Source: Chitinivibrionales bacterium (lineage in GTDB: Bacteria > Fibrobacterota > Chitinivibrionia > Chitinivibrionales > WJKA01). Taken from it: a stretch of 64,000 nt of DNA. Numbering within the stretch: position 1 is the stretch's first letter; each line of letters opens with the position of its first letter. This document shows, in pieces, positions 1-64,000 of this stretch. The stretch is from assembly GCA_014728215.1 (NCBI GenBank), contig WJLZ01000004.1, positions 1-64,000 of the forward strand, given 5' to 3'. Under the pieces are notes generated by a model. It saw only the letters and a list, made by a program, of their open reading frames with translations, searched no databases and was not told the origin of the DNA. The translations under genes were made by a program, and so were the position numbers.

Positions 1-342
1 CACGGAACATAGGGAAAGGCACGAAAGGGAAGAGAGAAAAAGAGAATGGATGAGGAAAATGAGTGGGTTTCGAATTTAGAGTTTATATATATATCGACTT
101 CCTAATAAAGAATCTTCAATTCAGAATATTTGTTGTACACCACAATTGTAGTTTAAAATATGTTCTGTGCCGTGTGTCAAATCGAAGGAAAACCGAAGAC
201 ACATGGTATGGTTAGTGGTATAACAGGGAAAACAAAGGCATTTTTGTGGGGTAGCAGGGGAAATAATGCGGAAAGTCGAATATTCAGTGAAAGCTGAAGG
301 TGAACAGGGGGGAACAAAAAGATTTTGCATAAGATCGATTTG
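1..342. other. Gene-free upstream region
   Basis: AT-rich intergenic sequence upstream of the beta-helix gene. A short minus-strand frame at 121-396 lacks a credible ribosome-binding site and resembles no protein I know, so I do not call it. One heptad-like TTTCGAA occurs near position 68. Apart from the promoter that starts at 343, I see nothing else. Confidence 0.5.
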
Positions 343-371
343 TTGAACATTTACAAGCATTATGCTATATT
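343..371 (+). promoter_or_regulatory. Sigma-70-type promoter for the beta-helix gene
   Basis: TTGAAC (343-348) and TATATT (366-371) are separated by exactly 17 bp. They lie about 40 bp before the ATG at 411, which has a strong ribosome-binding site (GGGGGAGG). Spacing and hexamers fit the housekeeping sigma consensus. No operator is evident. Confidence 0.6.
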
Positions 372-410
372 TTTTTTCGTACCATTCATTTTTCACAAAG
401 GGGGAGGATA

Positions 411-1838
411 ATGTTTTTTATCCTGGTTTTGTTTCTCTGTTCGGTTTGTAGTGGCGCGACCGTGATTGTCGGCGAAAAGAGTGCGGATTTCTCGACCATT
501 CAGTATGCGGTGAATCAGATGGGAGCGGGAGATACGGTGTTTGTGAAGGAAGGGTACTATGATGAACGGGTCCAGTGTACAAAGAATTCATCAACGGATC
601 CCATGGTGATTATTGGTGAAGATTCTTCGGGTACGATTATTACCGGCGGGTTTTCTGTTGAAGGGTCCGGATATTACATAAAGAATTTTACCATTACCAA
701 AGGCAATGTGGAATTTGAAGCGGGCGCCGACCGCAATAGAGTGGAAAGCTGTTTTTTAGACCGGGTTGACGGCACTGCGCTCTATTTCAGGAGCGGCAGT
801 TCCCATAATACGTTCGGAAAGGGCAAAATTTACAAACCGGGTAATAAGGGATGTGAGCTGTTTGGGTCCTACAATACCCTCGAATACAGCACGATCCAGG
901 GGCCTACCGGTCAGGACGGACGTTCGGATTCGGACGCTATCCGGAGCAACGGCGGTGATCATAATGTTATCCGGGGAAACCATATCTTTCATATCTATCA
1001 GGTGGGCAACAGTCACGCCGACATTCTTCAATTCTGGATGGGATTTACTCATCTGACTATCGAAGACAACATTCTGGGGTCCTGGGATCCCGAGGGGCGG
1101 TACGATCCGGGAAATGCCCATATCATGATGGCCTGTATTGAAGGCGAGCCGGAAGTCGATACGCTGATTATCAGAAGAAATATCATTTTAGGTGGAAGCG
1201 TACGGTCGTTCAATGTCAACAACGGCCAGGCGGACCGGGATACCCGGTTACGCAACGTGTTTATCTATAACAATCTCTTCTATACACGAGGGTATGCCGA
1301 ACTCGAGTATATGGTCAACCTTGAAGTCAAGAACAATATCTTTTACTGCACGAATGATATCAACGAACGGCCGGGTTACCGGTTGAGGGGGAATGTTGAC
1401 GAAGATGTCAATTACAACTGTATCTATCCGGCGGGGCATGATGAACCCGACGGTATCCGCCGGGACCCGTTGTTTGTCGACGACAATCTGTATCGGGGAG
1501 ATTTTCATCTGACTGCCGAAAGTCCCTGTATCGACGCCGGGACCCGGGTCGGTCTGGAGGAAGATATGGAAGGCGCCGGTATCGTCAATAAGCCGGATAT
1601 CGGTCCCTATGAGTTTGTCAGCGAAGCGACCAGTGCCGATACCGATATGAGCAGCCTTCTGACAATTAAAAAGGTGACTCGTGGCCGCTCCTTTGTTGCC
1701 GGTATGGAACCACGGAACCTTATTGTGGATGCGAAAACGTACGATGTTCTGGGGCGAATGATGTATACAAAACTTCTCAATGATAAAAATATGGCCCCGC
1801 TGATAATGTATCGCATGATGACTGATATAAAAAAGTGA
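411..1838 (+). CDS. Secreted right-handed parallel beta-helix protein
   Basis: A 475-residue protein with a short signal peptide (hydrophobic residues 2-12, cleavage near SGA) and a right-handed beta-helix of pectate-lyase/DUF1565 type over about residues 20-400. The helix shows repeated N-x-I/F turns such as VIRGNHIFHI and LIIRRNIIL. Near residues 365-400 is the PCIDAG...DIGPYEF signature common at the end of such helices. The last 50 residues contain TYDVLGR and a hydrophobic finish, resembling a worn type-IX or FlgD-like C-terminal sorting domain; this is inference. It is transcribed opposite to the polysaccharide genes from its own promoter. Such folds are usually polysaccharide lyases, epimerases or surface adhesins. 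I cannot assign a substrate or catalytic residues. Confidence 0.75.
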   Translation: MFFILVLFLCSVCSGATVIVGEKSADFSTIQYAVNQMGAGDTVFVKEGYYDERVQCTKNSSTDPMVIIGEDSSGTIITGGFSVEGSGYYIKNFTITKGNVEFEAGADRNRVESCFLDRVDGTALYFRSGSSHNTFGKGKIYKPGNKGCELFGSYNTLEYSTIQGPTGQDGRSDSDAIRSNGGDHNVIRGNHIFHIYQVGNSHADILQFWMGFTHLTIEDNILGSWDPEGRYDPGNAHIMMACIEGEPEVDTLIIRRNIILGGSVRSFNVNNGQADRDTRLRNVFIYNNLFYTRGYAELEYMVNLEVKNNIFYCTNDINERPGYRLRGNVDEDVNYNCIYPAGHDEPDGIRRDPLFVDDNLYRGDFHLTAESPCIDAGTRVGLEEDMEGAGIVNKPDIGPYEFVSEATSADTDMSSLLTIKKVTRGRSFVAGMEPRNLIVDAKTYDVLGRMMYTKLLNDKNMAPLIMYRMMTDIKK

Positions 1839-1863
1839 CCGTTCACGTCCTCCATTAGCATAG

Positions 1864-1941
1864 CCGCAGTGGTCCCGGGATTTTGAGTAGCTGAGAACGA
1901 CCCACTTTGTTCAAACCCGTCGGCCGCTGCGGTTTTTATTT
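1864..1941 (+). terminator. Terminator-like hairpin with a long loop
   Basis: CCGCAGTGG (1864-1872) pairs with CCGCTGCGG (1924-1932), including one G-T pair. A T-rich run (1933-1941) follows directly. It lies just after the beta-helix gene stop and overlaps the end of the converging minus-strand gene. The loop is about 50 nt, longer than usual, so confidence is limited. Confidence 0.4.
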
Positions 1942-2619
1942 GTGTAGAACATTCCCTTCCCACCCGGCAATTTTCGCTGGCGTCACCCAGAGCGCTTTGG
2001 CTTTACGGATACACAGAGCTTCGTTGCAGTGGCCTTCACGGTATGAAATCCCGATGTCTTCATCGTAGTCGGGGTGGCGGAGATAGAGGTGGTTGCCCGA
2101 CCACATCATGATATTCCGCCGCGTATTGATCAGGCTCCAGTTTTCATCACTGCAATAATTCGCGCTGCAGATATCCCAGCACCAGCACCAGAGAGAAACG
2201 GTAAAGGGATTACCTTCCCGGGCAGCCAGGTCGAGGGTGGTTTCGGTCAGCTGTCTTCCATACTCGGTGGCCCAGTAGCGGACTTCGCCGATTTTGGTGT
2301 TCCCGCTCCAAGAATTTGTATTGCGGGCATAGGTGCGAATGACGGTGAGTGCATTGGGGATGATAAGCATTGACGGGTCTGTGCCGATCTGAACGGCAAA
2401 AACCGGATCGGCCGCCGCAAGCAGTTGTAGTCCCCGGGGGACCTGGCGGCCATGGTTTTCACCGATATATTGAATGATCATGTTTTTCACACTGTCGATA
2501 TACCGGCCGGGAATATAATCGAATTCATCAACCGCCCGGTGGTCGATAATCATTTGCTGAGCATACGTTCCGGTACACAAAATAACCGAAATCATACAAA
2601 TGATACTCCACTGTTTCAT
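1936..2619 (-). CDS. Secreted protein of unknown function, SGNH-like N-terminal pattern
   Basis: A 227-residue secreted protein. I start it at the ATG at 2619, which has GGAGTG at good spacing and opens a clear signal peptide (MKQWSIICMISVILCTGTYA). A longer frame exists upstream but has no ribosome-binding site. The mature N-terminus reads IDHRAVDEFDYIP, then ENHGRQVPRGLQLL. This resembles a family of secreted proteins that carry a VIDH...IP...SHGSQ pattern and are often listed as SGNH-hydrolase-like. The C-terminal part is rich in Trp and Cys (SLWCWCWDICSANYC), suggesting disulfides outside the cytoplasm. It is followed on the same strand by another secreted protein gene. The function is unknown. 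Confidence 0.55.
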   Translation of the reverse strand: MKQWSIICMISVILCTGTYAQQMIIDHRAVDEFDYIPGRYIDSVKNMIIQYIGENHGRQVPRGLQLLAAADPVFAVQIGTDPSMLIIPNALTVIRTYARNTNSWSGNTKIGEVRYWATEYGRQLTETTLDLAAREGNPFTVSLWCWCWDICSANYCSDENWSLINTRRNIMMWSGNHLYLRHPDYDEDIGISYREGHCNEALCIRKAKALWVTPAKIAGWEGNVLHK

Positions 2620-2725
2620 GACTTCACTCCTTTCGATCTTTTGTAACGCTTTCGAAGCCCTTTTCATCAGGGGTAACCGAATAATGCGATGATATTACTG
2701 CCGCGAGGGGGCGACAATAGGGACC

Positions 2726-4198
2726 CTATTCCGGTGTGCAGCAATCCCGGGGGCAGGTGATACAGTTTTCAACCGGTTTATCACAGGTGCCGTCTTTGCA
2801 CCGGATAGTAAGCGATGCCCGGTAGGTATGCCAGCAGGCGTCGATAAATCGGGATTCAGAGGAATTCAACATCACACCACCGGAAAAATCTCTGATATCG
2901 GTCGAGTCGGCTGTATTGCACCGGATATGTGCCAGTTGCTGTTGTTCGGTTTGGGTATAGTTTTCGATCATCCAACGGTCCACATAGTCGAACCACGATT
3001 TGCTCCAATAGGCGGTTGCATTCAGGAGCCGCATCGACAGGGCCTGGCCGACCCAGGTATGGGAGGTACAGCAGCGGCGGTACCGTTCCGATTGGCATCC
3101 GCCAAGATAGGTCCCCGGTCTGATATGGGCCCATTGTTCCGGTGGTACATGCTCATAATCGCGGCACCAGACGCCGTCCCGTAAGCGCAGGGCTCCCCAC
3201 AGGACCCGGGGGCCGTGCCAGGCGGGGACATTTTTTTTGGCAAACCCGAAAGCATCGGTTGCCGGAAGCGCGGGATCGTGGGCATAGTAGGTCTGCTGAT
3301 CTTCACCGGCGCAGAATGTAAGGGATGCTATTTTTTTATCCTGAAAAATCACCCCCAAAAAGACAATAAACCATTTCCGCCCGTTTCCCTGTCCGCTGCC
3401 GCCCGGCCAGAGGCAAGTGTCCATCGTGGCAACCGAATAGTAATCGATACCGATTTGTACGAGCGGTATTAATAACTTATCGCGCAGGTACGGCGGTTCC
3501 ATCAGTACCGCCAGTCCGGCATAGGATGCCAGTTGACTGGTTTCTCTGCTGTAGTTGGGAAGATTTTCCACCGGCCTGATCGCCCGGTACGCACCGCCGT
3601 CGCTTGGAAGATGGTCGAGCCAGACACGGGTAAATTTCCTGCTGAACTCGTTGATATCCGGCGCATGACGGGCTTTGATAAATCTACCCCGTTTGGTTTT
3701 GATATTATCCGGAGGATAGGAAAGGCGGGGCAGGCTGGCGAGATTGATATCTTTGAATGAAAAAAAACGCTTTATTTCACCGCCATATCCCGGACGGAAT
3801 GTTTCGGGCGGCGGCGCTTTTTGCACAATGGTCAATACCGCCGCCGTGGTAAGCCAGGGCCATTTATTTCTGCTTATGGTCGACACAACACTCGCATCAG
3901 GAGAAACAGTCGCCGGAAGTTTAAGTGCCCGTGATGAATCGTAGGAGGGGGCCCGGCGGTCATAAGACTGTTTCCGGGGAACCGGATTGACAACCGAACC
4001 ATTGGTCCCGCCAATCGACTCCGGGGTTATCCGCACAATCGTAACCGGCCCCACCACCCAGTAATCACCGTTAATAAAGGTCCCGGTCTCGTATTCCCGG
4101 TCAAAATACCAGGTAATACCATACTGACTGACCCTGGATACCTTCTGCGCATACAAAACACCGGCAAAAAGTACCACCAGCATGAAGGTCCGTACCAT
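2726..4198 (-). CDS. Secreted cysteine-containing protein of unknown function
   Basis: A 490-residue protein. The start at 4198 has GGGAGT at good spacing and a signal peptide (MVRTFMLVVLFAGVLYA). The frame is open ten codons further upstream without support. After the signal comes a segment with YGITWYFDREYETGTFINGDYWVVG. Variants of this segment open several secreted proteins of unknown role in environmental bacteria; this is recollection, not a search. The C-terminal 25 residues hold six cysteines in the order DGTCDKPVENCITCPRDCC. This matches the small GxCxxxExCxxCPxDC disulfide module found at the ends of secreted proteins. It lies between another secreted gene (1936-2619) and the acetyltransferase gene of the polysaccharide locus. 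No catalytic motif is recognised. Confidence 0.55.
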   Translation of the reverse strand: MVRTFMLVVLFAGVLYAQKVSRVSQYGITWYFDREYETGTFINGDYWVVGPVTIVRITPESIGGTNGSVVNPVPRKQSYDRRAPSYDSSRALKLPATVSPDASVVSTISRNKWPWLTTAAVLTIVQKAPPPETFRPGYGGEIKRFFSFKDINLASLPRLSYPPDNIKTKRGRFIKARHAPDINEFSRKFTRVWLDHLPSDGGAYRAIRPVENLPNYSRETSQLASYAGLAVLMEPPYLRDKLLIPLVQIGIDYYSVATMDTCLWPGGSGQGNGRKWFIVFLGVIFQDKKIASLTFCAGEDQQTYYAHDPALPATDAFGFAKKNVPAWHGPRVLWGALRLRDGVWCRDYEHVPPEQWAHIRPGTYLGGCQSERYRRCCTSHTWVGQALSMRLLNATAYWSKSWFDYVDRWMIENYTQTEQQQLAHIRCNTADSTDIRDFSGGVMLNSSESRFIDACWHTYRASLTIRCKDGTCDKPVENCITCPRDCCTPE

Positions 4199-4349
4199 AA
4201 CGACTCCCTTCGTATCCGTGTTATCCACGTTCTATTGTGGACAAGATTGATCGCAAATCTGACATGACAATAAAAGCAAGAGCAAAACCCTCCTCAGGTC
4301 CCTGGAACAGGCATATCTGTAAAGGACCTGCTGCAGATACATGCCGCCG

Positions 4350-5078
4350 CTAACGAGACCGGGAACCGGTGAGACCGGCTGGTCTTTCATGTTCGACAGC
4401 CATGCCGGTGCTTACGAGCCTGATCTCAGGATGCTTGCCGGCGGATTCTGACTCGTTCGCACCCACCACCTCCGCCCTCTGATACTCCTCAACATGCCCC
4501 GCCAGTTGTTCGATCGGATGTTCCCACCATTTCGATGCCAGCAGGGACTCAATTTTCTCGGGCGTAAAACGGTATCTGACCACCCGTGCGGGATTGCCGA
4601 CCACGATTGCATAGGGAGGGATATCTTTACTGACAATAGCGCCTGCGGCAATAACGGCGCCATTACCGATTTTTCTTACATTCGCCATGATGATGGCACT
4701 ATGACCGATCCAAACATCATTCTGGATTTCCAAGGGGATATACTCGACGTTGTCTTCGGTGCAAAATCCCAGCCGGGGGTTGAAGAAAAAGGGGTGGGTT
4801 GAGGCGAAGGTGAGTGGATGGTCACGGTTAAGGGCCCTGATCCCTCGGGCGAGGGAGCAGTACCGTCCGATTTTTGTATGGGGATGGAAACATCCCCGGT
4901 GAAAGCAGCTGCCCAGGGAATAGAGACCGACATCGACTTTGTGGTAATGGTAAAAAATCTTTCGCAGTGTTCCGGAAAAAGCATCACCGCCTTCAAGCTT
5001 CTTTACCAGCGTGATGATTAAATCCCGGGTGCGATTATTGCATGGTTTGTACAGGGTAAATAAAACATTCGTGACCAT
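4350..5078 (-). CDS. CatB-type hexapeptide-repeat O-acetyltransferase
   Basis: A 242-residue left-handed beta-helix acetyltransferase of the xenobiotic acetyltransferase (CatB/Vat) type. It probably transfers acetyl from acetyl-CoA to a sugar hydroxyl. Isoleucine-patch turns run from KIGRYCSLA near residue 80 to IGNGAVIAAGAIVSKDIPPYAIVVGNPARVV near residues 140-170. The ALNRDHP segment holds the histidine expected to be catalytic. A region of about 50 residues follows the helix. It is the last gene of the 4.3-13.3 kb polysaccharide transcript, 43 bp after the FrhB-like gene. The substrate is presumably a sugar in the repeat unit. Confidence 0.8.
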   Translation of the reverse strand: MVTNVLFTLYKPCNNRTRDLIITLVKKLEGGDAFSGTLRKIFYHYHKVDVGLYSLGSCFHRGCFHPHTKIGRYCSLARGIRALNRDHPLTFASTHPFFFNPRLGFCTEDNVEYIPLEIQNDVWIGHSAIIMANVRKIGNGAVIAAGAIVSKDIPPYAIVVGNPARVVRYRFTPEKIESLLASKWWEHPIEQLAGHVEEYQRAEVVGANESESAGKHPEIRLVSTGMAVEHERPAGLTGSRSR

Positions 5079-5100
5079 ATCGCATACCTTTTTTAAGGTT

Positions 5101-5123
5101 TACTCCACCGCACTATTTTTTCT
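5101..5123 (-). repeat. 23-bp intergenic repeat, copy 1
   Basis: This sequence matches 17858-17880 at 21 of 23 positions (core TACTCCACCGC, then ATTTTTTCT on the plus strand). Both copies sit at the 3' end of a minus-strand gene; here the copy overlaps the TAG stop at 5122-5124. On the minus strand it reads as a stop followed by an A-rich run, then GGTGGAGTA. Its function is unknown. Confidence 0.55.
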
Positions 5124-6363
5124 AGGCCAGCAGTTCGGGTTCATTATAGTAATTTTTGTTTTTGAATTCTTTCATAATCGATGATAATCCCCGGCCCCGG
5201 TTTTTTACGATTCCGAGGGGATTGACAATTTTTTTCATGAAAAGCATCTGGTACAGGGGCATCCATGATTCCCTGCATTGCTGCGAGTAGCGGACCAGTG
5301 TTTTCTGATGGTCGGAAATATCGGCAGGAGTTATGGGGTCGGCAACGAAATAGTTGTCTTTAATTGCCCGATGAACAATGCTTTGTCCCTTCACGGTCCT
5401 GAGGGCGATAGCGCTCTTGCCGATCCGTTCCGATGCCAGTTCCTTGTGGCACCAGGGGTCCGACACCGCGATATCGGCAAACCAGGCCCAGTGGTCCCGG
5501 CAGTTTCTGCACCGGAGATAATGGTCCTGCGGAACAAGGTGGCGCAGTTCATCACCAATTACCGTGTTGTTGATATATTCCAGCAGCGGTCTCCGCAGCA
5601 GGACATTGTTGTCTTTGTCCAGGACGGTAAAACTTCCCGGCCAACCGTTGCCCCGGTAGCTGATTTTGCCGATCTTTTCGATATCGACATCATACTTTGC
5701 CAGATAGGAGCGGGTACTGGTCCGGGATGCTGTTCCCAGGCAGATGAAGCCGATTTTAAGGATGATATTTTCCCGCAGTTCAGGATAGTATTTCTGCAGA
5801 TTAACCAGCCCTTCGATCTGGCAGGGGGTGCCGACAAAAACATATCTGCCCTTTTTTCCGATAACGTCTTTCAGCGCAACGCAGTTTGAGACAGGAGCAT
5901 ACCGAGAGCCCCGGGCATCGAGCAACTCCTCCCGGGTAAGGGCCAGAAACGATTCGTTGTGGAGGGGATCCGCTTGAGAGGTGCGGGCGACAATCGCGCC
6001 GTCACATTCCTTCTGGTCCATGAGATACAGAATGATCCCGGTGACAAATCCCCCCGATGCGGCATCGAAGCGTATGGTATCGTTGGTGGAATGAATAAGA
6101 AGGCATTCCGAATTCTGCTCAAGTGAATCGCCGTCAAAGTGCGGGGTTATACCTTTGAGCAAAAAGGCGCCGGGACAAACCCGCAGACATCTGCCGCAAT
6201 GGGTGCATGACTCAGGATTGAGCCGGGCATAGTTATAGCGTTTCCCCTGAATCAGGGTTATACAGTTTTTCGGGCAGACAACGCTGCACGCTCCGCACCC
6301 GTTACAGAGTTTACGGTCGATAATGTGCGCGACAGTGGCTGAATGAGTGTTTTTTTTAATCAT
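5122..6363 (-). CDS. FrhB/F420-dehydrogenase beta-subunit-like iron-sulfur protein
   Basis: A 413-residue cytoplasmic protein. Two [4Fe-4S] ferredoxin clusters lie at the N-terminus: Cys20, 23, 26, 30 and Cys53, 56, 59, 63. The coenzyme F420 hydrogenase/dehydrogenase beta-subunit N- and C-terminal domains follow, with CDGAIVAR, FVGTPCQIEGL and ISYRGNGWPG. Paralogues of this family are repeatedly found beside polysaccharide pyruvyl transferases in capsule loci, and here the pyruvyl-transferase gene is two genes upstream. The family's reductase chemistry in polysaccharide synthesis is not settled. A role in reducing or modifying a sugar or pyruvyl group is inference. The stop overlaps repeat copy 1. 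Confidence 0.8.
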   Translation of the reverse strand: MIKKNTHSATVAHIIDRKLCNGCGACSVVCPKNCITLIQGKRYNYARLNPESCTHCGRCLRVCPGAFLLKGITPHFDGDSLEQNSECLLIHSTNDTIRFDAASGGFVTGIILYLMDQKECDGAIVARTSQADPLHNESFLALTREELLDARGSRYAPVSNCVALKDVIGKKGRYVFVGTPCQIEGLVNLQKYYPELRENIILKIGFICLGTASRTSTRSYLAKYDVDIEKIGKISYRGNGWPGSFTVLDKDNNVLLRRPLLEYINNTVIGDELRHLVPQDHYLRCRNCRDHWAWFADIAVSDPWCHKELASERIGKSAIALRTVKGQSIVHRAIKDNYFVADPITPADISDHQKTLVRYSQQCRESWMPLYQMLFMKKIVNPLGIVKNRGRGLSSIMKEFKNKNYYNEPELLA

Positions 6364-6396
6364 GGTACTTCCCTGGTTAAGGTTTTTGGAGATACA

Positions 6397-7764
6397 CTAA
6401 ATTACCCGAAAAAAGTAGACACTGATATTTATTGAAAAGTAGAGAATGAGAAAGATCAGCGATACAAAGACGCCGGATGAATAGGAGAGGAGCTGAGAGC
6501 GTATTTGTATGTTGAGATTGGTTTTTACTTTGTACATTATGAATACCAGGCCGGTAAAGGCGGCCAGCAGTGATGAGACCGCCGCGCCGGTGATCCCGTA
6601 TTTGATAACCATCGGGAATATGACGATGAGCAGAATAAGGAGCCTGAAAATCGTGGCGATCCGGGTGGTTTGCGGTTTGCCGGTAGAAAAGAAGAGCACG
6701 TTTGATGTTGCCCCGAGTACCTGCATGAGAAGGGCGCCGCAGAAAATCCTGAACACGGTGGCGGCGGACACATAGGTGGGGCCATACACAAGCCGCAGAA
6801 TATGGGGCGCTCCGATGGCCATTCCCGTGATCAGGGGTACAAAGAAAATAGAGAGGCCTTTCAGTATTTTCAGGTATTCCCGGGCCAGGGCCTGGGTATC
6901 CCCCTGGATTGAGGAAAAACGGGGCATGAGAAGATGAGAGACAATTGTCTTATAGGCCCGCAAGGGAAAATAGACCAGTTTCTTGGCTAAGTTATAAATA
7001 CCAAGCTGAGCGATATCGACAAATTTTGCCAGAACGAACGTATCGGTCCTGAGAAAGAAAAATGCCAGGATTGGAAGGCCCAGGATCCCTTTGGAATAGT
7101 TGATAATTTCTTTGAAACTCTCTTTATCGATTTTCGGGGAGGGCAAGTAGGGGCAGGCCATATAGGAAATGATACACCGGACCGCATTTTCCGATGCAAA
7201 GCCGATTGCCAGCGCCCAGACACTGCGGAGATAGATACCCAGGACAATCGACAGCAGGACGCTTATGGCCCCGCCGGCATGGAAAACCAGCGCCCATTTC
7301 CGATAATTCATCTTCTTTAAGGCCGAATAGGCATAGGGGCTCATAGAACAGAGGAAAATGATATTCAGGAATGCAATCCGTGAAAGGGGGATCAATTGAC
7401 GGGAATTATAAAAATCGCTTATAACGGGAATGATAAAAAACGCCGCCACGTAGAGGATTATGCCCCGTATAAAATTGATACAGAAGGCGGTGTTCAGAAA
7501 AGCCCGTTCATTGCCCTTTTTATTGTGAATGATCGATTCCTTTATTCCCATCTGGGTTAAGGAGTCGAAGAGTATATCGACCGACATGACGATCGCCATG
7601 ATACCGAAAGCCGCCGGATCCAAAAGACGTGCCAGGATGATATTCCGGATAAAACGGAGACCGTCCTCGATTCCTGCACCAATGGTCAGATACATGCCGC
7701 CCTTGGCCATCTTTCCCCTGGCGCCTTTACTTTTGAAATAGGCGAATAACCGATTAAATTTCAT
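6397..7764 (-). CDS. Polysaccharide flippase (Wzx/PST family), copy A
   Basis: A 455-residue integral membrane protein of the MOP (MATE-like) exporter superfamily. It would flip undecaprenyl-linked repeat units across the inner membrane. About 12-14 hydrophobic segments are visible. The N-terminal signature (LTIGAGIEDGLRFIRNIILARLLDPAAFGIMAIVMS) is typical of the WzxC/RfbX group. It sits 27 bp downstream of the pyruvyl-transferase gene and 33 bp upstream of the FrhB-like gene, within one transcript. A second flippase gene lies at 16258-17790. Confidence 0.88.
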   Translation of the reverse strand: MKFNRLFAYFKSKGARGKMAKGGMYLTIGAGIEDGLRFIRNIILARLLDPAAFGIMAIVMSVDILFDSLTQMGIKESIIHNKKGNERAFLNTAFCINFIRGIILYVAAFFIIPVISDFYNSRQLIPLSRIAFLNIIFLCSMSPYAYSALKKMNYRKWALVFHAGGAISVLLSIVLGIYLRSVWALAIGFASENAVRCIISYMACPYLPSPKIDKESFKEIINYSKGILGLPILAFFFLRTDTFVLAKFVDIAQLGIYNLAKKLVYFPLRAYKTIVSHLLMPRFSSIQGDTQALAREYLKILKGLSIFFVPLITGMAIGAPHILRLVYGPTYVSAATVFRIFCGALLMQVLGATSNVLFFSTGKPQTTRIATIFRLLILLIVIFPMVIKYGITGAAVSSLLAAFTGLVFIMYKVKTNLNIQIRSQLLSYSSGVFVSLIFLILYFSINISVYFFRVI

Positions 7765-7791
7765 GCAATACTGTCCTGTCCAATGGCGTTG

Positions 7792-9039
7792 TCAGAGTGC
7801 AGAATACACATTTAAAACTTTTTCTTTTATCCGGGGCATCGTCGACGCCAAACGGGCCTGAAAATCGTCTTTGTGTGAATGTAATGATATGATCGATTCG
7901 ATTATTTGTTCACCGGTATTGCGTTTTAAATCGATAACCAGATCTTCCATGGATATGCTCCGGTAGACTCCCTTGAACTTGTCGCTGTAGGCCAGGCCCA
8001 CCGCGGGGATCTGTTGTGAAAGAGAACCGATACAGGCATGCATGCGGGAACCGATAAAAAAATCGCATTTACTGATGAAATATTTGATTTCATGCTGATC
8101 GTAATCCGGTGGTATCAGAACGGTATTCTCCCGCAGGGAAGAGGGAAGGCTGTTGTAGATATTTTCTGCAGCCTTGTAATCGTCTTCAACCGACTGGACC
8201 ACGCCCATGACATGGGAAATGATCAGCATTTTATGGTTGAGTGTCGATATACTCAGCTCGATTATGCGGTGTATAAGCGACCGGTAATCATCCTTGAGCC
8301 CGAACATGTTTTTTCCGGTATACCCGCCGATAAAAAGAAGTCCGCTTATATTCAAACCGATACAGGGACCATGTTCGGGAAGGGGCGGTATGGCAGGGGG
8401 TTTGTGCATTTCGAGAATAAAGGCCATGTCATTACAGAAAGTAAATTTATTTTCGACATGGTCTTCGGGAAATACGCTCCGCAGCCAGGTATAGCCGATC
8501 ATGTCTCTGACAAAGACCCTGGATGATCGTTTAAGGATGAATTTTCCCAGGTACCGGGCAAAAATGCCGGAAAAGGGGCCGATTGTCTGGGGCGCCAGAA
8601 TAAGCTTTTTGTTGTACAAAAGCGCCGGCAGTTGCGGAGCGGCAATATAGATCAATCGTTTGATACCGTAGATATCGCTGAAACTGTCGCCACCGGCAAG
8701 GGAAACAACAAAATCGGCTTCGTGAAGGGCGCTGGCGACAGCTCCTTTGGGGGGTCGTTTGGTATGAAACAGTAACCGGTCCAATATTGCCCGGGCGGTT
8801 ACGCGGATCAGGTTGTTGCGCAAAGCGAGGTTTTTTGACAGGCGAAGATGGATAAGGGGGACGGTCCGGGTCTTTCCCGACAGGGCGATTGAGTGGCACG
8901 CATCGCTGTCTTCATAATCCATGACCGTTATTTCGATGTCCGGCCGGGCATGGTCGAGACACTGGATACAACTGGTTGTCAGTGCCCGTATGCCCATGTT
9001 GCGGGCCTGAAGACTGCCGCCTGTTATAACCGCTTTCAC
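7792..9039 (-). CDS. Polysaccharide pyruvyl transferase family protein
   Basis: A 415-residue protein of the CsaB/WcaK family, which adds ketal pyruvate to sugars from phosphoenolpyruvate. The N-terminus MKAVITGGSLQARNMGIRAL is the family's opening glycine/asparagine loop, slightly divergent from the usual G-N-x-G-D. Also visible are VVSLAGGDSFSD near residue 130, ILAPQTIGPF near 165, SRVFVRD near 195, and a C-terminal FFIGSRMHACIGSLSQQIPAVGLAYSDKFKG that typifies the PS_pyruv_trans domain. The start is GTG, overlapping the stop of the preceding polymerase gene in a GTGA arrangement, so translation is probably coupled. Confidence 0.87.
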   Translation of the reverse strand: MKAVITGGSLQARNMGIRALTTSCIQCLDHARPDIEITVMDYEDSDACHSIALSGKTRTVPLIHLRLSKNLALRNNLIRVTARAILDRLLFHTKRPPKGAVASALHEADFVVSLAGGDSFSDIYGIKRLIYIAAPQLPALLYNKKLILAPQTIGPFSGIFARYLGKFILKRSSRVFVRDMIGYTWLRSVFPEDHVENKFTFCNDMAFILEMHKPPAIPPLPEHGPCIGLNISGLLFIGGYTGKNMFGLKDDYRSLIHRIIELSISTLNHKMLIISHVMGVVQSVEDDYKAAENIYNSLPSSLRENTVLIPPDYDQHEIKYFISKCDFFIGSRMHACIGSLSQQIPAVGLAYSDKFKGVYRSISMEDLVIDLKRNTGEQIIESIISLHSHKDDFQARLASTMPRIKEKVLNVYSAL

Positions 9040-10337
9040 CGGCTAACCTCCTGAACAGTTTCGGGGGGATAATCGAGCGTAAGGAGCCGGGAATAGAGCG
9101 ATGATATTACCGCCAGAAGAAAATACCAGAACACGATTGTCTGGTCGAAATAGGAGACCGACAAAAAGGAGATCGTATGGGAAAAGAGTGATGCGCCCAG
9201 GAACCAGATGGTGATTTGTAACGGGAAGTCCAGGCCCTTTTCTTCGGCCAGGGCAATCATCGTACCGATGAGTATATACGCTTTAATAATCAAAACAATG
9301 AAAAGGACCATGGTGAGAAGGCCGCTGTAGACACCATAGTGGAGATACTGATTGGTCATATCTGCCTGGCCATTATCGAGGGTGTAGGGCATCCAGTCGC
9401 CCGTAAACTCGACTCCCATCAGCCACCATTCATTCAGATGCACAATCGATTGATGAATTAAATAGGAGCGGTGCCAGCCGGTACCGCCGATAATACTTCC
9501 GAGTTTTGCATAGATGTAGTATATGGGTGCGTTCATGGCGATTTGAAGGAGGACCAGTCCTGCAATGATGCTCCGACGGACCGCTTTCATACGATACCGG
9601 AAAAACCAGCAGAACATGCCGGCTACCGAAGCGATCAGGGCCACGAGAGGGCCGCTCGATGAGGTGGTTATGATTATAATGAGTGATGCGCTTATTCCGA
9701 TAAGGCCAAGGAACCGGTCTTTTGCGGTGAAAAACCAGAGCGAAGCCAGCAGCGGGAACAGGGTTGCGCCGGTTGTTCCTGCAAGGATGGGATGGCGGAA
9801 CGGTCCTTGGGCGCGGATTTCGCCGTACCTGACAAAGGAAATTTCAGGCACGCCCCCGAATACCGAAAACCGGTTTCGGCCGGTGGTGTTTTCCAGAAGC
9901 ATCGAGACGGCCAGGGGGATGATTACCAGGGCCGCGGTCCGAAGGGCATGATGTATTTCATCGATATCACGTATTAAAAATCTGAAAAGAAAATAGAGCC
10001 CCAGAGTAGTGTATACAAATCCCAGCCGGTTAATAGTCGTATCCAGTGAATTGCGCTGCAGAGCATAGAGCATAAAATTCGATATGGTAAAAAGGAGCAG
10101 GTATTTGTCAACCCGGGTGATGTGGGAGAGCACCATTTCTTTCCGGATAAGGATCCGTATCCATCCCACGCCCAGAAGTATTCTGAAAACGTTGAAATCA
10201 AAGGGGCCGATAATCAGTTTCTGGGCAACGGTTATGTAACACGTGCCGACAAGCATAGGGATGATCACCTGCTTTCTGGGCAAGATAAGAATCAGAAAGC
10301 AGAGGAATATAAGGAATCGTACGGCAGCAGATGTCAT
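9036..10337 (-). CDS. O-antigen ligase/polymerase-like membrane protein, copy A
   Basis: A 433-residue protein with about 11-12 transmembrane segments and a large periplasmic loop after the middle (IGGTGWHRSYLIHQSIVHLNEWWLMG). This layout fits the Wzy_C/O-antigen ligase superfamily. These proteins polymerise repeat units or join polysaccharide to an acceptor in the periplasm. The RGQGPF-like segment IRAQGPFRHPILAGTTGATLFPLL is a common motif in such proteins. The stop overlaps the pyruvyl-transferase start by 4 bp. Polymerase and ligase cannot be told apart from sequence alone. Confidence 0.8.
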   Translation of the reverse strand: MTSAAVRFLIFLCFLILILPRKQVIIPMLVGTCYITVAQKLIIGPFDFNVFRILLGVGWIRILIRKEMVLSHITRVDKYLLLFTISNFMLYALQRNSLDTTINRLGFVYTTLGLYFLFRFLIRDIDEIHHALRTAALVIIPLAVSMLLENTTGRNRFSVFGGVPEISFVRYGEIRAQGPFRHPILAGTTGATLFPLLASLWFFTAKDRFLGLIGISASLIIIITTSSSGPLVALIASVAGMFCWFFRYRMKAVRRSIIAGLVLLQIAMNAPIYYIYAKLGSIIGGTGWHRSYLIHQSIVHLNEWWLMGVEFTGDWMPYTLDNGQADMTNQYLHYGVYSGLLTMVLFIVLIIKAYILIGTMIALAEEKGLDFPLQITIWFLGASLFSHTISFLSVSYFDQTIVFWYFLLAVISSLYSRLLTLDYPPETVQEVSR

Positions 10338-10346
10338 GAGTAGTTA

Positions 10347-11303
10347 TTATTCCTGGGGCCGGATGCCGGATATTCGCACCGGTAACCCGGCCGACCATGC
10401 CAGAATGGATGACCATTTTCTGAGGGAAACGGTAAATCTGTTTTTCAGCACAGGGAGCAGGGCAAGGATAATGGTCATCCGACAAAGCGCCACGATGAAG
10501 ATTGCTGCTTTGTAAGCCTTGGCATAGAGGGGGCCATGGTACTTTTTGAAATAGATAAATCTGCTTATTTTCATCTGTATAACAGTGAACAGACCGGCTT
10601 CCACTTTGCTGCTGCTCTGCCCCCCGTAATGGATTATCTGTGCCGAAGGTATAACGTAGACGCCGAATCCCTGCTGCCGTACCCGTCTGCACAGATCGAT
10701 ATCTTCACTGAACATGAAGTAATCGGTGGGAAAGCCGCCGAGTGCGGCAAAGATGTCTCTGCGGATCATGAGCGCGGCCCCGCACACTGTATCGACTTCA
10801 AAGGGACCGTCGGGTTTCGGGAAAAGGGGAGGAATTCCCTTCAGGAGGCGCCTGAGATAGAGTTTCTGGAGAATCTCCAGATCGAACAGCTGATTGATAA
10901 TCGTGGGAGAGGACAGAATGGAATTGAGTTGGAGAACCCCCGATCCGCCGATTAATTTACATCCCGCAATGCCTGCCCGGTCGGATGTTTTCAGAAACTG
11001 GAGCATTGTTTCGATTGAGCGGTCGTGGATTTTGGTGTCGGGATTCAGAAAGAGAAGATAGTCGCCCGATGAATGCCCGAATGCCCGGTTGTTGGCCCGG
11101 GCAAATCCGTTATTTTCGGTGTTCTGGATAAAGGTAACCGAAGGGAATGAATTGCGCAGCATCTTGCCGGTGCCGTCATAGGAAGCGTTGTCGAGAACGA
11201 TTATTTCGGAGGAGTAGTTCGTGAGGTGCCGGTAAATGCTTCTGATACAATTGCGTAAGTATTCCCTCGAATTCCAGTTTATTATTATGACAGACAAATC
11301 CAT
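10347..11303 (-). CDS. GT2 family glycosyltransferase (rhamnosyltransferase-like)
   Basis: A 318-residue inverting glycosyltransferase of GT2, closest in pattern to the WbbL/rhamnosyltransferase group. Visible are MDLSVIIINWNSREYL at the start, NNGFARANNRAF near residue 65, the metal-binding FLNPDTK near 90, and a C-terminal FMFSEDIDLCRRVRQQGF. One hydrophobic stretch near residues 255-280 probably associates with the inner membrane. It begins 3 bp after the preceding GT2 gene ends, with an overlapping ribosome-binding site. The exact sugar is not determinable. Confidence 0.87.
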   Translation of the reverse strand: MDLSVIIINWNSREYLRNCIRSIYRHLTNYSSEIIVLDNASYDGTGKMLRNSFPSVTFIQNTENNGFARANNRAFGHSSGDYLLFLNPDTKIHDRSIETMLQFLKTSDRAGIAGCKLIGGSGVLQLNSILSSPTIINQLFDLEILQKLYLRRLLKGIPPLFPKPDGPFEVDTVCGAALMIRRDIFAALGGFPTDYFMFSEDIDLCRRVRQQGFGVYVIPSAQIIHYGGQSSSKVEAGLFTVIQMKISRFIYFKKYHGPLYAKAYKAAIFIVALCRMTIILALLPVLKNRFTVSLRKWSSILAWSAGLPVRISGIRPQE

Positions 11304-11306
11304 GGG

Positions 11307-12176
11307 TTATCTGCTCCTTTTAAGAAAGGATTGGAGATGCATCAATTGAAACTTTTTCAGATACTCTCTAAATTCCTGTGTTTCCTGTATCTCCTTTTGC
11401 ATGAATGAACTCAGATAGCCTTTCATCATGTAGACACAGTAGGTCGTGTTCCTGCACTGAATGGATCTGAACAGGGCACGGAGCATGAAATACCAGAAAT
11501 AGCCACCCATAAAGTAGCTGACATTACCATATTTTAGTGCTGCCCGTTTGATTCCTTCACCTCCTGCCAAGCCGGTGGGTTTCAGATGGATCAGCCGGGG
11601 TGGATCGAGTTCATAGGTCCGCCATCCTTTCATCTGGGCCCGGATAATATCGACGCCGTCCCATCCCGCGCGTTTTATCAGCCCCCCGATAGCTTCAAAA
11701 CATTTGCGGCGGTAAAATTTACAGGGACCACCAACAAATCCTTTGGGCAGATAGGCCTTTTTCAGATCTTTCCGACCGGGAATTTTTTCATACCGGGCGC
11801 CACCGGTGATACCCAGTGTCGGGTGGCGTTGCAATCTGTTGAGAATCAATTCTATGGTGTCGGGTTGAAAACTGAGATCCGAATCGAACTTGGCGACAAT
11901 ATCATAGTCGGTACACCGGATACGGTTGAATCCTTCATAAAAGGCTTCCATGACCCCGGTTCCGGGTTTCCGATACCCCCGATCGTCGAGTTGAACATAA
12001 TGAATGAAATCATTTGAGAGACGATGCTTCCGGACAACTTCTTCGGTTTTATCCGTACTGCCGTCATTGACAATGATCCATTCATCGGGAAACACGGTCT
12101 GTTTTCGCATGTCGTGTATCGTTTTTTCCAAAAAATATTCTTCATTTCTGGTGGGAGTGATAACGACTAATTTCAT
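11307..12176 (-). CDS. GT2 family glycosyltransferase
   Basis: A 289-residue GT-A fold enzyme. It shows LVVITPTRNEEYFLEKTI at the N-terminus, IIVNDGSTDKTEEVV near residue 35, and the nucleotide-sugar/metal-binding AKFDSDLSFQPD near 90. The C-terminal half carries GGPCKFYRRKCFEAIGGL, usual in GT2 family acceptor-side loops. The start has AAGGAGA at proper spacing. It follows the FemAB-like gene by 78 bp in the 4.3-13.3 kb transcript. Confidence 0.86.
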   Translation of the reverse strand: MKLVVITPTRNEEYFLEKTIHDMRKQTVFPDEWIIVNDGSTDKTEEVVRKHRLSNDFIHYVQLDDRGYRKPGTGVMEAFYEGFNRIRCTDYDIVAKFDSDLSFQPDTIELILNRLQRHPTLGITGGARYEKIPGRKDLKKAYLPKGFVGGPCKFYRRKCFEAIGGLIKRAGWDGVDIIRAQMKGWRTYELDPPRLIHLKPTGLAGGEGIKRAALKYGNVSYFMGGYFWYFMLRALFRSIQCRNTTYCVYMMKGYLSSFMQKEIQETQEFREYLKKFQLMHLQSFLKRSR

Positions 12177-12254
12177 ACCGTCTCCTTATGGTTTAAAATC
12201 CCGATCATGAATCGCTAAAAGGTCCGGAACAAGGAAGTTATTGACCGGTATGCA

Positions 12255-13286
12255 CTAGCCCATATGGCGGTAAATAACCGTACCGAACATTCTCAAAAGC
12301 AGAATAGAGGTCATTGAAAAAATTTTGTTATGCAATCCAAAAACCGTGGAGGGATATTTAATCGTTTTTCCGCTTTCGGTGTCCAGTTTGGTGTAATAGT
12401 AAGCGGCCCGCCCGGCACCCCATCCATCCTTGAATTGCATCAGACCGGTATTTTCTTCGAGTGTTTTTCCAAAGGAGAACGAAGCACTGTTGTTGTCGAG
12501 ACAATGGAGTATGGATTCCCACATGATCAGATTGTTTGCCCGGGTGAATTGATATTTCCGGTCGGAGGCACCGTATTTATAGTATGCTTTATCGTTGGTG
12601 AGGAAGAATATTGATGATGCCACCGGTTTATTTTCATAATGAGCAAGAGCAATGAATCCGTGGTTTTTGTCGAGGATATGGGTATGAATATTTTTAAAGA
12701 ACGAGAACGGCTGGGGAGGAAGGCCGTGGTGTTTCCGGGTCCTACAATTGAGCAGATAATAAACTTTCATGGAGTCAAGGGAGGTCTGAAATGATACCGA
12801 CACACCGCTTTTCTTTGCCTTTGAAATATTTCTTCTGGTGCTGCTCCGGAGATTTCGGTAGAGGGTCTCTTTCTCTTTGGAAAGATCGAGCGTATGCTCG
12901 TAACATTTGAGCAGATGAGACGTGTCGGTAGATTGATTTTCCCATCCCCGGGTCTCGATATATTTCCATTTTTGAGATCTCCCGTGATGAATAATACGTA
13001 AAAGAAGTTCGTTCGATGAGCGATTATCTCGTGTTAAGGGAGCGCAGAAATCGGTAAAAGGAAGGCAGACACCGCGCTTGCCGGTGATAACACTGTTAAT
13101 TTCCATCATGGGAATAACCGTGGTGACCTCCCAATCCCTCTTCTCAACAAAACAATAGGGCCGATACCCGTATGATTCCCGGAGTGTCCTAATCCACGGC
13201 AAGGTATGAAAGAATGAGTGCCGGGGAAAAGACTGTATTTCCCGGTCCCACCCGGAAAAGGTTAATGGATCAATAATCTCAAACAT
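12255..13286 (-). CDS. FemAB/GNAT-fold acyltransferase-like protein
   Basis: A 343-residue protein of the FemAB-like (double GNAT fold) family. These proteins often lie in exopolysaccharide loci and may transfer aminoacyl or other acyl groups to sugars. Visible are FPRHSFFHTLPWIRTLRESYGYRPYCFV near the start, YRNLRSSTRRNISKAKKSGV near residue 140, and ASIFFLTNDKAYYKYGASDRKYQFTRANNLIMWE near residues 235-270. The latter is the typical acceptor-side signature. It is the first gene of the left polysaccharide module, about 230 nt downstream of a sigma-54-type promoter. The ribosome-binding site is GGAGG. Confidence 0.78.
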   Translation of the reverse strand: MFEIIDPLTFSGWDREIQSFPRHSFFHTLPWIRTLRESYGYRPYCFVEKRDWEVTTVIPMMEINSVITGKRGVCLPFTDFCAPLTRDNRSSNELLLRIIHHGRSQKWKYIETRGWENQSTDTSHLLKCYEHTLDLSKEKETLYRNLRSSTRRNISKAKKSGVSVSFQTSLDSMKVYYLLNCRTRKHHGLPPQPFSFFKNIHTHILDKNHGFIALAHYENKPVASSIFFLTNDKAYYKYGASDRKYQFTRANNLIMWESILHCLDNNSASFSFGKTLEENTGLMQFKDGWGAGRAAYYYTKLDTESGKTIKYPSTVFGLHNKIFSMTSILLLRMFGTVIYRHMG

Positions 13287-13300
13287 ACCGCCTCCGCATT

Positions 13301-13318
13301 ATTTCGAGTTTCGAATTT
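13301..13318. repeat. Heptamer repeat (TTTCGAN) x2
   Basis: Two consecutive 7-bp units, TTTCGAG and TTTCGAA, lie just upstream of the FemAB-like gene. The same heptad arrangement recurs in other intergenic regions of the window (14341, 20858, 25026, 31297, 32963, 33046). Confidence 0.5.
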
Positions 13319-13324
13319 ATGTAT

Positions 13325-13348
13325 ATACCTTTCCCCCGTCGGCGGTAT
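13325..13348 (-). promoter_or_regulatory. Conserved leader element, copy 1
   Basis: This shared element lies in the untranslated leader between the sigma-54-type promoter and the FemAB-like gene. On the plus strand ATACC (13325-13329) and GGTAT (13344-13348) form a perfect inverted repeat around a 14-nt loop. That loop differs from copy 2 (33073-33102) at only two positions. In the transcript the loop reads GCCGACGGGGGAAA. It is preceded by the same heptad repeat in both places. It could be a protein-binding site or a structured RNA; its function is unknown. Confidence 0.5.
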
Positions 13349-13525
13349 GGGAAAAACATCCCGTTCCGTCGTTAGGAAAGTTGCAACAAATCTTTTTAGA
13401 AAAAAAGATATCAAATGCGTGCAAGAGAAAATGCCCACACGGCCCGCAATTGTTTTTATGCCCGTTACTGCAGGCCAGGAGATTTGCAGGATCTCCCTCT
13501 CGAAGATCTTGACTGCCAATAATTC

Positions 13526-13541
13526 TGCAAATTATATGCCA
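13526..13541 (-). promoter_or_regulatory. Sigma-54-type promoter of the left polysaccharide module
   Basis: Read on the minus strand: TGGCAT, 5 bp, TTGCA, with the invariant GG and GC exactly 10 bp apart. This matches the RpoN -24/-12 consensus (TGGCAC-N5-TTGCW) with one change. It lies about 240 bp before the FemAB-like start at 13286, with no other gene between. It would drive the 4350-13286 gene series. Confidence 0.65.
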
Positions 13542-13867
13542 AAACACAGCAGAGAATTTGGGCAGAATGATTGAGGTTTGGGAAAGGATAAAAGGAGACG
13601 GGGGTCGAAATCGTACAATGTAAAGGTGTGGTGAGCGGCTACAATGCTTATAAATGCAAAGGCATGGGTGGCGTGGGTGTATGTGGTTGATATGAAATAA
13701 GTTACAAGTACCGAAAAAGATAATGCTCTTCGCAAAAGTGAAAAATATGAAAAAGGACTAAAATAAAACGAACATACCTGTCGAAATAATGATAAGGTTT
13801 TTTGTTGTAGCAATACTCATATATCTTCACGTAACTTCAAGGAGTATTCCCAAACCCCCGGGAACGT
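13542..13867. other. Gene-free region upstream of two divergent transcripts
   Basis: About 325 bp without a credible gene. On the minus strand it is the region upstream of the sigma-54-type promoter, where an enhancer-binding protein could act. TACAATG occurs twice (13614-13620 and 13640-13646). It also precedes the plus-strand lipoprotein gene at 13868, for which I see no clear promoter. Confidence 0.4.
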
Positions 13868-14320
13868 ATGTTTATAGGTATTCGACCGAAAAGTGCCCTT
13901 TGTCTGCTACTTTTCTGCGTGGTTCTTCTTTTCCGTTGCACCAACGGGACCGAATCTAATCCCCTGGCCGCGACCGGGGCCGACAACAATCATGCTTCCG
14001 GAGTGGTGCACAGCGATACCACCCTTGTATTGTGCTGGGATGAACCTTTTGAGAATAGTTTTGAAGAACCCGTTGCTTACTACGAGGTATACTATCGGGT
14101 GCATGGTGAAACCGGCTGGCACTTTCTTCGGCAGGATATTCCTCCTCACACTCCACTGAGAGTCACCATTGTCCACGAAGAACTTGTTGAGGAAGGTCCC
14201 TTCGATTTTGCCGTCTGCGCAGTAAGCCAAAACGGCACAAGAGGAGAGATGCATTCGTCAATAGAGAGTGAGATGGGCCCTGATGGCGGCGGATGGTATG
14301 TGTGGTGGGAGAGGCGGTAA
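13868..14320 (+). CDS. Small exported protein with a fibronectin type III-like domain
   Basis: A 150-residue protein. The hydrophobic N-terminus (ALCLLLFCVVLLFRC) is followed by a Thr/Asn/Gly linker and a domain resembling fibronectin type III. It has LVLCWDEP, YYEVYYRVHGETGWHFL and FAVCAVSQNGTRGE as its B, C and F/G strands. Cys at the end of the hydrophobic stretch suggests a lipoprotein, but Arg at -1 is unusual for a lipobox. It could instead be a plain signal peptide. An AAGGAG lies about 24 nt upstream of the ATG, too far for ideal spacing, so the start is uncertain. It is the only plus-strand gene inside the polysaccharide locus. Its role is unknown. Confidence 0.6.
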   Translation: MFIGIRPKSALCLLLFCVVLLFRCTNGTESNPLAATGADNNHASGVVHSDTTLVLCWDEPFENSFEEPVAYYEVYYRVHGETGWHFLRQDIPPHTPLRVTIVHEELVEEGPFDFAVCAVSQNGTRGEMHSSIESEMGPDGGGWYVWWERR

Positions 14321-14338
14321 CGGTGGTGAAGGGCACGG

Positions 14339-14390
14339 GTTGAAAGTCGAAAGTCAAATCCATTATCGTCATCAACCCTCAACTTTCAAC
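14339..14390. terminator. Inverted repeat between convergent genes
   Basis: GTTGAAAGT (14339-14347) and ACTTTCAAC (14382-14390) are a perfect 9-bp inverted repeat with a 34-nt loop. It lies between the convergent fibronectin-like gene and the beta-helix lipoprotein gene. It contains heptad units (AGTCGAA-like). It may act as a bidirectional terminator, but no clear T-run follows either arm. Confidence 0.3.
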
Positions 14391-14410
14391 TTCATTACGC
14401 CCTCTTCTCC

Positions 14411-16069
14411 TCACCGCTTAATCGGATTGGTAACCCCGGTTGCATTCTGTTCCATTTCATAGGCGCCCAGGTCCCATCCGTTGCCTGCCGGACGGGTGGT
14501 GGCGTTGATACTGGTGCTGTAGCCGGTACCCAGGGGGGCACCTTTGTCAAGGGCTGGTGATGAATGGTCGAGAGCGAGGCCATTGCCGCGGGGAGAGTTA
14601 AATCCCTCAGGGACCGAGGTCGTGTCGATAAATTCCGGCCACGCGACAATTGCGGTGGGTTCCCATTGTTGTATTTCATCTGCATCATAGCGTGATCCCC
14701 CGGTCCTGACAATATCACCACCGCCTTCACGGAAATAGAGGTTGTTCCCGTGGTGGATTAATTTGTTCTGATCATCACCTACCGGAATGGTCCGGGGACC
14801 GGCAACAACGATATTGTTGTAAAATTCGAAATCGTTACATATCGCGCTGCTGTTTTGGAGTCTGATTTCACTGCCCCAGTCGCGGGTATAATAATTATGA
14901 TAGAACGTATTGTTGTACACTTTCAGGCGGAGTGAATCGGCCAGGCTTTGTGCCAGTACGAGTCCTTCATAGTAGTTGTTTGCAATGATATTCCCGTATA
15001 TATCGGCTTCCTTATCCCCCGGGTCCTGTATGTAAATACCCCATTTTTTACTGTTGGTTAAGATATTATGGCGGACCGTGACCCGCTCGGGGCCTCTGAA
15101 ACCCGGGGCACGGTGGACCGTAAGCAGCACGCACGCCGATTTGGCGTGGTGAATGTAATTGTATTGAACAAGGGCATCGACCACATGATTTTTAATGCCG
15201 ATACCGGCGCCGGTACCGGGAGAATCGGGGTCGAGTCCGGTATTGTAGACTTCACACCCCTGTACCAGTATATTGGATGCCCTGTTGGTGGGGACATCGT
15301 TGCCGGGGTACAGATCGATACCACCCCGTGAGATATTATAGATCTTACAGTCGACAACCTCCACATTGGCAATTTTCCGGTTGCCCCATCCGCCGATAAT
15401 AATGCCGTAGGCATATTCGCCCCGAGAGGATCTGCTGGAAACGTCATGAACAACACAGTTGATTATCCCTTTTGTCGCGCCGGTCAGGTCCCTGGTATTT
15501 TTCGGCCAGTTCATCCCCACCCCGGCGGCATGCTGTTTGTTGGCATCGAGTTCAAAGCCGTAGAACGTGGTTGGATGTGCAGGATCGTCGTCCATGATAT
15601 TAACGACCGACCGTGAAAGTTTTCCCTCGGCGCGCAGTATTGCCCGGGAACCCTCACCCCACGAACCGCCATCATAGGTAACCCCGCCTGTTGCCTGGAT
15701 TAGTGCATTACCGCCCGATGCGGTCCAGGTGTCCTGATTCCAGAATACAACCCTGTCACCCGGTTCGAGATCGGTGTCACCGCGCCATCCCGGCATACCG
15801 GGACAGAAACGCCACGGACTTCTGGGCGTGCCGGGATTCGTATCGCTCGCTCCGGGATGAGAATTCTTTACATAAAACGTGCGGCCCTCAGGAAGATTGT
15901 CGTTGGGATCGCTCCAAACCTCTTCTTCGGAATACTCCGATGAGCCGAAAACCGACGATTGGGAGGGCGTGATTTCATTTTCACCGCTGCAGGAATTTAA
16001 TGTCAGAAGTGCAGCAGCAATGCCACTTACCAGAAAACACAGGGAGCCGGTTGTACGATTGCTGATCAT
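14411..16069 (-). CDS. Beta-helix lipoprotein
   Basis: A 552-residue lipoprotein. The signal peptide ends in LNSC (lipobox, Cys near residue 28) and is followed by an acidic linker. From about residue 60 a right-handed parallel beta-helix begins with RTFYVKNSHPGASDTNPGTP, the DUF1565-type opening. Later turns include VVDCKIYNISRGGIDLYPG, VQYNYIHHAKSACVLL and VYNNTFYHNYY. The end shows SSPALDKG...WDLGAYE. It is probably anchored in the outer membrane. It lies at the end of the middle polysaccharide module, 188 bp after a flippase gene. It is a candidate polysaccharide lyase, epimerase or surface-binding protein; no catalytic residues are assignable. Confidence 0.78.
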   Translation of the reverse strand: MISNRTTGSLCFLVSGIAAALLTLNSCSGENEITPSQSSVFGSSEYSEEEVWSDPNDNLPEGRTFYVKNSHPGASDTNPGTPRSPWRFCPGMPGWRGDTDLEPGDRVVFWNQDTWTASGGNALIQATGGVTYDGGSWGEGSRAILRAEGKLSRSVVNIMDDDPAHPTTFYGFELDANKQHAAGVGMNWPKNTRDLTGATKGIINCVVHDVSSRSSRGEYAYGIIIGGWGNRKIANVEVVDCKIYNISRGGIDLYPGNDVPTNRASNILVQGCEVYNTGLDPDSPGTGAGIGIKNHVVDALVQYNYIHHAKSACVLLTVHRAPGFRGPERVTVRHNILTNSKKWGIYIQDPGDKEADIYGNIIANNYYEGLVLAQSLADSLRLKVYNNTFYHNYYTRDWGSEIRLQNSSAICNDFEFYNNIVVAGPRTIPVGDDQNKLIHHGNNLYFREGGGDIVRTGGSRYDADEIQQWEPTAIVAWPEFIDTTSVPEGFNSPRGNGLALDHSSPALDKGAPLGTGYSTSINATTRPAGNGWDLGAYEMEQNATGVTNPIKR

Positions 16070-16257
16070 AGGGGACTCTGCTTTCTATGATGATTTGATG
16101 AAAGGAAAATGATACTGTTCGAATGGTTGTTGATAATTCGGGCATGGAATCGAAAGGTATTAACAAAAGAGGAAATTTTCGTATGCTTTTGTTATAACAT
16201 TACGATCTGGGCATGAAGATATTTACGTGGCCGGTTGGAGCGGGGGAATGGAGGAGT

Positions 16258-17790
16258 TTACGGGTAGGCTTTCTGCTTTTTACGAATAACCATCCCTTTT
16301 GCCACGTCAAAGATCTCGACAAGGGGCCGGATGCTTCCGTGCAGAACTATCACCGACAGCAGGTAGAGGAGAATGAATACTGTGCTTGCCATGAGGATTC
16401 GAACAGGTAAAGCAGCAGCGCTGTATGGTCGGGCAATAAAATCTACCATTTTCAGTACAAACCAGGCACCGGGGCCTGCCAGAAGGCAGGCGGCAAAATA
16501 GTGCCATATCGATTTCAGTATAAGTCGAATTCCTATATTCATGGGGCGGCCGGCGTAGAGAATGCCCGGGATTACAAGGATATAAAATGTTATGGAATAG
16601 GCGGCCGCCACGCCGATCGCGCCGTAGGGAAGGCCGATAAGGAAACCGGCAAGGGTAATTACCAGGGCAACAAGTGTCCACCGAACCCATTTATGCGGTG
16701 TTCCCAATGAAAGATGAAGCCACCCGTGGGTGCTGTAGACAAGCATGATTCCGGTCGCCGGGCTCAGGACCGAAAAAATTACGCCTGTTTTATCCCACTG
16801 AGGTCCAAGCAGAAGAAGAATAATATCTATGGCATTGAGAGTCAGCAGTCCGCTGATCAACATCCCGAAAAAGGCGAGAAGGGAAATGGCTTTGCAGTAG
16901 TAATTAATAAATCGTTTTGGTTCTTCACGGAGCCTGCTCAATGCTGCAATCGCGACACTGGTCAGGGGTGCTGTCATCTGGCTTGCGGGCATGACAAAAA
17001 GGTGATATGCCCTGTCGTAAAATCCCAGTGCCAGCGGTCCGTGGAACCGGCCGATAAGGATCTTATCGAGATTTCGTGAAAAATAGTAGACACTGAAATT
17101 AGTAAAGGTATTGATTGCAAATCTGAGCATGTGCCCGACCTCTTTTAACCCGGCGGGCACCGAGGGTCTCCAGCTGCAGGTGATCCAGGCGCCGATAAGG
17201 ACGATTAAGGAGAGGCTGACCTGGCGAACAACGATTGCCCAGTAACCCAGGTTGAGCAGGGCAAAGCCGATTGCCAGCGTGATACTGACAAACATGGCAA
17301 TGATTTCGATTATGGCGACTGTGCCGAATTGCATGGTCCGTTTCAAGAGCGCAAGATGCTGGGTCGAGAGGCCCGAAAATATAAATCCGCAGGCAAAGGC
17401 CATGCTTATTCCCACAAGGCGTGGTTCATCATAAAAACGGGCAAGAAGCGGCGAGAGAAGGACAAAACCACCGGCAAGGAGTATACTGACAGAACTTCCG
17501 ATCCAGAATAACGTACTCACCTGTCCGTGGGACAAATGCTTTTCCTGAATAACCGCTTCGGTAAATCCGTTCAATCCTACATTATGGAGCAGATAACTGA
17601 ATGCGGTTACCATGCTCACGATTCCGAAATCCCGGGGAACTAAAAGCCGCGCCAGGACAATGGTCGCAAACATGTGCAGGAACAGGGCAAAGCCCCTACT
17701 CATGATAGTCGCACCGGCGCCACGAATCGTCTTGTGCTTCAATTCGGACTTGAGCCGGTTTTCATCAAAGTAATGAGTGTTTTGTGACAT
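16258..17790 (-). CDS. Polysaccharide flippase (WzxC-like), copy B
   Basis: A 510-residue membrane protein of the MOP/PST family with about 14 hydrophobic helices. Its N-terminal signature IRGAGATIMSRGFALFLHMFATIVLARLLVPRDFGIVSMVTAF is the WzxC/polysaccharide-exporter pattern. It would translocate lipid-linked oligosaccharide across the inner membrane. It lies 95 bp after a beta-helix gene. It differs clearly from the 455-residue flippase at 6397-7764, so it is not a recent duplicate. Two flippases in one locus suggest two polymers or a composite locus. Confidence 0.88.
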   Translation of the reverse strand: MSQNTHYFDENRLKSELKHKTIRGAGATIMSRGFALFLHMFATIVLARLLVPRDFGIVSMVTAFSYLLHNVGLNGFTEAVIQEKHLSHGQVSTLFWIGSSVSILLAGGFVLLSPLLARFYDEPRLVGISMAFACGFIFSGLSTQHLALLKRTMQFGTVAIIEIIAMFVSITLAIGFALLNLGYWAIVVRQVSLSLIVLIGAWITCSWRPSVPAGLKEVGHMLRFAINTFTNFSVYYFSRNLDKILIGRFHGPLALGFYDRAYHLFVMPASQMTAPLTSVAIAALSRLREEPKRFINYYCKAISLLAFFGMLISGLLTLNAIDIILLLLGPQWDKTGVIFSVLSPATGIMLVYSTHGWLHLSLGTPHKWVRWTLVALVITLAGFLIGLPYGAIGVAAAYSITFYILVIPGILYAGRPMNIGIRLILKSIWHYFAACLLAGPGAWFVLKMVDFIARPYSAAALPVRILMASTVFILLYLLSVIVLHGSIRPLVEIFDVAKGMVIRKKQKAYP

Positions 17791-17815
17791 GGGAAAGATG
17801 TGGTGTGCCGGAGTA

Positions 17816-17880
17816 GTGGAGTAGTGGTATATCGGGAAATGAGGATTTTTATCCCCTTACTCCACCGCTCCATTTTTTCT
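17816..17880 (-). repeat. Palindromic intergenic element with 23-bp repeat, copy 2
   Basis: GTGGAGTA (17816-17823) and TACTCCAC (17858-17865) form a perfect 8-bp inverted repeat with a 34-nt loop. Positions 17858-17880 match 5101-5123 at 21 of 23 bases. Two 8-bp units of GGAGTAGT precede it. The element lies in the short gap after the beta-helix gene on the minus strand. Confidence 0.5.
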
Positions 17881-17885
17881 GTCGT

Positions 17886-19202
17886 CTACTCTGTGCATAT
17901 TCTCAAATTCGCCGGACCGTGGTTTTTTATCTTTGTTTGATCGGATTCTTTCGGTTCCCCGTACTTTTCCCCGGTGCGTGTGAGGGGATGAGGATAGGGA
18001 TAGGGAGAATAACCGGGTCGTCGTGTATTGGTATAAAAGTCCCGTCCTTCTTTGATATGATCGTCCATTGACGGGTTTTCGCATTTCCAGGGGTTGATAA
18101 CATCGATATCGGCATCTTTGCCGTTGATTGTGTTATTCCACTCGTAAAGGGGTTCCAGGGACTGATCGGTACTCCGGCCTATCTGGTCCAGGCAGGGGTA
18201 CCCGGTCTCGTCTTCATTGCCGTCAACCGGACTGGTCCCGTCACACCGGTTCCACCCATACCGGCCGCACTGATCATTGCCGGCATCCTGACAGGTGCGG
18301 TAATTAACTACGGCGATTGCATTGTCGACGGTGCCTTCCCAGCGGTTGTCGAAAATCACGCCGGTGCCCCCTCGGAGCGTTGTGCCGTACCAGAGTGGAC
18401 CGTCGGAGGTAAACCTGTTGCCGTAAATCTCATAACTGAACGTTCCCCGGTCACGGGTATTGCAGGTGCCGTGACAATAGGCGCTTGCATTATGGATTGT
18501 GTTGTATCGCACCACAAATCTGCCGCCAAGATTGCCGTCGATACAATTGCCCTGATAGTTGCCTGAACGCTCCAGAAAACAGTCTTCCACATACACCGCA
18601 TCGGCGGTCCCCAGTGCCAGGGGGGTTCTCCACGATGCATCCGGATTCTCGTCCCTGACACAGATAATATTCTGGCCGATCATAATGAAATCGCAGTGAT
18701 CGATTACTCCATAGGTATGGCCCCGTATGTTGATACACCGGGAGGGGAGGCTGTCGAAAATGCAGTGGTCGATTCTCCAGTTTTTGGTATTGCCCCGGAT
18801 CTGAATAAATCCGTGGGAATCGTTGTTTCCTTTGAAGGTAAAGCCGGTGATACGCCAGGGTTTGTTGTCGCCGCCGTGGATATTAAAGGGGGTCTGGTCC
18901 CAATCATGAGTGGTCCCATCGATAATGACGGTTTTTCCAGGGCCCGAACCCTTCACCACAACCGACTTTTCTCTGATTTCCACCGGGGTCTCCCATGTGG
19001 CTTCACCCGGCGGAACGAGTACCGTGTCGCGGTCGAAGGCGCCATTGATCGCCCGTTGTACTGAAAGAGCACCGCAGTCATTTGCCGTAATTGTTGCCGC
19101 TCGCGCCGAATGTACGATGACTGCTGAAAAAACAGCTGCAAAATAAAGACTATATTGTCGGGTAACGATATAACCTGTTCTCTTGAATTTCATACCGTTC
19201 AT
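17886..19202 (-). CDS. Secreted right-handed beta-helix protein
   Basis: A 438-residue secreted protein. The frame extends to 19244, but the ATG at 19202 has GAGA just upstream. A second ATG at 19193 is an alternative. The signal peptide ends near VHSARAA. The mature part opens with DTVLVPPGEATWETPVEI, the DUF1565/pectate-lyase-like start, then beta-helix turns such as WRIDHCIFDSLPSRCINIRG and YGVIDHCDFIMIGQNII. It is rich in Cys, and the last 60 residues are probably disordered and Pro-rich. It is transcribed between the polymerase-like gene and flippase B. It may act on the exported polymer in the periplasm or at the surface (inference). Confidence 0.75.
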   Translation of the reverse strand: MNGMKFKRTGYIVTRQYSLYFAAVFSAVIVHSARAATITANDCGALSVQRAINGAFDRDTVLVPPGEATWETPVEIREKSVVVKGSGPGKTVIIDGTTHDWDQTPFNIHGGDNKPWRITGFTFKGNNDSHGFIQIRGNTKNWRIDHCIFDSLPSRCINIRGHTYGVIDHCDFIMIGQNIICVRDENPDASWRTPLALGTADAVYVEDCFLERSGNYQGNCIDGNLGGRFVVRYNTIHNASAYCHGTCNTRDRGTFSYEIYGNRFTSDGPLWYGTTLRGGTGVIFDNRWEGTVDNAIAVVNYRTCQDAGNDQCGRYGWNRCDGTSPVDGNEDETGYPCLDQIGRSTDQSLEPLYEWNNTINGKDADIDVINPWKCENPSMDDHIKEGRDFYTNTRRPGYSPYPYPHPLTRTGEKYGEPKESDQTKIKNHGPANLRICTE

Positions 19203-19305
19203 GTTCTCATTTCCGGTTAATAAAGAAAAAACGAAATGCCCCAACCCGGTTTATCAGCATAAAGAATTCGGGTAATCCGTCGTTAGGGTAAAAGGTGTAT
19301 TACGA

Positions 19306-20742
19306 TCATGAACTCGAAAATGTTTGCTCAGCTTTTTCCTCATTGTCGGCGGAGTAATCCTCGAAGTAGCCGTTTTCAAGTAAAAGCGTATCTTCGGTTT
19401 CGGCCCATGTGCCGTATAAAGGATCCATCGCGGAGACCATCAGAAACATGAACCAGAGCATGCCCAGTGTTCCACCACTGGGAATACTCGCTTCGGTAAT
19501 ATTACTCACAATAAAGATGAAAAAAATCGCCATCCTGAATCCACCAAGATGAACATCGTATTTGATTTCCCGTGACGACCGCCGGTAGGCATCGATAAGA
19601 ATTATACCGACGACGCCTACTCCGATAAGGCCGAGATTGAGGTAGGTTTCGATATAGCCGTTGTGGGCCTGTTTTGGAAGCCACCAGTATTTTTCCCAGA
19701 AAAATTCAATGCGCTCGCCGAGCCAGAAATTGCCGAATCCATAGCCGATGAACCGATTGTTCGGGAATGAGAGGGTCTCGTCCCACAGAACAGTTCTTCC
19801 GGTGAGTGTCATGTCCCGTCCAAGAAAAGAAACGAGCAGCGTTTTCAGATCAAACATCATTTGTCCCGCAAGAAAGAGGAGAAGCATGGTTGCTATATAC
19901 GCGCCGATGAATCCGGTATGATTGGCGATAAGAGGAACTTTCATCACTAAAATAATGGCCACACCAAGAAACAGGCATACAAGCGAGGTGGCACTCTGGG
20001 TAATGACCAGGAGCCAGAAAGAGATAAGCGCAAGGAGCCCGAAGGCGAAGAGTTCCCGCTTTCGCTTCCGTCCCGGAGGATCGTTCAGGACCGCAAGAAA
20101 CTCCCAGAAAAAATAGAGGCAGCAGATCATGCTCAGTATACCCAGACTGTTTTTCTGCGTTGTGACCCCATGATAATCGGTCGTGCCGCTCGGCCCCCAT
20201 CCTCTTCCCAGTTGAGGAAAATACTTGATAAATACCAAGGAGAGGGGGATGAGAAGGTATCCGCACCACCGGATCATCGCCTTGATTGCCGCAAAAGGAT
20301 CGGTTTCCGAAAGAACGATTAAAATCATGAGCAATGAACCCCCTACCTTGACAAACCGTTTGAGCGCAACAACCGGAAACTCCGCCCAGACAATGCTTGC
20401 AAAGGCAAAGGCATAAAAGAGAAGGGGCGGCCAGTTCCTTTTGAGAAGGTTGAATATCCTTCCGGAGCGAAACATGACTATTATCAATCCAAACAGAATG
20501 AGAAGGAGATAGATGTTGCGGTCTAACGAACTTCCTTCAGACAAGGCGGTGGCATAGTCCAGAACTTCATCGCCGGCCGACTGGGGGTGAATCCACCGGG
20601 AAACTTCCCGGGAGGCGATTATCAGAAACCAGAGTTGCGGCACAATCATTTGCCACGACAACTCCTCGCCCCGAAGCTTCTCGCCGTGGAAAAGCCAGGT
20701 GATAAAGAGAAGAACTATGAGTAACGCTAACGTTGGCGCCAT
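19306..20742 (-). CDS. O-antigen ligase/polymerase-like membrane protein, copy B
   Basis: A 478-residue polytopic protein of the O-antigen ligase (Wzy_C) superfamily with about 11 hydrophobic helices. The segment WAEFPVVALKRFVKVGGSLLMILIVL and the periplasmic loop LGRGWGPSGTTDYHGVTTQKNSLGILSMI are typical of the group found in exopolysaccharide loci. Near residues 330-370 is GYGFGNFW...AHNGYIETYLNLG, with the conserved His-Asn loop of the Wzy_C domain. The last 35 residues are acidic and cytoplasmic. It lies 135 bp downstream of the asparagine-synthetase-like gene. It has little resemblance to copy A at 9036-10337. Confidence 0.84.
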   Translation of the reverse strand: MAPTLALLIVLLFITWLFHGEKLRGEELSWQMIVPQLWFLIIASREVSRWIHPQSAGDEVLDYATALSEGSSLDRNIYLLLILFGLIIVMFRSGRIFNLLKRNWPPLLFYAFAFASIVWAEFPVVALKRFVKVGGSLLMILIVLSETDPFAAIKAMIRWCGYLLIPLSLVFIKYFPQLGRGWGPSGTTDYHGVTTQKNSLGILSMICCLYFFWEFLAVLNDPPGRKRKRELFAFGLLALISFWLLVITQSATSLVCLFLGVAIILVMKVPLIANHTGFIGAYIATMLLLFLAGQMMFDLKTLLVSFLGRDMTLTGRTVLWDETLSFPNNRFIGYGFGNFWLGERIEFFWEKYWWLPKQAHNGYIETYLNLGLIGVGVVGIILIDAYRRSSREIKYDVHLGGFRMAIFFIFIVSNITEASIPSGGTLGMLWFMFLMVSAMDPLYGTWAETEDTLLLENGYFEDYSADNEEKAEQTFSSS

Positions 20743-20857
20743 GGTGTTACACAGGGTTTAAAGGTGGATGGATGATAACCAGTGACGAGGAAGGAAGAGG
20801 ATGATAAACGAAGACCATACAGTGGTCAAGTTTTGGATTTACCCTCTGCCTCCAACA

Positions 20858-20872
20858 TTCGACTTTCGACCT
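20858..20872. repeat. Heptamer repeat x2
   Basis: TTCGACT and TTCGACC units lie just after the asparagine-synthetase-like gene on the minus strand. They belong to the same heptad family as those at 25026-25053 and elsewhere. Confidence 0.4.
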
Positions 20873-20877
20873 CCCGT

Positions 20878-22701
20878 TCACCACCGCTCAATCAGCTCCC
20901 GGTTCAGGAGTTCGAGGGAGAGAAGGGTGAGTATTTCCGAAGTATTGTTTGCTTTACCGTTGCAGTGATCCATTACTGTTTTTTCCAGGGCAGTAGTTTT
21001 GATGTACGGACGGGAGATTGCCTGTGGATCCAGGAGTATCGATTTGACATAGTCGGCAAGCTGGTCCCTGAGCCATATGCGATAGTGGTAATATTTATGC
21101 CGTCCCAGAAACATCCGTTCCCACTGGAGTGGTCTCAGGAAGCGGTCGACAACGGTCATGGAGGGGGGCATGCCGTAATTTGCGAGATATTCCATTTTAA
21201 AGGAAAACTCCGCAGGTATGCGCCGTGCCTTGTTCAGGAGTCCGTTGTTTGCAGCGTAAAGGCCTCTGTCGGTAGGGACCCCGGCCAGTGTGGGGTTCAG
21301 TTCTCTGATCAGGCGAAGGGAGAGCGTTTCGTTAGTCAACATGCCGAGAGGTGCCGCATAGGCCATTTGTATGAGATCGTTGTCCAGATAGGGCGATCGC
21401 ATGGTCAGAACCGACTGTTCCAGCGCCCGTCTCCCGTATGAATACCAGGGCATTTGCTTGAAGGCGATGAAGGTCAGGGGAGTACACTGGGAAACGGCGG
21501 CAAAGGTGTTTTCGGCCAGAGAAATATACTTAGCCAGATCCGGGTGTATCATCGCCTCCGGTACTTTTGTCAGGCCGAAAGGGCGATATCCTTTCAATAT
21601 TTCGCTGCCGTAATTGCCGGTCAGGCGTATGGGAGCGATATCCCTGGCCCGGGTGTTCATATACAGTTCGGCCGCCCCGCTTACATCAAGGCACCCGTCG
21701 GTCCGGCGGATTGTTTCCGATGCCAGGGATTCGAAGTTGTCGAAAAAATCATCCTCGATTTTGAGTGCATGATGTGGCTGGTTGCACAGTCCGGCTATCT
21801 GACGGGCGACAATTGAATCGCGGGGTTCCCGATAGGGACCCGCAAAGGTATAACAGGGGAACGCGCCGGAATCCAGTTGTTCGCAGGCAAGAATCCTTCG
21901 GGTGTCCAACCCCCCGGTCAGGGATATACCGGTTTTACCCGGCTCCTGAAGGTAGCGGTTTACCACCGATGGGAAGAGTTCTTTCAGCCGCATATAGAAA
22001 TCATCCGGCGACAGTATTTCCGTCTGTTCAAAGCCCTTGTGTCTGAAATACTTTTTCTTTTTGGGCTTTTTCTTCCCCGTAAAGATCCAGCGCGATCCTC
22101 CGGGCATATAGGACAACCCGGAAAATATGGTCCTGTTTTCTAAAGGGGTTCCGCAGCGCAGATACTCTCCCAGTCCTTTTTCATCGATACGGCGAAGCTC
22201 GGGAAAGAGGGCCAGCAGCGATTTCGCCTCGGAGGCAAAGTAGAAAGCGTCACTGGTTTCATGATAGTGAATCCGATGCATGCAGTACCGGTCGTTGAAA
22301 AGATAGGCCCGGCCTCTCCTCATGTCGATAAGGAGACCCGAAAACCAGCCGTTCAGTGATGAAAAGAAATCGCCTGGATTGTCTTCATAAAGGCGAACAA
22401 GATATGAGGCATCTCCTTGCTCCCGGTTCCGGGAGGGGGGGTGAAGAATATTGCTGCTCTTCGCATGGAATTCCTCGCCGGAGAAAACCAGGGCAACGTC
22501 CTCCGATTCACTGATTATCGGCATCCGGGCGTCAAAAGCACCCTTGTGTGCCGCCCATCCAACATAGATTCCCAGAGGCTCATAGACATACCTACCTGTC
22601 GCATAATCATTGTCACGCAGCATGCAGTTGAGCATTGTGTTCAATTCATTGTCTCTTGCCTCAGGATTTTTTTTGCTTATAATTCCTGTAATACCCGGCA
22701 T
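20878..22701 (-). CDS. Asparagine-synthetase-like protein without the catalytic N-terminal Cys
   Basis: A 607-residue AsnB-like protein with an Ntn glutaminase-like domain (about 1-215) and a PP-loop ATP-pyrophosphatase domain (about 230-607). The expected MCGI start is MPGITGI, so the nucleophilic Cys2 is replaced by Pro and glutamine hydrolysis is unlikely. The PP-loop reads SLTGGLDTRR, and MRSPYLDNDLI matches the conserved RSPYLD-type motif. In O-antigen loci, relatives such as WbpS amidate uronic acids. With a uronic-acid-forming dehydrogenase gene nearby, amidation using ammonia or another amine is a reasonable guess. The start has GGAAGG at good spacing. Confidence 0.82.
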   Translation of the reverse strand: MPGITGIISKKNPEARDNELNTMLNCMLRDNDYATGRYVYEPLGIYVGWAAHKGAFDARMPIISESEDVALVFSGEEFHAKSSNILHPPSRNREQGDASYLVRLYEDNPGDFFSSLNGWFSGLLIDMRRGRAYLFNDRYCMHRIHYHETSDAFYFASEAKSLLALFPELRRIDEKGLGEYLRCGTPLENRTIFSGLSYMPGGSRWIFTGKKKPKKKKYFRHKGFEQTEILSPDDFYMRLKELFPSVVNRYLQEPGKTGISLTGGLDTRRILACEQLDSGAFPCYTFAGPYREPRDSIVARQIAGLCNQPHHALKIEDDFFDNFESLASETIRRTDGCLDVSGAAELYMNTRARDIAPIRLTGNYGSEILKGYRPFGLTKVPEAMIHPDLAKYISLAENTFAAVSQCTPLTFIAFKQMPWYSYGRRALEQSVLTMRSPYLDNDLIQMAYAAPLGMLTNETLSLRLIRELNPTLAGVPTDRGLYAANNGLLNKARRIPAEFSFKMEYLANYGMPPSMTVVDRFLRPLQWERMFLGRHKYYHYRIWLRDQLADYVKSILLDPQAISRPYIKTTALEKTVMDHCNGKANNTSEILTLLSLELLNRELIERW

Positions 22702-22742
22702 GTGACACCTTCCAGATGTTAAGGGTGACCTGAAAAATTTAC

Positions 22743-22781
22743 AAAACAGCGGGAATCGAGCCCTGAGGGCTCTCCTGTTTT
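22743..22781 (-). terminator. Bipartite hairpin after the acyltransferase gene
   Basis: GAGCCC (22758-22763) pairs with GGGCTC (22767-22772) over a 3-nt loop. Outside it AAAACAG (22743-22749) pairs with CTGTTTT (22775-22781). It overlaps the stop codon of the acyltransferase gene on the minus strand. A weak T-rich stretch follows. It could be an attenuator or terminator inside the operon. Confidence 0.4.
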
Positions 22782-23715
22782 ATCGTTGGTATATTCGGTT
22801 GTAAACAGTTGTCCGTATGGTTTTGATACGGCTTTTCAGGGGTGATGGAATAAGCGATTTTGCGCCGTGGTGAAGTCCTGTTTTCAGTGACAGGGTACCC
22901 CGCGCATTAAGCGGGATATAGTAGCGGGGAATATCAAATCGCTTGAAACCATTATGCCGTTTGAATTCCGAAAGTCCGCTCTCCTCTTCTTCTTCATCAT
23001 AGGTATACTTGCCGTAGACAAGATATTCCAGTCCTCTTTTGTAGCAGAGTTCCACTGCCCCGGCGATAAGCATCGTGGTGGGTGATTTGTCACGATGCGC
23101 GTTTTTGGAAATGATCTGCATCGTCCGCGCCAGATTTCCACTGCTTACCAGTTTAATGAAACCGACCAGTTCGTTATCGAGCCAGGCGCCCAAAAAGACC
23201 GCCCTGTCCGGATAGGTCTCGTTTACCCGTTTTACCTTTTCGTAATCTTCCCCGTAATGCCAGAATTTCCGTCCCTGACGAATCGGTGTTTCGTTATAGA
23301 TTTTGGTGATCCCCCGGATCAGCCGGTCGTCAAAGGATGCTATATCAACCTTCAATCCCATATCCCGGGCCCGGCTGATCGCTCTCCGCTCTTTGCTGCT
23401 TATCCGTTCCAGCCAGGTCTCGTAGGCGGTGATCGGAAGGGCTGCATAATTGTCCCGTTCGCAGGGATAGGAATGCATCTGACGGATATCCGGCAGTCGC
23501 TGAGCAAAAGTGAACAGATCGGCAGGTGCCTTAGCGTCTTTGAGTGCCCCGAATATTTTCTCAGCATCAAAAGCTTTCTCATAGTACCATTCATCCTTTA
23601 TCTGAGCGATACGGGGCATGGCACCGGTGATGACCACGAAAAGATCGCCGAAACGGTATGCAGGAACGGCCATTTGCTTGCCACCTAAGGTTATATAATC
23701 TTCACAGCGTTCCAT
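22780..23715 (-). CDS. GNAT/FemAB-type acyltransferase-like protein
   Basis: A 311-residue cytoplasmic protein. The central part, KERRAISRARDMGLKVDIASF near residue 128 then PIRQGRKFWHYGEDYEKVK and FLGAWLDNELVGFIKLV near 190, follows the pattern of GNAT-fold proteins in exopolysaccharide clusters. Its C-terminus is basic (last 40 residues). It has a strong GGAGG ribosome-binding site. It lies between the (alpha/alpha)-barrel gene and the asparagine-synthetase-like gene. It may acylate an amino sugar; the substrate is unknown. It is not close to the FemAB-like protein at 12255-13286. Confidence 0.65.
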   Translation of the reverse strand: MERCEDYITLGGKQMAVPAYRFGDLFVVITGAMPRIAQIKDEWYYEKAFDAEKIFGALKDAKAPADLFTFAQRLPDIRQMHSYPCERDNYAALPITAYETWLERISSKERRAISRARDMGLKVDIASFDDRLIRGITKIYNETPIRQGRKFWHYGEDYEKVKRVNETYPDRAVFLGAWLDNELVGFIKLVSSGNLARTMQIISKNAHRDKSPTTMLIAGAVELCYKRGLEYLVYGKYTYDEEEEESGLSEFKRHNGFKRFDIPRYYIPLNARGTLSLKTGLHHGAKSLIPSPLKSRIKTIRTTVYNRIYQR

Positions 23716-23778
23716 CCATTACCTCCAGTACAATTATTACGATGGGTTTTGTCTGAGAGGGCTGTGCAAAAAAACATA

Positions 23779-25002
23779 TCAATATTTTGCAGGGACCCCA
23801 ACAGTTGTCAACGCGAAATTATCGGTTTTTTCAATTTCCGAAAGTTTGTTGAAAAGCATGGTAATACCCTTGTAGAGGGTGCACTGAGCCCAGTGCATCA
23901 TGGGCATTTTTGCCTTAATTCCTCCGGGATACATGCGGAAATAAAAATGGCCGTCTCTGGCCTGCATATTATCGATCCACCATCCGGCGATTTTCCGGGC
24001 CGTCTCCAGGGATGATGGTTCGATATCGCTGAACAGAGTCAGGGTTTCGAGGGCCTGGCCTGCACACTGGCTGTCCACAGGATAGGTGCGGTTGTGGTAA
24101 TACCGGGGGATGCCATTTTTTTCAAAGAAATTGCTCTTATAAAATTCAAAACCCCGGATCAGATATTCCCAGAGTGAATCATCACCGGTGGCGGCGATAT
24201 ATCGATAGAGACTGTCGAGATTGTAGCCGGTATGGAAATTATCGATCCAGCGATTGTAGGGCTCTTCGCCATACCACCATGCACCGTTTGACAACTGTTT
24301 CGCGCAGCTGTAGTGCATAGCCATACGAGCTCTTTTGAGGGCCTGTGAATTGCTCATCATTTTTCCTGCAGTGGCGAGAAATGATGCCCCGAGCATGCTG
24401 GCGTTATGGATCAGCGTCGCATCGTTGGGTTGATACGCGATACAGAGACCCGCATTGTCCTTTGTTACCGGAAGATCCATAATCCAGCGGGTTATGCTTT
24501 CAATGATTTTTCGGTGGCGGTCTATGCCGAACAATTCATAGGCATCGAGATAGGCATGGCCGATAAGAGATGTCCATACGACAATGGAATCATGCTTGGA
24601 ATACCGTCCACCCCGGCTGGCAAAATCAAAATGGTTCGCCCAGCTGTGATTCTCGAATCTGGGCGATTTGTTTTTGTCGAGCCAGTCAAGCTGTTCGAGC
24701 GCACGAGCCTTGTAACGGTCGTCACCGGTACGCCTGAATCGTTCGAGATAGGCCCAGGTCATATATCCCCGCCCTTTCGTGGAGGGCAAGGGACGAATCC
24801 CCATGAGGGGCCGAAGATTTACCGGCGATTGACGAACCAGCTGCATCAGGACACGGTCCAGAAGGAGATTCCCAAATGTCAGGGGCCTGAACGCCGAAGT
24901 CAACCCGTCAAAAGGCTCATAGGCCATATAACGGTGGCGTTCTACCCACTGTTCCACTTTGGATAAACTGTTTTCGAGTTTATAGGTAATTTTATATTCC
25001 AT
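23779..25002 (-). CDS. (alpha/alpha)6-barrel protein of polysaccharide loci
   Basis: A 407-residue protein with no signal peptide. It has a helical toroid layout like six-hairpin glycosidases and glucuronyl epimerases. Repeated helix-pair signatures are WAYLERFRRTGDDRYKARALEQLDWL, WTSLIGHAYLDAYELFGIDRHRKIIESITRWI and YNLDSLYRYIAATGDDSLWEYLIRGFEFY. Conserved-looking aromatic and acidic residues (WYGEEPYNRWIDNFHTG near 260) would line the pore. Homologues occur in many exopolysaccharide loci but have no agreed function. Its position directly after the AlgD-like gene suggests action on uronic-acid-containing glycan. The start has GGAG at good spacing. Confidence 0.65.
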   Translation of the reverse strand: MEYKITYKLENSLSKVEQWVERHRYMAYEPFDGLTSAFRPLTFGNLLLDRVLMQLVRQSPVNLRPLMGIRPLPSTKGRGYMTWAYLERFRRTGDDRYKARALEQLDWLDKNKSPRFENHSWANHFDFASRGGRYSKHDSIVVWTSLIGHAYLDAYELFGIDRHRKIIESITRWIMDLPVTKDNAGLCIAYQPNDATLIHNASMLGASFLATAGKMMSNSQALKRARMAMHYSCAKQLSNGAWWYGEEPYNRWIDNFHTGYNLDSLYRYIAATGDDSLWEYLIRGFEFYKSNFFEKNGIPRYYHNRTYPVDSQCAGQALETLTLFSDIEPSSLETARKIAGWWIDNMQARDGHFYFRMYPGGIKAKMPMMHWAQCTLYKGITMLFNKLSEIEKTDNFALTTVGVPAKY

Positions 25003-25025
25003 GGTAACACTCCTTTTTGTACGGT

Positions 25026-25053
25026 AGTCGAAAGTCGAAAGACGAACGTCGAA
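25026..25053. repeat. Heptamer repeat x4
   Basis: Four consecutive heptads: AGTCGAA, AGTCGAA, AGACGAA, CGTCGAA. They lie in the 108-bp gap between the AlgD-like and (alpha/alpha)-barrel genes. This is the clearest example of the heptad family in the window. Confidence 0.6.
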
Positions 25054-25110
25054 GATAGAGAATTCATGATTTTACTCATTTGTCGTAATCTTCACCCCTG
25101 ATTTACCTCT

Positions 25111-26427
25111 TCACCACGAAATTCCATAATAATTGCCGTTACATTCGGCTGGTTTGTTGATGATTCGTACCAGGTCGATAATGGTGTGATTGTTATGGAT
25201 TTGTGAAAGTGCTCCCCGGAATTCTTCTTCATTGTTACCGATAACGACAACATCACTCGCGGCGATAAGATCTTCACAGTTTTTGCACATCAGCCGGGAG
25301 ATATGGGGTATCTGTTTTTCGATATACTCCTTGTTGGCGCCCATCAGACGGGCGATTGAGACATTTTTATCGTAGATACGGATAGAAAATCCCTTGCCGA
25401 TGAGTGTTTCGATCACTTCTACCAACGGGCTTTCCCGAAGGTCATCGGTGCCGCCTTTGAAACTGAGTCCCATGAAACCGATTGTTTTACCGCGGTATTC
25501 CAGCAGTTTGCTGATTACCCGGGTGATTTGCTGATGATTGCTGGTGAGTATGGAACTCATCATGGGGACTTCCAGATCCAGAATTTTCGATTCATAGGTG
25601 ATGGCCCTCAGATCTTTGGGAAGGCACGATCCGCCGAAGGCAAATCCCGGTTTGAGATAGGCCGGTGAAATATTGAGCTTGTGATCCCGGCAAAAGATAT
25701 CCATGACTTCATGGCTGTCGACGCCAAGCATCTTGCAGATACTGCCGATCTCATTGGCAAAGCATATCTTGAGTGCGTGAAAACAATTGTCGACATACTT
25801 GACCATCTCTGCCGTTTTGATATTCGTGTGGACAATCGGGGCATCGATACCGGTATATATCTCCTGAAGTAATTCTCCCGACCGGCTGTCGATTTCACCG
25901 ATCACCGTTGTGGGCGGACTGAAAAAGTCTTTTACCGAGGTCCCTTCACGGAGAAATTCGGGATTCATGCAGACCCCGAAATGCTCGCCAGCCTTTTTCC
26001 CCGAAACCGTCTCGATGGTTGGAATAACCAACTCGTCAACGGTCCCCGGCAAGACCGTACTCCGCACTACGACGTCAAAGTAGTCGTTGCGATTCCGCAG
26101 GACAGCACCGATTTGTTCGGAGACACGGCGGATAAATGCTTTGTCGAGACTGCCGTTGCTCCGGCTGGGTGTGCCGACACATATCATTCCTACATCCGAT
26201 TGATCCATCGCTTCCCGAACATCGAGTGTGGCCGAATATTGGTTATTGCGGATTACATCGGCAATAAGAGTGTCGATGCCCTGTTCAACAACCGGGCTTT
26301 TTCCATTATTTATCATTTCTGTTTTTAAGGGATTGGTATCAACGCCAATTATATGGTGGCCTAGTTTCGCCAGGCAGGCGCCCGATACACATCCAACATA
26401 TCCTAATCCAAATACACATATGCGCAT
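25111..26427 (-). CDS. GDP-mannose 6-dehydrogenase-like (AlgD family) nucleotide-sugar dehydrogenase
   Basis: A 438-residue NAD-dependent dehydrogenase that oxidises a nucleotide sugar to the uronate in two steps. It has the Rossmann motif GLGYVGCVSGACLAKLGH (residues 7-24), VRSTVLPGT near 122, MNPEFLREGTSVKDF near 154, and the catalytic Cys268 in GFAFGGSCLPKD. The numbering and this motif coincide with AlgD of Pseudomonas (436 residues, Cys268), so GDP-mannose is the likeliest substrate. UDP-glucose dehydrogenases share the fold and remain an alternative. It is followed in the operon by the (alpha/alpha)-barrel gene and preceded within 23 bp by a GT4 gene. Confidence 0.85.
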   Translation of the reverse strand: MRICVFGLGYVGCVSGACLAKLGHHIIGVDTNPLKTEMINNGKSPVVEQGIDTLIADVIRNNQYSATLDVREAMDQSDVGMICVGTPSRSNGSLDKAFIRRVSEQIGAVLRNRNDYFDVVVRSTVLPGTVDELVIPTIETVSGKKAGEHFGVCMNPEFLREGTSVKDFFSPPTTVIGEIDSRSGELLQEIYTGIDAPIVHTNIKTAEMVKYVDNCFHALKICFANEIGSICKMLGVDSHEVMDIFCRDHKLNISPAYLKPGFAFGGSCLPKDLRAITYESKILDLEVPMMSSILTSNHQQITRVISKLLEYRGKTIGFMGLSFKGGTDDLRESPLVEVIETLIGKGFSIRIYDKNVSIARLMGANKEYIEKQIPHISRLMCKNCEDLIAASDVVVIGNNEEEFRGALSQIHNNHTIIDLVRIINKPAECNGNYYGISW

Positions 26428-26450
26428 GGTTCACCTCTGCTTGTTGTGGT

Positions 26451-27545
26451 TTACTGAACAATTTCCGGTTTTCCGGGTACAACCGATTCTACACAGTGAT
26501 AAAAGGAGCTGTACATATTGTCAATGGATGCTTCCTTGAGAAGGTCTTCTCGGGCATTTTGTCCGAGTTTCTCACGAAGTTCTTTGTTTTCGAGTAAGAG
26601 AATAAGCCGTTTTCTCAGCGCCGCAATATCGTTTTCGGCAACGACAAACCCATTGCGGCCGTCAACAAGGTAATGAAACTCCGGCGGCTGTTTGCCCTCT
26701 TCGGTAACGACAGGCAGCCCCCAGTACATAGCCTGATTCAATCCAAGGCCCACATGGCCCGGAATACAGAAAATATCGGCCATGGCAAAAATTTTGCTGA
26801 TTGTGATGTTCGCCGGATCGTGGACTTCACCAAGATACTGTGTCGTGCGTGGATTCATGCTGCTTTGAAGCTCCTCCGAAAGTCCGCTTCCCACAATAAC
26901 AAGCCCGGCGCCGTAACAATTCAAATTCCGGAATACCTCGATAAGATGGGCAACTTTTTTCCGCCCGCCGTCAATGCCCATCCTGCCGGCAAATAAAACA
27001 ACCCGCTCAAAGGGAATACCAAGCTCCTGCTTAATCTGCTGCTTGCTTGCCATGATTGCAGGATAATCGTGGTAATTCACCGTATTGTTGGCGATAAATA
27101 CCTTGCCGGTATTATAATGCCCTACATACTTCATCTCATGGGATGAGTAGAGAATAAGTCGATCGCTCAGGGTGTGGATATAGTGAAAGGCCATGTTCCG
27201 GATCGGATTGTCAGCATCATCCAGATTAGCCCCCTTTGTCCAGTAGGCAAAGGGTATTCGCCCTAATTTAAGCCAATGCAGAAGGGGCCAGATTACCCGG
27301 TCTTTCAGGTGAAGAAAAACAATGACCGCATCGGGTTTGACAGCAGCGATTTCTCGGGTGCAGGCGCCGAAGCTGAGTGGTATCTCCTTCAGGTCGAACT
27401 GATGCGGGTTTTTGTTGGATGATTGCAGTTTGTTGGTCCGAACAAACAGCTCCCACCCGTCATTCCTGAATTTTTCGGTAAAATAGTTATATACCGATAC
27501 CCGGTAATGCATAACGGTATTTGACATGAGCAGTACTTTTTTCAT
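26451..27545 (-). CDS. GT4 family glycosyltransferase
   Basis: A 364-residue GT-B fold enzyme. I use the ATG at 27545, preceded by GAAGGA, rather than the frame's longer opening to 27647 that runs into the upstream gene. The N-terminal domain starts MKKVLLMSNTVMHYRVSVY. The C-terminal domain has VVLFAGRMGIDGGRKKVAHLIEVF and the donor-binding CIPGHVGLGLNQAMYWGLPVVT. Glu/Gly spacing is similar to the retaining GT4 E-x7-E region but degenerate. It lies between a GT2 gene and the AlgD-like gene. The sugar specificity is unknown. Confidence 0.84.
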   Translation of the reverse strand: MKKVLLMSNTVMHYRVSVYNYFTEKFRNDGWELFVRTNKLQSSNKNPHQFDLKEIPLSFGACTREIAAVKPDAVIVFLHLKDRVIWPLLHWLKLGRIPFAYWTKGANLDDADNPIRNMAFHYIHTLSDRLILYSSHEMKYVGHYNTGKVFIANNTVNYHDYPAIMASKQQIKQELGIPFERVVLFAGRMGIDGGRKKVAHLIEVFRNLNCYGAGLVIVGSGLSEELQSSMNPRTTQYLGEVHDPANITISKIFAMADIFCIPGHVGLGLNQAMYWGLPVVTEEGKQPPEFHYLVDGRNGFVVAENDIAALRKRLILLLENKELREKLGQNAREDLLKEASIDNMYSSFYHCVESVVPGKPEIVQ

Positions 27546-27580
27546 GGTGTTTATTCCTTCGCTGATATTTCCGATATCTT

Positions 27581-28489
27581 TTAATAGTTCCGTACACGTA
27601 TGGGCGGAAGCCCGGCCAGGGCCATCAGCTTGCCGGCATGATCGCAAAACCTTATAAGGATGCGCATGAAATGAGCGTGTGACATGAGAAGCAACGCCGG
27701 AAGCGTTACCGAATAGATACCCACTGCCGCAATCGACCGGGCAATGCCTTTGAGCGAATATCTTTCCCGCCGGGCAACAACGACTCCCCTGAGTAACGCT
27801 CGTTTCAGAAGGTATTTCCGGGTCATGCGCGCCGGGGGGACCGATTCAAATACCGGGGTATCATTACACCAGACCAGAACGCACCCCCGGGCCAGCATTC
27901 TTCGAAAAAACTCAACATCCTCGCCGCCGCTTAAGCCATACCGGGGATTAAACCGCTCGTTGTTTGCAAAGACACTCCGGCTTATGAACGCATTACCGGT
28001 ATAGGTGGCTCGAGTATTGGTAATTATTGTCCCGGTCGGATAGCTGGGGCGTTCCAGCAGCTTGCCTTTCACTATCCATCGGGGAGGTTTCTGTTCAAAA
28101 TGGGGTTTTGCCGGTCCGAATACCGCATCGGCTGAATACTGGCGGCAAACCAAGAACATGCGGATCAGCCATTTTGGCTCCGGATACTCGTCATCATCGA
28201 TAAAAGCGACATAATCACTCTCCGACTCATCGATACACCGGTTCCGAGTCAGGGCAATATTTTTTTGGGGTTGCCATTCGTATCTGACCGGTACCGGCAT
28301 CGTCTTTGAGAACCGTTTAACAAGGGGGAAAGCGCTCTGCCTGCTGTCGTTGTCGGTGATTATTATCGAATAAGTGAAAAGATTATTGGTTTCGATCGCC
28401 CGCATTTTCTCCAACAGACGGGTTAAAAGCACATTCCGCCGGTAGGTGCATATGCAGACTGCGATCGTTGGTAATTTCGATTTCAGCAT
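27581..28489 (-). CDS. GT2 family glycosyltransferase
   Basis: A 302-residue GT-A fold transferase. TIAVCICTYRRNVLLTRLLEKM is at the N-terminus, IITDNDSRQ near residue 45, the acidic metal-binding AFIDDDEYPEPKWL near 95, and GGEDVEFFRRMLARGC near 190. The C-terminal hydrophobic segment (VGIYSVTLPALLLMSHAHF) suggests membrane association. It is 35 bp upstream of the next GT4 gene and 55 bp downstream of another, so all three are probably co-transcribed. Confidence 0.86.
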   Translation of the reverse strand: MLKSKLPTIAVCICTYRRNVLLTRLLEKMRAIETNNLFTYSIIITDNDSRQSAFPLVKRFSKTMPVPVRYEWQPQKNIALTRNRCIDESESDYVAFIDDDEYPEPKWLIRMFLVCRQYSADAVFGPAKPHFEQKPPRWIVKGKLLERPSYPTGTIITNTRATYTGNAFISRSVFANNERFNPRYGLSGGEDVEFFRRMLARGCVLVWCNDTPVFESVPPARMTRKYLLKRALLRGVVVARRERYSLKGIARSIAAVGIYSVTLPALLLMSHAHFMRILIRFCDHAGKLMALAGLPPIRVRNY

Positions 28490-28544
28490 CGTGTAATCTT
28501 TTGTTGGAGATACCGTTGCAGGGAGTTAAAAAAGCGACGGATCT

Positions 28545-29744
28545 TCAGCTTGACGACTTCTTCATTTGCCGGGTCGTGGCTGGTGACGACAACAGTTGCC
28601 GGATAATATCCAGGTAGAGATGTTTTTTGGTATCCCAGCAATTGCGGATAATGAATTCACCGCTCTGCCGCACATATCTGATCCGTATGTCGGGATTATC
28701 ATAGAGGAGCTTGATCGCCTCTGCAAGCTCATATTCATTGCCCGATTCATAATATTTTACCAGGGTGTCCGGTATGTAATAGCGGTGTACCAGGGTGTCG
28801 GATACCACAAGGGGAACACCAACCATCATGAACTCGAATATTTTTGTACTGAATGCTTCGTTGGAAAATGCGTTCTTGAGTTTTGGCTCTATCCCCAGAT
28901 CAGCATCGGCCATTATCAAAGGTATCTGCTCCAGTGCCACCGATCCTTTCATAACAACCCTGTCTTCCAGTTTCAGATCGGAGATAAGATTTCTGAAATA
29001 GTTTTCATCGGTACCCTCGCCATAAATATGAAATTCCAGATTTGGAATGTGGTCCCGGAGAAGATTGACTGCTCTTATCGCCGTTTCGATACCCTGGTGT
29101 TTGCTGAGCGAGCCGGGGTAGACGGCAACAAATTTTCCATCCTCCCGTGTCTGTCCTGTTTCGGTGAAGATATCGGAAACCGGATAGTTCATAATCGCCG
29201 TACACTTGTCGGAACGGATCGATCGATTGATCAGTTTTTCCCGCCATATATTATTGGCAATGATCACATGATCTGAAAAGGCGGTTGAAAAGCGTTCTGC
29301 AAGGATAAGCATTCGGAACAGAATTGAATCCTGGGTTGCACCGAATTTACTGAGAAATAGTTCGGGCACAATGTCGTGAATGTCCAGTATTACTTTTGTT
29401 CCCAGAACCTTTGGAATGATCGCTGCAAAAACTTCAAAATCGGGAATGGAATGGACATGAATCAGATGATACCGTTTCTTTATTCCCCGGGCGGCCAGCA
29501 CAGAGGCCGAAAGGATCAGAAATCTCAGCATACGGACAAAATATCTGAGTTTTCCTTTTTCGTTGGTTTTCCGCTCCTGGATTCTGATTACCTTGACGCC
29601 TCTGATCATTTCGAATGTTGGCTGTCCGGTGGCCTTCAATGTTATCGCCTCCACTTCCCAGCCCTCTTTTACCAGGGTCTCGGCATAGCGTCGGACGCGA
29701 TTGTCCCAGTCGTAATGTGTATATGCTACCATACATGCTTTCAT
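28545..29744 (-). CDS. GT4 family glycosyltransferase
   Basis: A 399-residue GT-B enzyme. The start chosen is the ATG at 29744 with AAAGGA six bases before it; the frame continues upstream to 29786 without support. Visible are YTHYDWDNRVRRYAETLVKEGW at the N-terminus, HVHSIPDFEVFAAI near residue 105, KVILDIHDIVPELFLSKFG near 130, and FVAVYPGSLSKHQGIETAIRA near 215. It ends with the donor-binding GIEPKLKNAFSNEAFSTKIFEFMMVGVPLVVSD. It is the first gene of the 3-glycosyltransferase run. A 358-bp gap separates it from the aminotransferase gene. Confidence 0.86.
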   Translation of the reverse strand: MKACMVAYTHYDWDNRVRRYAETLVKEGWEVEAITLKATGQPTFEMIRGVKVIRIQERKTNEKGKLRYFVRMLRFLILSASVLAARGIKKRYHLIHVHSIPDFEVFAAIIPKVLGTKVILDIHDIVPELFLSKFGATQDSILFRMLILAERFSTAFSDHVIIANNIWREKLINRSIRSDKCTAIMNYPVSDIFTETGQTREDGKFVAVYPGSLSKHQGIETAIRAVNLLRDHIPNLEFHIYGEGTDENYFRNLISDLKLEDRVVMKGSVALEQIPLIMADADLGIEPKLKNAFSNEAFSTKIFEFMMVGVPLVVSDTLVHRYYIPDTLVKYYESGNEYELAEAIKLLYDNPDIRIRYVRQSGEFIIRNCWDTKKHLYLDIIRQLLSSPATTRQMKKSSS

Positions 29745-30102
29745 GAGTGAGTCCTTTACTGTTTGAGGGTTGGGCGGGTGGTCCAATCAACCACAGAAAT
29801 ACTACCGTTCAAAAGTGAATGAGTATCTGCACCACAGATATAACAAGCTGAGTAATCATTGGTGAGTTAACTTTTCGTTACAACCTGCAGAGCTGAGAGA
29901 ATAGTAATTTTCTTTATGGGTAGTGCAGTGAAGAATTCGGCGAATGTGCCGTACAAGCTGATCCCGATTTTTCGGGATCAGTTGATCGGATAGGTCTGAA
30001 ATTCAGAGAAAGGTCAGGAAACGGCGCCCGCTCTCCGGGGGCTGAAGAATCGGTGTTGTGCCGTTGAGAGTTGTCGCTTTGTCCCGTATTGACGGGATCG
30101 AT
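29745..30102. other. Gene-free region with two small inverted repeats
   Basis: About 360 bp between the aminotransferase gene and the glycosyltransferase run. CTGATCCCGA (29958-29967) and TCGGGATCAG (29972-29981) form a perfect 10-bp stem with a TTTT loop. TCCCGT/ACGGGA (about 30082-30097) forms a second, related hairpin right after the aminotransferase stop. Neither is followed by a T-run. I see no clear promoter for the downstream GT4 gene and no sigma-54-type element here. Confidence 0.5.
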
Positions 30103-31275
30103 TTATTGATTTTGTGTTACTTCCACAACGCTCTCGATCTGTGCTTTGGTCAGACCGGGAAACATGGGAAGAGAAATTATCTCTTTTGCCGTTAGTTCGG
30201 TTACGGGAAGACTTCCTTCGGAATAATACAGATTGCTGTAGGCTTTCTGTAAGTGGAGTGGTATGGGATAGTGGAGCCCTGAACCGATACCATTATCGGC
30301 AAGAATTTTCTGCAGGCTGTCTCTGTCTTTCACCCGGATAATATAGAGATGATACACCGGTTGGGCCCATTCGGGGGTAAAAGGCGTAATGACGGCATTA
30401 TTTCCCTTAAGGAGTTTAGTATATGTTGCTGCAGCTTCGACACGCTGTTGGTTCCATTCAGGAAGCTTTTTGAGTTTTATGCCTAAAAAGCCGGCCTGAA
30501 TTGCATCGAGCCTGCCGTTGTAGCCTTCCATACCGTGAATATATTTCTGCGACTGGCCGTGATCTTTGAGCATACGGCATGCATGGGCAATATCATCGTT
30601 GTTGGTGGTGATGGCGCCGCCTTCGCCCAGGGCGCCGAGATTTTTGCCCGGGTAAAAACTGAATGCAGCGGCATGACCGATCGAGCCGCATTGCTGCCAG
30701 GCCTGGGCCTTCCGTGAGTAATACTGCGCTCCATGAGCCTGACACGCATCTTCGAGAACAAAAAGATTGTATCGTGAGGCCAGTTCCATTATCGGATCCA
30801 TGTCAGCTGGCTGACCGTACAGATGAACAGGGATAATCGCCGACACCTGTTTGCCCGATTCTTTTTCGATAGTTATTCCGTTGTCGTCGAGCGCGCATTC
30901 GCTTTCGAGATACTTCCGCAGATTCTCGGGCGCCATATTATAGGTCTTCTCATCGATATCGACAAAACGGATTTCTGCACCCGCCTGCGAAATCGCTTCG
31001 GTCGTGGCGATAAACGTATTGGGCACGGTAACAACAATATCACCTTTCCCCACGCCCATTGCAATCAGAGCAAATCTGAGCGCACAGGTTCCACTCGATA
31101 CGCCAATACAATGCTGTGCACCGGCAAATCGGGCAAAATTCTCTTCAAAACTCAAAAGTCGCGGACCACCGATAAACCGGGCAGTACCCAGAGCTTCTTT
31201 AAATACTTCGGTGAGTTCCTGTTCCAACTCTTTGTGAGGGGTTACCAAATCAAGAAAGGGGACGTTGTTTGGCAT
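30103..31275 (-). CDS. DegT/DnrJ/EryC1/StrS-type sugar aminotransferase (WbpE-like)
   Basis: A 390-residue PLP-dependent aminotransferase that converts a keto-sugar nucleotide to an amino sugar. PLP lysine is Lys211 in AAFSFYPGKNLGALGEGGA. Other family marks are GVSSGTCALRFAL near residue 58, VPNTFIATTEAISQAGA near 84, and LEDACQAHGA near 174. It follows the acetyltransferase gene by 43 bp. With the oxidoreductase gene at the head of the trio, this matches the WbpB/WbpE/WbpD set that makes the 3-acetamido group of diacetamido-uronic acids. FdtB/QdtB-type roles are an alternative. Confidence 0.86.
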   Translation of the reverse strand: MPNNVPFLDLVTPHKELEQELTEVFKEALGTARFIGGPRLLSFEENFARFAGAQHCIGVSSGTCALRFALIAMGVGKGDIVVTVPNTFIATTEAISQAGAEIRFVDIDEKTYNMAPENLRKYLESECALDDNGITIEKESGKQVSAIIPVHLYGQPADMDPIMELASRYNLFVLEDACQAHGAQYYSRKAQAWQQCGSIGHAAAFSFYPGKNLGALGEGGAITTNNDDIAHACRMLKDHGQSQKYIHGMEGYNGRLDAIQAGFLGIKLKKLPEWNQQRVEAAATYTKLLKGNNAVITPFTPEWAQPVYHLYIIRVKDRDSLQKILADNGIGSGLHYPIPLHLQKAYSNLYYSEGSLPVTELTAKEIISLPMFPGLTKAQIESVVEVTQNQ

Positions 31276-31296
31276 GGTTGCTCCTTTTTTTAAAAA

Positions 31297-31310
31297 ATCC
31301 GAATATCGAA
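31297..31310. repeat. Heptamer repeat x2
   Basis: ATCCGAA and TATCGAA lie in the 43-bp gap between aminotransferase and acetyltransferase genes. The pair is consistent with the heptad family but weak alone. Confidence 0.3.
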
Positions 31311-31318
31311 TCTGGTTT

Positions 31319-31804
31319 TTATACTGCTTTTTCCGAAAGGGTCCTTAATACCTTTGCCGGATTCCCTGCTACCACTGTATTGGCTGGAACATCTTTGGTA
31401 ACAACGCTTCCGGCACCGACAATAGCGTTTTCGCCGATTGTTACACCACAGATAATCGTGGCATTGGAACCGATCGATGCCCGCCGTTGTATGGTGGTGG
31501 TAATCACTTCCCAGTCATCTTCGGTCTGCAATGAACCGTCGGGGTTGGCCGATCGGGGGTATTTATCATTGGTAAACATTACACCATGACCGATAAAGGC
31601 ATAGTCTTCAATAATAACACCTTCGCAAATGAACGTATGACTCTGAATCTTACACTGTTTGCCGATCGATGCGTTTTTCTGAATTTCCACAAAAGCACCG
31701 ATTTTGGTACTCTCGCCGATAGAACAGCCGTACATGTTGATAAATTTCGAGAGTCTTACATTCTCTCCCAGTTGGACATCGGGGGCGATTGAATTAAGTT
31801 CCAT
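31319..31804 (-). CDS. Sugar-nucleotide N-acetyltransferase (WbpD/WlbB-like)
   Basis: A 161-residue left-handed beta-helix acetyltransferase. I use the ATG at 31804 (CGGAG six bases upstream) rather than an earlier in-frame start. The sequence shows hexad turns throughout ([31 protein letters not shown]). [14 protein letters not shown] near 95-105 is characteristic of WbpD/WlbB and related sugar N-acetyltransferases. It closes with [26 protein letters not shown]. It presumably acetylates the amino group made by the neighbouring aminotransferase. Confidence 0.86.
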
Positions 31805-31863
31805 ATATGCTCCGTTTTTATTCCAGCCGTACAATGAATCGATTTGAGGGAATCGGGGTCTTT

Positions 31864-32865
31864 TTACAGTTTAATGAGCTTTCCGTCACTCTTGAGTGAT
31901 TCATTGCACGCTTCAAGCATTCTCACAACCTGCATTCCGGCATGGCCATCGTTAACCGGTTTCTTTTTGTTTGCTATGCAATCGACAAAATACATCGCTT
32001 CCTGTTTCAGCGCTTCCGTGGGATTTACCTTGGGCGCATGAACGTCGCCGATCCGATAGGATACGAGCAGATCATACATTCCTTCCTTGGAGTCGACCGA
32101 AATGCCCTTATCGTAGATTTTCAGTTTTTCGTCGGGATCGACATCGTTCCATACAAGCATTTTTTTCTCACCGCCGATAAGCGTGTTGCGCATTTTGACG
32201 GGAGAAAGCCAGTTAACCGTAAAGTGTGCAATGAGATTGGAGTTGAAATAGACGGTAATATAGGCGATGTTTTCAAATTCGGAAACATGTGCCTTGCCGG
32301 TGGCAACGATGGCGGTTGGACTCTCGGGTATGATATAATTCATGATCGAGAAGTCGTGGGGAGCAAGGTCCCATACAACGTTGATATCATGCTGGAACAA
32401 ACCGAGGTTGACCCGGGTAGAATCGTAATAATAAACATTGCCCAGCTCGTCGCCGTCAACAATGCCTTTGATCTTCTGTACTGCGCCGGTGAACAGGAAG
32501 GTGTGATCGACCATGATCGTCAATCCCTTCTGTTCCGCAAGATTGATTAGTTCTTCGGCTTGCCGTGACGTTGCGGTAAAGGGTTTTTCCACAAAAATAT
32601 GTTTCCCGTTTTCAAGGGCCAGTTTGGCCAGCTCGAAATGGGTCGATACCGGTGTAATTACGGCAACGGCATCCGTCTCTTTTGATTTAATGACATCCGT
32701 ATAGTCGGTTGTTGTGGTAATGTTTGGATATACTTTTTTCACTTTGTTGAGCGTCTGAGGGTTTTTGTCGCACACCGAAGTAACAGTACAGCTGTCAAGG
32801 CTATTGAAATTCCGAACAATGTTCGGCCCCCAGTATCCATAGCCGATAACCCCTAATGTAAGCAT
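31864..32865 (-). CDS. Gfo/Idh/MocA-family sugar-nucleotide oxidoreductase (WbpB/WlbA-like)
   Basis: A 333-residue NAD-dependent dehydrogenase. It has the Rossmann signature [16 protein letters not shown] at the start, [29 protein letters not shown] near residues 75-100 (the EKP catalytic lysine), and [13 protein letters not shown] near 170. In WbpB/WlbA this enzyme oxidises C3 of UDP-GlcNAcA before transamination. I start it at the ATG at 32865 with AGGAG six bases upstream; a TTG two codons earlier has no room for a ribosome-binding site. It is the first gene of a three-gene transcript with a long leader carrying a sigma-54-type promoter. Confidence 0.85.
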
Positions 32866-33072
32866 CTCCAACTCCTTTTTTAAGTATATAAGATTCGGAA
32901 TTTAATATAATATAATAAGAGCGGTAAAAAGACACGGAAAAACGTGTGTTTTTAATTTTATTTTCCGATTTTCGCTTTTCAAATTTCGAAATTGAAAATG
33001 ATTCAAGGATTGTGAGTTTCGCATTTTTAATTTATTACGATATTATTTCGAATTTCGGGTTTTCCCCTGGAT
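32866..33072. repeat. Leader region with heptamer repeats
   Basis: This is AT-rich leader upstream of the oxidoreductase gene. Heptad runs lie at 32963-32997 (five degenerate units, including TTTCGCT, TTTCAAA, TTTCGAA) and 33046-33059 (TTTCGAA, TTTCGGG). No open frame is credible. Confidence 0.45.
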
Positions 33073-33102
33073 ACACCTTTCCCCTGTTGGCGGTACCGGT
33101 GT
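33073..33102 (-). promoter_or_regulatory. Conserved leader element, copy 2
   Basis: On the plus strand ACACC (33073-33077), a 14-nt segment that differs from copy 1 at two positions, then GGTACCGGTGT. ACACC can pair with GGTGT (33098-33102), and the conserved inner part can pair as in copy 1 (13325-13348). It is preceded by the same TTTCGAA heptads and lies between a sigma-54-type promoter and the first codon of the operon, as copy 1 does. Confidence 0.5.
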
Positions 33103-33234
33103 GTTTTGAGGCTGTAATAAACAAAGCAGGAACGATCGAAAAACAACCTGGCGCAATGATTCGATCGTGTGCAAACAATTTCATGGTCCTCAAAACTATT
33201 AACAAAGCATAATTCCGCATACGCATTGTAAATA

Positions 33235-33250
33235 AGCAAATACTATTCCA
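33235..33250 (-). promoter_or_regulatory. Sigma-54-type promoter of the oxidoreductase-acetyltransferase-aminotransferase operon
   Basis: Read on the minus strand: TGGAAT, 5 bp, TTGCT, with GG and GC 10 bp apart. It deviates from consensus at two positions of the -24 hexamer (TGGCAC to TGGAAT). The predicted start would leave a leader of about 350 nt before 32865. Confidence 0.5.
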
Positions 33251-33433
33251 ATGATTTTTCGGCCGAATTACAGAGGTAAACATACCGCAGCAGGGCTCTT
33301 CATGGTAAAGGAGCATCTTAACAGATGAAACCGGGTCCGAAGGTGCAGGGAGAATGGAGGTTTCCCGTAGCGAAACAATGGTCCGGGTATTCGAGAAGTG
33401 ATGGTGCTTCATGGGAGTGAAATGTGGGCCATG

Positions 33434-33457
33434 AAAAAAGCCCCATGCCGGGGCTTT
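33434..33457 (-). terminator. Rho-independent terminator of the priming transferase gene
   Basis: AAAGCCCC (33437-33444) and GGGGCTTT (33450-33457) form a perfect 8-bp stem with a 5-nt loop. On the minus strand six T residues follow. It lies about 50 bp after the stop of the sugar transferase gene, so that gene is transcribed alone. Confidence 0.8.
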
Positions 33458-33506
33458 GAAATCCGATTAAATAGTTCAATTAACACAAGCTGAACACTGG
33501 TATGGT

Positions 33507-34721
33507 CTAGTAGGCGCCCTTGGAGGCAATAACGGCCAGAGGGGTTTTAATGATCAGTTTCAGATCCAAAAGGATCGACCATTTGTTAATATATTCGATA
33601 TCCATTCGAGCCTGGCCTTCGAAAGTGGTCGCACTTCTTCCTTCAACCTGCCAGATACAGGTGATGCCGGGTTTTGTCTGAAGAACCCGTCGTTTGTGCC
33701 ATGTATCGTATTCTTCGACTTCATAGGGGATCGCCGGTCGAGGTCCGACAAGTGACATGTTGCCCCAGAATACATTGAAAAACTGCGGAAGTTCATCAAG
33801 GCTTGTTTTCCGGAGCCATCTGCCGATCGGTGTTACCCGCGGGTCGTCTTTGATTTTGAAGACACCATCCGCACCGACCTCTTTATTGTTTTTGATAAGC
33901 TTTTTCATGTATTCTTTATGAGCCGAATCATCATTGTTCGGCCGCATGGTACGGAACTTGATTACCTTGAAAGGCTTTCCTCCCAAACCCGCACGCTCCT
34001 GCATGAAAAATACCGGCCCCTTGGAGGTCAGCTTGATAATGATCGGGATAACAATGAACAAGGGTGAAAAAATCAGTATCGCAACCAGACTTCCTGCAAT
34101 ATCGATGACCCGTTTCATTCCCGATGAGGTATTTTTACCGATATCCTTGTAAGCATCGGTATAAAAAAGACCATCAATCGGACGAGTTCCCCCTTGGGTG
34201 GGAAACATGAAACAGGAGATATTGATCAATTCTATTTGACGTTCATCGAGTTCGGTCATCAGGCACGAACGAACTTTATCGATCATCACTTTTTCGTTGG
34301 TACCGGTTGTTTCGGTATATAAAAGGCCGATTACCTGGTTTTTCTTATACCAGCCCTTTATATCGGTTTCCCGTGATGCTCCATCCAGAAGAGTAACGAT
34401 TCGTCCAACGCAGAGTATATCCGCCATCTTATCGAGCGGGTCTTTGCCTTTGTGCTCCGATACAAGACCCCGAATATCGAGCATCATAAGCATAAACTGC
34501 TTCCGGGTCCGTTCGCTTCGTTTGCGCTCCAGGGTCAGCATCTCATGGAAATAATGCTCGCTGTACAAATGAAGATCATCATCCAAAACACGGTTCATCT
34601 TAGTGGTCCTGCTTGAAGAATGGTTGGTAATTCCGGGCAATTTGAACCCCAGACGGGTATTGCTTGAATGCTGAGTAACCTTGTTTGAAGATGTCTTCTG
34701 AGATTTGCTCAATCGTAACAT
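33507..34721 (-). CDS. Priming sugar-phosphate transferase with a degenerate GGDEF-like N-terminal domain
   Basis: A 404-residue protein that would start repeat-unit synthesis by moving a sugar phosphate onto undecaprenyl phosphate. The C-terminal half (about 205-404) is a bacterial sugar transferase domain: [20 protein letters not shown], then [20 protein letters not shown], and [23 protein letters not shown]. Instead of the usual membrane helices, the N-terminal part contains [20 protein letters not shown] and [11 protein letters not shown], the opening pattern of a GGDEF domain, but without a GGDEF motif. I use the ATG at 34721 after GGAGG; a TTG one codon earlier is possible. It is monocistronic, between its own sigma-54-type promoter and a terminator. 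Confidence 0.82.
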
Positions 34722-34804
34722 CAATCGTTCCTCCGTTAGGTTTCTCCACTTTTTTCCTCTTGGGCCTGTAGGTTAAATATATACGTCTTATCTTTTAAAA
34801 AAAC

Positions 34805-34822
34805 AGTTACATCTCTGTTACA
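34805..34822. promoter_or_regulatory. GTTACAT direct repeat in the leader of the priming transferase gene
   Basis: GTTACAT occurs at 34805-34811 and 34816-34822, one helical turn apart. It lies downstream of the sigma-54-type promoter and about 85 bp before the start codon. It is a possible operator for a dimeric regulator. Confidence 0.35.
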
Positions 34823-34943
34823 TTTTAGTTGCAGCATGTATCGAGCTGCACCCGTATTCCCGTATGCTTTTGTTGGAATTTCCATTATAACAAATATCTC
34901 TATTCATTTATGTATTCTGTTCTTTCCTATGATTACATAGTTT

Positions 34944-34959
34944 GCAATTAAAATGCCAA
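34944..34959 (-). promoter_or_regulatory. Sigma-54-type promoter of the priming transferase gene
   Basis: Read on the minus strand: TTGGCAT, 5 bp, TTGCAAA, with GG and GC 10 bp apart. It agrees with the RpoN consensus except for one base. It lies about 220 bp before the start codon at 34721, in a gene-free region of about 480 bp between divergent genes. Confidence 0.68.
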
Positions 34960-35040
34960 AAGAAGGTGGGCAGCTTAATATATTGATATTAAACGAATTA
35001 CAATAGGAACGCCTGTATTATGATGTCGAAACAGGGTGTG

Positions 35041-35081
35041 CAAAAATGCGAATGTGTATGACAACGTTCCCAAAAATGCGA
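35041..35081. promoter_or_regulatory. Candidate enhancer: two CAAAAATGCGA boxes
   Basis: CAAAAATGCGA occurs at 35041-35051 and again at 35071-35081, 30 bp start to start (about three helical turns). The pair lies 80-120 bp upstream of the sigma-54-type promoter of the priming transferase, where enhancer-binding-protein sites are usually found. It also lies upstream of the STAS gene promoter on the other strand. Confidence 0.45.
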
Positions 35082-35135
35082 CAGTCGACCGATCGGCTAT
35101 GAAATGAAGGATATTGAGCCGTTGAACATGATATC

Positions 35136-35165
35136 TTGTTTTTAAATAAAATTGTATAGTATACT
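35136..35165 (+). promoter_or_regulatory. Sigma-70-type promoter of the STAS gene
   Basis: TTGTTT (35136-35141) and TATACT (35160-35165) are spaced by 18 bp. The start codon of the STAS gene follows about 35 bp later. Confidence 0.5.
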
Positions 35166-35200
35166 AATAATTCAAGAATTCACCCTTTTAACCGACTGTC

Positions 35201-35539
35201 ATGGCACTGAATATAAAAATATCCGAGTTTAACGGTTATCCGCTTATCGACCTTATCGGTAAAATTACCGATACTGATGCACGCAACCTCTCACACGAAC
35301 TTCATGCACTCAACAAGATGAAAACCGAGAGGATTCTTATTAATATTACCCGGGTCCTCTTTATCGACAGCCATGGCCTGGGAGTAATCGTCTATTTCAG
35401 TTCGTTGCTCGAAAAAGAGGAACGGAAACTGGTCATAATCAATGCAAACAGAAATCCATCCGCCTATATTAACCGATTGTTCGAAATGACCAATCTCAAC
35501 AGAATGCTGACTATCGTAGGAGCCGGAGAAGTCGATTAA
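35201..35539 (+). CDS. STAS-domain anti-sigma factor antagonist
   Basis: A 112-residue stand-alone STAS domain of SpoIIAA type. It has the conserved phosphorylation loop FIDSHGLGVIVYFSSL with the probable phospho-acceptor Ser57. Such proteins release sigma factors or other partners by binding an anti-sigma kinase. No kinase, phosphatase or sigma gene is in the window, so the partner is unknown. The STAS protein SypA controls polysaccharide production in Vibrio, and here the gene is divergent from the priming transferase of a polysaccharide locus. It has its own promoter. Confidence 0.82.
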   Translation: MALNIKISEFNGYPLIDLIGKITDTDARNLSHELHALNKMKTERILINITRVLFIDSHGLGVIVYFSSLLEKEERKLVIINANRNPSAYINRLFEMTNLNRMLTIVGAGEVD

Positions 35540-35557
35540 CAGCGGCCGGCTCTCGTG

Positions 35558-37426
35558 TTATAACCTATTATCCTCATCCACTATCCTCACTTTCACGATG
35601 CCCCGAATCGCATTCCCGCAATACACCGCATCGGAAGAGGAGAGATCTTTTTTATACAATATTTTTTCGCTGCATTTTCCTGATTTTATCAGACGGGAGC
35701 GCACAGTGCCCGGAAGCAGGCCGCAGTCGAGCAGGGGAGTAAAGAGCTCGTTATCTTTCTTGATAAAAATCGTACTCCGTGCGCCTTCGGTCAGCTCGTT
35801 TTTCTCATTGAAAAAAGCGGCGTCAAAGCATTTTCCCTCCCTGATCAGTTCCATGGCGGTGTTGTACCAGGGACGGTAGGTTGTTTTGTGGAAAAGAAAC
35901 ATATTGTTCCGATTTGTCGCATCAGGCGACAGGAGGAGAAGTGAAGAATGGTTTGGTGATGAATACAATGGAGAGGAATCCCATCGCAAATCACCCCGGG
36001 AGGATAAAAATATTCGGATTTTAAGAGGGAACTCCTGGGAACAACGGGTAGTGATTTCTTTAACAGCGGCATCGAATGCAGGGCCCGGGAAGGGATATCC
36101 GAAAAAGCCGGCCGATTGTCTGAGTCGCGTTCGATGGTCCCGGAGGTGGCAAAGCCTTCGGTTCCACAAAATGGATTCGAAAATTTCAAACTCGGGTTTG
36201 GGGCGGATAAGAAATTCGCATTTTGTGGTACATTCTTTCCATTCATCGGGCGCCTTTGAATCCCACACTATGCCGCTTCCTGTGCCGAATTGCCAGAGTT
36301 CTTGTCCCTTCTTTTTCTCCATGGTCCTGATAGGGACACTGAACACCGCTCTGTTATGCGGTCCGACAAAGCCCAGGGCACCGCAATACACGCCCCGGTC
36401 CCTTTTTTCCAGTGACCGGATTATCTCCATTGTTCTGATTTTGGGAGCACCGGTTACCGATCCACAGGGGAACAGATGACTGATAATATCGGAAAACCTG
36501 ATCGATGATTTCAGGGTGCCCTGAATTGTCGAGGTCATCTGGTGAAGGGTATAATAGGTTTCGAGCTCAAACAATTTTCTGACCTTCACCGATCCCGTCG
36601 TGCAGATTTTTCCCAGATCATTGCGCAACAGGTCGACAATCATGACATTTTCGCTCTGGTTTTTCGGATCCCGGGCAAGAGCTGATCTAATCCGGCGGTC
36701 TTCGGATGACCTGCGTCCACGGGGAGCAGTCCCTTTCATCGGTTTTACCGTTATCTGCCGCCCCCTGCACGAGAAAAACAATTCCGGTGAAAAGGATGCA
36801 ATATTGCCGTGGCTGTTTTTTATGAAACTGCAATACCCGGCCTGCTGGGATTGCCGCAAACGGTAATAGAGCATCAATGGAGAGTCCGATGATTTAAACC
36901 GGGTGTCGAAAGTAAAATTGACCTGATAGGTGTGTCCCGCCGCTATCCATTGCCGAATTTGGGTCACACACCGATTGTACTCTTCATAATCGATAGAGGG
37001 GGTAATCGAGTTTTCCGCAGAGGAGAGCGGAGATATGGGCGGTGATTTCCCGGTATGGGGTAAAGGACGGTTCCATTTGCCGGTGCGATGATCAAAAATA
37101 AAGGGGAGAGTAAAAATCCCGAACCACGCGAGGGGTGAATTTGTTACTGTGCGGGTGTCGATAGTACGGATGAACCGTTCTTCAAGGCCGTAGGAAGCTT
37201 CGTAGCTGAGATAGCCGGCAACCCAATGCGTTTTCGACCATTTGTCTATGTCTTTCAGCAGTGATCGTATTCTGTCGGGAGAATTTACGGATAATTCGAC
37301 AACCGGATCGGTAAAAAGATAGGAGCGGCTGTTTTTTCCGGCAGGAACGGCGGTATCCAAAAGCACTGCCGTTTCTGCGGTATCGATCAGGCCGGCCAGT
37401 AATTCACACCCTAAAGGGTCAGCCAT
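35558..37426 (-). CDS. pabBC: Fused aminodeoxychorismate synthase component I and 4-amino-4-deoxychorismate lyase
   Basis: A 622-residue bifunctional enzyme for p-aminobenzoate, a folate precursor. The first part (about 90-370) is a chorismate-binding domain with PMKGTAPRGRRSSEDRR, VMIVDLLRNDLGKIC and LFPCGSVTGAPKIRTMEII. The last 200 residues are a class IV aminotransferase (PabC) with KTTYRPWYNTAMELI, holding the probable PLP lysine, and NELTEGARSTIFI. PabB-PabC fusions are common in bacteria. It is convergent with the STAS gene and follows the second STAS gene by 21 bp, so the two may be co-transcribed. The glutamine amidotransferase (PabA) is not in the window. Confidence 0.86.
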   Translation of the reverse strand: MADPLGCELLAGLIDTAETAVLLDTAVPAGKNSRSYLFTDPVVELSVNSPDRIRSLLKDIDKWSKTHWVAGYLSYEASYGLEERFIRTIDTRTVTNSPLAWFGIFTLPFIFDHRTGKWNRPLPHTGKSPPISPLSSAENSITPSIDYEEYNRCVTQIRQWIAAGHTYQVNFTFDTRFKSSDSPLMLYYRLRQSQQAGYCSFIKNSHGNIASFSPELFFSCRGRQITVKPMKGTAPRGRRSSEDRRIRSALARDPKNQSENVMIVDLLRNDLGKICTTGSVKVRKLFELETYYTLHQMTSTIQGTLKSSIRFSDIISHLFPCGSVTGAPKIRTMEIIRSLEKRDRGVYCGALGFVGPHNRAVFSVPIRTMEKKKGQELWQFGTGSGIVWDSKAPDEWKECTTKCEFLIRPKPEFEIFESILWNRRLCHLRDHRTRLRQSAGFFGYPFPGPAFDAAVKEITTRCSQEFPLKIRIFLSSRGDLRWDSSPLYSSPNHSSLLLLSPDATNRNNMFLFHKTTYRPWYNTAMELIREGKCFDAAFFNEKNELTEGARSTIFIKKDNELFTPLLDCGLLPGTVRSRLIKSGKCSEKILYKKDLSSSDAVYCGNAIRGIVKVRIVDEDNRL

Positions 37427-37447
37427 ATCATTACCTGCAAAACACAG

Positions 37448-37756
37448 CTACTCGTCGAGAGTGTCGACAATGGTAAATATTTTGCTCAGCTTTACCGTAT
37501 CTAAAATTTCCCGGAGAAGAGGGTCGGGACGGTAAAAGATGAGCGTTTTGCCTTCAGAGGTGATTTTGCGATGAAAGGTGATAAACATCCTGAGCCCGTA
37601 GGAGTCGCATAAACGCACATTCTCAAGATCGAAAATTATCGTGGAAGGATCCTTTGATTCGATATTGGAGGAAATAACCGCCGACAGATTGTCGGTGTTG
37701 CCGATATAGACTTTCTCTCCGAATTTATAAAGAAACCTGTCTTCGTTATCGCTCAT
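37448..37756 (-). CDS. STAS-domain protein (anti-anti-sigma-like)
   Basis: A 102-residue STAS domain. The phosphorylation loop reads LENVRLCDSYGLRMFITF with probable Ser52. Only distant similarity to the STAS protein at 35201-35539 is visible. It starts the short transcript ahead of pabBC. It is a candidate partner-switch component, with kinase and target unknown. Confidence 0.76.
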   Translation of the reverse strand: MSDNEDRFLYKFGEKVYIGNTDNLSAVISSNIESKDPSTIIFDLENVRLCDSYGLRMFITFHRKITSEGKTLIFYRPDPLLREILDTVKLSKIFTIVDTLDE

Positions 37757-37832
37757 GAAAGCTTTTTCCCTTTTCCGGTTACCTGTCCATGTTTCCTTTT
37801 TCCGAAATTCGCATCAATGTTTCCTGTTACCC

Positions 37833-40800
37833 TTAATAGACATCAAGGAAAACATCGCCGATAATCCCCGAAGGCCGTCGATTCATCCGCAAAACATTGT
37901 CGACCGTATTTGCAACACGCACCGTAAGGTCATTTCGTTTCAATTTGCATGCCTCGGTGACATCGACTTCAAAGGGGCTCGAATTCATGGAAGCTACTTC
38001 CTCGCCGTTGAGAGAGACGGTAATACTGCCGGATGTTCTGCCGAAACGAAGAATGAGGCGGTTGTAATCACTGGGGATTTCAAAGACCTGATTATAGGTA
38101 CCGCTTCCACTGAGATAGGGATAGCCGTATTTTGTCCAGGAATCGGTGTGTACCGAAGGCTTTGTCTCGCTGATAATCCATCCCTTGGTACCTTTACGAA
38201 TCGAAAAGTCGCCGGCAATTATCGGAGGATACAAAATCACGGGAGGATCATCAAACAAACCGATAGTCCGCATTGCAACACGGTTGTATCCTTTGTTGAC
38301 CATGTTTTTAAGGTTGCAGACAATTGCGTTTCGAATAAAGGGTGTCTGGTGAAGGATTGTGCGATTGAGTTCGGCAAGGGCTTCATCATCACAATCGGTA
38401 CAGAGCGGCTGGAAACTCTCGACTCTGTTCGCATTGACTGTCAATTCAATTTCATTGTTCGAATTTCCGGAACCGGATTTGAAACCACCCATACCGGTTA
38501 ACACCAGATAACAGTTTTCCGGCACTGCGGAAGCTTCGAAATATGATTCGTAATAATGAGAATACCCACCATACTCACGGCTGAGACCGATACGGGTGCT
38601 CCAGCTTGCGAGGGGAAGAATATTCAGTGAATCGGGTTCAAAATCCCATTGATTTCTCAGGACTACGCGGTAGTTCCGCTGTTGTGTTCCATAGATATTG
38701 ATCGGATGTTTCTGTTTCTCGGTTTCGTTTATTGCAAATTTTGTTTTGGATGATGCCAGTACAAAAGACTGCTTTGGGGCGAAATAGAGGCTGGTACGAA
38801 TAGAATCTTCTTTATGCTGGATATCTTCAATTTCATGGATATTTCCGGTTTCGCAATCCACAAGATACAGGTATTTATCGTGGGGAAGCTCGATCGAGGC
38901 GAAATGTTCGTTTTTCTCGGAAATATTATGGAGGAAATAGATATTGCTGGCTGGTGAAGCCCCGTGAGAGAGAATGATGTCTGCGCATTTTTTACCGTGG
39001 ACAGTGACTTTTGCCGAAGGAGTGATATGCTCCAGGGCATGGCCGAGATCTTTCACCGCAACGGATTTTGCATAACCACGCTTCGAACTCAGTAATTTCT
39101 GGACCCGGGTGGTAAAACTGGAACTCGTGCCCTCATCAAGACTTCCCTGCGGCGGTTCATCGATAAAGATCACCGTCCCCTTCTTGGAAACCAGTTTTTC
39201 TAAAAAGACGAAAACGCTCTTGGATATGAGCCGGGAGTAGGGAACGATAAGTGCATGATAATTTCCCTTTCGGATCCGGTCTGCCGTACCGAAATCGGAG
39301 GTGACCCGTATCGATGACGCCAGAAGAAGCTCTTCGGTGATAATATCAAAATCCAGATCGATGCGCTGGAGTTCTCCCATTACTTTGTGAAGTCGCAACA
39401 TGCCTTTATTGACAGCATCGTCGTTGCTGGGAAGATAATCCGAAAGGATTGAGTGGGTCGGCAGAAGAACGGCAACGTCACGGGCAAAATGGATGTCCTT
39501 GATGATCTCCTGGAAACGGCTCGAATAATCGCACAGCTGTTTGAACGCTGGCCATTCGGATGAATACCAGTAACAGTTGAATGGTGTTTTGATATAATTG
39601 CGGTAATCGAGATTAAAAAAGAGTCCATCCATAATAATGGTCGATTCGCCCATGAGGGTATTCTGATCGATTTCGCTTTTCAGGCTCTGGATTGTTGCTG
39701 CATTTCCCAGGCGGTTCCGGCCGATTATGGTGAGAGTATGGCGACGATATTCGGTGGAATTTGTATCGGCCATTGCCCGCAGAACCGGATAATTCTCTTC
39801 GGTGCCTTCCTGGTTCTGAATACCCAGCGCGGTAAATTTCTCCCGGGGTATTGCAAAACAGTCTTTCAGCATGTTTTCGGTATTGTCGATATTGCGTTCA
39901 GGGCAGAGAAGCCATTGTGAAAGTCGATTGTTCTTGCACCATTTCTCGATCGACAAGGCAAACCGTTCGTACATTGTATTAAGAAGGAAATCGTAGATAT
40001 GAGGACGGTTTTTGGCCGATTTTGGATCGACTTCAAAGAAAAGTGAAGGAATCAGCTTCAGAAGCTCTTTTTTATGTTTCGACCGGTAGCGGACAACCAG
40101 ATCGTCATCCCACGGAATGCTGTTCTCACCGGGAATCATTGCCGGCATTTCATGAAAAAACCCTTCAAAAACAGTCGGGATATATTTAAGAAACCGGGTC
40201 TTAATAACTTCACAAACCATCGAAATATATTCATCGGCAAGCTTGCTATTGTAGACATTGGGAAGATAATCGGCAACCGGGTCTTTGATATATTCTTTTT
40301 TGAATACCATCACTTGCCATTCACCGGAAGGCGCTTTCCATGAGAAATGATGATTTTTTGAATTGGTAAGGGGCATTGTTTTGATTTTTGAAAGATCGAC
40401 ATATCCCTTTTTAAGCTTTGATGTCACAATCCAGGTGTGGTCGGGGCAATCGTACTCATACTCAAAATTCTGACGGCTTTTCAGCATCTGGGAATGGGCC
40501 AGTACCAGCCGCTTTGCTCTGAATTCCTTCACCTGATTGGTCAGTTTGCCGAGTGTGCCGCTCCAAGGCAAAGAAAAATCTTCAACCAACCGAACCTTTA
40601 TACCCTTTTCTTTTGCAGTATTTAATGCACATTCCAGGAGCACGAAAAAATCTTCAGACAAAAAAGGCGGATCCATATCTCTTCCGGGCTTGATTGCGAC
40701 ACCACCAAATCCTTTATCGATAATTGATTCGATTTGAAACAGCATTTCATTTTCGGTGATTTCGCGATTCCATATCCATATAGCCCAGGGCCTGGTTTCA

Positions 40801-40838
40801 ATAGGCTGCTTGGTCAACGCTTTTTTGAGGTTTTTCAA
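37833..40838 (-). CDS. GH106-like glycoside hydrolase family protein
   Basis: A 1001-residue protein without a signal peptide. The opening RPWAIWIWNREITENEMLFQIESIIDKGFGGVAIKPG resembles GH106 (alpha-L-rhamnosidase) and related TIM-barrel hydrolases. These begin with R-P-W/F, then a T/E-EEI-like stretch and G-GG-x-I. Near residues 560-590 is a glutamine-amidotransferase-like beta-strand region (DRIRKGNYHALIVPYSRLI), also usual in this family. The last 110 residues form a sugar-binding jelly-roll (LILRFGRTSGSITVSLNGEEVASM). The start is TTG, supported by GGAG at 8-nt spacing. It lies alone, between two gene-poor gaps. The substrate and even enzymatic activity are uncertain. Confidence 0.55.
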   Translation of the reverse strand: MKNLKKALTKQPIETRPWAIWIWNREITENEMLFQIESIIDKGFGGVAIKPGRDMDPPFLSEDFFVLLECALNTAKEKGIKVRLVEDFSLPWSGTLGKLTNQVKEFRAKRLVLAHSQMLKSRQNFEYEYDCPDHTWIVTSKLKKGYVDLSKIKTMPLTNSKNHHFSWKAPSGEWQVMVFKKEYIKDPVADYLPNVYNSKLADEYISMVCEVIKTRFLKYIPTVFEGFFHEMPAMIPGENSIPWDDDLVVRYRSKHKKELLKLIPSLFFEVDPKSAKNRPHIYDFLLNTMYERFALSIEKWCKNNRLSQWLLCPERNIDNTENMLKDCFAIPREKFTALGIQNQEGTEENYPVLRAMADTNSTEYRRHTLTIIGRNRLGNAATIQSLKSEIDQNTLMGESTIIMDGLFFNLDYRNYIKTPFNCYWYSSEWPAFKQLCDYSSRFQEIIKDIHFARDVAVLLPTHSILSDYLPSNDDAVNKGMLRLHKVMGELQRIDLDFDIITEELLLASSIRVTSDFGTADRIRKGNYHALIVPYSRLISKSVFVFLEKLVSKKGTVIFIDEPPQGSLDEGTSSSFTTRVQKLLSSKRGYAKSVAVKDLGHALEHITPSAKVTVHGKKCADIILSHGASPASNIYFLHNISEKNEHFASIELPHDKYLYLVDCETGNIHEIEDIQHKEDSIRTSLYFAPKQSFVLASSKTKFAINETEKQKHPINIYGTQQRNYRVVLRNQWDFEPDSLNILPLASWSTRIGLSREYGGYSHYYESYFEASAVPENCYLVLTGMGGFKSGSGNSNNEIELTVNANRVESFQPLCTDCDDEALAELNRTILHQTPFIRNAIVCNLKNMVNKGYNRVAMRTIGLFDDPPVILYPPIIAGDFSIRKGTKGWIISETKPSVHTDSWTKYGYPYLSGSGTYNQVFEIPSDYNRLILRFGRTSGSITVSLNGEEVASMNSSPFEVDVTEACKLKRNDLTVRVANTVDNVLRMNRRPSGIIGDVFLDVY

Positions 40839-41148
40839 ACTACAAGCTCCTTTTAAGGGGTTAAAATGTATAAAATAGAAAGGTAAATCTACATTTTGGA
40901 GGCATTTCTGTCAAGCAACTTCTGGGCAAAGAGGTGGATGAAATATTTGTAATCAATTAATAAATAATAAGTTACGGATGTATAGGCTGTGCAGATTAAA
41001 TTTGTTTAATCGCTTAATTAGTCGACCAAAAGAAGAGAATCCGGGCAATTGCCGACCCTTATCGGCTTACTGGCAGGCACAAAAATGTATCGTTTTGCCG
41101 TTGCATTTCGTGGCGAATTGTGCTTGTCTGTGGGGTGCCTGTTTTTAC
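40839..41148. other. Gene-free region
   Basis: About 310 bp between the GH106-like gene and the nucleotide-binding protein gene. No promoter of convincing quality was seen. A GG-N10-GC pair on the minus strand around 41044-41059 lacks the TGG and was not accepted as sigma-54-type. Confidence 0.4.
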
Positions 41149-41634
41149 CTATCGCAGCGCATCAAGAGCCAGCCCGACAGCCTGGGGGGCTGTAAAGGCT
41201 TCTTTGTATCGCGCACTTTCGACGCTTGCTATTTTTTTCAGATCCCAGGCGCCCGGAAGGTACACCACGGTTTTGCCGCTGTTGAGCGCAAGACCAATTT
41301 CACTTAATGTGCCGTAAGAGCCGGGGAAAGCGATAAGAACATCCGAAAACCGGACTACCAGGGTGTTACGGCCGATTCCCATGCCGGTGGGAAGAGCGAT
41401 TGTTACCCAGGGGTTGGCATCGCTTTTCTTTTCGCCGGGAAGGACTCCCAGAACCGTACCATTGTTTTCCGCCGCACCTCTGGAGGCGGCTTCCATAATG
41501 CCTCCAAGACCACCGCAAATCAAAAGCGCATCATTATTGGCAATATGCACGCCGAGTTCATAGGCGAGATCAAGATCGCTCTGTGAAACTTCTTTACCGC
41601 CGATAACTCCTATTGCGGGTTTTCGTTTACCCAT
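41149..41634 (-). CDS. TIGR00725/LOG-like nucleotide-binding protein
   Basis: A 161-residue Rossmann-fold protein of the lysine-decarboxylase-like/LOG family. It has IGVIGGKEVSQSDLDLAYELGVHIANN at the start, LICGGLGGIMEAASRGAAENNGTVLGVLPG near 40-70, and the PGGxGTxxE motif in the variant form FPGSYGTLSEIGLAL near 115. LOG relatives cleave nucleoside monophosphates, but this shorter TIGR00725 branch has no assigned role. It follows the large metallopeptidase gene by 81 bp. The ribosome-binding site is AAAGGAG. Confidence 0.82.
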   Translation of the reverse strand: MGKRKPAIGVIGGKEVSQSDLDLAYELGVHIANNDALLICGGLGGIMEAASRGAAENNGTVLGVLPGEKKSDANPWVTIALPTGMGIGRNTLVVRFSDVLIAFPGSYGTLSEIGLALNSGKTVVYLPGAWDLKKIASVESARYKEAFTAPQAVGLALDALR

Positions 41635-41715
41635 AGAGTTTACTCCTTTAGTGATACAATGCCTGTAAAATACATTAAACAGCGGTATGCGGTTTGATCA
41701 CCCCATGGCGGGGGT

Positions 41716-44700
41716 CTAAAATCCAAGCGCTGCCTTCACTGCAACTTCGTTTCTCCACAGGTCCCAGGTGGCTTCAAATGAGGCCTGTTGGAAAAATGAG
41801 TAGGATTGAGTATAGCCGAAGGTCAATCCCCCGCCCAGCCGGTGAGTGGTACTGGCCGCCGATGGATCGTAATACTTTTCCGAGATATACTCGGGCAGGG
41901 ATGACAAGGCGTAGTTTCGGTTTCCATACAGCGAGAGTTCATATATCGCTCTGCCGTAAAGCGCGTCGGCGCAAAAATAGTTGCCTCGGTTGATATACCG
42001 GAAAAGAGGAAAGATAAAATTCACCCCGGCATCAAAGGAAAAGTAGGAGTCCGAATATCCGTCAATTTTATCAAAGGGGTCCTGCACTGTCTCGGAAAGC
42101 CAGACCGGATAGAAGTCGCCTTCCAGAAGAAGGGAAAAATATTTTTTAATGGGAAAGGAATGCATGCCGGCAATGCGGAGTGCTTTACCGCCGCTGTACA
42201 CCGTTTCGGTCGACGTGCCCTCGATTCGAATAATTTCTTTTCTTACAGGCACGATCATGGGAATAAAGGCGGCACGAAGCATGGAAAGATCGGCTAAGTT
42301 ATAGGAGATATCTTCGTTATAATATCCGTCTCGTGTCCACAGGAACCAGAGAGGGAACTCAGCAGAGAAATTGGTGATATTTTCAAGAGCAAGCTGCGGT
42401 GATGCACCAATATAGAAATCTCGTGCCACATGCCACTGTATATAAGGATTAAAGAGGACATAGACCGGAATATAAAGAAAAACCTGACTCTGAAACATGA
42501 AACCGAACGTTGGAGCGGATTTCCGGTTCTCGACCGTAAGTTCGGGAACGATAAGAGGAATCCAGCTGTAAAGCGCTTCACTTTCGGCAGAATCTTGGTT
42601 GTCGGTTTCGGATTGCATCGAACCATGGGTTGATACCGTTGTTTCGGCAAATCGGAGCGACCATCCGGAATCGGTAAAGAGCATATTCCTTTTCATCGCC
42701 GGTGTCGCATGAATTCCTGATAATTTGTTTGTCCACCGGGAATGCATACACTCCAGGCTGCTTTCTGTTTTGGTGGTAGAATCCTGTGCGGAGAAATTGG
42801 TAGTACTGAGAGCGGCAAAGGAGATATTGAACTGCTGTACTCTTTTCCGGAGGGCATCCGATTTATAAAATCCGATACCCGCCCCGATAACCGTCATAAT
42901 ACTGTCGGTGAAATTATCCATCTCATTGTTTTCGATAAAATTGCCCAGAGTACCGTTGAGATCCAGAAAATCGACAAAAGCATTTATCTGCCACGCCGGC
43001 CGGAGCCGTTCGGCTTCGTATTCCCGGGCCCTGAGCTTAACTTTACCATCGGGTTCAGGAAGAGGTTTAAAAACACAGGCGGTGGATTCGGGGAGTTTAA
43101 AGGCGGCCCCGCTGTCGGGAATGGTTACCAGGGAGAATCCACCGGCGCCATATTCAGAACAGAGAAGGGTATTAGCCGGGCCGGCAACGGGTTCGAACAA
43201 CCCACCCGGTGTTGTCGAGTGACGGCGAAGGTCGGATGCATCGGGGTGGATTGAGTAGATATTGTATACACCGTCATAATCGGCCGAATAATAAATGCGA
43301 TTGTTCGGGCCCCAGAATGGAGCTTCTTCCCGGGCGATTGTCTGGCATAAGGGGCTCATTTCACCGGTGGTAATATCGACAATGTAAAGATTGGTGTTAC
43401 CGTTAATCACCTTTCCCACAACTGCCTGCGACTGATCGCCCGGACAGAGAGAGACACCGGCAAAGGGATTTCCCATTTCGCCTTCAACAACCATTTCGAA
43501 CGATCGATCCGCCCGATTGAACAGAACAAGGGAATAGATGCCTTTGTTGTACTGAACGCAGAGCAGTCTTACCCCGTCGCTGCATGCGGCGACATCATAA
43601 ATTCTTGCATCACGGGTCAGAGGCGTTTCAGTCCCATCGGCTAAATCGTATTGGTAGATATCGTTGTAATAGGAACCGTGCGAATTGGGTTTCCGCGATT
43701 TGAGATAAAAAACCTTTTCTCCCTTTGTATCGAAGGTCCATGACGTTTTTGCATAGGCTATTCGTGCCGCGGGGGTCGATTCGTTGGGATGAAACAGGAT
43801 CAGGTCTGTCCGGAAATAATCTCCGGGATGGTTGGTCAGACAACCCCACATGTTTTTTTCTGCCGAGTACCGGGGCGTGATATTATAAGTACCTTTATTC
43901 CATAATTGGGTTGACACACCAGGGGCAACGTTTTGGGCATAGGTGTTTTTCAGGCTGTCGAGCCACTGGTTGTAGACAAGTTGCAGTGATATGCCGGTAG
44001 CTTTTCTGAATGTCCGATTGAAAACCGCGCCGCCGGGATCCGCAGAGCGTGCATCGGTGCAAAGACGGGGGAGCAGTTTGCGGCCGAAACGGTTCTCGAG
44101 ATATTTAACAAAGGCAAACCCGTGGTTGTAGACCTTTTCGTTGCCCAGGGAGGTGTGATTGAAATTGGCCATCTCCTGGAGTGTTAGATGAGAGCCCTTA
44201 AGAACCGCACAACGGAGTACCATATCCCGCCGCGAATCCCAGCAGTCATGTCCCATTCGTTCCGATTCCCGTTGAGCAATACCTTCCACAAACCAGGGCG
44301 GAAAAAACTGAGTGGCGGGAATAAATGGTGTCATATCCAGTTCGTGGGTGGGCGAGGTATAGGTAAGGCGGGGAATTATTGCCAGAAGCTGGAATCCCGA
44401 CTTGCGAAGTGAAATGATATGGGCAAGCTCGTGGGTGATAACATTCCGAAGCCAGGTCGTGTTGTCTCGGAGGTCCATGCGTGCATCGGGAAGCCAGATG
44501 AGAATGTTGTCTTCGGTCCATCCGGCAAGGCCGTTCGCCTTATCGTCATAATCGGCAAGAGAAAGATTGATCTTGCCGTAAAACTTGAAATCGTAAAGTT
44601 TCTCAAGGGACCGGTAAGACTCTTCGGCTATTTTCGCCGCCGCATATACCCCATGACGGGTATTCTCGTAAAAATGGATATTAAAATGGCGGGTCGAGAC

Positions 44701-44799
44701 GGTTTTCCATTCGATTTCCGGATGATTGAATCCAAATGCAGAAACATAAAGCAAAAAAACAGCAAAAAAAGACCGGCGAAAGAAAGAAATATGAATCAT
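41716..44799 (-). CDS. Outer-membrane metallopeptidase: signal peptide, gluzincin domain, TolB-like propeller, beta-barrel
   Basis: A 1027-residue protein with a signal peptide (about 1-24) and a peptidase-MA-like domain holding the zinc motif HELAH at residues 123-127, with WFVEGIAQRESERMG following at about 170. Residues about 300-590 hold beta-propeller repeats of TolB/WD40-like type (IYQYDLADGTETPLTRDARIYDVA, NLYIVDITTGEMSPL). The rest is a series of amphipathic strands ending in Phe (KAALGF), as in outer-membrane beta-barrels. Such fusions are known in Bacteroidota and relatives. It probably sits in the outer membrane with the peptidase in the periplasm or outside. The substrate is unknown. 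Confidence 0.72.
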   Translation of the reverse strand: MIHISFFRRSFFAVFLLYVSAFGFNHPEIEWKTVSTRHFNIHFYENTRHGVYAAAKIAEESYRSLEKLYDFKFYGKINLSLADYDDKANGLAGWTEDNILIWLPDARMDLRDNTTWLRNVITHELAHIISLRKSGFQLLAIIPRLTYTSPTHELDMTPFIPATQFFPPWFVEGIAQRESERMGHDCWDSRRDMVLRCAVLKGSHLTLQEMANFNHTSLGNEKVYNHGFAFVKYLENRFGRKLLPRLCTDARSADPGGAVFNRTFRKATGISLQLVYNQWLDSLKNTYAQNVAPGVSTQLWNKGTYNITPRYSAEKNMWGCLTNHPGDYFRTDLILFHPNESTPAARIAYAKTSWTFDTKGEKVFYLKSRKPNSHGSYYNDIYQYDLADGTETPLTRDARIYDVAACSDGVRLLCVQYNKGIYSLVLFNRADRSFEMVVEGEMGNPFAGVSLCPGDQSQAVVGKVINGNTNLYIVDITTGEMSPLCQTIAREEAPFWGPNNRIYYSADYDGVYNIYSIHPDASDLRRHSTTPGGLFEPVAGPANTLLCSEYGAGGFSLVTIPDSGAAFKLPESTACVFKPLPEPDGKVKLRAREYEAERLRPAWQINAFVDFLDLNGTLGNFIENNEMDNFTDSIMTVIGAGIGFYKSDALRKRVQQFNISFAALSTTNFSAQDSTTKTESSLECMHSRWTNKLSGIHATPAMKRNMLFTDSGWSLRFAETTVSTHGSMQSETDNQDSAESEALYSWIPLIVPELTVENRKSAPTFGFMFQSQVFLYIPVYVLFNPYIQWHVARDFYIGASPQLALENITNFSAEFPLWFLWTRDGYYNEDISYNLADLSMLRAAFIPMIVPVRKEIIRIEGTSTETVYSGGKALRIAGMHSFPIKKYFSLLLEGDFYPVWLSETVQDPFDKIDGYSDSYFSFDAGVNFIFPLFRYINRGNYFCADALYGRAIYELSLYGNRNYALSSLPEYISEKYYDPSAASTTHRLGGGLTFGYTQSYSFFQQASFEATWDLWRNEVAVKAALGF

Positions 44800-45047
44800 G
44801 GATCTTCCTTTATTATAAGTCTAAGTCAAGTAAATGACAATATAGGTAATGGCAGGAAATGACACTAAAGGCAACGTTAATATTTTTATGTAAAAGAATT
44901 TTTCCTGTAGTTTTTTTGGGGCCCGGAGAAGATTGTTCTCAGCACGTGCCCAACGAATCTGGGCAGAATAATAAGAGATGAAAGATAACGAGAAAGGTTA
45001 CGATAGATGATGAAGCGAGGCTAATATCTCCGGATACTTTTTGAACC
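44800..45047. other. Gene-free region upstream of the metallopeptidase
   Basis: About 250 bp. TGCCCA/TGGGCA (44947-44965) is a small inverted repeat with a 7-nt loop. Nothing else is recognisable with confidence. Confidence 0.4.
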
Positions 45048-45848
45048 TTACTTCAAGAACAGAGTTCCCAGCGAATCGAAATAGGCTTTGATTGAGAACC
45101 GATATTCTTCGGGGAAATTCCCTTCGAGCGCTTTTTTTCTCAGCTTATAGAAGGTGTCGGCATTGCGGGCGGAAGAGAAATCGTCGGGAGTGAAATCGGT
45201 GGAGTATATTGTTTTGGCCGAGTAGGATTTTTTCTCTTTTTTCCCCTGGCCTTCCTTATGCATCGAGAGGGTGGACTGGATCATGCGAACGAGGAACCGG
45301 TCCTGGCGGTCTTTGATCTGCTGCGATGGATTTTCGAGCATCCGGGCAAGCCGTCGTGCTTCGTTCTCCAGCTCTTTGACCCTTTTATGCAGGTCCTTAC
45401 CGGATTCCTTGCCGTACGTATCGGCAAGTTCTTTCAGTTTATCGGCAATAGCCCTTTGCGCTTCCCGTGCGGCATTGCGCTGGTTGATAGTCGATTGCCC
45501 TTGTCCGCCCTTTTTAAAACCGCCCGAAGATTTACCTTCAAGCATTTGACGGAGCAGTTCTCCGGTTGCGGCATTGACCATGGCCTGTTTTCCGGAAAGT
45601 TTCCGCAAACCGCACATCATGCCTTGTCCGCTGCCGCTTTGCATCGACTGCATACCTTTGGAACTGCTCAGGAGAGTCTGGGCAAGATTGTTAAGGGCGG
45701 TATGGCTCTGTTTCATTGCCATGCCCGGGCGGAAACCTTTCATAGCTTTGATTGTATTATCAAGGGTTGCCAGGGTCCGGTCATAGCTTCGGGCAATATG
45801 CTGCAGAGCGGCCGGCGGAGCCATGGAAAGGCTGTCGAGTTTTGTCAT
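45048..45848 (-). CDS. C-terminal half of a split DUF4175-like protein
   Basis: A 266-residue, highly charged protein, mostly helical. It is in the same reading frame as the 826-residue gene before it and is separated from it by a single TAA and two codons. The ATG has only a weak ribosome-binding sequence (AGAGG about 15 nt upstream). Full-length DUF4175-type proteins have a similar Gln/Ser/Met-rich helical tail, so this is best read as its detached C-terminal half. Segments such as GKDLHKRVKELENEARRLARMLENP are coiled-coil-like. Either reinitiation, readthrough or a recent nonsense change would explain it. Confidence 0.6.
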   Translation of the reverse strand: MTKLDSLSMAPPAALQHIARSYDRTLATLDNTIKAMKGFRPGMAMKQSHTALNNLAQTLLSSSKGMQSMQSGSGQGMMCGLRKLSGKQAMVNAATGELLRQMLEGKSSGGFKKGGQGQSTINQRNAAREAQRAIADKLKELADTYGKESGKDLHKRVKELENEARRLARMLENPSQQIKDRQDRFLVRMIQSTLSMHKEGQGKKEKKSYSAKTIYSTDFTPDDFSSARNADTFYKLRKKALEGNFPEEYRFSIKAYFDSLGTLFLK

Positions 45849-45854
45849 GCTTTT

Positions 45855-48335
45855 TTACAGCGCCTCTTTTACCGCCTGTTGCGTTTTTGCATTGCGACTG
45901 ATCCGGGCAGGATCGGTGGACATGGTAGTCGATTGCCGTTCCCTGTAGATCTCGTTTTCCCATTCCGCAAGGTTCAGGGCGTCCTTTGCCATGTCCAGAA
46001 GGATCCCCTTTTCTTTTTCCATCCGGGCCATCATGTTGCTGCTGAGCATCGACTGCAGCTCCTCGGAGAGCGAGAGGAGAGATCCACTCATGCGATTCAT
46101 CGATGAACGTGAAGGCGTCGCATTTTCGGATAATTGATTTTTCAGCGATTTCGCCTCCTCTTTTATCTGTTCCAGAGAAGGGATATTTTTCAGTGAGAAC
46201 AGAGAATCGGCGCCCTTTTCCATCGAACGATTGTCGAGTTGCCGGGCAAAGGATTTTGTACGCTGCAAAAGATTTTTCTGGCGTTCCGCAGCGTTTTTTT
46301 CAGATTCGGATTTCGCTGCAAGCATCTGTTGTTCCTGCGCCAGTTTTTTCGCCTGCGCAGCGAGTGACGCCAGCTCCTGATCCCGTCTCAGCATTTCCAG
46401 GTATTTGAGTGTGTTGTCAAGACGTTCCTGAAGTTCCGGCAAAAGCCGCTGCGCTTTTTGAAGCGCTTCTTTCATGTCTTTCCAGGTGATTTCCTCATTC
46501 TCTTCGGGCGGTTTGAAAAGAACGCTGTCGCCGTATTCCCGGACAAGCTCCTCGAGCGTCTTTCGCACTTCATCCATTTTGTTAAGAAGGTCATCACCGA
46601 GCAACTCCTCTTCTTTCAACTGCTTCACGGCCTCTTTAAACGACTCGAGCGCCTTGTTCAGCGAATCTTTCTGGGATTTCATCTCCGACGCAAGATCTTT
46701 GATAATCTCCTTTTCTTCCCAGCTCAGATGGTTTTTCCGTTTCGCTGATTTGATAAGATCGGAGAGCATCTCCTGCGTGTTGTGCTGCTCGTCTTTAACA
46801 TCCGATAGTTTTTCATCGGCGTATGATTCTTTTTCTGCAATCTTGCGATGAATCTCACGGAAATCGGGAAGGCGAAACCAGAATGTATCGCTGACGGCGG
46901 TCTGTTTTTTACCAAAAGGCTTATTATCCCGGATTGTTGCCCAGTAAAAGACTGTATCACCCGGATAGAGCGACAGATTTTTTAAATCCCAGACCATCTG
47001 CTTTCGGACAAGTTTTTTCCGGGAGCCGGAAATCGAGAGGTTTTCAGTGACCACCGAATCGAGGGGCATCGAGTTTTTCCGCCACTTGAGCGCAAGCCTT
47101 TTTACCCCGATATCATCGATGCCTTCAACCAGCAGTGTTTCGATCTGTGCGGTGGAGAGGACTTTGGGTGCCTGGGGCCTGAGGATGTTGACTACCGGAG
47201 GAAGATCGGGGATTGTTTCGATATAGAACCAGGGAAGAGAATCGGCTTTCTGACCGAAGGTATCGGCCAGGGCAAAGGAATACCGTATCCCCCGGCTTAC
47301 CGGAATGGTTTCGTGCGCGGTCTTTTCCTCTATTTCGAATTCGACATGGCTGCTGTCCTCCATGATGAGCGCAGCGCTTTTAAGGGGGGTACCCGAACCG
47401 ACGGTAAATTGAGCGCGGCTGCCCGCATAGGCGGCAAAACTTCCTTCCCCTTCATCCAGTATTTTCTTTGCAAGACCGGTGTATGACGGCGGTGTAACGG
47501 TTACCTGCAAAAGATAGAGAAAGGGCGGGGGCACAACGGTAATCGTGTCCCGGTTGATTCTGGACCCGCCAAGACTGAAGGAGTAATAAATCGTACCGGG
47601 AAAATCGGTGATTGTAAAGGAAAAGGCGCCGGTCGAATCGGCTCTCAGAAGGCGGCGTTTGAGAAGTGAACCTTCCGATGAGTAGATCGACAGGCCGCAG
47701 GAGGGGAAACTGTTGCTGTTGGGAAGACATGCAACGGTAACCGGGGTATTTGCAGGAATCGAAATACTTCCGGGGGAAACGGTCACCGCCTTTGCCTGAT
47801 TACCGGAAAATGGGAGATCCCAGAACGTGTAGAGTCCCGGTGCCGAAAACAGTGACACCCCTGCAAAACAGAGCAGTGCAAGGAGTGCAAAAAGAAGGGG
47901 ACGAAACGGTATGAGCCCCTTCAGTTGTCGGGGATATTTTTCCAGGTCGGCTGCTGCCTTTCGAATGACCTCATTCCGGAGGTTCTCCGAATCGTAGGGT
48001 GAACTCCCGGACATCTGGCCGGCTATTGAAAGAAGCATGTGCGGCATCCCTGCTTCACGTTCGATCCGTTCCGCGGTTTCTTTAAAGGACGGCACATGGA
48101 TAACAAAGCTGTCGAGAGAGAGATAAAGAACCGACAGAACCCAGAAAAGGAGTGTCAGGTCCCAGAGGAGTGGAAGAATTGTCCAGGGGAAAAAAACAAA
48201 AAAGACCTGGAACAGGGCAAGCAGCAGAAAGCAGAGACCGGAGAATGGTGCGATCCGGTTGACTGCCCGCGAGAGCATAAGCCTGCGGCGGTGCCGGGCA
48301 ATAAAAGAATGGAGGGTTGAAAAGTTGTTGTTCAC
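45855..48335 (-). CDS. DUF4175-like membrane protein, N-terminal part
   Basis: An 826-residue protein with two or more membrane helices in the first 160 residues. A periplasmic Ig-like/beta region (about 200-480, with FSFSLGGSRINRDTITVV) follows, then a long coiled coil (about 500-800, many KxxLxxE heptads). The layout is that of DUF4175 proteins found near BatA/MoxR-type genes. The GTG start at 48335 overlaps the stop of the DUF4159 gene in a GTGA arrangement. It ends at a TAA, after which the frame continues into the next gene (45048-45848) without shift. The role is unknown; cell-envelope function is inferred. Confidence 0.68.
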   Translation of the reverse strand: MNNNFSTLHSFIARHRRRLMLSRAVNRIAPFSGLCFLLLALFQVFFVFFPWTILPLLWDLTLLFWVLSVLYLSLDSFVIHVPSFKETAERIEREAGMPHMLLSIAGQMSGSSPYDSENLRNEVIRKAAADLEKYPRQLKGLIPFRPLLFALLALLCFAGVSLFSAPGLYTFWDLPFSGNQAKAVTVSPGSISIPANTPVTVACLPNSNSFPSCGLSIYSSEGSLLKRRLLRADSTGAFSFTITDFPGTIYYSFSLGGSRINRDTITVVPPPFLYLLQVTVTPPSYTGLAKKILDEGEGSFAAYAGSRAQFTVGSGTPLKSAALIMEDSSHVEFEIEEKTAHETIPVSRGIRYSFALADTFGQKADSLPWFYIETIPDLPPVVNILRPQAPKVLSTAQIETLLVEGIDDIGVKRLALKWRKNSMPLDSVVTENLSISGSRKKLVRKQMVWDLKNLSLYPGDTVFYWATIRDNKPFGKKQTAVSDTFWFRLPDFREIHRKIAEKESYADEKLSDVKDEQHNTQEMLSDLIKSAKRKNHLSWEEKEIIKDLASEMKSQKDSLNKALESFKEAVKQLKEEELLGDDLLNKMDEVRKTLEELVREYGDSVLFKPPEENEEITWKDMKEALQKAQRLLPELQERLDNTLKYLEMLRRDQELASLAAQAKKLAQEQQMLAAKSESEKNAAERQKNLLQRTKSFARQLDNRSMEKGADSLFSLKNIPSLEQIKEEAKSLKNQLSENATPSRSSMNRMSGSLLSLSEELQSMLSSNMMARMEKEKGILLDMAKDALNLAEWENEIYRERQSTTMSTDPARISRNAKTQQAVKEAL

Positions 48336-49003
48336 TGTTCAAAAAACCAGATGATAACATTCGTGCCCATTTTCAGGGCCAGTTCGTGAAGGGCGGGGCC
48401 GTCGTTATGTACTTTCAGATCTTCCATTCCATCGCCGATATCGGAGCTGTAGGTATAGTATATCAGCATCCTGTCTTCCACGAAAATACCGAACCCCTGC
48501 GCCGGTTCACCGTCATGCTCGTGGATTTTGGGGAGGCCGGGAAGATTGAACCTGCTTGAATATATCGGATGATCGGACGGTATTCTGACCAGCGGGTTGT
48601 CGGGAAAGAGTGCCGCCAGCTCCCGCCGTAATGATTTATCCATCCCGTAATTGTCGTCGGCCCACAAAAAACCACCTCCCATAAGGTACTTGCGCAGGCG
48701 AAGTTTTTCCCGGTGGGTGAAATGAACATTGCCGTGGCCGGTCATATAGAGAAAAGGAAAATGGAACAGATGTTCGCTCATAATTTCCACTGTTGCCGAT
48801 GTATCGCAGAGGGGGGCGGAAGAATGTTTTTTTATGTACGAAATAAGATTGGGCAGTGATGATGGATTTGCATACCAGTCGCCGCCCCCGCCGTATTTCA
48901 GCCGGGCAACTGTCAATTCACATCCTTTCTCACAGAAACCGGCGCCCAGGGTTCCGATAACAATCAGGGCTGCAATGATGCTCTGTCCGCGTGTATTCAT
49001 CAT
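48332..49003 (-). CDS. DUF4159 domain protein, exported
   Basis: A 223-residue protein. The ATG at 49003 (AAGGA upstream) opens a signal peptide; a GTG four codons earlier and an ATG one codon later are alternatives. It carries the DUF4159 pattern: VARLKYGGGGDWYANPSSLPNLISYI, HFPFLYMTGHGNVHFTHREKLRLRKYLMGGGFLWADD, and PLVRIPSDHPIYSSRFNLP. The fold resembles a glutamine-amidotransferase-like flavodoxin layout but lacks obvious catalytic residues. It is translationally coupled to the DUF4175-like gene. DUF4159 and DUF4175 genes often co-occur near BatA/VWA genes, which are not in this window. Confidence 0.8.
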   Translation of the reverse strand: MMNTRGQSIIAALIVIGTLGAGFCEKGCELTVARLKYGGGGDWYANPSSLPNLISYIKKHSSAPLCDTSATVEIMSEHLFHFPFLYMTGHGNVHFTHREKLRLRKYLMGGGFLWADDNYGMDKSLRRELAALFPDNPLVRIPSDHPIYSSRFNLPGLPKIHEHDGEPAQGFGIFVEDRMLIYYTYSSDIGDGMEDLKVHNDGPALHELALKMGTNVIIWFFEQ

Positions 49004-49054
49004 GGATTCCTTCACAAGCCGTTTTATAAAAAATAATACACTAGCGAAAAAAAA

Positions 49055-49843
49055 TTATTTTTTCCACGCGGTTTTTCTTTTGAAGGCATCAAAGAGTACG
49101 CTGTTCGATGCGATAACACCGGATGAATCGAGCCGGAGTTCCGTTCCCTGGGAGGAGACACACTCCCCGCCGGCCTGCTTTACGATATGTGCGCCCCCGG
49201 CAAAATCCCAGGTATGAAGGGAGTATTCAAAGTATGCATCAAGACGTCCGCAGGCTACCCAGCAGAGATCAAGCGCTGCACTTCCCATTCGGCGAAAAGC
49301 CCGAATGTCATTTTTCAGAAGCATTTTCACGATATCACAGGTTTTTTCAACCGGCTCGCCACGATCGGTAGAAAAACCGGTAGCGACAACCGCCCCCTTA
49401 AGAGTTTCGGTTGTGGTCACCCGGATCGGTTTTTCGTTCAGGTATGCCCCTCCCGAATCGGCATAAAACATTTCATCGCGTACCGGATCATAAACAACAC
49501 CGGCTTTAAGCACTCCCTTTTCGGCATAGGCTACGGAAACTCCGAAATGAGGAATGCCGCCGATATAATTATTGGTCCCATCCAGAGGGTCGATTATCCA
49601 CAAATGGTCCGAATCATAGTCCTGCTCCCGGGTATCTTCTTCATTGAGGAATTGATGAGAAGGAAACTGCTCCTTGATAATCCCGGTAATTTTTTCCTGT
49701 GCGTCGATATCGGCCTGCGTCACGGGATCATTGAGATCCTTGTAATGTACCTGTGCCTTGTTGAACAAAGACAGGATAACCGAACCGGCTTCAGTTGCAG
49801 CATAACGGGCAGTAGTAATTATTTTTTTCAGGTCCTTTGTCAT
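49055..49843 (-). CDS. Inositol monophosphatase family protein (SuhB-like)
   Basis: A 262-residue Mg-dependent phosphatase of the IMPase family. The metal ligands are in EEDTREQDYDSDHLWIIDPLDGTNNYIGG, the signature D-P-x-D-G-T, and a C-terminal HTWDFAGGAHIVKQAGG. It could hydrolyse inositol-1-phosphate or related substrates; SuhB-type members also have roles in transcription. I start it at the ATG at 49843; a GTG start 17 codons earlier gives an implausible N-terminus. It precedes the DUF4159 gene on the minus strand by 51 bp. Confidence 0.88.
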   Translation of the reverse strand: MTKDLKKIITTARYAATEAGSVILSLFNKAQVHYKDLNDPVTQADIDAQEKITGIIKEQFPSHQFLNEEDTREQDYDSDHLWIIDPLDGTNNYIGGIPHFGVSVAYAEKGVLKAGVVYDPVRDEMFYADSGGAYLNEKPIRVTTTETLKGAVVATGFSTDRGEPVEKTCDIVKMLLKNDIRAFRRMGSAALDLCWVACGRLDAYFEYSLHTWDFAGGAHIVKQAGGECVSSQGTELRLDSSGVIASNSVLFDAFKRKTAWKK

Positions 49844-49999
49844 TGGCAGGAGACTCCCGATTGATGATGGAATAGTGTAAAATAGCTTACGCACGACTTA
49901 ATGCTTGGTATTAGACTATGGTCTTTTCTTATTTTTATAGTTATTATAGCTCGCGAGTCTTTCGATAGCCGGGCATACATCAAACAGAATGTATCTTAT
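49844..49999. other. Divergent intergenic region
   Basis: A 156-bp region between the inositol monophosphatase and maf starts. No promoter stands out; TTATTATAG-like sequences are present. An in-frame plus-strand extension into this region (from 49901) would give maf an odd hydrophobic N-terminus and is not accepted. Confidence 0.4.
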
Positions 50000-50620
50000 A
50001 TGAGTGTATGGAACCTCGGGGATATCAAAATAATTCTGGCATCCCAGTCGCCGAGGCGAAAACAAATCCTTGAACAAATGGGCCTTGAGTTCGAAATCAT
50101 TGTGCCTGTAATTCCGAATGAAGAAGAAGAGTATATTGTTCTGGACGATGTTGGAGGTTCACTGCAGCGACTTGCCGATGCAAAGGCGACATCGGTATCA
50201 CATGCCAATCCTTCTGCCCTGGTACTGGGCGCAGATACGGTGGTCGTGATAAACGGCGAGGTTCTGGGCAAGCCGCGTAGCGCCGATGATGCGGCTCGAA
50301 TGCTTATGCGGTTGGCCGGAAGAATGCATTATGTGTATACCGCCATCGCGGCACGATGTGAAAAAATTAATTTTAATTGTACAGCGCTGGCTGAAACAAA
50401 GGTATTTTTTAGAAATATATCAAAAGAAGATCTGGAATATTATCTTGCGTACGAGCACTATATGGATAAAGCCGGTGCATATGCAATTCAGGGAAAGGCA
50501 ATGGCATTTGTGGATAAGATAGAAGGTTGCTTTTATAATGTTATGGGCCTTCCGGTAAAAGAAACAATTAATTTAATCGAAGAATTTATGCTACGGAAAG
50601 GGGTTCGTGATGTCGGATAA
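50000..50620 (+). CDS. maf: Maf family nucleoside triphosphate pyrophosphatase
   Basis: A 206-residue nucleotide-hydrolysing house-cleaning enzyme that acts on non-canonical or specific (d)NTPs. The signature IILASQSPRRKQILEQMGL lies near residue 10. LGADTVVVINGEVLGKPRSADDA and the GRMHYVYTAIAA segment follow. The upstream frame extends to 49901, but the ATG at 50000 fits the family start; the ribosome-binding site is weak. It overlaps the RodZ-like gene by 11 bp. Confidence 0.88.
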   Translation: MSVWNLGDIKIILASQSPRRKQILEQMGLEFEIIVPVIPNEEEEYIVLDDVGGSLQRLADAKATSVSHANPSALVLGADTVVVINGEVLGKPRSADDAARMLMRLAGRMHYVYTAIAARCEKINFNCTALAETKVFFRNISKEDLEYYLAYEHYMDKAGAYAIQGKAMAFVDKIEGCFYNVMGLPVKETINLIEEFMLRKGVRDVG

Positions 50621-51572
50621 TCCTGAAAGCCCCATGAACAATATGGAACAAAACTCAAAAGAAGGCCCGAAGCAGGATTCGGTAGGTGATATCCTCAGGA
50701 AAGAGCGAATTACCAAACGAATTACGATCGAGACAATTGCGCGGGATCTGAAACTCAACGTCAAGTATATCAAAGCGATGGAGTCGAACGACTATGACGC
50801 TCTTCCCGCCGACCCTTATGTACGGGTATACCTGAAATCGTTGTCGAAGTATCTCATGCTCGATTCCGATAAAATCCTGCAGCAGTACTACAATGAACGG
50901 GGTATTCCACCCGAGAGCTATACCAGAGATACGGCAACCAAACTCGATCTGACAAAAGAAGATCCGCCAAAATCGGGTTCTCGATGGATTGCTGTTATCG
51001 TTGTGGTTGCCGTTATTGCTGTTATTGTTTTTGTTGCAAACCGGATGGGATGGGTTCCCACCCCCGGTCCGGGAAGCAGCGCCGTCACCGCTCCTGCAGA
51101 TTCCACCGAAGCTGTTTTCGAAGAAGATACGACGGGGGATGCTCCGGCGGTCGCCGATACAGCCGGTGAGTCGATAGAAGAAGATGAGAATGGTGAAACG
51201 GATGAAAGCGATGAAACGGCCCTCACTGTCGACAGTGCCGATACAGCAGAAAGTGAAGAGTCCGAAGCTGAAAACAGAACAACAAAAAGTTTTTTAGTGA
51301 AAATTAAAAGGGACTCCTCCTGGATACATGTTTTTGCCGATGGTGAATCATGGAAAAATACACTGTATAAAAATCAGGTAAGAAAATTCACCTTCCAGGA
51401 CAGCCTCAATATCACTGTGGGTAACAATGAAGTCGTTCAGTATTATCTCAATGGGAAACGGCTGAAAAAACCTTCCGACAATTCGGTAGTGGCCTTCAAA
51501 ATCGGTCCCTCGAGCAACGTGGAAAACTGGAGTTTGTCTAAATGGAACAAGGTATTTAAAGGCCGCCGGTGA
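50610..51572 (+). CDS. RodZ-like helix-turn-helix membrane protein
   Basis: A 320-residue protein with the RodZ layout. An N-terminal HTH_25 domain (about 20-90: VGDILRKERITKRITIETIARDL) is followed by one transmembrane helix (about 125-147, WIAVIVVVAVIAVIVFVANRMGW). A long acidic, Ser/Thr/Asp/Glu-rich periplasmic linker (about 155-215) leads to a C-terminal DUF4115-like beta domain (FLVKIKRDSSWIHVFADGES). RodZ links MreB to the membrane and maintains cell shape. I start at the ATG at 50610; a GTG one codon earlier is possible. It overlaps maf. Confidence 0.8.
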   Translation: MSDNPESPMNNMEQNSKEGPKQDSVGDILRKERITKRITIETIARDLKLNVKYIKAMESNDYDALPADPYVRVYLKSLSKYLMLDSDKILQQYYNERGIPPESYTRDTATKLDLTKEDPPKSGSRWIAVIVVVAVIAVIVFVANRMGWVPTPGPGSSAVTAPADSTEAVFEEDTTGDAPAVADTAGESIEEDENGETDESDETALTVDSADTAESEESEAENRTTKSFLVKIKRDSSWIHVFADGESWKNTLYKNQVRKFTFQDSLNITVGNNEVVQYYLNGKRLKKPSDNSVVAFKIGPSSNVENWSLSKWNKVFKGRR

Positions 51573-51582
51573 TAAAGAACTG

Positions 51583-52344
51583 ATGTGGATCGATACACAT
51601 GCCCATCTTTCCGATCTTTCCCCCACGGCACTTCAGCAGGAGATGGCTTCACTGCCTCGCCATAAGGTAAGCGCCGTTGTTAACGCCGCAACCGATCTGA
51701 AATCTGCCGAAACGATTATCGAGCAATGCACCGGATATTCTTCACTGTACGGAACCGTGGGAATTTCTCCATTCGATGTCATGACGTTACCCGAAAACTG
51801 GGAATCCCGCCTGCGTACTCTGGCCGGTAAACCATCGATTATCGGAATAGGAGAAATCGGTATCGATTCGACTAATCCACGCTATCCATCCCTTGATCGT
51901 CAGATGCCGGTTTTTGAACACCAACTGATGCTTGCAAAGGAGCTTTCGATGCCCGCGGTGATTCATTCCCGGGGTGCGGAAAAAAGAGCCGTTACTCTTT
52001 GCAAAAGCCTGGACATTCAAAAAGTGATTTTTCATTGCTTTACCGGATCCCAGGATGCACTCGGGATGCTTCTCGATGAAGGGTATTATGTTTCCTTTTC
52101 GGGAATAATCACCTTTAAAAATCAGGATGTAAAAGAGCGGGTGGTCTATGCGCCCCTCGACAGGATCTTTATCGAGACCGATACTCCCTACCTTGCTCCT
52201 GTTCCGTTCCGGGGCAAGCGAAATCGTCCGGCATGGGTCTCTCATGTAGGAAAAAAAGCGGCAGCATTAAAGAATATATCCACCGAACGGTTGGCCGAAG
52301 CACTAAAGAAAAACTTTAACGGCCTCTTTTCGGTTGAAACTTGA
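51583..52344 (+). CDS. tatD: TatD family metal-dependent hydrolase
   Basis: A 253-residue TIM-barrel hydrolase of the TatD DNase family. Metal ligands are IDTHAHLSDL at the start, GEIGID near residue 88, HSRGAE near 127, FHCFTGS near 148, and ETDTPYLAP near 202. It begins 10 bp after the RodZ-like gene. Members act on DNA 3' ends, and a role in D-aminoacyl processing has been reported for some. Confidence 0.88.
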   Translation: MWIDTHAHLSDLSPTALQQEMASLPRHKVSAVVNAATDLKSAETIIEQCTGYSSLYGTVGISPFDVMTLPENWESRLRTLAGKPSIIGIGEIGIDSTNPRYPSLDRQMPVFEHQLMLAKELSMPAVIHSRGAEKRAVTLCKSLDIQKVIFHCFTGSQDALGMLLDEGYYVSFSGIITFKNQDVKERVVYAPLDRIFIETDTPYLAPVPFRGKRNRPAWVSHVGKKAAALKNISTERLAEALKKNFNGLFSVET

Positions 52345-52401
52345 GGGTCTTCAAAAGACGCCAAAATGATCAGACCGAGTCTTTTATATTGTGTATTTTC
52401 T

Positions 52402-52429
52402 TGACGGCTTTTATTTTTGTGATATTCCA
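52402..52429 (+). promoter_or_regulatory. Promoter-like sequence upstream of the microprotein-hisC operon
   Basis: TTGACG (52402-52407) and TATTCC (52424-52429) are 16 bp apart. They lie about 75 bp before the 56-codon frame and 200 bp before hisC. The -10 is weak. Confidence 0.4.
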
Positions 52430-52505
52430 GAGTGGTGTCGCTGCGTCCTGAAAGTGCATTTGCCAGACCCGAAAGAGAGTAATCCATAACTGTAGAGGTG
52501 TACGT

Positions 52506-52676
52506 ATGTGGCTGATTTTTCTGTTTGCAGCATTGATTGGAATCCTGATTTTACTGGTCCATATCAATCTGGAACTCAACTCTCTGGACAAAGTAGTCAA
52601 CGAATTGATGGAAGCGTTAAGGAAACATTATGGAACTGAAGAAAGTTCTTCCTCTGATCAGACCGCAGGTACGTAA
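52506..52676 (+). CDS. 56-residue single-span membrane microprotein
   Basis: An ATG at 52506 (GAGG eight bases upstream) opens 56 codons ending in TAA at 52674-52676. Residues 2-21 are a strong hydrophobic helix (WLIFLFAALIGILILLVHIN), followed by a charged amphipathic segment and a Ser-rich tail. It overlaps the start of hisC by 47 bp in a different frame. It resembles no family I recognise. The hydrophobic helix followed by a plausible ribosome-binding site and stop is more than expected by chance, but coding status is unproven. Confidence 0.55.
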   Translation: MWLIFLFAALIGILILLVHINLELNSLDKVVNELMEALRKHYGTEESSSSDQTAGT

Positions 52677-53727
52677 TCTTACAGCCTATCATCTCGATCG
52701 GGTAGAATGCGACATTAAATTAAACCAGAACGAAAATCCTTTCGACTGGCCCGGGAATGTCAAAAATGAAGTTGCGGAGTTTGTTAAAGAGCGATTCTGG
52801 AACCGGTATCCTTCGTTTATCCCTGTCGATCTGAAAAAATCTATTGCAGATTATTGCGATGTCTGCTCCGAAAATATTATTGTGGGCAATGGGTCAAATG
52901 AAATGCTCCTCGTGCTGCTGCTTGCCTTAATGGAGAAAGAGACGCCCGTTATTGCCTGCCAACCAACATTCACGGTCTACAACCTGCTGGTAAACGGACT
53001 CGGTGGTACGCCTCGCACGGTTATGCTCGATGAAAATCTGCGGTACGATTGTGATGCAATCTGCAGTGCCTGTGAAGAATCTCCTGAAGCGGTGTTAATT
53101 ATCGCGTCACCCAATAATCCAACCGGAACATCGCTGAAAAAAGAGCAGCTTGAAAAGATCCTTTCGGTTCACAAAGGGTTTTTTATTCTTGATCAGGCCT
53201 ATGTCGAATTCGGCGGATTCAATGCGGTACCCCTTATCGATAAATACCCGAACTGTATTATCACCCGTACATTCTCAAAAGCTCTGGGAGCTGCAGGATT
53301 ACGGCTCGGCTACATGATCGGTAACAAAGAGGTGATCGCAGAAATCAACAAGATCAAACTGCCCTATAACATCAATTTTTTCTCGGAGAAAACCGCGCAG
53401 GTGCTTCTGGAAAACCGCAGTTATGTTACGGAAAAAGTTACCGGATTGATAGCGGAGCGGAATGATCTGTACGGTTTTTTCTCGAAATTACCTTTTGATA
53501 ATTGTTATTCATCCGATACCAATTTTATCCTGGTCAGAACAGCCGGAAAAAATGAGTTGTTTAAATACCTGAAATCAAAGGGTATTCTTGTGCGTGATGT
53601 TTCATCCTATCCCATGCTCGAAAACTGCCTGCGCATCAACATCGGTACAGCTCGCGAAAATCAGGCGCTCAAGCATGCCTGTGAGGAGTTTTTCGCGAAA
53701 AGCAAAACACCTGTTTCAGGTTCCTGA
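52630..53727 (+). CDS. hisC: Histidinol-phosphate aminotransferase
   Basis: A 365-residue class I/II aminotransferase that makes histidinol phosphate. Marks are LNQNENPFDWP near residue 31, IIVGNGSNEMLLVLL near 83, ASPNNPTGTSL near 159, and the PLP lysine Lys217 in TRTFSKALGAAGLRLGY. It lies directly ahead of hisB, which supports the histidine assignment. Related tyrosine/phenylalanine aminotransferases are less likely. Confidence 0.88.
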   Translation: MELKKVLPLIRPQVRNLTAYHLDRVECDIKLNQNENPFDWPGNVKNEVAEFVKERFWNRYPSFIPVDLKKSIADYCDVCSENIIVGNGSNEMLLVLLLALMEKETPVIACQPTFTVYNLLVNGLGGTPRTVMLDENLRYDCDAICSACEESPEAVLIIASPNNPTGTSLKKEQLEKILSVHKGFFILDQAYVEFGGFNAVPLIDKYPNCIITRTFSKALGAAGLRLGYMIGNKEVIAEINKIKLPYNINFFSEKTAQVLLENRSYVTEKVTGLIAERNDLYGFFSKLPFDNCYSSDTNFILVRTAGKNELFKYLKSKGILVRDVSSYPMLENCLRINIGTARENQALKHACEEFFAKSKTPVSGS

Positions 53728-53809
53728 GGTCCCGGTTATATTTAACCTCCTCTGTTCGAAGATAGATAGCGCAGTTGCAGATTTCGAATTTATTAAAAAG
53801 GATCAACCA

Positions 53810-54400
53810 ATGACACGAAAATCGGAAATTTCACGGAAAACCAAAGAGACCGACATTCAGGTAAGTCTGAATATTGACGGCAACGGCAACTCAACCATCG
53901 AAAGCGGCAATGGTTTTATGGATCATATGCTTGCTCTCTTTTCGAAACATGGTCTCTTTGATCTTGAGTGTATCTGCAAGGGGGACCTTGAGGTGGATTT
54001 TCATCACAGTGCCGAAGATATCGGGATTTGTCTGGGGCGGGCGGTAAAAGAGGCCCTTGGAGATATGCGCGGTATTGTTCGATATGCCACTACATTTGTG
54101 CCCATGGATGAATCACTGGCGCGGGTATGTCTGGATATCTGCGGGCGTTCCAATGTTGTTTACGAAGTTACCCTGCTCGATCGAAAGATAAATGATTTTG
54201 AGTGTGACCTGGCTGAAGATTTCTTTAAAGCTTTTACCGATCATTCCCGGATAACCCTTCATGTCGACCTTTTGCGCGGAAGAAATTCGCATCATTCACT
54301 CGAAGCGGTTTTCAAGGCTTTCGGCAAAGCCCTGGCCACTGCCTGTACAATCAATCCCCGTACTCCTCAGGATATTCCCACAACAAAAGGGGTGCTGTGA
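53810..54400 (+). CDS. hisB: Imidazoleglycerol-phosphate dehydratase
   Basis: A 196-residue IGPD of the histidine pathway. The paired metal-binding signatures are FMDHMLALFSKHGLFDLE near residue 42, DFHHSAEDIGICLGRAV near 65, and LRGRNSHHSLEAVFKAFGKAL near 155. The ATG at 53810 has GGAT upstream. The open frame starts much earlier inside hisC, but that part does not match the family. It is monofunctional, without the phosphatase domain found in enterobacteria. Confidence 0.92.
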   Translation: MTRKSEISRKTKETDIQVSLNIDGNGNSTIESGNGFMDHMLALFSKHGLFDLECICKGDLEVDFHHSAEDIGICLGRAVKEALGDMRGIVRYATTFVPMDESLARVCLDICGRSNVVYEVTLLDRKINDFECDLAEDFFKAFTDHSRITLHVDLLRGRNSHHSLEAVFKAFGKALATACTINPRTPQDIPTTKGVL

Positions 54401-55476
54401 GAAAAGGAGTGATCCGAAGCGTTTTCTGCATTGCCTGTATCGCCCTTTCATTTTCAGGAGAAGCCGGCGATAATGGTCCTTATGCGATTCTCGAATCGAT
54501 ACCCACGCCCGTTGATTTGCTGAAAAAACGTTTCCCGCCTGCCTACAGAGTGCCGGTAACCCTGGCGGGCCATATTGCCGATGAAATGGCCCGGACACTC
54601 AAAGAAATGGGCCTTGCGGATCCCGAATTTGAAGAACTGCTGAAAAGAAAAGGAAGAACCCGGTTGGTTGTTGTCAATAAAGAATATCCGGGTCAAACAA
54701 GTGAACTGATTTCAGGGATCCTCAATCCAACCGAAATGATTAACGGTATTATCCAGTCGCTGCTTCGTTTTCAGAGCAAAGAGCAATTTGAAATGCTGAA
54801 AAATGAGACAGTTTTTCACCGTCGTTCCCTTCGATTCAAAGATAAAGAAGCAGTATGTATCGAGCTGACTCCCCGGGGCGAGCGATTCGGCTATTCCTAT
54901 GAAGACATGGGCACCTATATTAATGAAGAATGGCTCTCGCGGCTGTCGGTTGTTATTGATGAACAGAAGAAACATGTCTATGAGATTACCGCGCGCCGTC
55001 ATACAAGAAATCAGACAATAAAGCAGACCGACAAACCGGTAATCAAAACGCAGGAGATGAGATATCTTTTTTCCTATGTTCCGATCGAAGATATGCCGGC
55101 GCCGGCAGGCCTGGATCTTTACCTGGATTCGAATCTCACTCTCTCTATTGCCGCAACTTACAGGAAAGCGGAAAAATATATTGTTTTTGATACCCGGTCG
55201 ATATGTCACAGGAAAACCGATAATGACCAAAACTGTCTGACGATGAACTATGGCGCCTATGAATTCAGTCTGTTTGGACCGCGAGTAGCAAAAAAAGAAT
55301 CGAAGAACTATGCCGGAAAACTTGCTAAAGCCGCCGGTCTTTCACGGAAAGCGGCGCAGCACATAGAGAAAGGTGAAATCGCCGGAGCCCTTCGCGTATA
55401 TAAGAAAATTATTGATGATTTCCCTGAGACACCCCATGCCGTTGAGGCGCGTGAACTGATCAGGAGTATTCCATAA
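54397..55476 (+). CDS. Exported protein of unknown function with a C-terminal TPR-like segment
   Basis: A 359-residue protein starting at GTG, overlapping the hisB stop in a GTGA arrangement. A signal peptide (about 1-22) is visible. The middle (about 30-300) is a mixed alpha/beta region with no match I recognise. The end (about 305-359: KLAKAAGLSRKAAQHIEKGEIAGALRVYKKIIDDFPETP) looks like one or two tetratricopeptide-type helix pairs. It could act at the envelope. Coupling to hisB may be fortuitous. Confidence 0.6.
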   Translation: MRKGVIRSVFCIACIALSFSGEAGDNGPYAILESIPTPVDLLKKRFPPAYRVPVTLAGHIADEMARTLKEMGLADPEFEELLKRKGRTRLVVVNKEYPGQTSELISGILNPTEMINGIIQSLLRFQSKEQFEMLKNETVFHRRSLRFKDKEAVCIELTPRGERFGYSYEDMGTYINEEWLSRLSVVIDEQKKHVYEITARRHTRNQTIKQTDKPVIKTQEMRYLFSYVPIEDMPAPAGLDLYLDSNLTLSIAATYRKAEKYIVFDTRSICHRKTDNDQNCLTMNYGAYEFSLFGPRVAKKESKNYAGKLAKAAGLSRKAAQHIEKGEIAGALRVYKKIIDDFPETPHAVEARELIRSIP

Positions 55477-55521
55477 GAACCATGCAAAGAGGTGTTTTTA
55501 CAAAAATCAATAGACTTTTAC

Positions 55522-55551
55522 TTGAACCGTATTGTACTTTCAATATACAAT
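55522..55551 (+). promoter_or_regulatory. Sigma-70-type promoter of the SPOR lipoprotein gene
   Basis: TTGAAC (55522-55527) and TACAAT (55546-55551) are 18 bp apart, about 80 bp before the start at 55632. Ribosome-binding site AAGGAGG precedes that start. Confidence 0.5.
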
Positions 55552-55631
55552 ATATATGCAATCAACTGATAACCTGCTGTTAATGCAGCGATTATGAAGC
55601 TTATGACAATCTTGAATGTCAAGGAGGCGTA

Positions 55632-56564
55632 ATGAGTCCGAAGTACTGGCTGATTTTAATGGCCGCCGCGGTCCTGATTTTCCAGGGATGTGGAAAGAAA
55701 AAACAAGAAAGCAAGGCCGATGAAGAATTTGCGACACCTCAGGTAGAGCAGAAGGCAGAAGAGGCCGATATTTTCGATGAGTTCTATGATGAGAGTAAAA
55801 CCGAAGAAAGTGCGCCAACCACGCAGGAAACCTTCTCGACTTCGTCGGAATACGCCACCGGCTCCGACATTCAGTTTTCCGAATCGGGAAGATATACGGT
55901 TCAGGTATCCTGTGTAGCATCTCCAACGCTGGCTTCAAACCTGGCGCAGAAGTTACAGAACAAAGGCTATCCGGCCTATACTGCTGAGGTTACTAATCCT
56001 ACACCCGACCTCATGGGCACGTACTACCGGGTACGAATCGGTGGTTTTAACGGCTATTCAAAGGCAAAGTCCTTTGGCGAGGATGTCCTGCAGCCGCAGG
56101 GATATGAATATTGGGTTGATAACAAATCAAATGACAATGTGGGTATGGAAGGTTACGGACTCGGTGAGAGCCAGTCGGCAGGAACCTATGAGGATTACAG
56201 CAGCGATTATTCAACATCATCCGCTGCCTCATCACAAAGCAATTCCCGTCAGGCCGAACCGGAACAGGATAATTCCTGGGGGGCTTCCGAACCTGCTGCC
56301 GAAGCACCGCAAGCCGAAAAATCTGTTACTGCAGCGGAGCCCGCCATGTCGACACCTGCTGTAGATAATCAAACCGCTTCTCAGCCGGAACAGATGCCTG
56401 TTGAGCAAACAGAACCTGCAGCGGATCAATCCATGCAGGAAGCTGAACAGAAACCCGCACCTGAAGAGCCGGCAAGCGAAACGCAATCGACCGATGAAGG
56501 CTGGGGTGATGATGACTGGGGAGACAACGATTGGGGCTCCGAGTCGAGTGACTCGGACTGGTAA
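55632..56564 (+). CDS. SPOR-domain lipoprotein with an acidic, Trp-rich tail
   Basis: A 310-residue lipoprotein. The lipobox FQGC is at residues 18-21. SPOR domain (about 90-175): YTVQVSCVASPTLASNLAQKLQNKGYPAY, then YYRVRIGGFNGYSKAKSFGEDVL. SPOR domains bind denuded peptidoglycan at division septa. The last 120 residues are low-complexity, rich in Gln, Glu, Ala and Pro, and end with four W-D-D-like units (DDDWGDNDWGSESSDSDW). The promoter and terminator make it a single-gene unit. Confidence 0.82.
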   Translation: MSPKYWLILMAAAVLIFQGCGKKKQESKADEEFATPQVEQKAEEADIFDEFYDESKTEESAPTTQETFSTSSEYATGSDIQFSESGRYTVQVSCVASPTLASNLAQKLQNKGYPAYTAEVTNPTPDLMGTYYRVRIGGFNGYSKAKSFGEDVLQPQGYEYWVDNKSNDNVGMEGYGLGESQSAGTYEDYSSDYSTSSAASSQSNSRQAEPEQDNSWGASEPAAEAPQAEKSVTAAEPAMSTPAVDNQTASQPEQMPVEQTEPAADQSMQEAEQKPAPEEPASETQSTDEGWGDDDWGDNDWGSESSDSDW

Positions 56565-56588
56565 AAAATATTAGCATAGACTACTCGT

Positions 56589-56626
56589 AAAAGGGTTGTG
56601 TCGCTTTTGCGGCAAAACCCTTTTTT
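56589..56626 (+). terminator. Rho-independent terminator
   Basis: AAAAGGGTT (56589-56597) pairs with AACCCTTTT (56616-56624). TGTCGC and GCGGCA also pair around a TTTT loop, and a T-run continues to 56626. It terminates the SPOR lipoprotein transcript. Confidence 0.8.
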
Positions 56627-56650
56627 GATTATAACCAGACAGATGTTATC

Positions 56651-57919
56651 ATGACCACTGTTGCTCTGCTTAACCTTGGATGTGCCAAGAATCGCATTGA
56701 TGGTGAAAGGATCCTTTCCTCTTTCCGTCGGAGCGGTTATCGCGTTGTTGATGATTTCAATCGGGCCGAAATCATTGTGGTTAATACCTGTGCATTTATT
56801 CAGGAGGCCAAGGAAGAGGCTATCGAATCGATATTATCGATGGTTTCGTGCAAAGAGGAAGGGAGATGTTCTACCCTGGTTGTTGCCGGTTGTTTTTCCC
56901 AGCGGTATCGGCAACAGATTACAAAGGAGTTTCCCGAGGTAAACCTCTGGCTCGGTACCGATCAATGGGAACAGGAATTTGCGGGGTATTTTAAAAGCCG
57001 GGTAACGAAGTCGTTTGACCGTATTCTTTGCGCACCCTTCTCGACCCAGTATCTGAAGATTTCCGAAGGCTGTTCTCAAATGTGCAGCTTTTGTGCGATT
57101 CCATCAATCAGAGGTCCGTTCCGAAGCAGGCTGGCCGAAGACTGCATTGCCGAAGCGCAGTGGCTTGAGCACCAGGGGGTCCGGGAGTGTATTCTCGTGT
57201 CACAGGACACAACCTCCTACGGAAAGGACAGAAATACATCACTGAGCCGGCTTCTGGAGCAGCTGCTGGCAAAAACAACCATATCATGGATACGATTGAT
57301 GTATCTTTTCCCCGGCCGTATCGATGATTCCCTGCTTCAGCTGATAGCCGGTGAACCACGGATATGCTCCTATTTTGATATTCCCTTTCAGCATATCTCC
57401 GACCGGATTCTGAAATCCATGAAACGCCGTCCCCTCTCAAAAGGGATCCATGAACTCATTGATAGGATACGCAAATATGTGCCCGATGCAACCTTGCGGA
57501 GCTCCTTTATTCTCGGGTATCCCCACGAGACGGCACGGGATTTCAAGGAGCTTCTTTCCTTTGTCGAAACCACCCGGTTCGATCGTGTGGGTGTGTTTAC
57601 CTTTTCTCCTGAGGAGGGGACGCCGGCTTTCGGTATGCGGCCTCGGCCGGGGAAATCGACAGCGCGGAGACGGGCTGATATGCTGATGGATATTCAGCGT
57701 GATATCAGCAGGCAAAAACGTGCCGGCGAACAGGGATGGGTGCATGATGTCATTATCGACCGGCAGGCCACACAAAAGGGGTTTGCCTGGGAAGGCAGAA
57801 CGCAGGGGGATGCTCCCGAGGTGGATGGCCGGGTTTTTATCAGTCAGGGAAATTATGCTCCAGGCGATATCGTCCCGGTTCAGATTATTGGCTCGGATGA
57901 TCATGATCTGTTTGCTTGA
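56651..57919 (+). CDS. rimO: Ribosomal protein S12 methylthiotransferase RimO
   Basis: A 422-residue radical-SAM enzyme that adds a methylthio group to an aspartate of ribosomal protein S12. The MTTase domain starts with VALLNLGCAKNRIDGE, with further cysteines at VVNTCAFIQEAKEEAIE and VVAGCFSQRY. The radical-SAM motif CSQMCSFCAIP lies near residue 145. RimO-like SFILGYPHETARDFKELL and a C-terminal TRAM-like domain (about 355-422) follow. The start has a weak ribosome-binding site. It is closely followed by a promoter for the next gene. Confidence 0.9.
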   Translation: MTTVALLNLGCAKNRIDGERILSSFRRSGYRVVDDFNRAEIIVVNTCAFIQEAKEEAIESILSMVSCKEEGRCSTLVVAGCFSQRYRQQITKEFPEVNLWLGTDQWEQEFAGYFKSRVTKSFDRILCAPFSTQYLKISEGCSQMCSFCAIPSIRGPFRSRLAEDCIAEAQWLEHQGVRECILVSQDTTSYGKDRNTSLSRLLEQLLAKTTISWIRLMYLFPGRIDDSLLQLIAGEPRICSYFDIPFQHISDRILKSMKRRPLSKGIHELIDRIRKYVPDATLRSSFILGYPHETARDFKELLSFVETTRFDRVGVFTFSPEEGTPAFGMRPRPGKSTARRRADMLMDIQRDISRQKRAGEQGWVHDVIIDRQATQKGFAWEGRTQGDAPEVDGRVFISQGNYAPGDIVPVQIIGSDDHDLFA

Positions 57920-57949
57920 TTGACGATTTCGTACAACATGATTTATCTT
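57920..57949 (+). promoter_or_regulatory. Promoter of the FmdB-like gene
   Basis: TTGACG (57920-57925) and TATCTT (57944-57949) are 18 bp apart, starting just at the rimO stop. The transcript would begin near 57957, immediately ahead of a run of ten G at 57966-57975. Confidence 0.5.
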
Positions 57950-57965
57950 ATACCTCGCCTTGTGA

Positions 57966-57975
57966 GGGGGGGGGG
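57966..57975. repeat. Homopolymer of ten G
   Basis: A run of ten consecutive G residues in the predicted leader of the FmdB-like gene. Such tracts tend to vary in length by slippage. It lies 47 bp ahead of the start codon. Confidence 0.8.
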
Positions 57976-58022
57976 TATTTTACCAATGATATGTTCTTTT
58001 TCCGGATGAAGGAGTTTTTGCA

Positions 58023-58349
58023 ATGCCGACCTATGAGTATGAGTGCGAAAAATGCGGATTGATCTTTGAAGAGTTTCAATCCATCACCGATAAACCCCTG
58101 AGTGTCTGCAAGACACCGGAATGCAAGGGGAAGGTCAATCGTCTATTGTCGGGCGGCGCGGGCTTTTTGTTTAAAGGCAGTGGTTTCTATATTACCGATT
58201 ACCGGTCCGACTCCTACAAAAAAGCGGCAAAAGCCGATACAGACAGCTCGTCTTCATCGACACAAAGCTCCAAAAAAGAGTCATCACCTGCAAAGAGCGA
58301 GAGTACACCGCCGAAAAACACAAAAAAACCGAAGTCATCCGGCGAATAG
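58023..58349 (+). CDS. FmdB-family zinc ribbon protein
   Basis: A 108-residue small protein with an N-terminal zinc ribbon, PTYEYECEKCGLIFEEFQSI and VCKTPECKGKVNRLLSGG, containing four metal-binding Cys. GFLFKGSGFYITDYRSDSY follows, as in the FmdB/regulatory-protein family. The last 40 residues are Ser/Lys/Pro-rich and disordered. The ribosome-binding site is GAAGGAG. It lies 34 bp ahead of obgE, with which it is probably co-transcribed. Family function is not settled. Confidence 0.9.
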   Translation: MPTYEYECEKCGLIFEEFQSITDKPLSVCKTPECKGKVNRLLSGGAGFLFKGSGFYITDYRSDSYKKAAKADTDSSSSSTQSSKKESSPAKSESTPPKNTKKPKSSGE

Positions 58350-58383
58350 GATCACCAGACTTCAATGAATCGGAGCTGACGTC

Positions 58384-59364
58384 GTGTTTATTGATGAAAC
58401 GGTAATTTCAGTAAAGGCCGGTGACGGTGGTAATGGGTGTTTTGCCTACCTGCGGGAAAAATACCGTCCAAAGGGCCCTCCCAGCGGAGGAAATGGTGGA
58501 CGTGGTGGACATATCTATATCCAGGGATCCCGCCAGCTCCATACGCTTCAGGATGCCGCCTACCGGAAATCGTATAAAGCCGAACGAGGTCAGCATGGGA
58601 AAGGTTCAAATAAGTACGGCAAGGATGGAAAAAGTATATACATCCATGTGCCACTCGGTACGCTGGTTATGGACAAGAAAACAGATGAAATTCTGTATGA
58701 TTGCACCGATGACCGCGAGGCATATATTGTTGCCCGGGGAGGCAGGGGAGGACGAGGAAATGCTTCACTGGCAACCTCACGAAATCGCACGCCCGAACGT
58801 TCCGAACCCGGAAAGCCGGGAGGACAAAAAGAACTTCGTCTTGTTTTAAAAGTACTTGCCGATGTCGGCCTGGTCGGACGGCCCAATGCCGGGAAATCGA
58901 CCATGCTCTCGAAAGTCTCTCGCGCCCATCCGAAAATCGCCGACTATCCTTTTACTACCACCCAACCCCATCTGGGAATCGTCAAATCGGCCGATACGTA
59001 CACTTCCTTTGTTATTGCGGATATTCCGGGACTGGTTGAAGGCGCTCATGAAGGAAAGGGGATGGGACATCGATTTCTGCGCCATATTGAGCGAACGAAA
59101 GTACTGGCTATTCTGGTGGAATCTCTTGCCGAATCGCCGGAGGAAGATGCCCGTGTTCTTATTGATGAGCTTTCTCGTTACAGTCCGATCCTTGCTTCCA
59201 AACCGAAGTGTCATATTTTGACCAAATGCGATCTGCTGCCGCCTGAAGAACGGGCAACGATACCTGATGGATGGCTGGGAATTTCTTCAGCGACCGGCGA
59301 GGGCCTGCAGGAAGCTCTTCATACCTTCGAAAAAATGCTCTCTTCTCTGGAACCCGAAGACTAG
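58384..59364 (+). CDS. obgE: GTPase Obg/CgtA
   Basis: A 326-residue ribosome-associated GTPase involved in large-subunit assembly and stress response. The Gly-rich Obg domain is at 1-155 (AGDGGNGCFAYLREKYRPKG, GGNGGRGGHIY). The G domain has G1 GRPNAGKSTMLSKV near 165, G3 DIPGLVEGAHEGKGMG near 212, and G4 TKCD near 280. The start is GTG at 58384. It lacks the C-terminal extension seen in some species. Its stop overlaps the end of the convergent C25 peptidase gene by four bases. Confidence 0.93.
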   Translation: MFIDETVISVKAGDGGNGCFAYLREKYRPKGPPSGGNGGRGGHIYIQGSRQLHTLQDAAYRKSYKAERGQHGKGSNKYGKDGKSIYIHVPLGTLVMDKKTDEILYDCTDDREAYIVARGGRGGRGNASLATSRNRTPERSEPGKPGGQKELRLVLKVLADVGLVGRPNAGKSTMLSKVSRAHPKIADYPFTTTQPHLGIVKSADTYTSFVIADIPGLVEGAHEGKGMGHRFLRHIERTKVLAILVESLAESPEEDARVLIDELSRYSPILASKPKCHILTKCDLLPPEERATIPDGWLGISSATGEGLQEALHTFEKMLSSLEPED

Positions 59365-62300
59365 GGGCTCCTCCGGGGCGGATGAATAACAAGCTTGTGA
59401 ACCTTGCTCTTCTCCTGATCAGTATGCATGTTCGTTGATTCTGCCGTTATCTGGTACAGATAAATATTTGGTCCCAGCGGCTTACCGTACTCATCGGTAC
59501 AGTTCCATTCAACGCCGTTGCGGGCGTTCCTGATTATCTTTATCAGCTTTCCCGAGAGGGTGTAGATTTTGATTGTTACAAAGACGCCGTCATTTTCTCT
59601 CCAGGGTCTTGAAGCAGCAGAAGTATAAAAATAGAAACGTGTCGTTTCGTTGGCCCGGATCGGATTGGGATAATTGAATACATGACCCAGATGGAATTCT
59701 TCCTCGGGCGCAACTTTAAAAGTGAATGTTTCATTGGTGCTGTTGCCTAAAAGGTCCCTGGCGCCTACCCTCAGCTCATATGCTCCGGATTCAACCTCGC
59801 CTTCTTCAAGACTCAACGAAGCAATCCCGGTCCGGTAGTCGCCTTCGCCAAACTGGAATTTATGATTGATATTCTGCTTGGGTTTTACGCCGGGGATCTC
59901 GATAGTCAAACCCTCATCCGGCGCCGAGCCCACAACATCGACACCGCTTTCATCATGGAGCTCGATCTGGAGTTCGACGGGCAGCGATGCAATAATTTCA
60001 TTTGCAAAGGTTGCGGATGTGTTGCGATTAATATCGTGGTAAACCGGACGAACCGAAATTCGGGGACCTGCCGAATCGGATATAATCGAATCGATTACCG
60101 TTCCCTTGAATATAAAGGTGCCGTCATGGCCGATACCCGCTTCTTCACCATGCCATGCATAGGCGATTAACCTGGCTCCCGGTGTATTGAATGTCATTCG
60201 GCGGGGAAGTAAAATGCTTTGTTCGAATGTGCCGTTTACTACCGGAGTTTTTCCGCTGAAAAGCGGAGTGCCGGGAAGTGTGTAATCGACATCTTCGGGC
60301 AGCTTGTCTTTCCGTTTTGCTTTTTCGGGCGGGTTGTACAATCCGAGGTGCACATAAGCTTTGTCATTTGCCGTTCCGAAGTGAGCGTTGTGAAGATTGG
60401 TGGAATGGTTTACAATTGTTCCCCTGACGGTAATTGTTTCCAGGGCCTGCAGGGTATCCTGTTTTTCGCTGATTATCTGAAGCTGAACTTCATTGGAAGG
60501 ATTGTAGAATTTGATGGAGGGGTCACCTAAAAGACAATAGGCTTTCTGTTCGGTATGATGCTTGTCCATGGCGCCCCTGAACGCTTCGCCGATACTCTGT
60601 CCGTGGGGGGGAGTAAAAAGAAACTCGTAAAAGCTTATGGCCATGCGCTTATTCGATTTTGCATAGGCAAGGCGTGTGCTTGCAATACCCACAATAGCAC
60701 CGGCTGAAGGAAGCGTGGTCAGGGCGGAGGAAAGGCAATCGTTGTCTGGTTTGTCAAACCGGCCGACCGAACAGGAAAATGATGTCACCAGACAATATCG
60801 CCTGTCATTATGGAAATTATCCAGGTTGTCGGTCGCAAGAATATGCTCATCGGCCCAGAGAATGTCTGAGCCGTGGCCGAAATAGTTCACACATGCAACA
60901 CCGCTGTTAACGGCGTTGGCCAGAGCCCGCGCGGCTTCAGGTTTTTCATACACTTCATCGAACTCATATTCAAAAAGATATAATTTGCGGATTTCCGTTG
61001 AAGGAAACCGGTTTTCGATAACCGCACTTACATCTTCGGAATGCGTATGATGTCCCATGCCGTCATATCCGTGCCCCTGGCGGTCATCGTCTGCTGCAAG
61101 GAGAACCCGATTTCTCCAGGCGCCGTAATCGGCCCGTGAGAGATCTTCCATATCTTTGATCTTTTCAACCAGAGTAAATGCCTGGGTTGGTGATGACGCC
61201 GGCAGGCGGCCAAGAAATATATCAGGCCTTCCACGCCACGTCTCATTGGAATCCAGGCAGGCAAAGAAATCTTCAACACACTTTTGTGTGGTACCGTTAC
61301 CAACTTGGGCGGTGGGAATATAGTTGGTTTCCCGGGCAGATACCTTTTTGTAATCGTAATGCCCCGATCCGAACAGAACAACATGATCGAGTGGACCCGA
61401 CCAGTACGACAGTACAAAGCCGATGAAATTACGCAATGCCGCAGGCTCAACACTTCCTCCGGAAAACTCCCGGTAAATATCGGTGGTCGATACTACTTTC
61501 GGAACATGGCTGGCATATACCGGATAGGATGCCTTGTGGCGGGCAAGCTCAACCGCCGCATCCATGAACTCCGGATGGGTGATTATCAGATAAGTAGCCG
61601 AATTACTCGCCCGGAGATTCGTGACTCGGTAGTTTGATGGTCCTGAAGGCGATACCGGCGTCGCTTCCGAAGGAAGCTGCTTCAACCCTGCATCGGTGCA
61701 ATAGTAATATTTAATCCCCGCACCGGCGGTATCGGTAAAACTCCATGATGTACTGCTTTCCTGTACCGGTAATACCCGGCTGATCTCGGTTTCGTCGGGA
61801 AGAACACGGAAAATGTGGAAATTCGTGGAGGCAGGGATTGTCAGACGATAGGTGACAAGACCTGTTGTATCCGAAGAAAATATAGTCATACCATCTGCGC
61901 CGGTCATATCGAGGGTTGTGGTGTACTCGATTTCCACCTGTTGAACATCAAAGTACGGGGCCGATGAACTCGAACGGAATGAAACGTTCAAAGGGATGGC
62001 GTCGGAATTAATTCCCCAGTTGGTTACCGGATACCACTGATTATTCTGACATCCGTAACTGTCCTCGCATATTTGTGTTTCTGCAAAACTGAGGGAAAAG
62101 GCACCGTTGAATACCGTGGAATATCCCGTAACCCGGATACGGCCTGAAAGGTGAGGGTTCAGGTTCGGTATCTGGACGCTCTCGCTGAGCGGGGAAAGCC
62201 CCGGTGCCAGACGTTTCCAGATACGGTCGAGACCGCCTTCCCATTCCTTTAAATGACCGCGCTCCACTAATGTGCGAAGATGGAGCGGCCGTTTGAAAAG

Positions 62301-63455
62301 GATACGATTGGTGAAATTTGTCACAACCCTACTTTCACCCGCCGGTGGTGTAAAAGGGGACACCAACCGTCCGTTGCCGGAATTTACTTTCAACCAGTAG
62401 TGACGGTCGTCGGTGTAGCGGTTCACCCGGTATATAAAATTAGCTGATGAACTGTCATACACCCAGTCGGATGCTTCGGTCACATAGGCCAGAACATAAT
62501 CCGACGCATCGACAATGCCGTTGGGGACGACATCCACCCGCTCAAGCGGTATCTCGACAATGCGGCCGGGAATCGAGGTGGGGGAGGGGGTCGTGTCGTT
62601 CATCTCACCCTGTACTGATGCATAGAGACTGAGACGGTTTAAGGGAATGGATGAACCAAGGGTCGAAATGATCTCCTGGCCGGTAATCCTGATAATGCCA
62701 TTCTGGTTGCTCGTGCCTTCATTGAACCCAGTGACGCCGTCACCGATAGAAAAATGCAGAAAGGTCCCGTCGGTGAGTGGATGACCGGATGACATCTGTT
62801 TGCTTAAGGAAGGCCGGTAGGGACGGACCCAGCGGGAGGAAACATCATAGTTGAGGATGGTCCGCTCCATCATTTTCAGAAACTCAGACCTTCCGGGAGG
62901 CGATGCACCATATGCCGGAGAGGGAGGAAAGGTGATAGTACAGTTTCCTGAGCGAAGAACTCTCAGTGTTCCGGTAGCGGGATCATACACAAAAGGATTG
63001 ATCACCAATTGTGCAACACGGTGATTTCTGACCCGGGAATATCGTGGCTGCGAAATCCATGGCCGGGTAAATGCCGGATCAGTATGTATCTCAGCATTCC
63101 CCCGGGCTTCACGGGTTTCTACCGGAAAGGGCAGACCGAATCGTTCCACATTCCGAGAATTGAACTCGATCTGAATATCATTCTCCGGCGGTATTCCTAC
63201 TGAAAAGGAATAGGCCGGAAGAACCGGTTTTCCTGCTTCTCCAAGCTCGGTATTGGCACCCTTGAAATCGAGTTTGGTAACCTGAAGACCATTACGGGTG
63301 ATCGTCTCTTGAAAGAAATCTTCTATTTCCCAGGTAAAAACAAGCTTTTGAGGAGTGCTCTTAAGGATTGTAATCGAACCCTGTATTCCCGCCGAGAATA
63401 GGAGAATAAACGCATAAATAAGAATTGAAACAGCAAAATTCGTGTTTTTGGCCAT
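59361..63455 (-). CDS. C25 (gingipain-like) cysteine peptidase, PorU-like, with FlgD-like C-terminal domain
   Basis: A 1364-residue secreted protein. I start at the ATG at 63455, which opens a signal peptide (MAKNTNFAVSILIYAFILLF); the frame extends 20 codons further. The N-terminal region resembles the PorU/gingipain propeptide (VLPAYSFSVGIPPENDIQIE). The peptidase domain spans about 620-950. Catalytic His861 lies in CVNYFGHGSDILWA and Cys895 in LVTSFSCSVGRFD. Near the end, FNYPNPIRANETTRFYFYTS and VTIKIYTLSGKLIKIIR form a FlgD/type-IX sorting-like Ig domain. In Bacteroidota PorU is the sortase of type IX secretion. A role as PorU or as a secreted peptidase are both open. Confidence 0.8.
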   Translation of the reverse strand: MAKNTNFAVSILIYAFILLFSAGIQGSITILKSTPQKLVFTWEIEDFFQETITRNGLQVTKLDFKGANTELGEAGKPVLPAYSFSVGIPPENDIQIEFNSRNVERFGLPFPVETREARGNAEIHTDPAFTRPWISQPRYSRVRNHRVAQLVINPFVYDPATGTLRVLRSGNCTITFPPSPAYGASPPGRSEFLKMMERTILNYDVSSRWVRPYRPSLSKQMSSGHPLTDGTFLHFSIGDGVTGFNEGTSNQNGIIRITGQEIISTLGSSIPLNRLSLYASVQGEMNDTTPSPTSIPGRIVEIPLERVDVVPNGIVDASDYVLAYVTEASDWVYDSSSANFIYRVNRYTDDRHYWLKVNSGNGRLVSPFTPPAGESRVVTNFTNRILFKRPLHLRTLVERGHLKEWEGGLDRIWKRLAPGLSPLSESVQIPNLNPHLSGRIRVTGYSTVFNGAFSLSFAETQICEDSYGCQNNQWYPVTNWGINSDAIPLNVSFRSSSSAPYFDVQQVEIEYTTTLDMTGADGMTIFSSDTTGLVTYRLTIPASTNFHIFRVLPDETEISRVLPVQESSTSWSFTDTAGAGIKYYYCTDAGLKQLPSEATPVSPSGPSNYRVTNLRASNSATYLIITHPEFMDAAVELARHKASYPVYASHVPKVVSTTDIYREFSGGSVEPAALRNFIGFVLSYWSGPLDHVVLFGSGHYDYKKVSARETNYIPTAQVGNGTTQKCVEDFFACLDSNETWRGRPDIFLGRLPASSPTQAFTLVEKIKDMEDLSRADYGAWRNRVLLAADDDRQGHGYDGMGHHTHSEDVSAVIENRFPSTEIRKLYLFEYEFDEVYEKPEAARALANAVNSGVACVNYFGHGSDILWADEHILATDNLDNFHNDRRYCLVTSFSCSVGRFDKPDNDCLSSALTTLPSAGAIVGIASTRLAYAKSNKRMAISFYEFLFTPPHGQSIGEAFRGAMDKHHTEQKAYCLLGDPSIKFYNPSNEVQLQIISEKQDTLQALETITVRGTIVNHSTNLHNAHFGTANDKAYVHLGLYNPPEKAKRKDKLPEDVDYTLPGTPLFSGKTPVVNGTFEQSILLPRRMTFNTPGARLIAYAWHGEEAGIGHDGTFIFKGTVIDSIISDSAGPRISVRPVYHDINRNTSATFANEIIASLPVELQIELHDESGVDVVGSAPDEGLTIEIPGVKPKQNINHKFQFGEGDYRTGIASLSLEEGEVESGAYELRVGARDLLGNSTNETFTFKVAPEEEFHLGHVFNYPNPIRANETTRFYFYTSAASRPWRENDGVFVTIKIYTLSGKLIKIIRNARNGVEWNCTDEYGKPLGPNIYLYQITAESTNMHTDQEKSKVHKLVIHPPRRSP

Positions 63456-63676
63456 AGGAATGTATAATTTCTCCAAAAAAATTAATAAAAATAAAATATA
63501 CCAGAGAGGGTACAAAACCCATACTACTTCAAATCTATATAATATACGATGTTTAGCAGAGGCTTATTTTTATATTTTCTTGAAAATGAGCTGATTTGTT
63601 TCAGTTTTTCGCAGCTATTATGACCAATATAAATACGGGCGTAAAAAAAAGAATATTTGAAAAAAGGGGGTTTTTC
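63456..63676. other. AT-rich upstream region of the C25 peptidase
   Basis: About 220 bp, very AT-rich, with A-tracts. No single promoter stands out. It also contains the 3' side of the metK transcript terminator. Confidence 0.4.
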
Positions 63677-63705
63677 GCAAAAAAAGGCGCCGGTTGCCCG
63701 GCGCC
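63677..63705 (-). terminator. Rho-independent terminator of metK
   Basis: GGCGCCGG (63686-63693) and CCGGCGCC (63698-63705) form a perfect 8-bp stem with a TTGC loop. On the minus strand seven T residues follow. It lies about 30 bp after the metK stop. Confidence 0.85.
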
Positions 63706-63735
63706 GTTGATTTCTTAAGTGGTAAATGTATGAGA

Positions 63736-64000
63736 CTAAGCAGCCTTTACCGCTTTTTTCAGTTTGGCGGCCATATCGGTTTTTTCCCAGGTAAAAGTGG
63801 GCAATTCACGTCCGAAATGTCCGTGTCGAGCGGTCTCTCGGTAGATTGGACGGCGGAGTTTGAGTCGATTGATTATTGCCGCCGGTCTGAGATCGAAGGT
63901 CTTGTTTACAATATCGCGGATTTTTGCATCGGAGATAACGCCGGTGCCAAGTGTATCGATATTGACCGAAATCGGTTTGGATACGCCGATGGCATAGGAA
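63736..64000 (-). CDS. metK: S-adenosylmethionine synthetase, C-terminal part
   Basis: The 3' end of a gene cut by the window edge. The translated 87 residues read [20 protein letters not shown], then [37 protein letters not shown] and [20 protein letters not shown]. This matches the C-terminal domain of MetK, which makes S-adenosylmethionine from methionine and ATP. A terminator follows directly. Confidence 0.93.

Follow-up and report, generated by a model that had tools for sequence, protein, structure and literature searches.

Control by cyclic di-GMP (c-di-GMP) is well characterised for synthase-dependent polysaccharides. How Wzx/Wzy pathways are controlled post-translationally is said to be understood only in part (PMC12802240). 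PelD of B. cereus controls a polysaccharide through a degenerate GGDEF domain, and replacement of its R363, D366 or R395 with alanine abolishes detectable c-di-GMP binding (PMC7112168). BcsE also combines a degenerate GGDEF domain with an I-site in a polysaccharide system (PMC8461298). In WspR, c-di-GMP is held by R242 and by R198, the latter coming from another GGDEF domain (PMC2270323). Among the phosphoglycosyl transferases (PGTs), EpsZ of Myxococcus xanthus has an activator, EpsW, which has been proposed to act by promoting PGT dimerisation, and the same paper mentions, citing a survey, fusions of small PGTs to regulatory and receiver domains (PMC12802240).

The protein analysed here, encoded in a window of 64 kb (the whole stretch of DNA under analysis), joins a GGDEF-like domain to a PGT domain. 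Its residues R117, D120, K149 and R71 align with R242, D245, K273 and R198 of WspR; WspR and PleD are active cyclases, whereas the catalytic residues have been lost in the fusion. With PelD it shares a dead GGDEF domain that has kept the RxxD and a third basic residue, together with a link to a polysaccharide (PMC7112168, PMC8461298), and the distance between the aspartate and the basic residue is 29 residues in both (D366-R395 in PelD, D120-K149 in the fusion). However, PelD is a separate subunit of transmembrane (TM)-GAF-GGDEF architecture in a synthase-dependent system, and the fusion domain sits, without GAF or TM parts, on the putative initiating enzyme of a Wzx/Wzy-type system. With no TM segment, no GAF domain detected by Pfam and an operon of other sugar genes, the protein falls outside the PelD family proper. 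What it does have, namely GGDEF homology, loss of the A-site and an I-site with a third basic residue, places it with receptors of the PelD/BcsE/PopA kind. BcsE differs in that it is soluble and forms a subunit of its own in cellulose synthase complexes.

The catalytic domain is common to the fusion, the large PGTs WbaP, WcaJ and EpsZ and the small PGT PglC, but the large enzymes carry a TM bundle and a cytoplasmic DUF, instead of which the fusion has its GGDEF-like domain. The proposed arrangement resembles that of EpsW and EpsZ in that a signal would control the initiating PGT post-translationally; there the control is exerted in trans by a phosphorylated response regulator, whereas here it would be exerted in cis by a cyclic-dinucleotide domain. 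Degenerate GGDEF receptors and PGTs are already known separately. In the literature searched, which covered few subscription journals, no account of a GGDEF-PGT fusion turned up.

The fusion gene, its transferase domain and its operon

The earlier note had placed a priming sugar transferase at positions 33507-34721. These coordinates are correct and the open reading frame is real; it lies on the minus strand (Table 1), the plus strand of the same interval containing several stops. The ATG at 34721, from which residues are numbered, has a GGAGG 8 nt upstream, and a TTG lies one codon earlier. The identity as a priming transferase was confirmed by the match of the C-terminal half to PF02397 (E 3.4e-66), and this domain also matches the solved structures of WbaP (30us, E 2e-46) and PglC (8e37, E 2e-30). 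From established knowledge of PGTs, we take D309-E310 to be the catalytic dyad. A membrane helix begins at residue 211 (Kyte-Doolittle value of 2.84 in a 19-residue window). The fusion protein is a monotopic phosphoglycosyl transferase with a DE dyad and a membrane helix.

No TM helix was found before residue 203 (maximum of 1.0 in the same 19-residue scan), which separates the protein from the large PGTs of the WbaP/WcaJ type. The statement that priming transferases usually have TM helices ahead of the catalytic domain holds for the large PGTs, which have a TM bundle, but the small ones have none. The full-length PGT models of NCBIfam match the fusion protein through its C-terminal half only. 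Three canonical large PGTs examined in the same genome are open frames of 486-488 amino acids, from which the fusion differs in architecture. Another locus of this genome (L005, G000:C107) has a small PGT domain and a polysaccharide dehydratase/epimerase-like protein in what is apparently one open frame.

The fusion is the first gene of a conserved operon (PGT, Gfo/Idh oxidoreductase, hexapeptide acetyltransferase and DegT aminotransferase), and this order is repeated in most of the relatives with enough contig. The UDP-sugar dehydrogenase, the flippases, the Wzy_C protein and the pyruvyl transferase encoded in the window point to a Wzx/Wzy-type pathway, the sugar of which is probably a diacetamido-uronic acid, judging from a WbpA/B/D/E-like gene set. 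An Rfam scan of the 64-kb window revealed no riboswitch or other RNA. Divergently from the fusion gene, and upstream of it, lies a gene for a STAS-domain protein (35201-35539, plus strand), whose place is conserved in a sister genome (L106, 5322-5888); a second STAS protein is encoded at 37448-37756 (minus strand). A large protein at 59361-63515 (minus strand) contains a C25 (gingipain-type) peptidase domain with a propeptide.

Table 1. Features of the fusion gene and its surroundings in the window, with the stand-alone copies of the domain at other loci
Feature	Position	Strand	Remarks
GGDEF-like/PGT fusion gene, 404 aa	33507..34721	-	ATG at 34721 after GGAGG; intact fusions in relatives
Degenerate GGDEF domain, residues ~44-175	34197..34592	-	Family-profile match to cyclases; last helix not recognisable
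Helix-1 E65-R66-K67-R68-S69-E70-R71	34509..34529	-	R71 = WspR R198, by alignment
I-site RxxD, R117-E-T-D120	34362..34373	-	R 41/41, D 41/41
K122-G-W-Y125, where RYGG(D/E)EF starts in cyclases	34347..34358	-	W 41/41
K149, third I-site residue (= WspR K273)	34275..34277	-	K 37, R 4 of 41
Monotopic PGT domain, residues 203-398	33528..34115	-	PF02397 (Bac_transf), E 3.4e-66; KFRTM, VGPRP
Putative PGT catalytic dyad D309-E310 (TSLDELPQ)	33792..33797	-	Sequence motif
Gfo/Idh/MocA oxidoreductase, next downstream	31864..32871	-	Syntenic in most relatives
Hexapeptide-repeat acetyltransferase	31319..31834	-	Syntenic
DegT/DnrJ aminotransferase	30103..31275	-	Syntenic
Glycosyltransferases	GT4 28545-29786, GT2 27581-28489, GT4 26451-27647	-	
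UDP-sugar dehydrogenase	25111-26427	-	
Wzy_C protein	19306-20742	-	
Wzx-type flippases (n=2)	6397-7764, 16258-17790	-	
Pyruvyl transferase	7792-9039	-	
Stand-alone copies	L083 9458-10174, 12525-13298; L085 3108-3596; L087 7313-7900; L088 8784-9278; L101 3783-4211		I-site kept, without PGT

GGDEF ancestry, catalytic site and I-site of the N-terminal domain

As a single sequence, the N-terminal domain gave a weak match to PF00990, below the Pfam cut-off (E 0.057), and E values of 0.006-0.06 with the NCBIfam cyclase models. A profile built from 29 family members (A1) was compared by hhalign with a profile of eight true GGDEF domains from the same genome (A2), and the two aligned with a probability of 97.7%, an E value of 1.6e-12 and a score of 76.6. 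In the controls, 100 column shuffles scored 25.3 at most and the reversed profile 11.2. When A1 was searched against the PDB, diguanylate cyclases came out on top (3ign, E 2e-8; WspR entries, about 1e-5 to 2e-4). The GGDEF-fold opening that had been seen in this part of the protein is upheld by these results, and homology of the domain to GGDEF domains can be regarded as established by profile comparison. Scored with their own profile, even the lowest family members reach about 70 bits, while no true cyclase exceeds about 55, a gap that marks the members as a separate family within the GGDEF superfamily. The GGDEF fold seems to lack its C-terminal helix here. Single-sequence AlphaFold2 returned a pLDDT of 30 for the full-length protein and 42 for the domain alone, both too low for a reliable fold.

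Searches recovered 41 members of this family (34 intact PGT fusions, one interrupted fusion and six stand-alone copies) in 23 of the 168 genomes of the phylum, a number reached after one true cyclase had been removed from each of two 24-genome listings. All 41 were aligned with eight cyclases of the same genome, 3ign and WspR, and most of them are only 23-37% identical to the domain in the window. The GG[DE]EF motif, reported as lacking in the window protein, is absent from every member. The position of WspR R249 is occupied by W throughout, ND and the GH loop are absent or variable, and the second metal Asp has been replaced, the first being present in 26 members. The GG(D/E)EF and the metal/GTP residues of an active diguanylate cyclase are not conserved, and the catalytic A-site is lost in the family.

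While the earlier note had recognised the loss of GGDEF, it overlooked the I-site, on which the case really rests. A conserved pocket had been proposed as a check on the reading, and the RxxD, the third basic residue and the second-protomer residue equivalent to WspR R198 (R in 40 members, K in one) turned out to be better conserved than anything else in the domain. The RxxD has been kept although the adjoining A-site has decayed. It is common in active cyclases too (R in 7 and D in 8 of the nine compared), so that part of its presence in the family is inheritance. The position of WspR R195 is also R in all members except one, which has K; the helix-1 arginines could instead serve membrane or protein contacts. 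By its residues the domain has the signature of a degenerate-GGDEF receptor for c-di-GMP, bridging residue included, and since the A-site is gone, c-di-GMP in the I-site, and not GTP in the A-site, is the predicted ligand.

Proposed control of the transferase and the alternatives

We consider it likely, from the sequence features described above, that the fusion is a c-di-GMP-controlled initiating PGT at the start of a Wzx/Wzy polysaccharide, and the signal would probably switch synthesis at its very first step. The C-terminal domain would transfer a sugar-1-phosphate to undecaprenyl phosphate and thereby begin a repeat unit of the Wzx/Wzy type. The N-terminal domain would be the descendant of a diguanylate cyclase, with catalysis gone and the inhibitory site retained, and we would expect with some confidence that it binds c-di-GMP. 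The ligand, probably an intercalated dimer, would be held by one chain through R117, D120 and K149 and by a second through R71, as in PelD/BcsE, and would bridge two GGDEF-like domains; the chances for and against such bridging of chains seem evenly balanced. The bridge would stabilise a PGT dimer, and the enzyme would most likely be on at high c-di-GMP. EpsW is proposed to promote PGT dimerisation, and a regulatory domain that dimerises could therefore plausibly act as a switch; PGTs of the small type are active as monomers (PMC12802240), which makes control through a dimer uncertain. Given binding, analogy leans towards activation of the PGT. The fullest version, in which cross-bridging by c-di-GMP assembles the active PGT dimer, the stand-alone copies act as extra subunits or competitors and the family is a lineage-wide covalent receptor, is put forward tentatively, as we judge it somewhat more apt to fail than to hold.

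The main alternative to activation is that c-di-GMP, once bound, inhibits the transferase as it does the cyclases, which would save undecaprenyl phosphate or allow a change from one polysaccharide to another. Binding at the I-site locks PleD and WspR in an inactive state (PMC2270323), and several further PGTs are encoded in the same genome. By analogy we nevertheless hold inhibition to be unlikely, because c-di-GMP binding by PelD is needed for biofilm formation (PMC7112168) and BcsE belongs to the cellulose secretion machinery (PMC8461298). It is rather improbable that nucleotide binding has been lost and that the domain is a structural module for dimerisation or partner docking, replacing the TM bundle and cytoplasmic domain of the large PGTs. 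Such a role would fit the large PGT WbaP, which is dimeric via its cytoplasmic domain (PMC12802240), and the remaining invariant residues (F, E, W, G) may belong to the fold or to an interface; the invariant charged residues, however, coincide with the c-di-GMP I-site and the second-protomer arginine, and the stand-alone copies retain the I-site residues as well. Purine nucleotides are bound by GGDEF folds, but recognition of another nucleotide (GTP, cGAMP or a UDP-sugar substrate) is very unlikely, given that no member has kept the A-site residues for GTP binding and the I-site pattern is of the c-di-GMP type. That the N-terminal part is no GGDEF domain and resembles one by chance, as the Pfam score of the single sequence below the cut-off (E about 0.05) might suggest, is contradicted by the profile searches and the shuffled controls and has next to no probability.

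If c-di-GMP does control the fused PGT, a second messenger would gate a Wzx/Wzy pathway directly at its first committed step, and with a receptor inside the enzyme by which undecaprenyl phosphate is committed, one lineage would offer a simple, directly testable answer. The fusion would also be a compact system in which to study the switching of a monotopic membrane enzyme by a dinucleotide.

History of the family and its c-di-GMP context

When 70 PGT domains were placed in a maximum-likelihood tree, the fused ones all grouped together (94/95 support) with the canonical ones outside, and for this sample a single fusion event is the best-fitting history. The clade includes one non-intact entry, the PGT of the interrupted copy. 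This second fusion copy (G032 C2; L084, 8560-8760, minus strand) changes frame in a stretch of about 11 A, where sequencing error, slippage or a true split may be at work. A frameshift or assembly error is likelier, and the pair was rejected as a natural two-gene version. One stand-alone copy (L088) is directly upstream of a fusion gene and another (L085) directly upstream of a diguanylate cyclase gene. The search for related loci in genome contigs returned relatives of the PGT domain only, and none in viral contigs or plasmids. A Verrucomicrobia genome (L007), considered as a holder of the family, contained only a true cyclase.

The genome that carries the window has 15 PF00990 (GGDEF) matches and nine PilZ matches. 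No EAL phosphodiesterase domain was found in it, and c-di-GMP breakdown there would have to rest on HD-GYP proteins. Because cyclases occur in 164 of the 168 genomes of the phylum, whether the fusion is present or absent, their co-occurrence with it says little. Four family members have a cyclase gene no more than about 2.5 kb away, against 0.46 expected, the distance having been chosen post hoc, which makes this proximity suggestive only as a link to c-di-GMP. In several genomes a gene of one response-regulator family, probably NtrC-like and with a product beginning LLLVEDDEAA..YERYL, is found near both fused and stand-alone copies (L083, L086, L089 and L101), with more distant cases in L095, L099, L117, L118 and L119.
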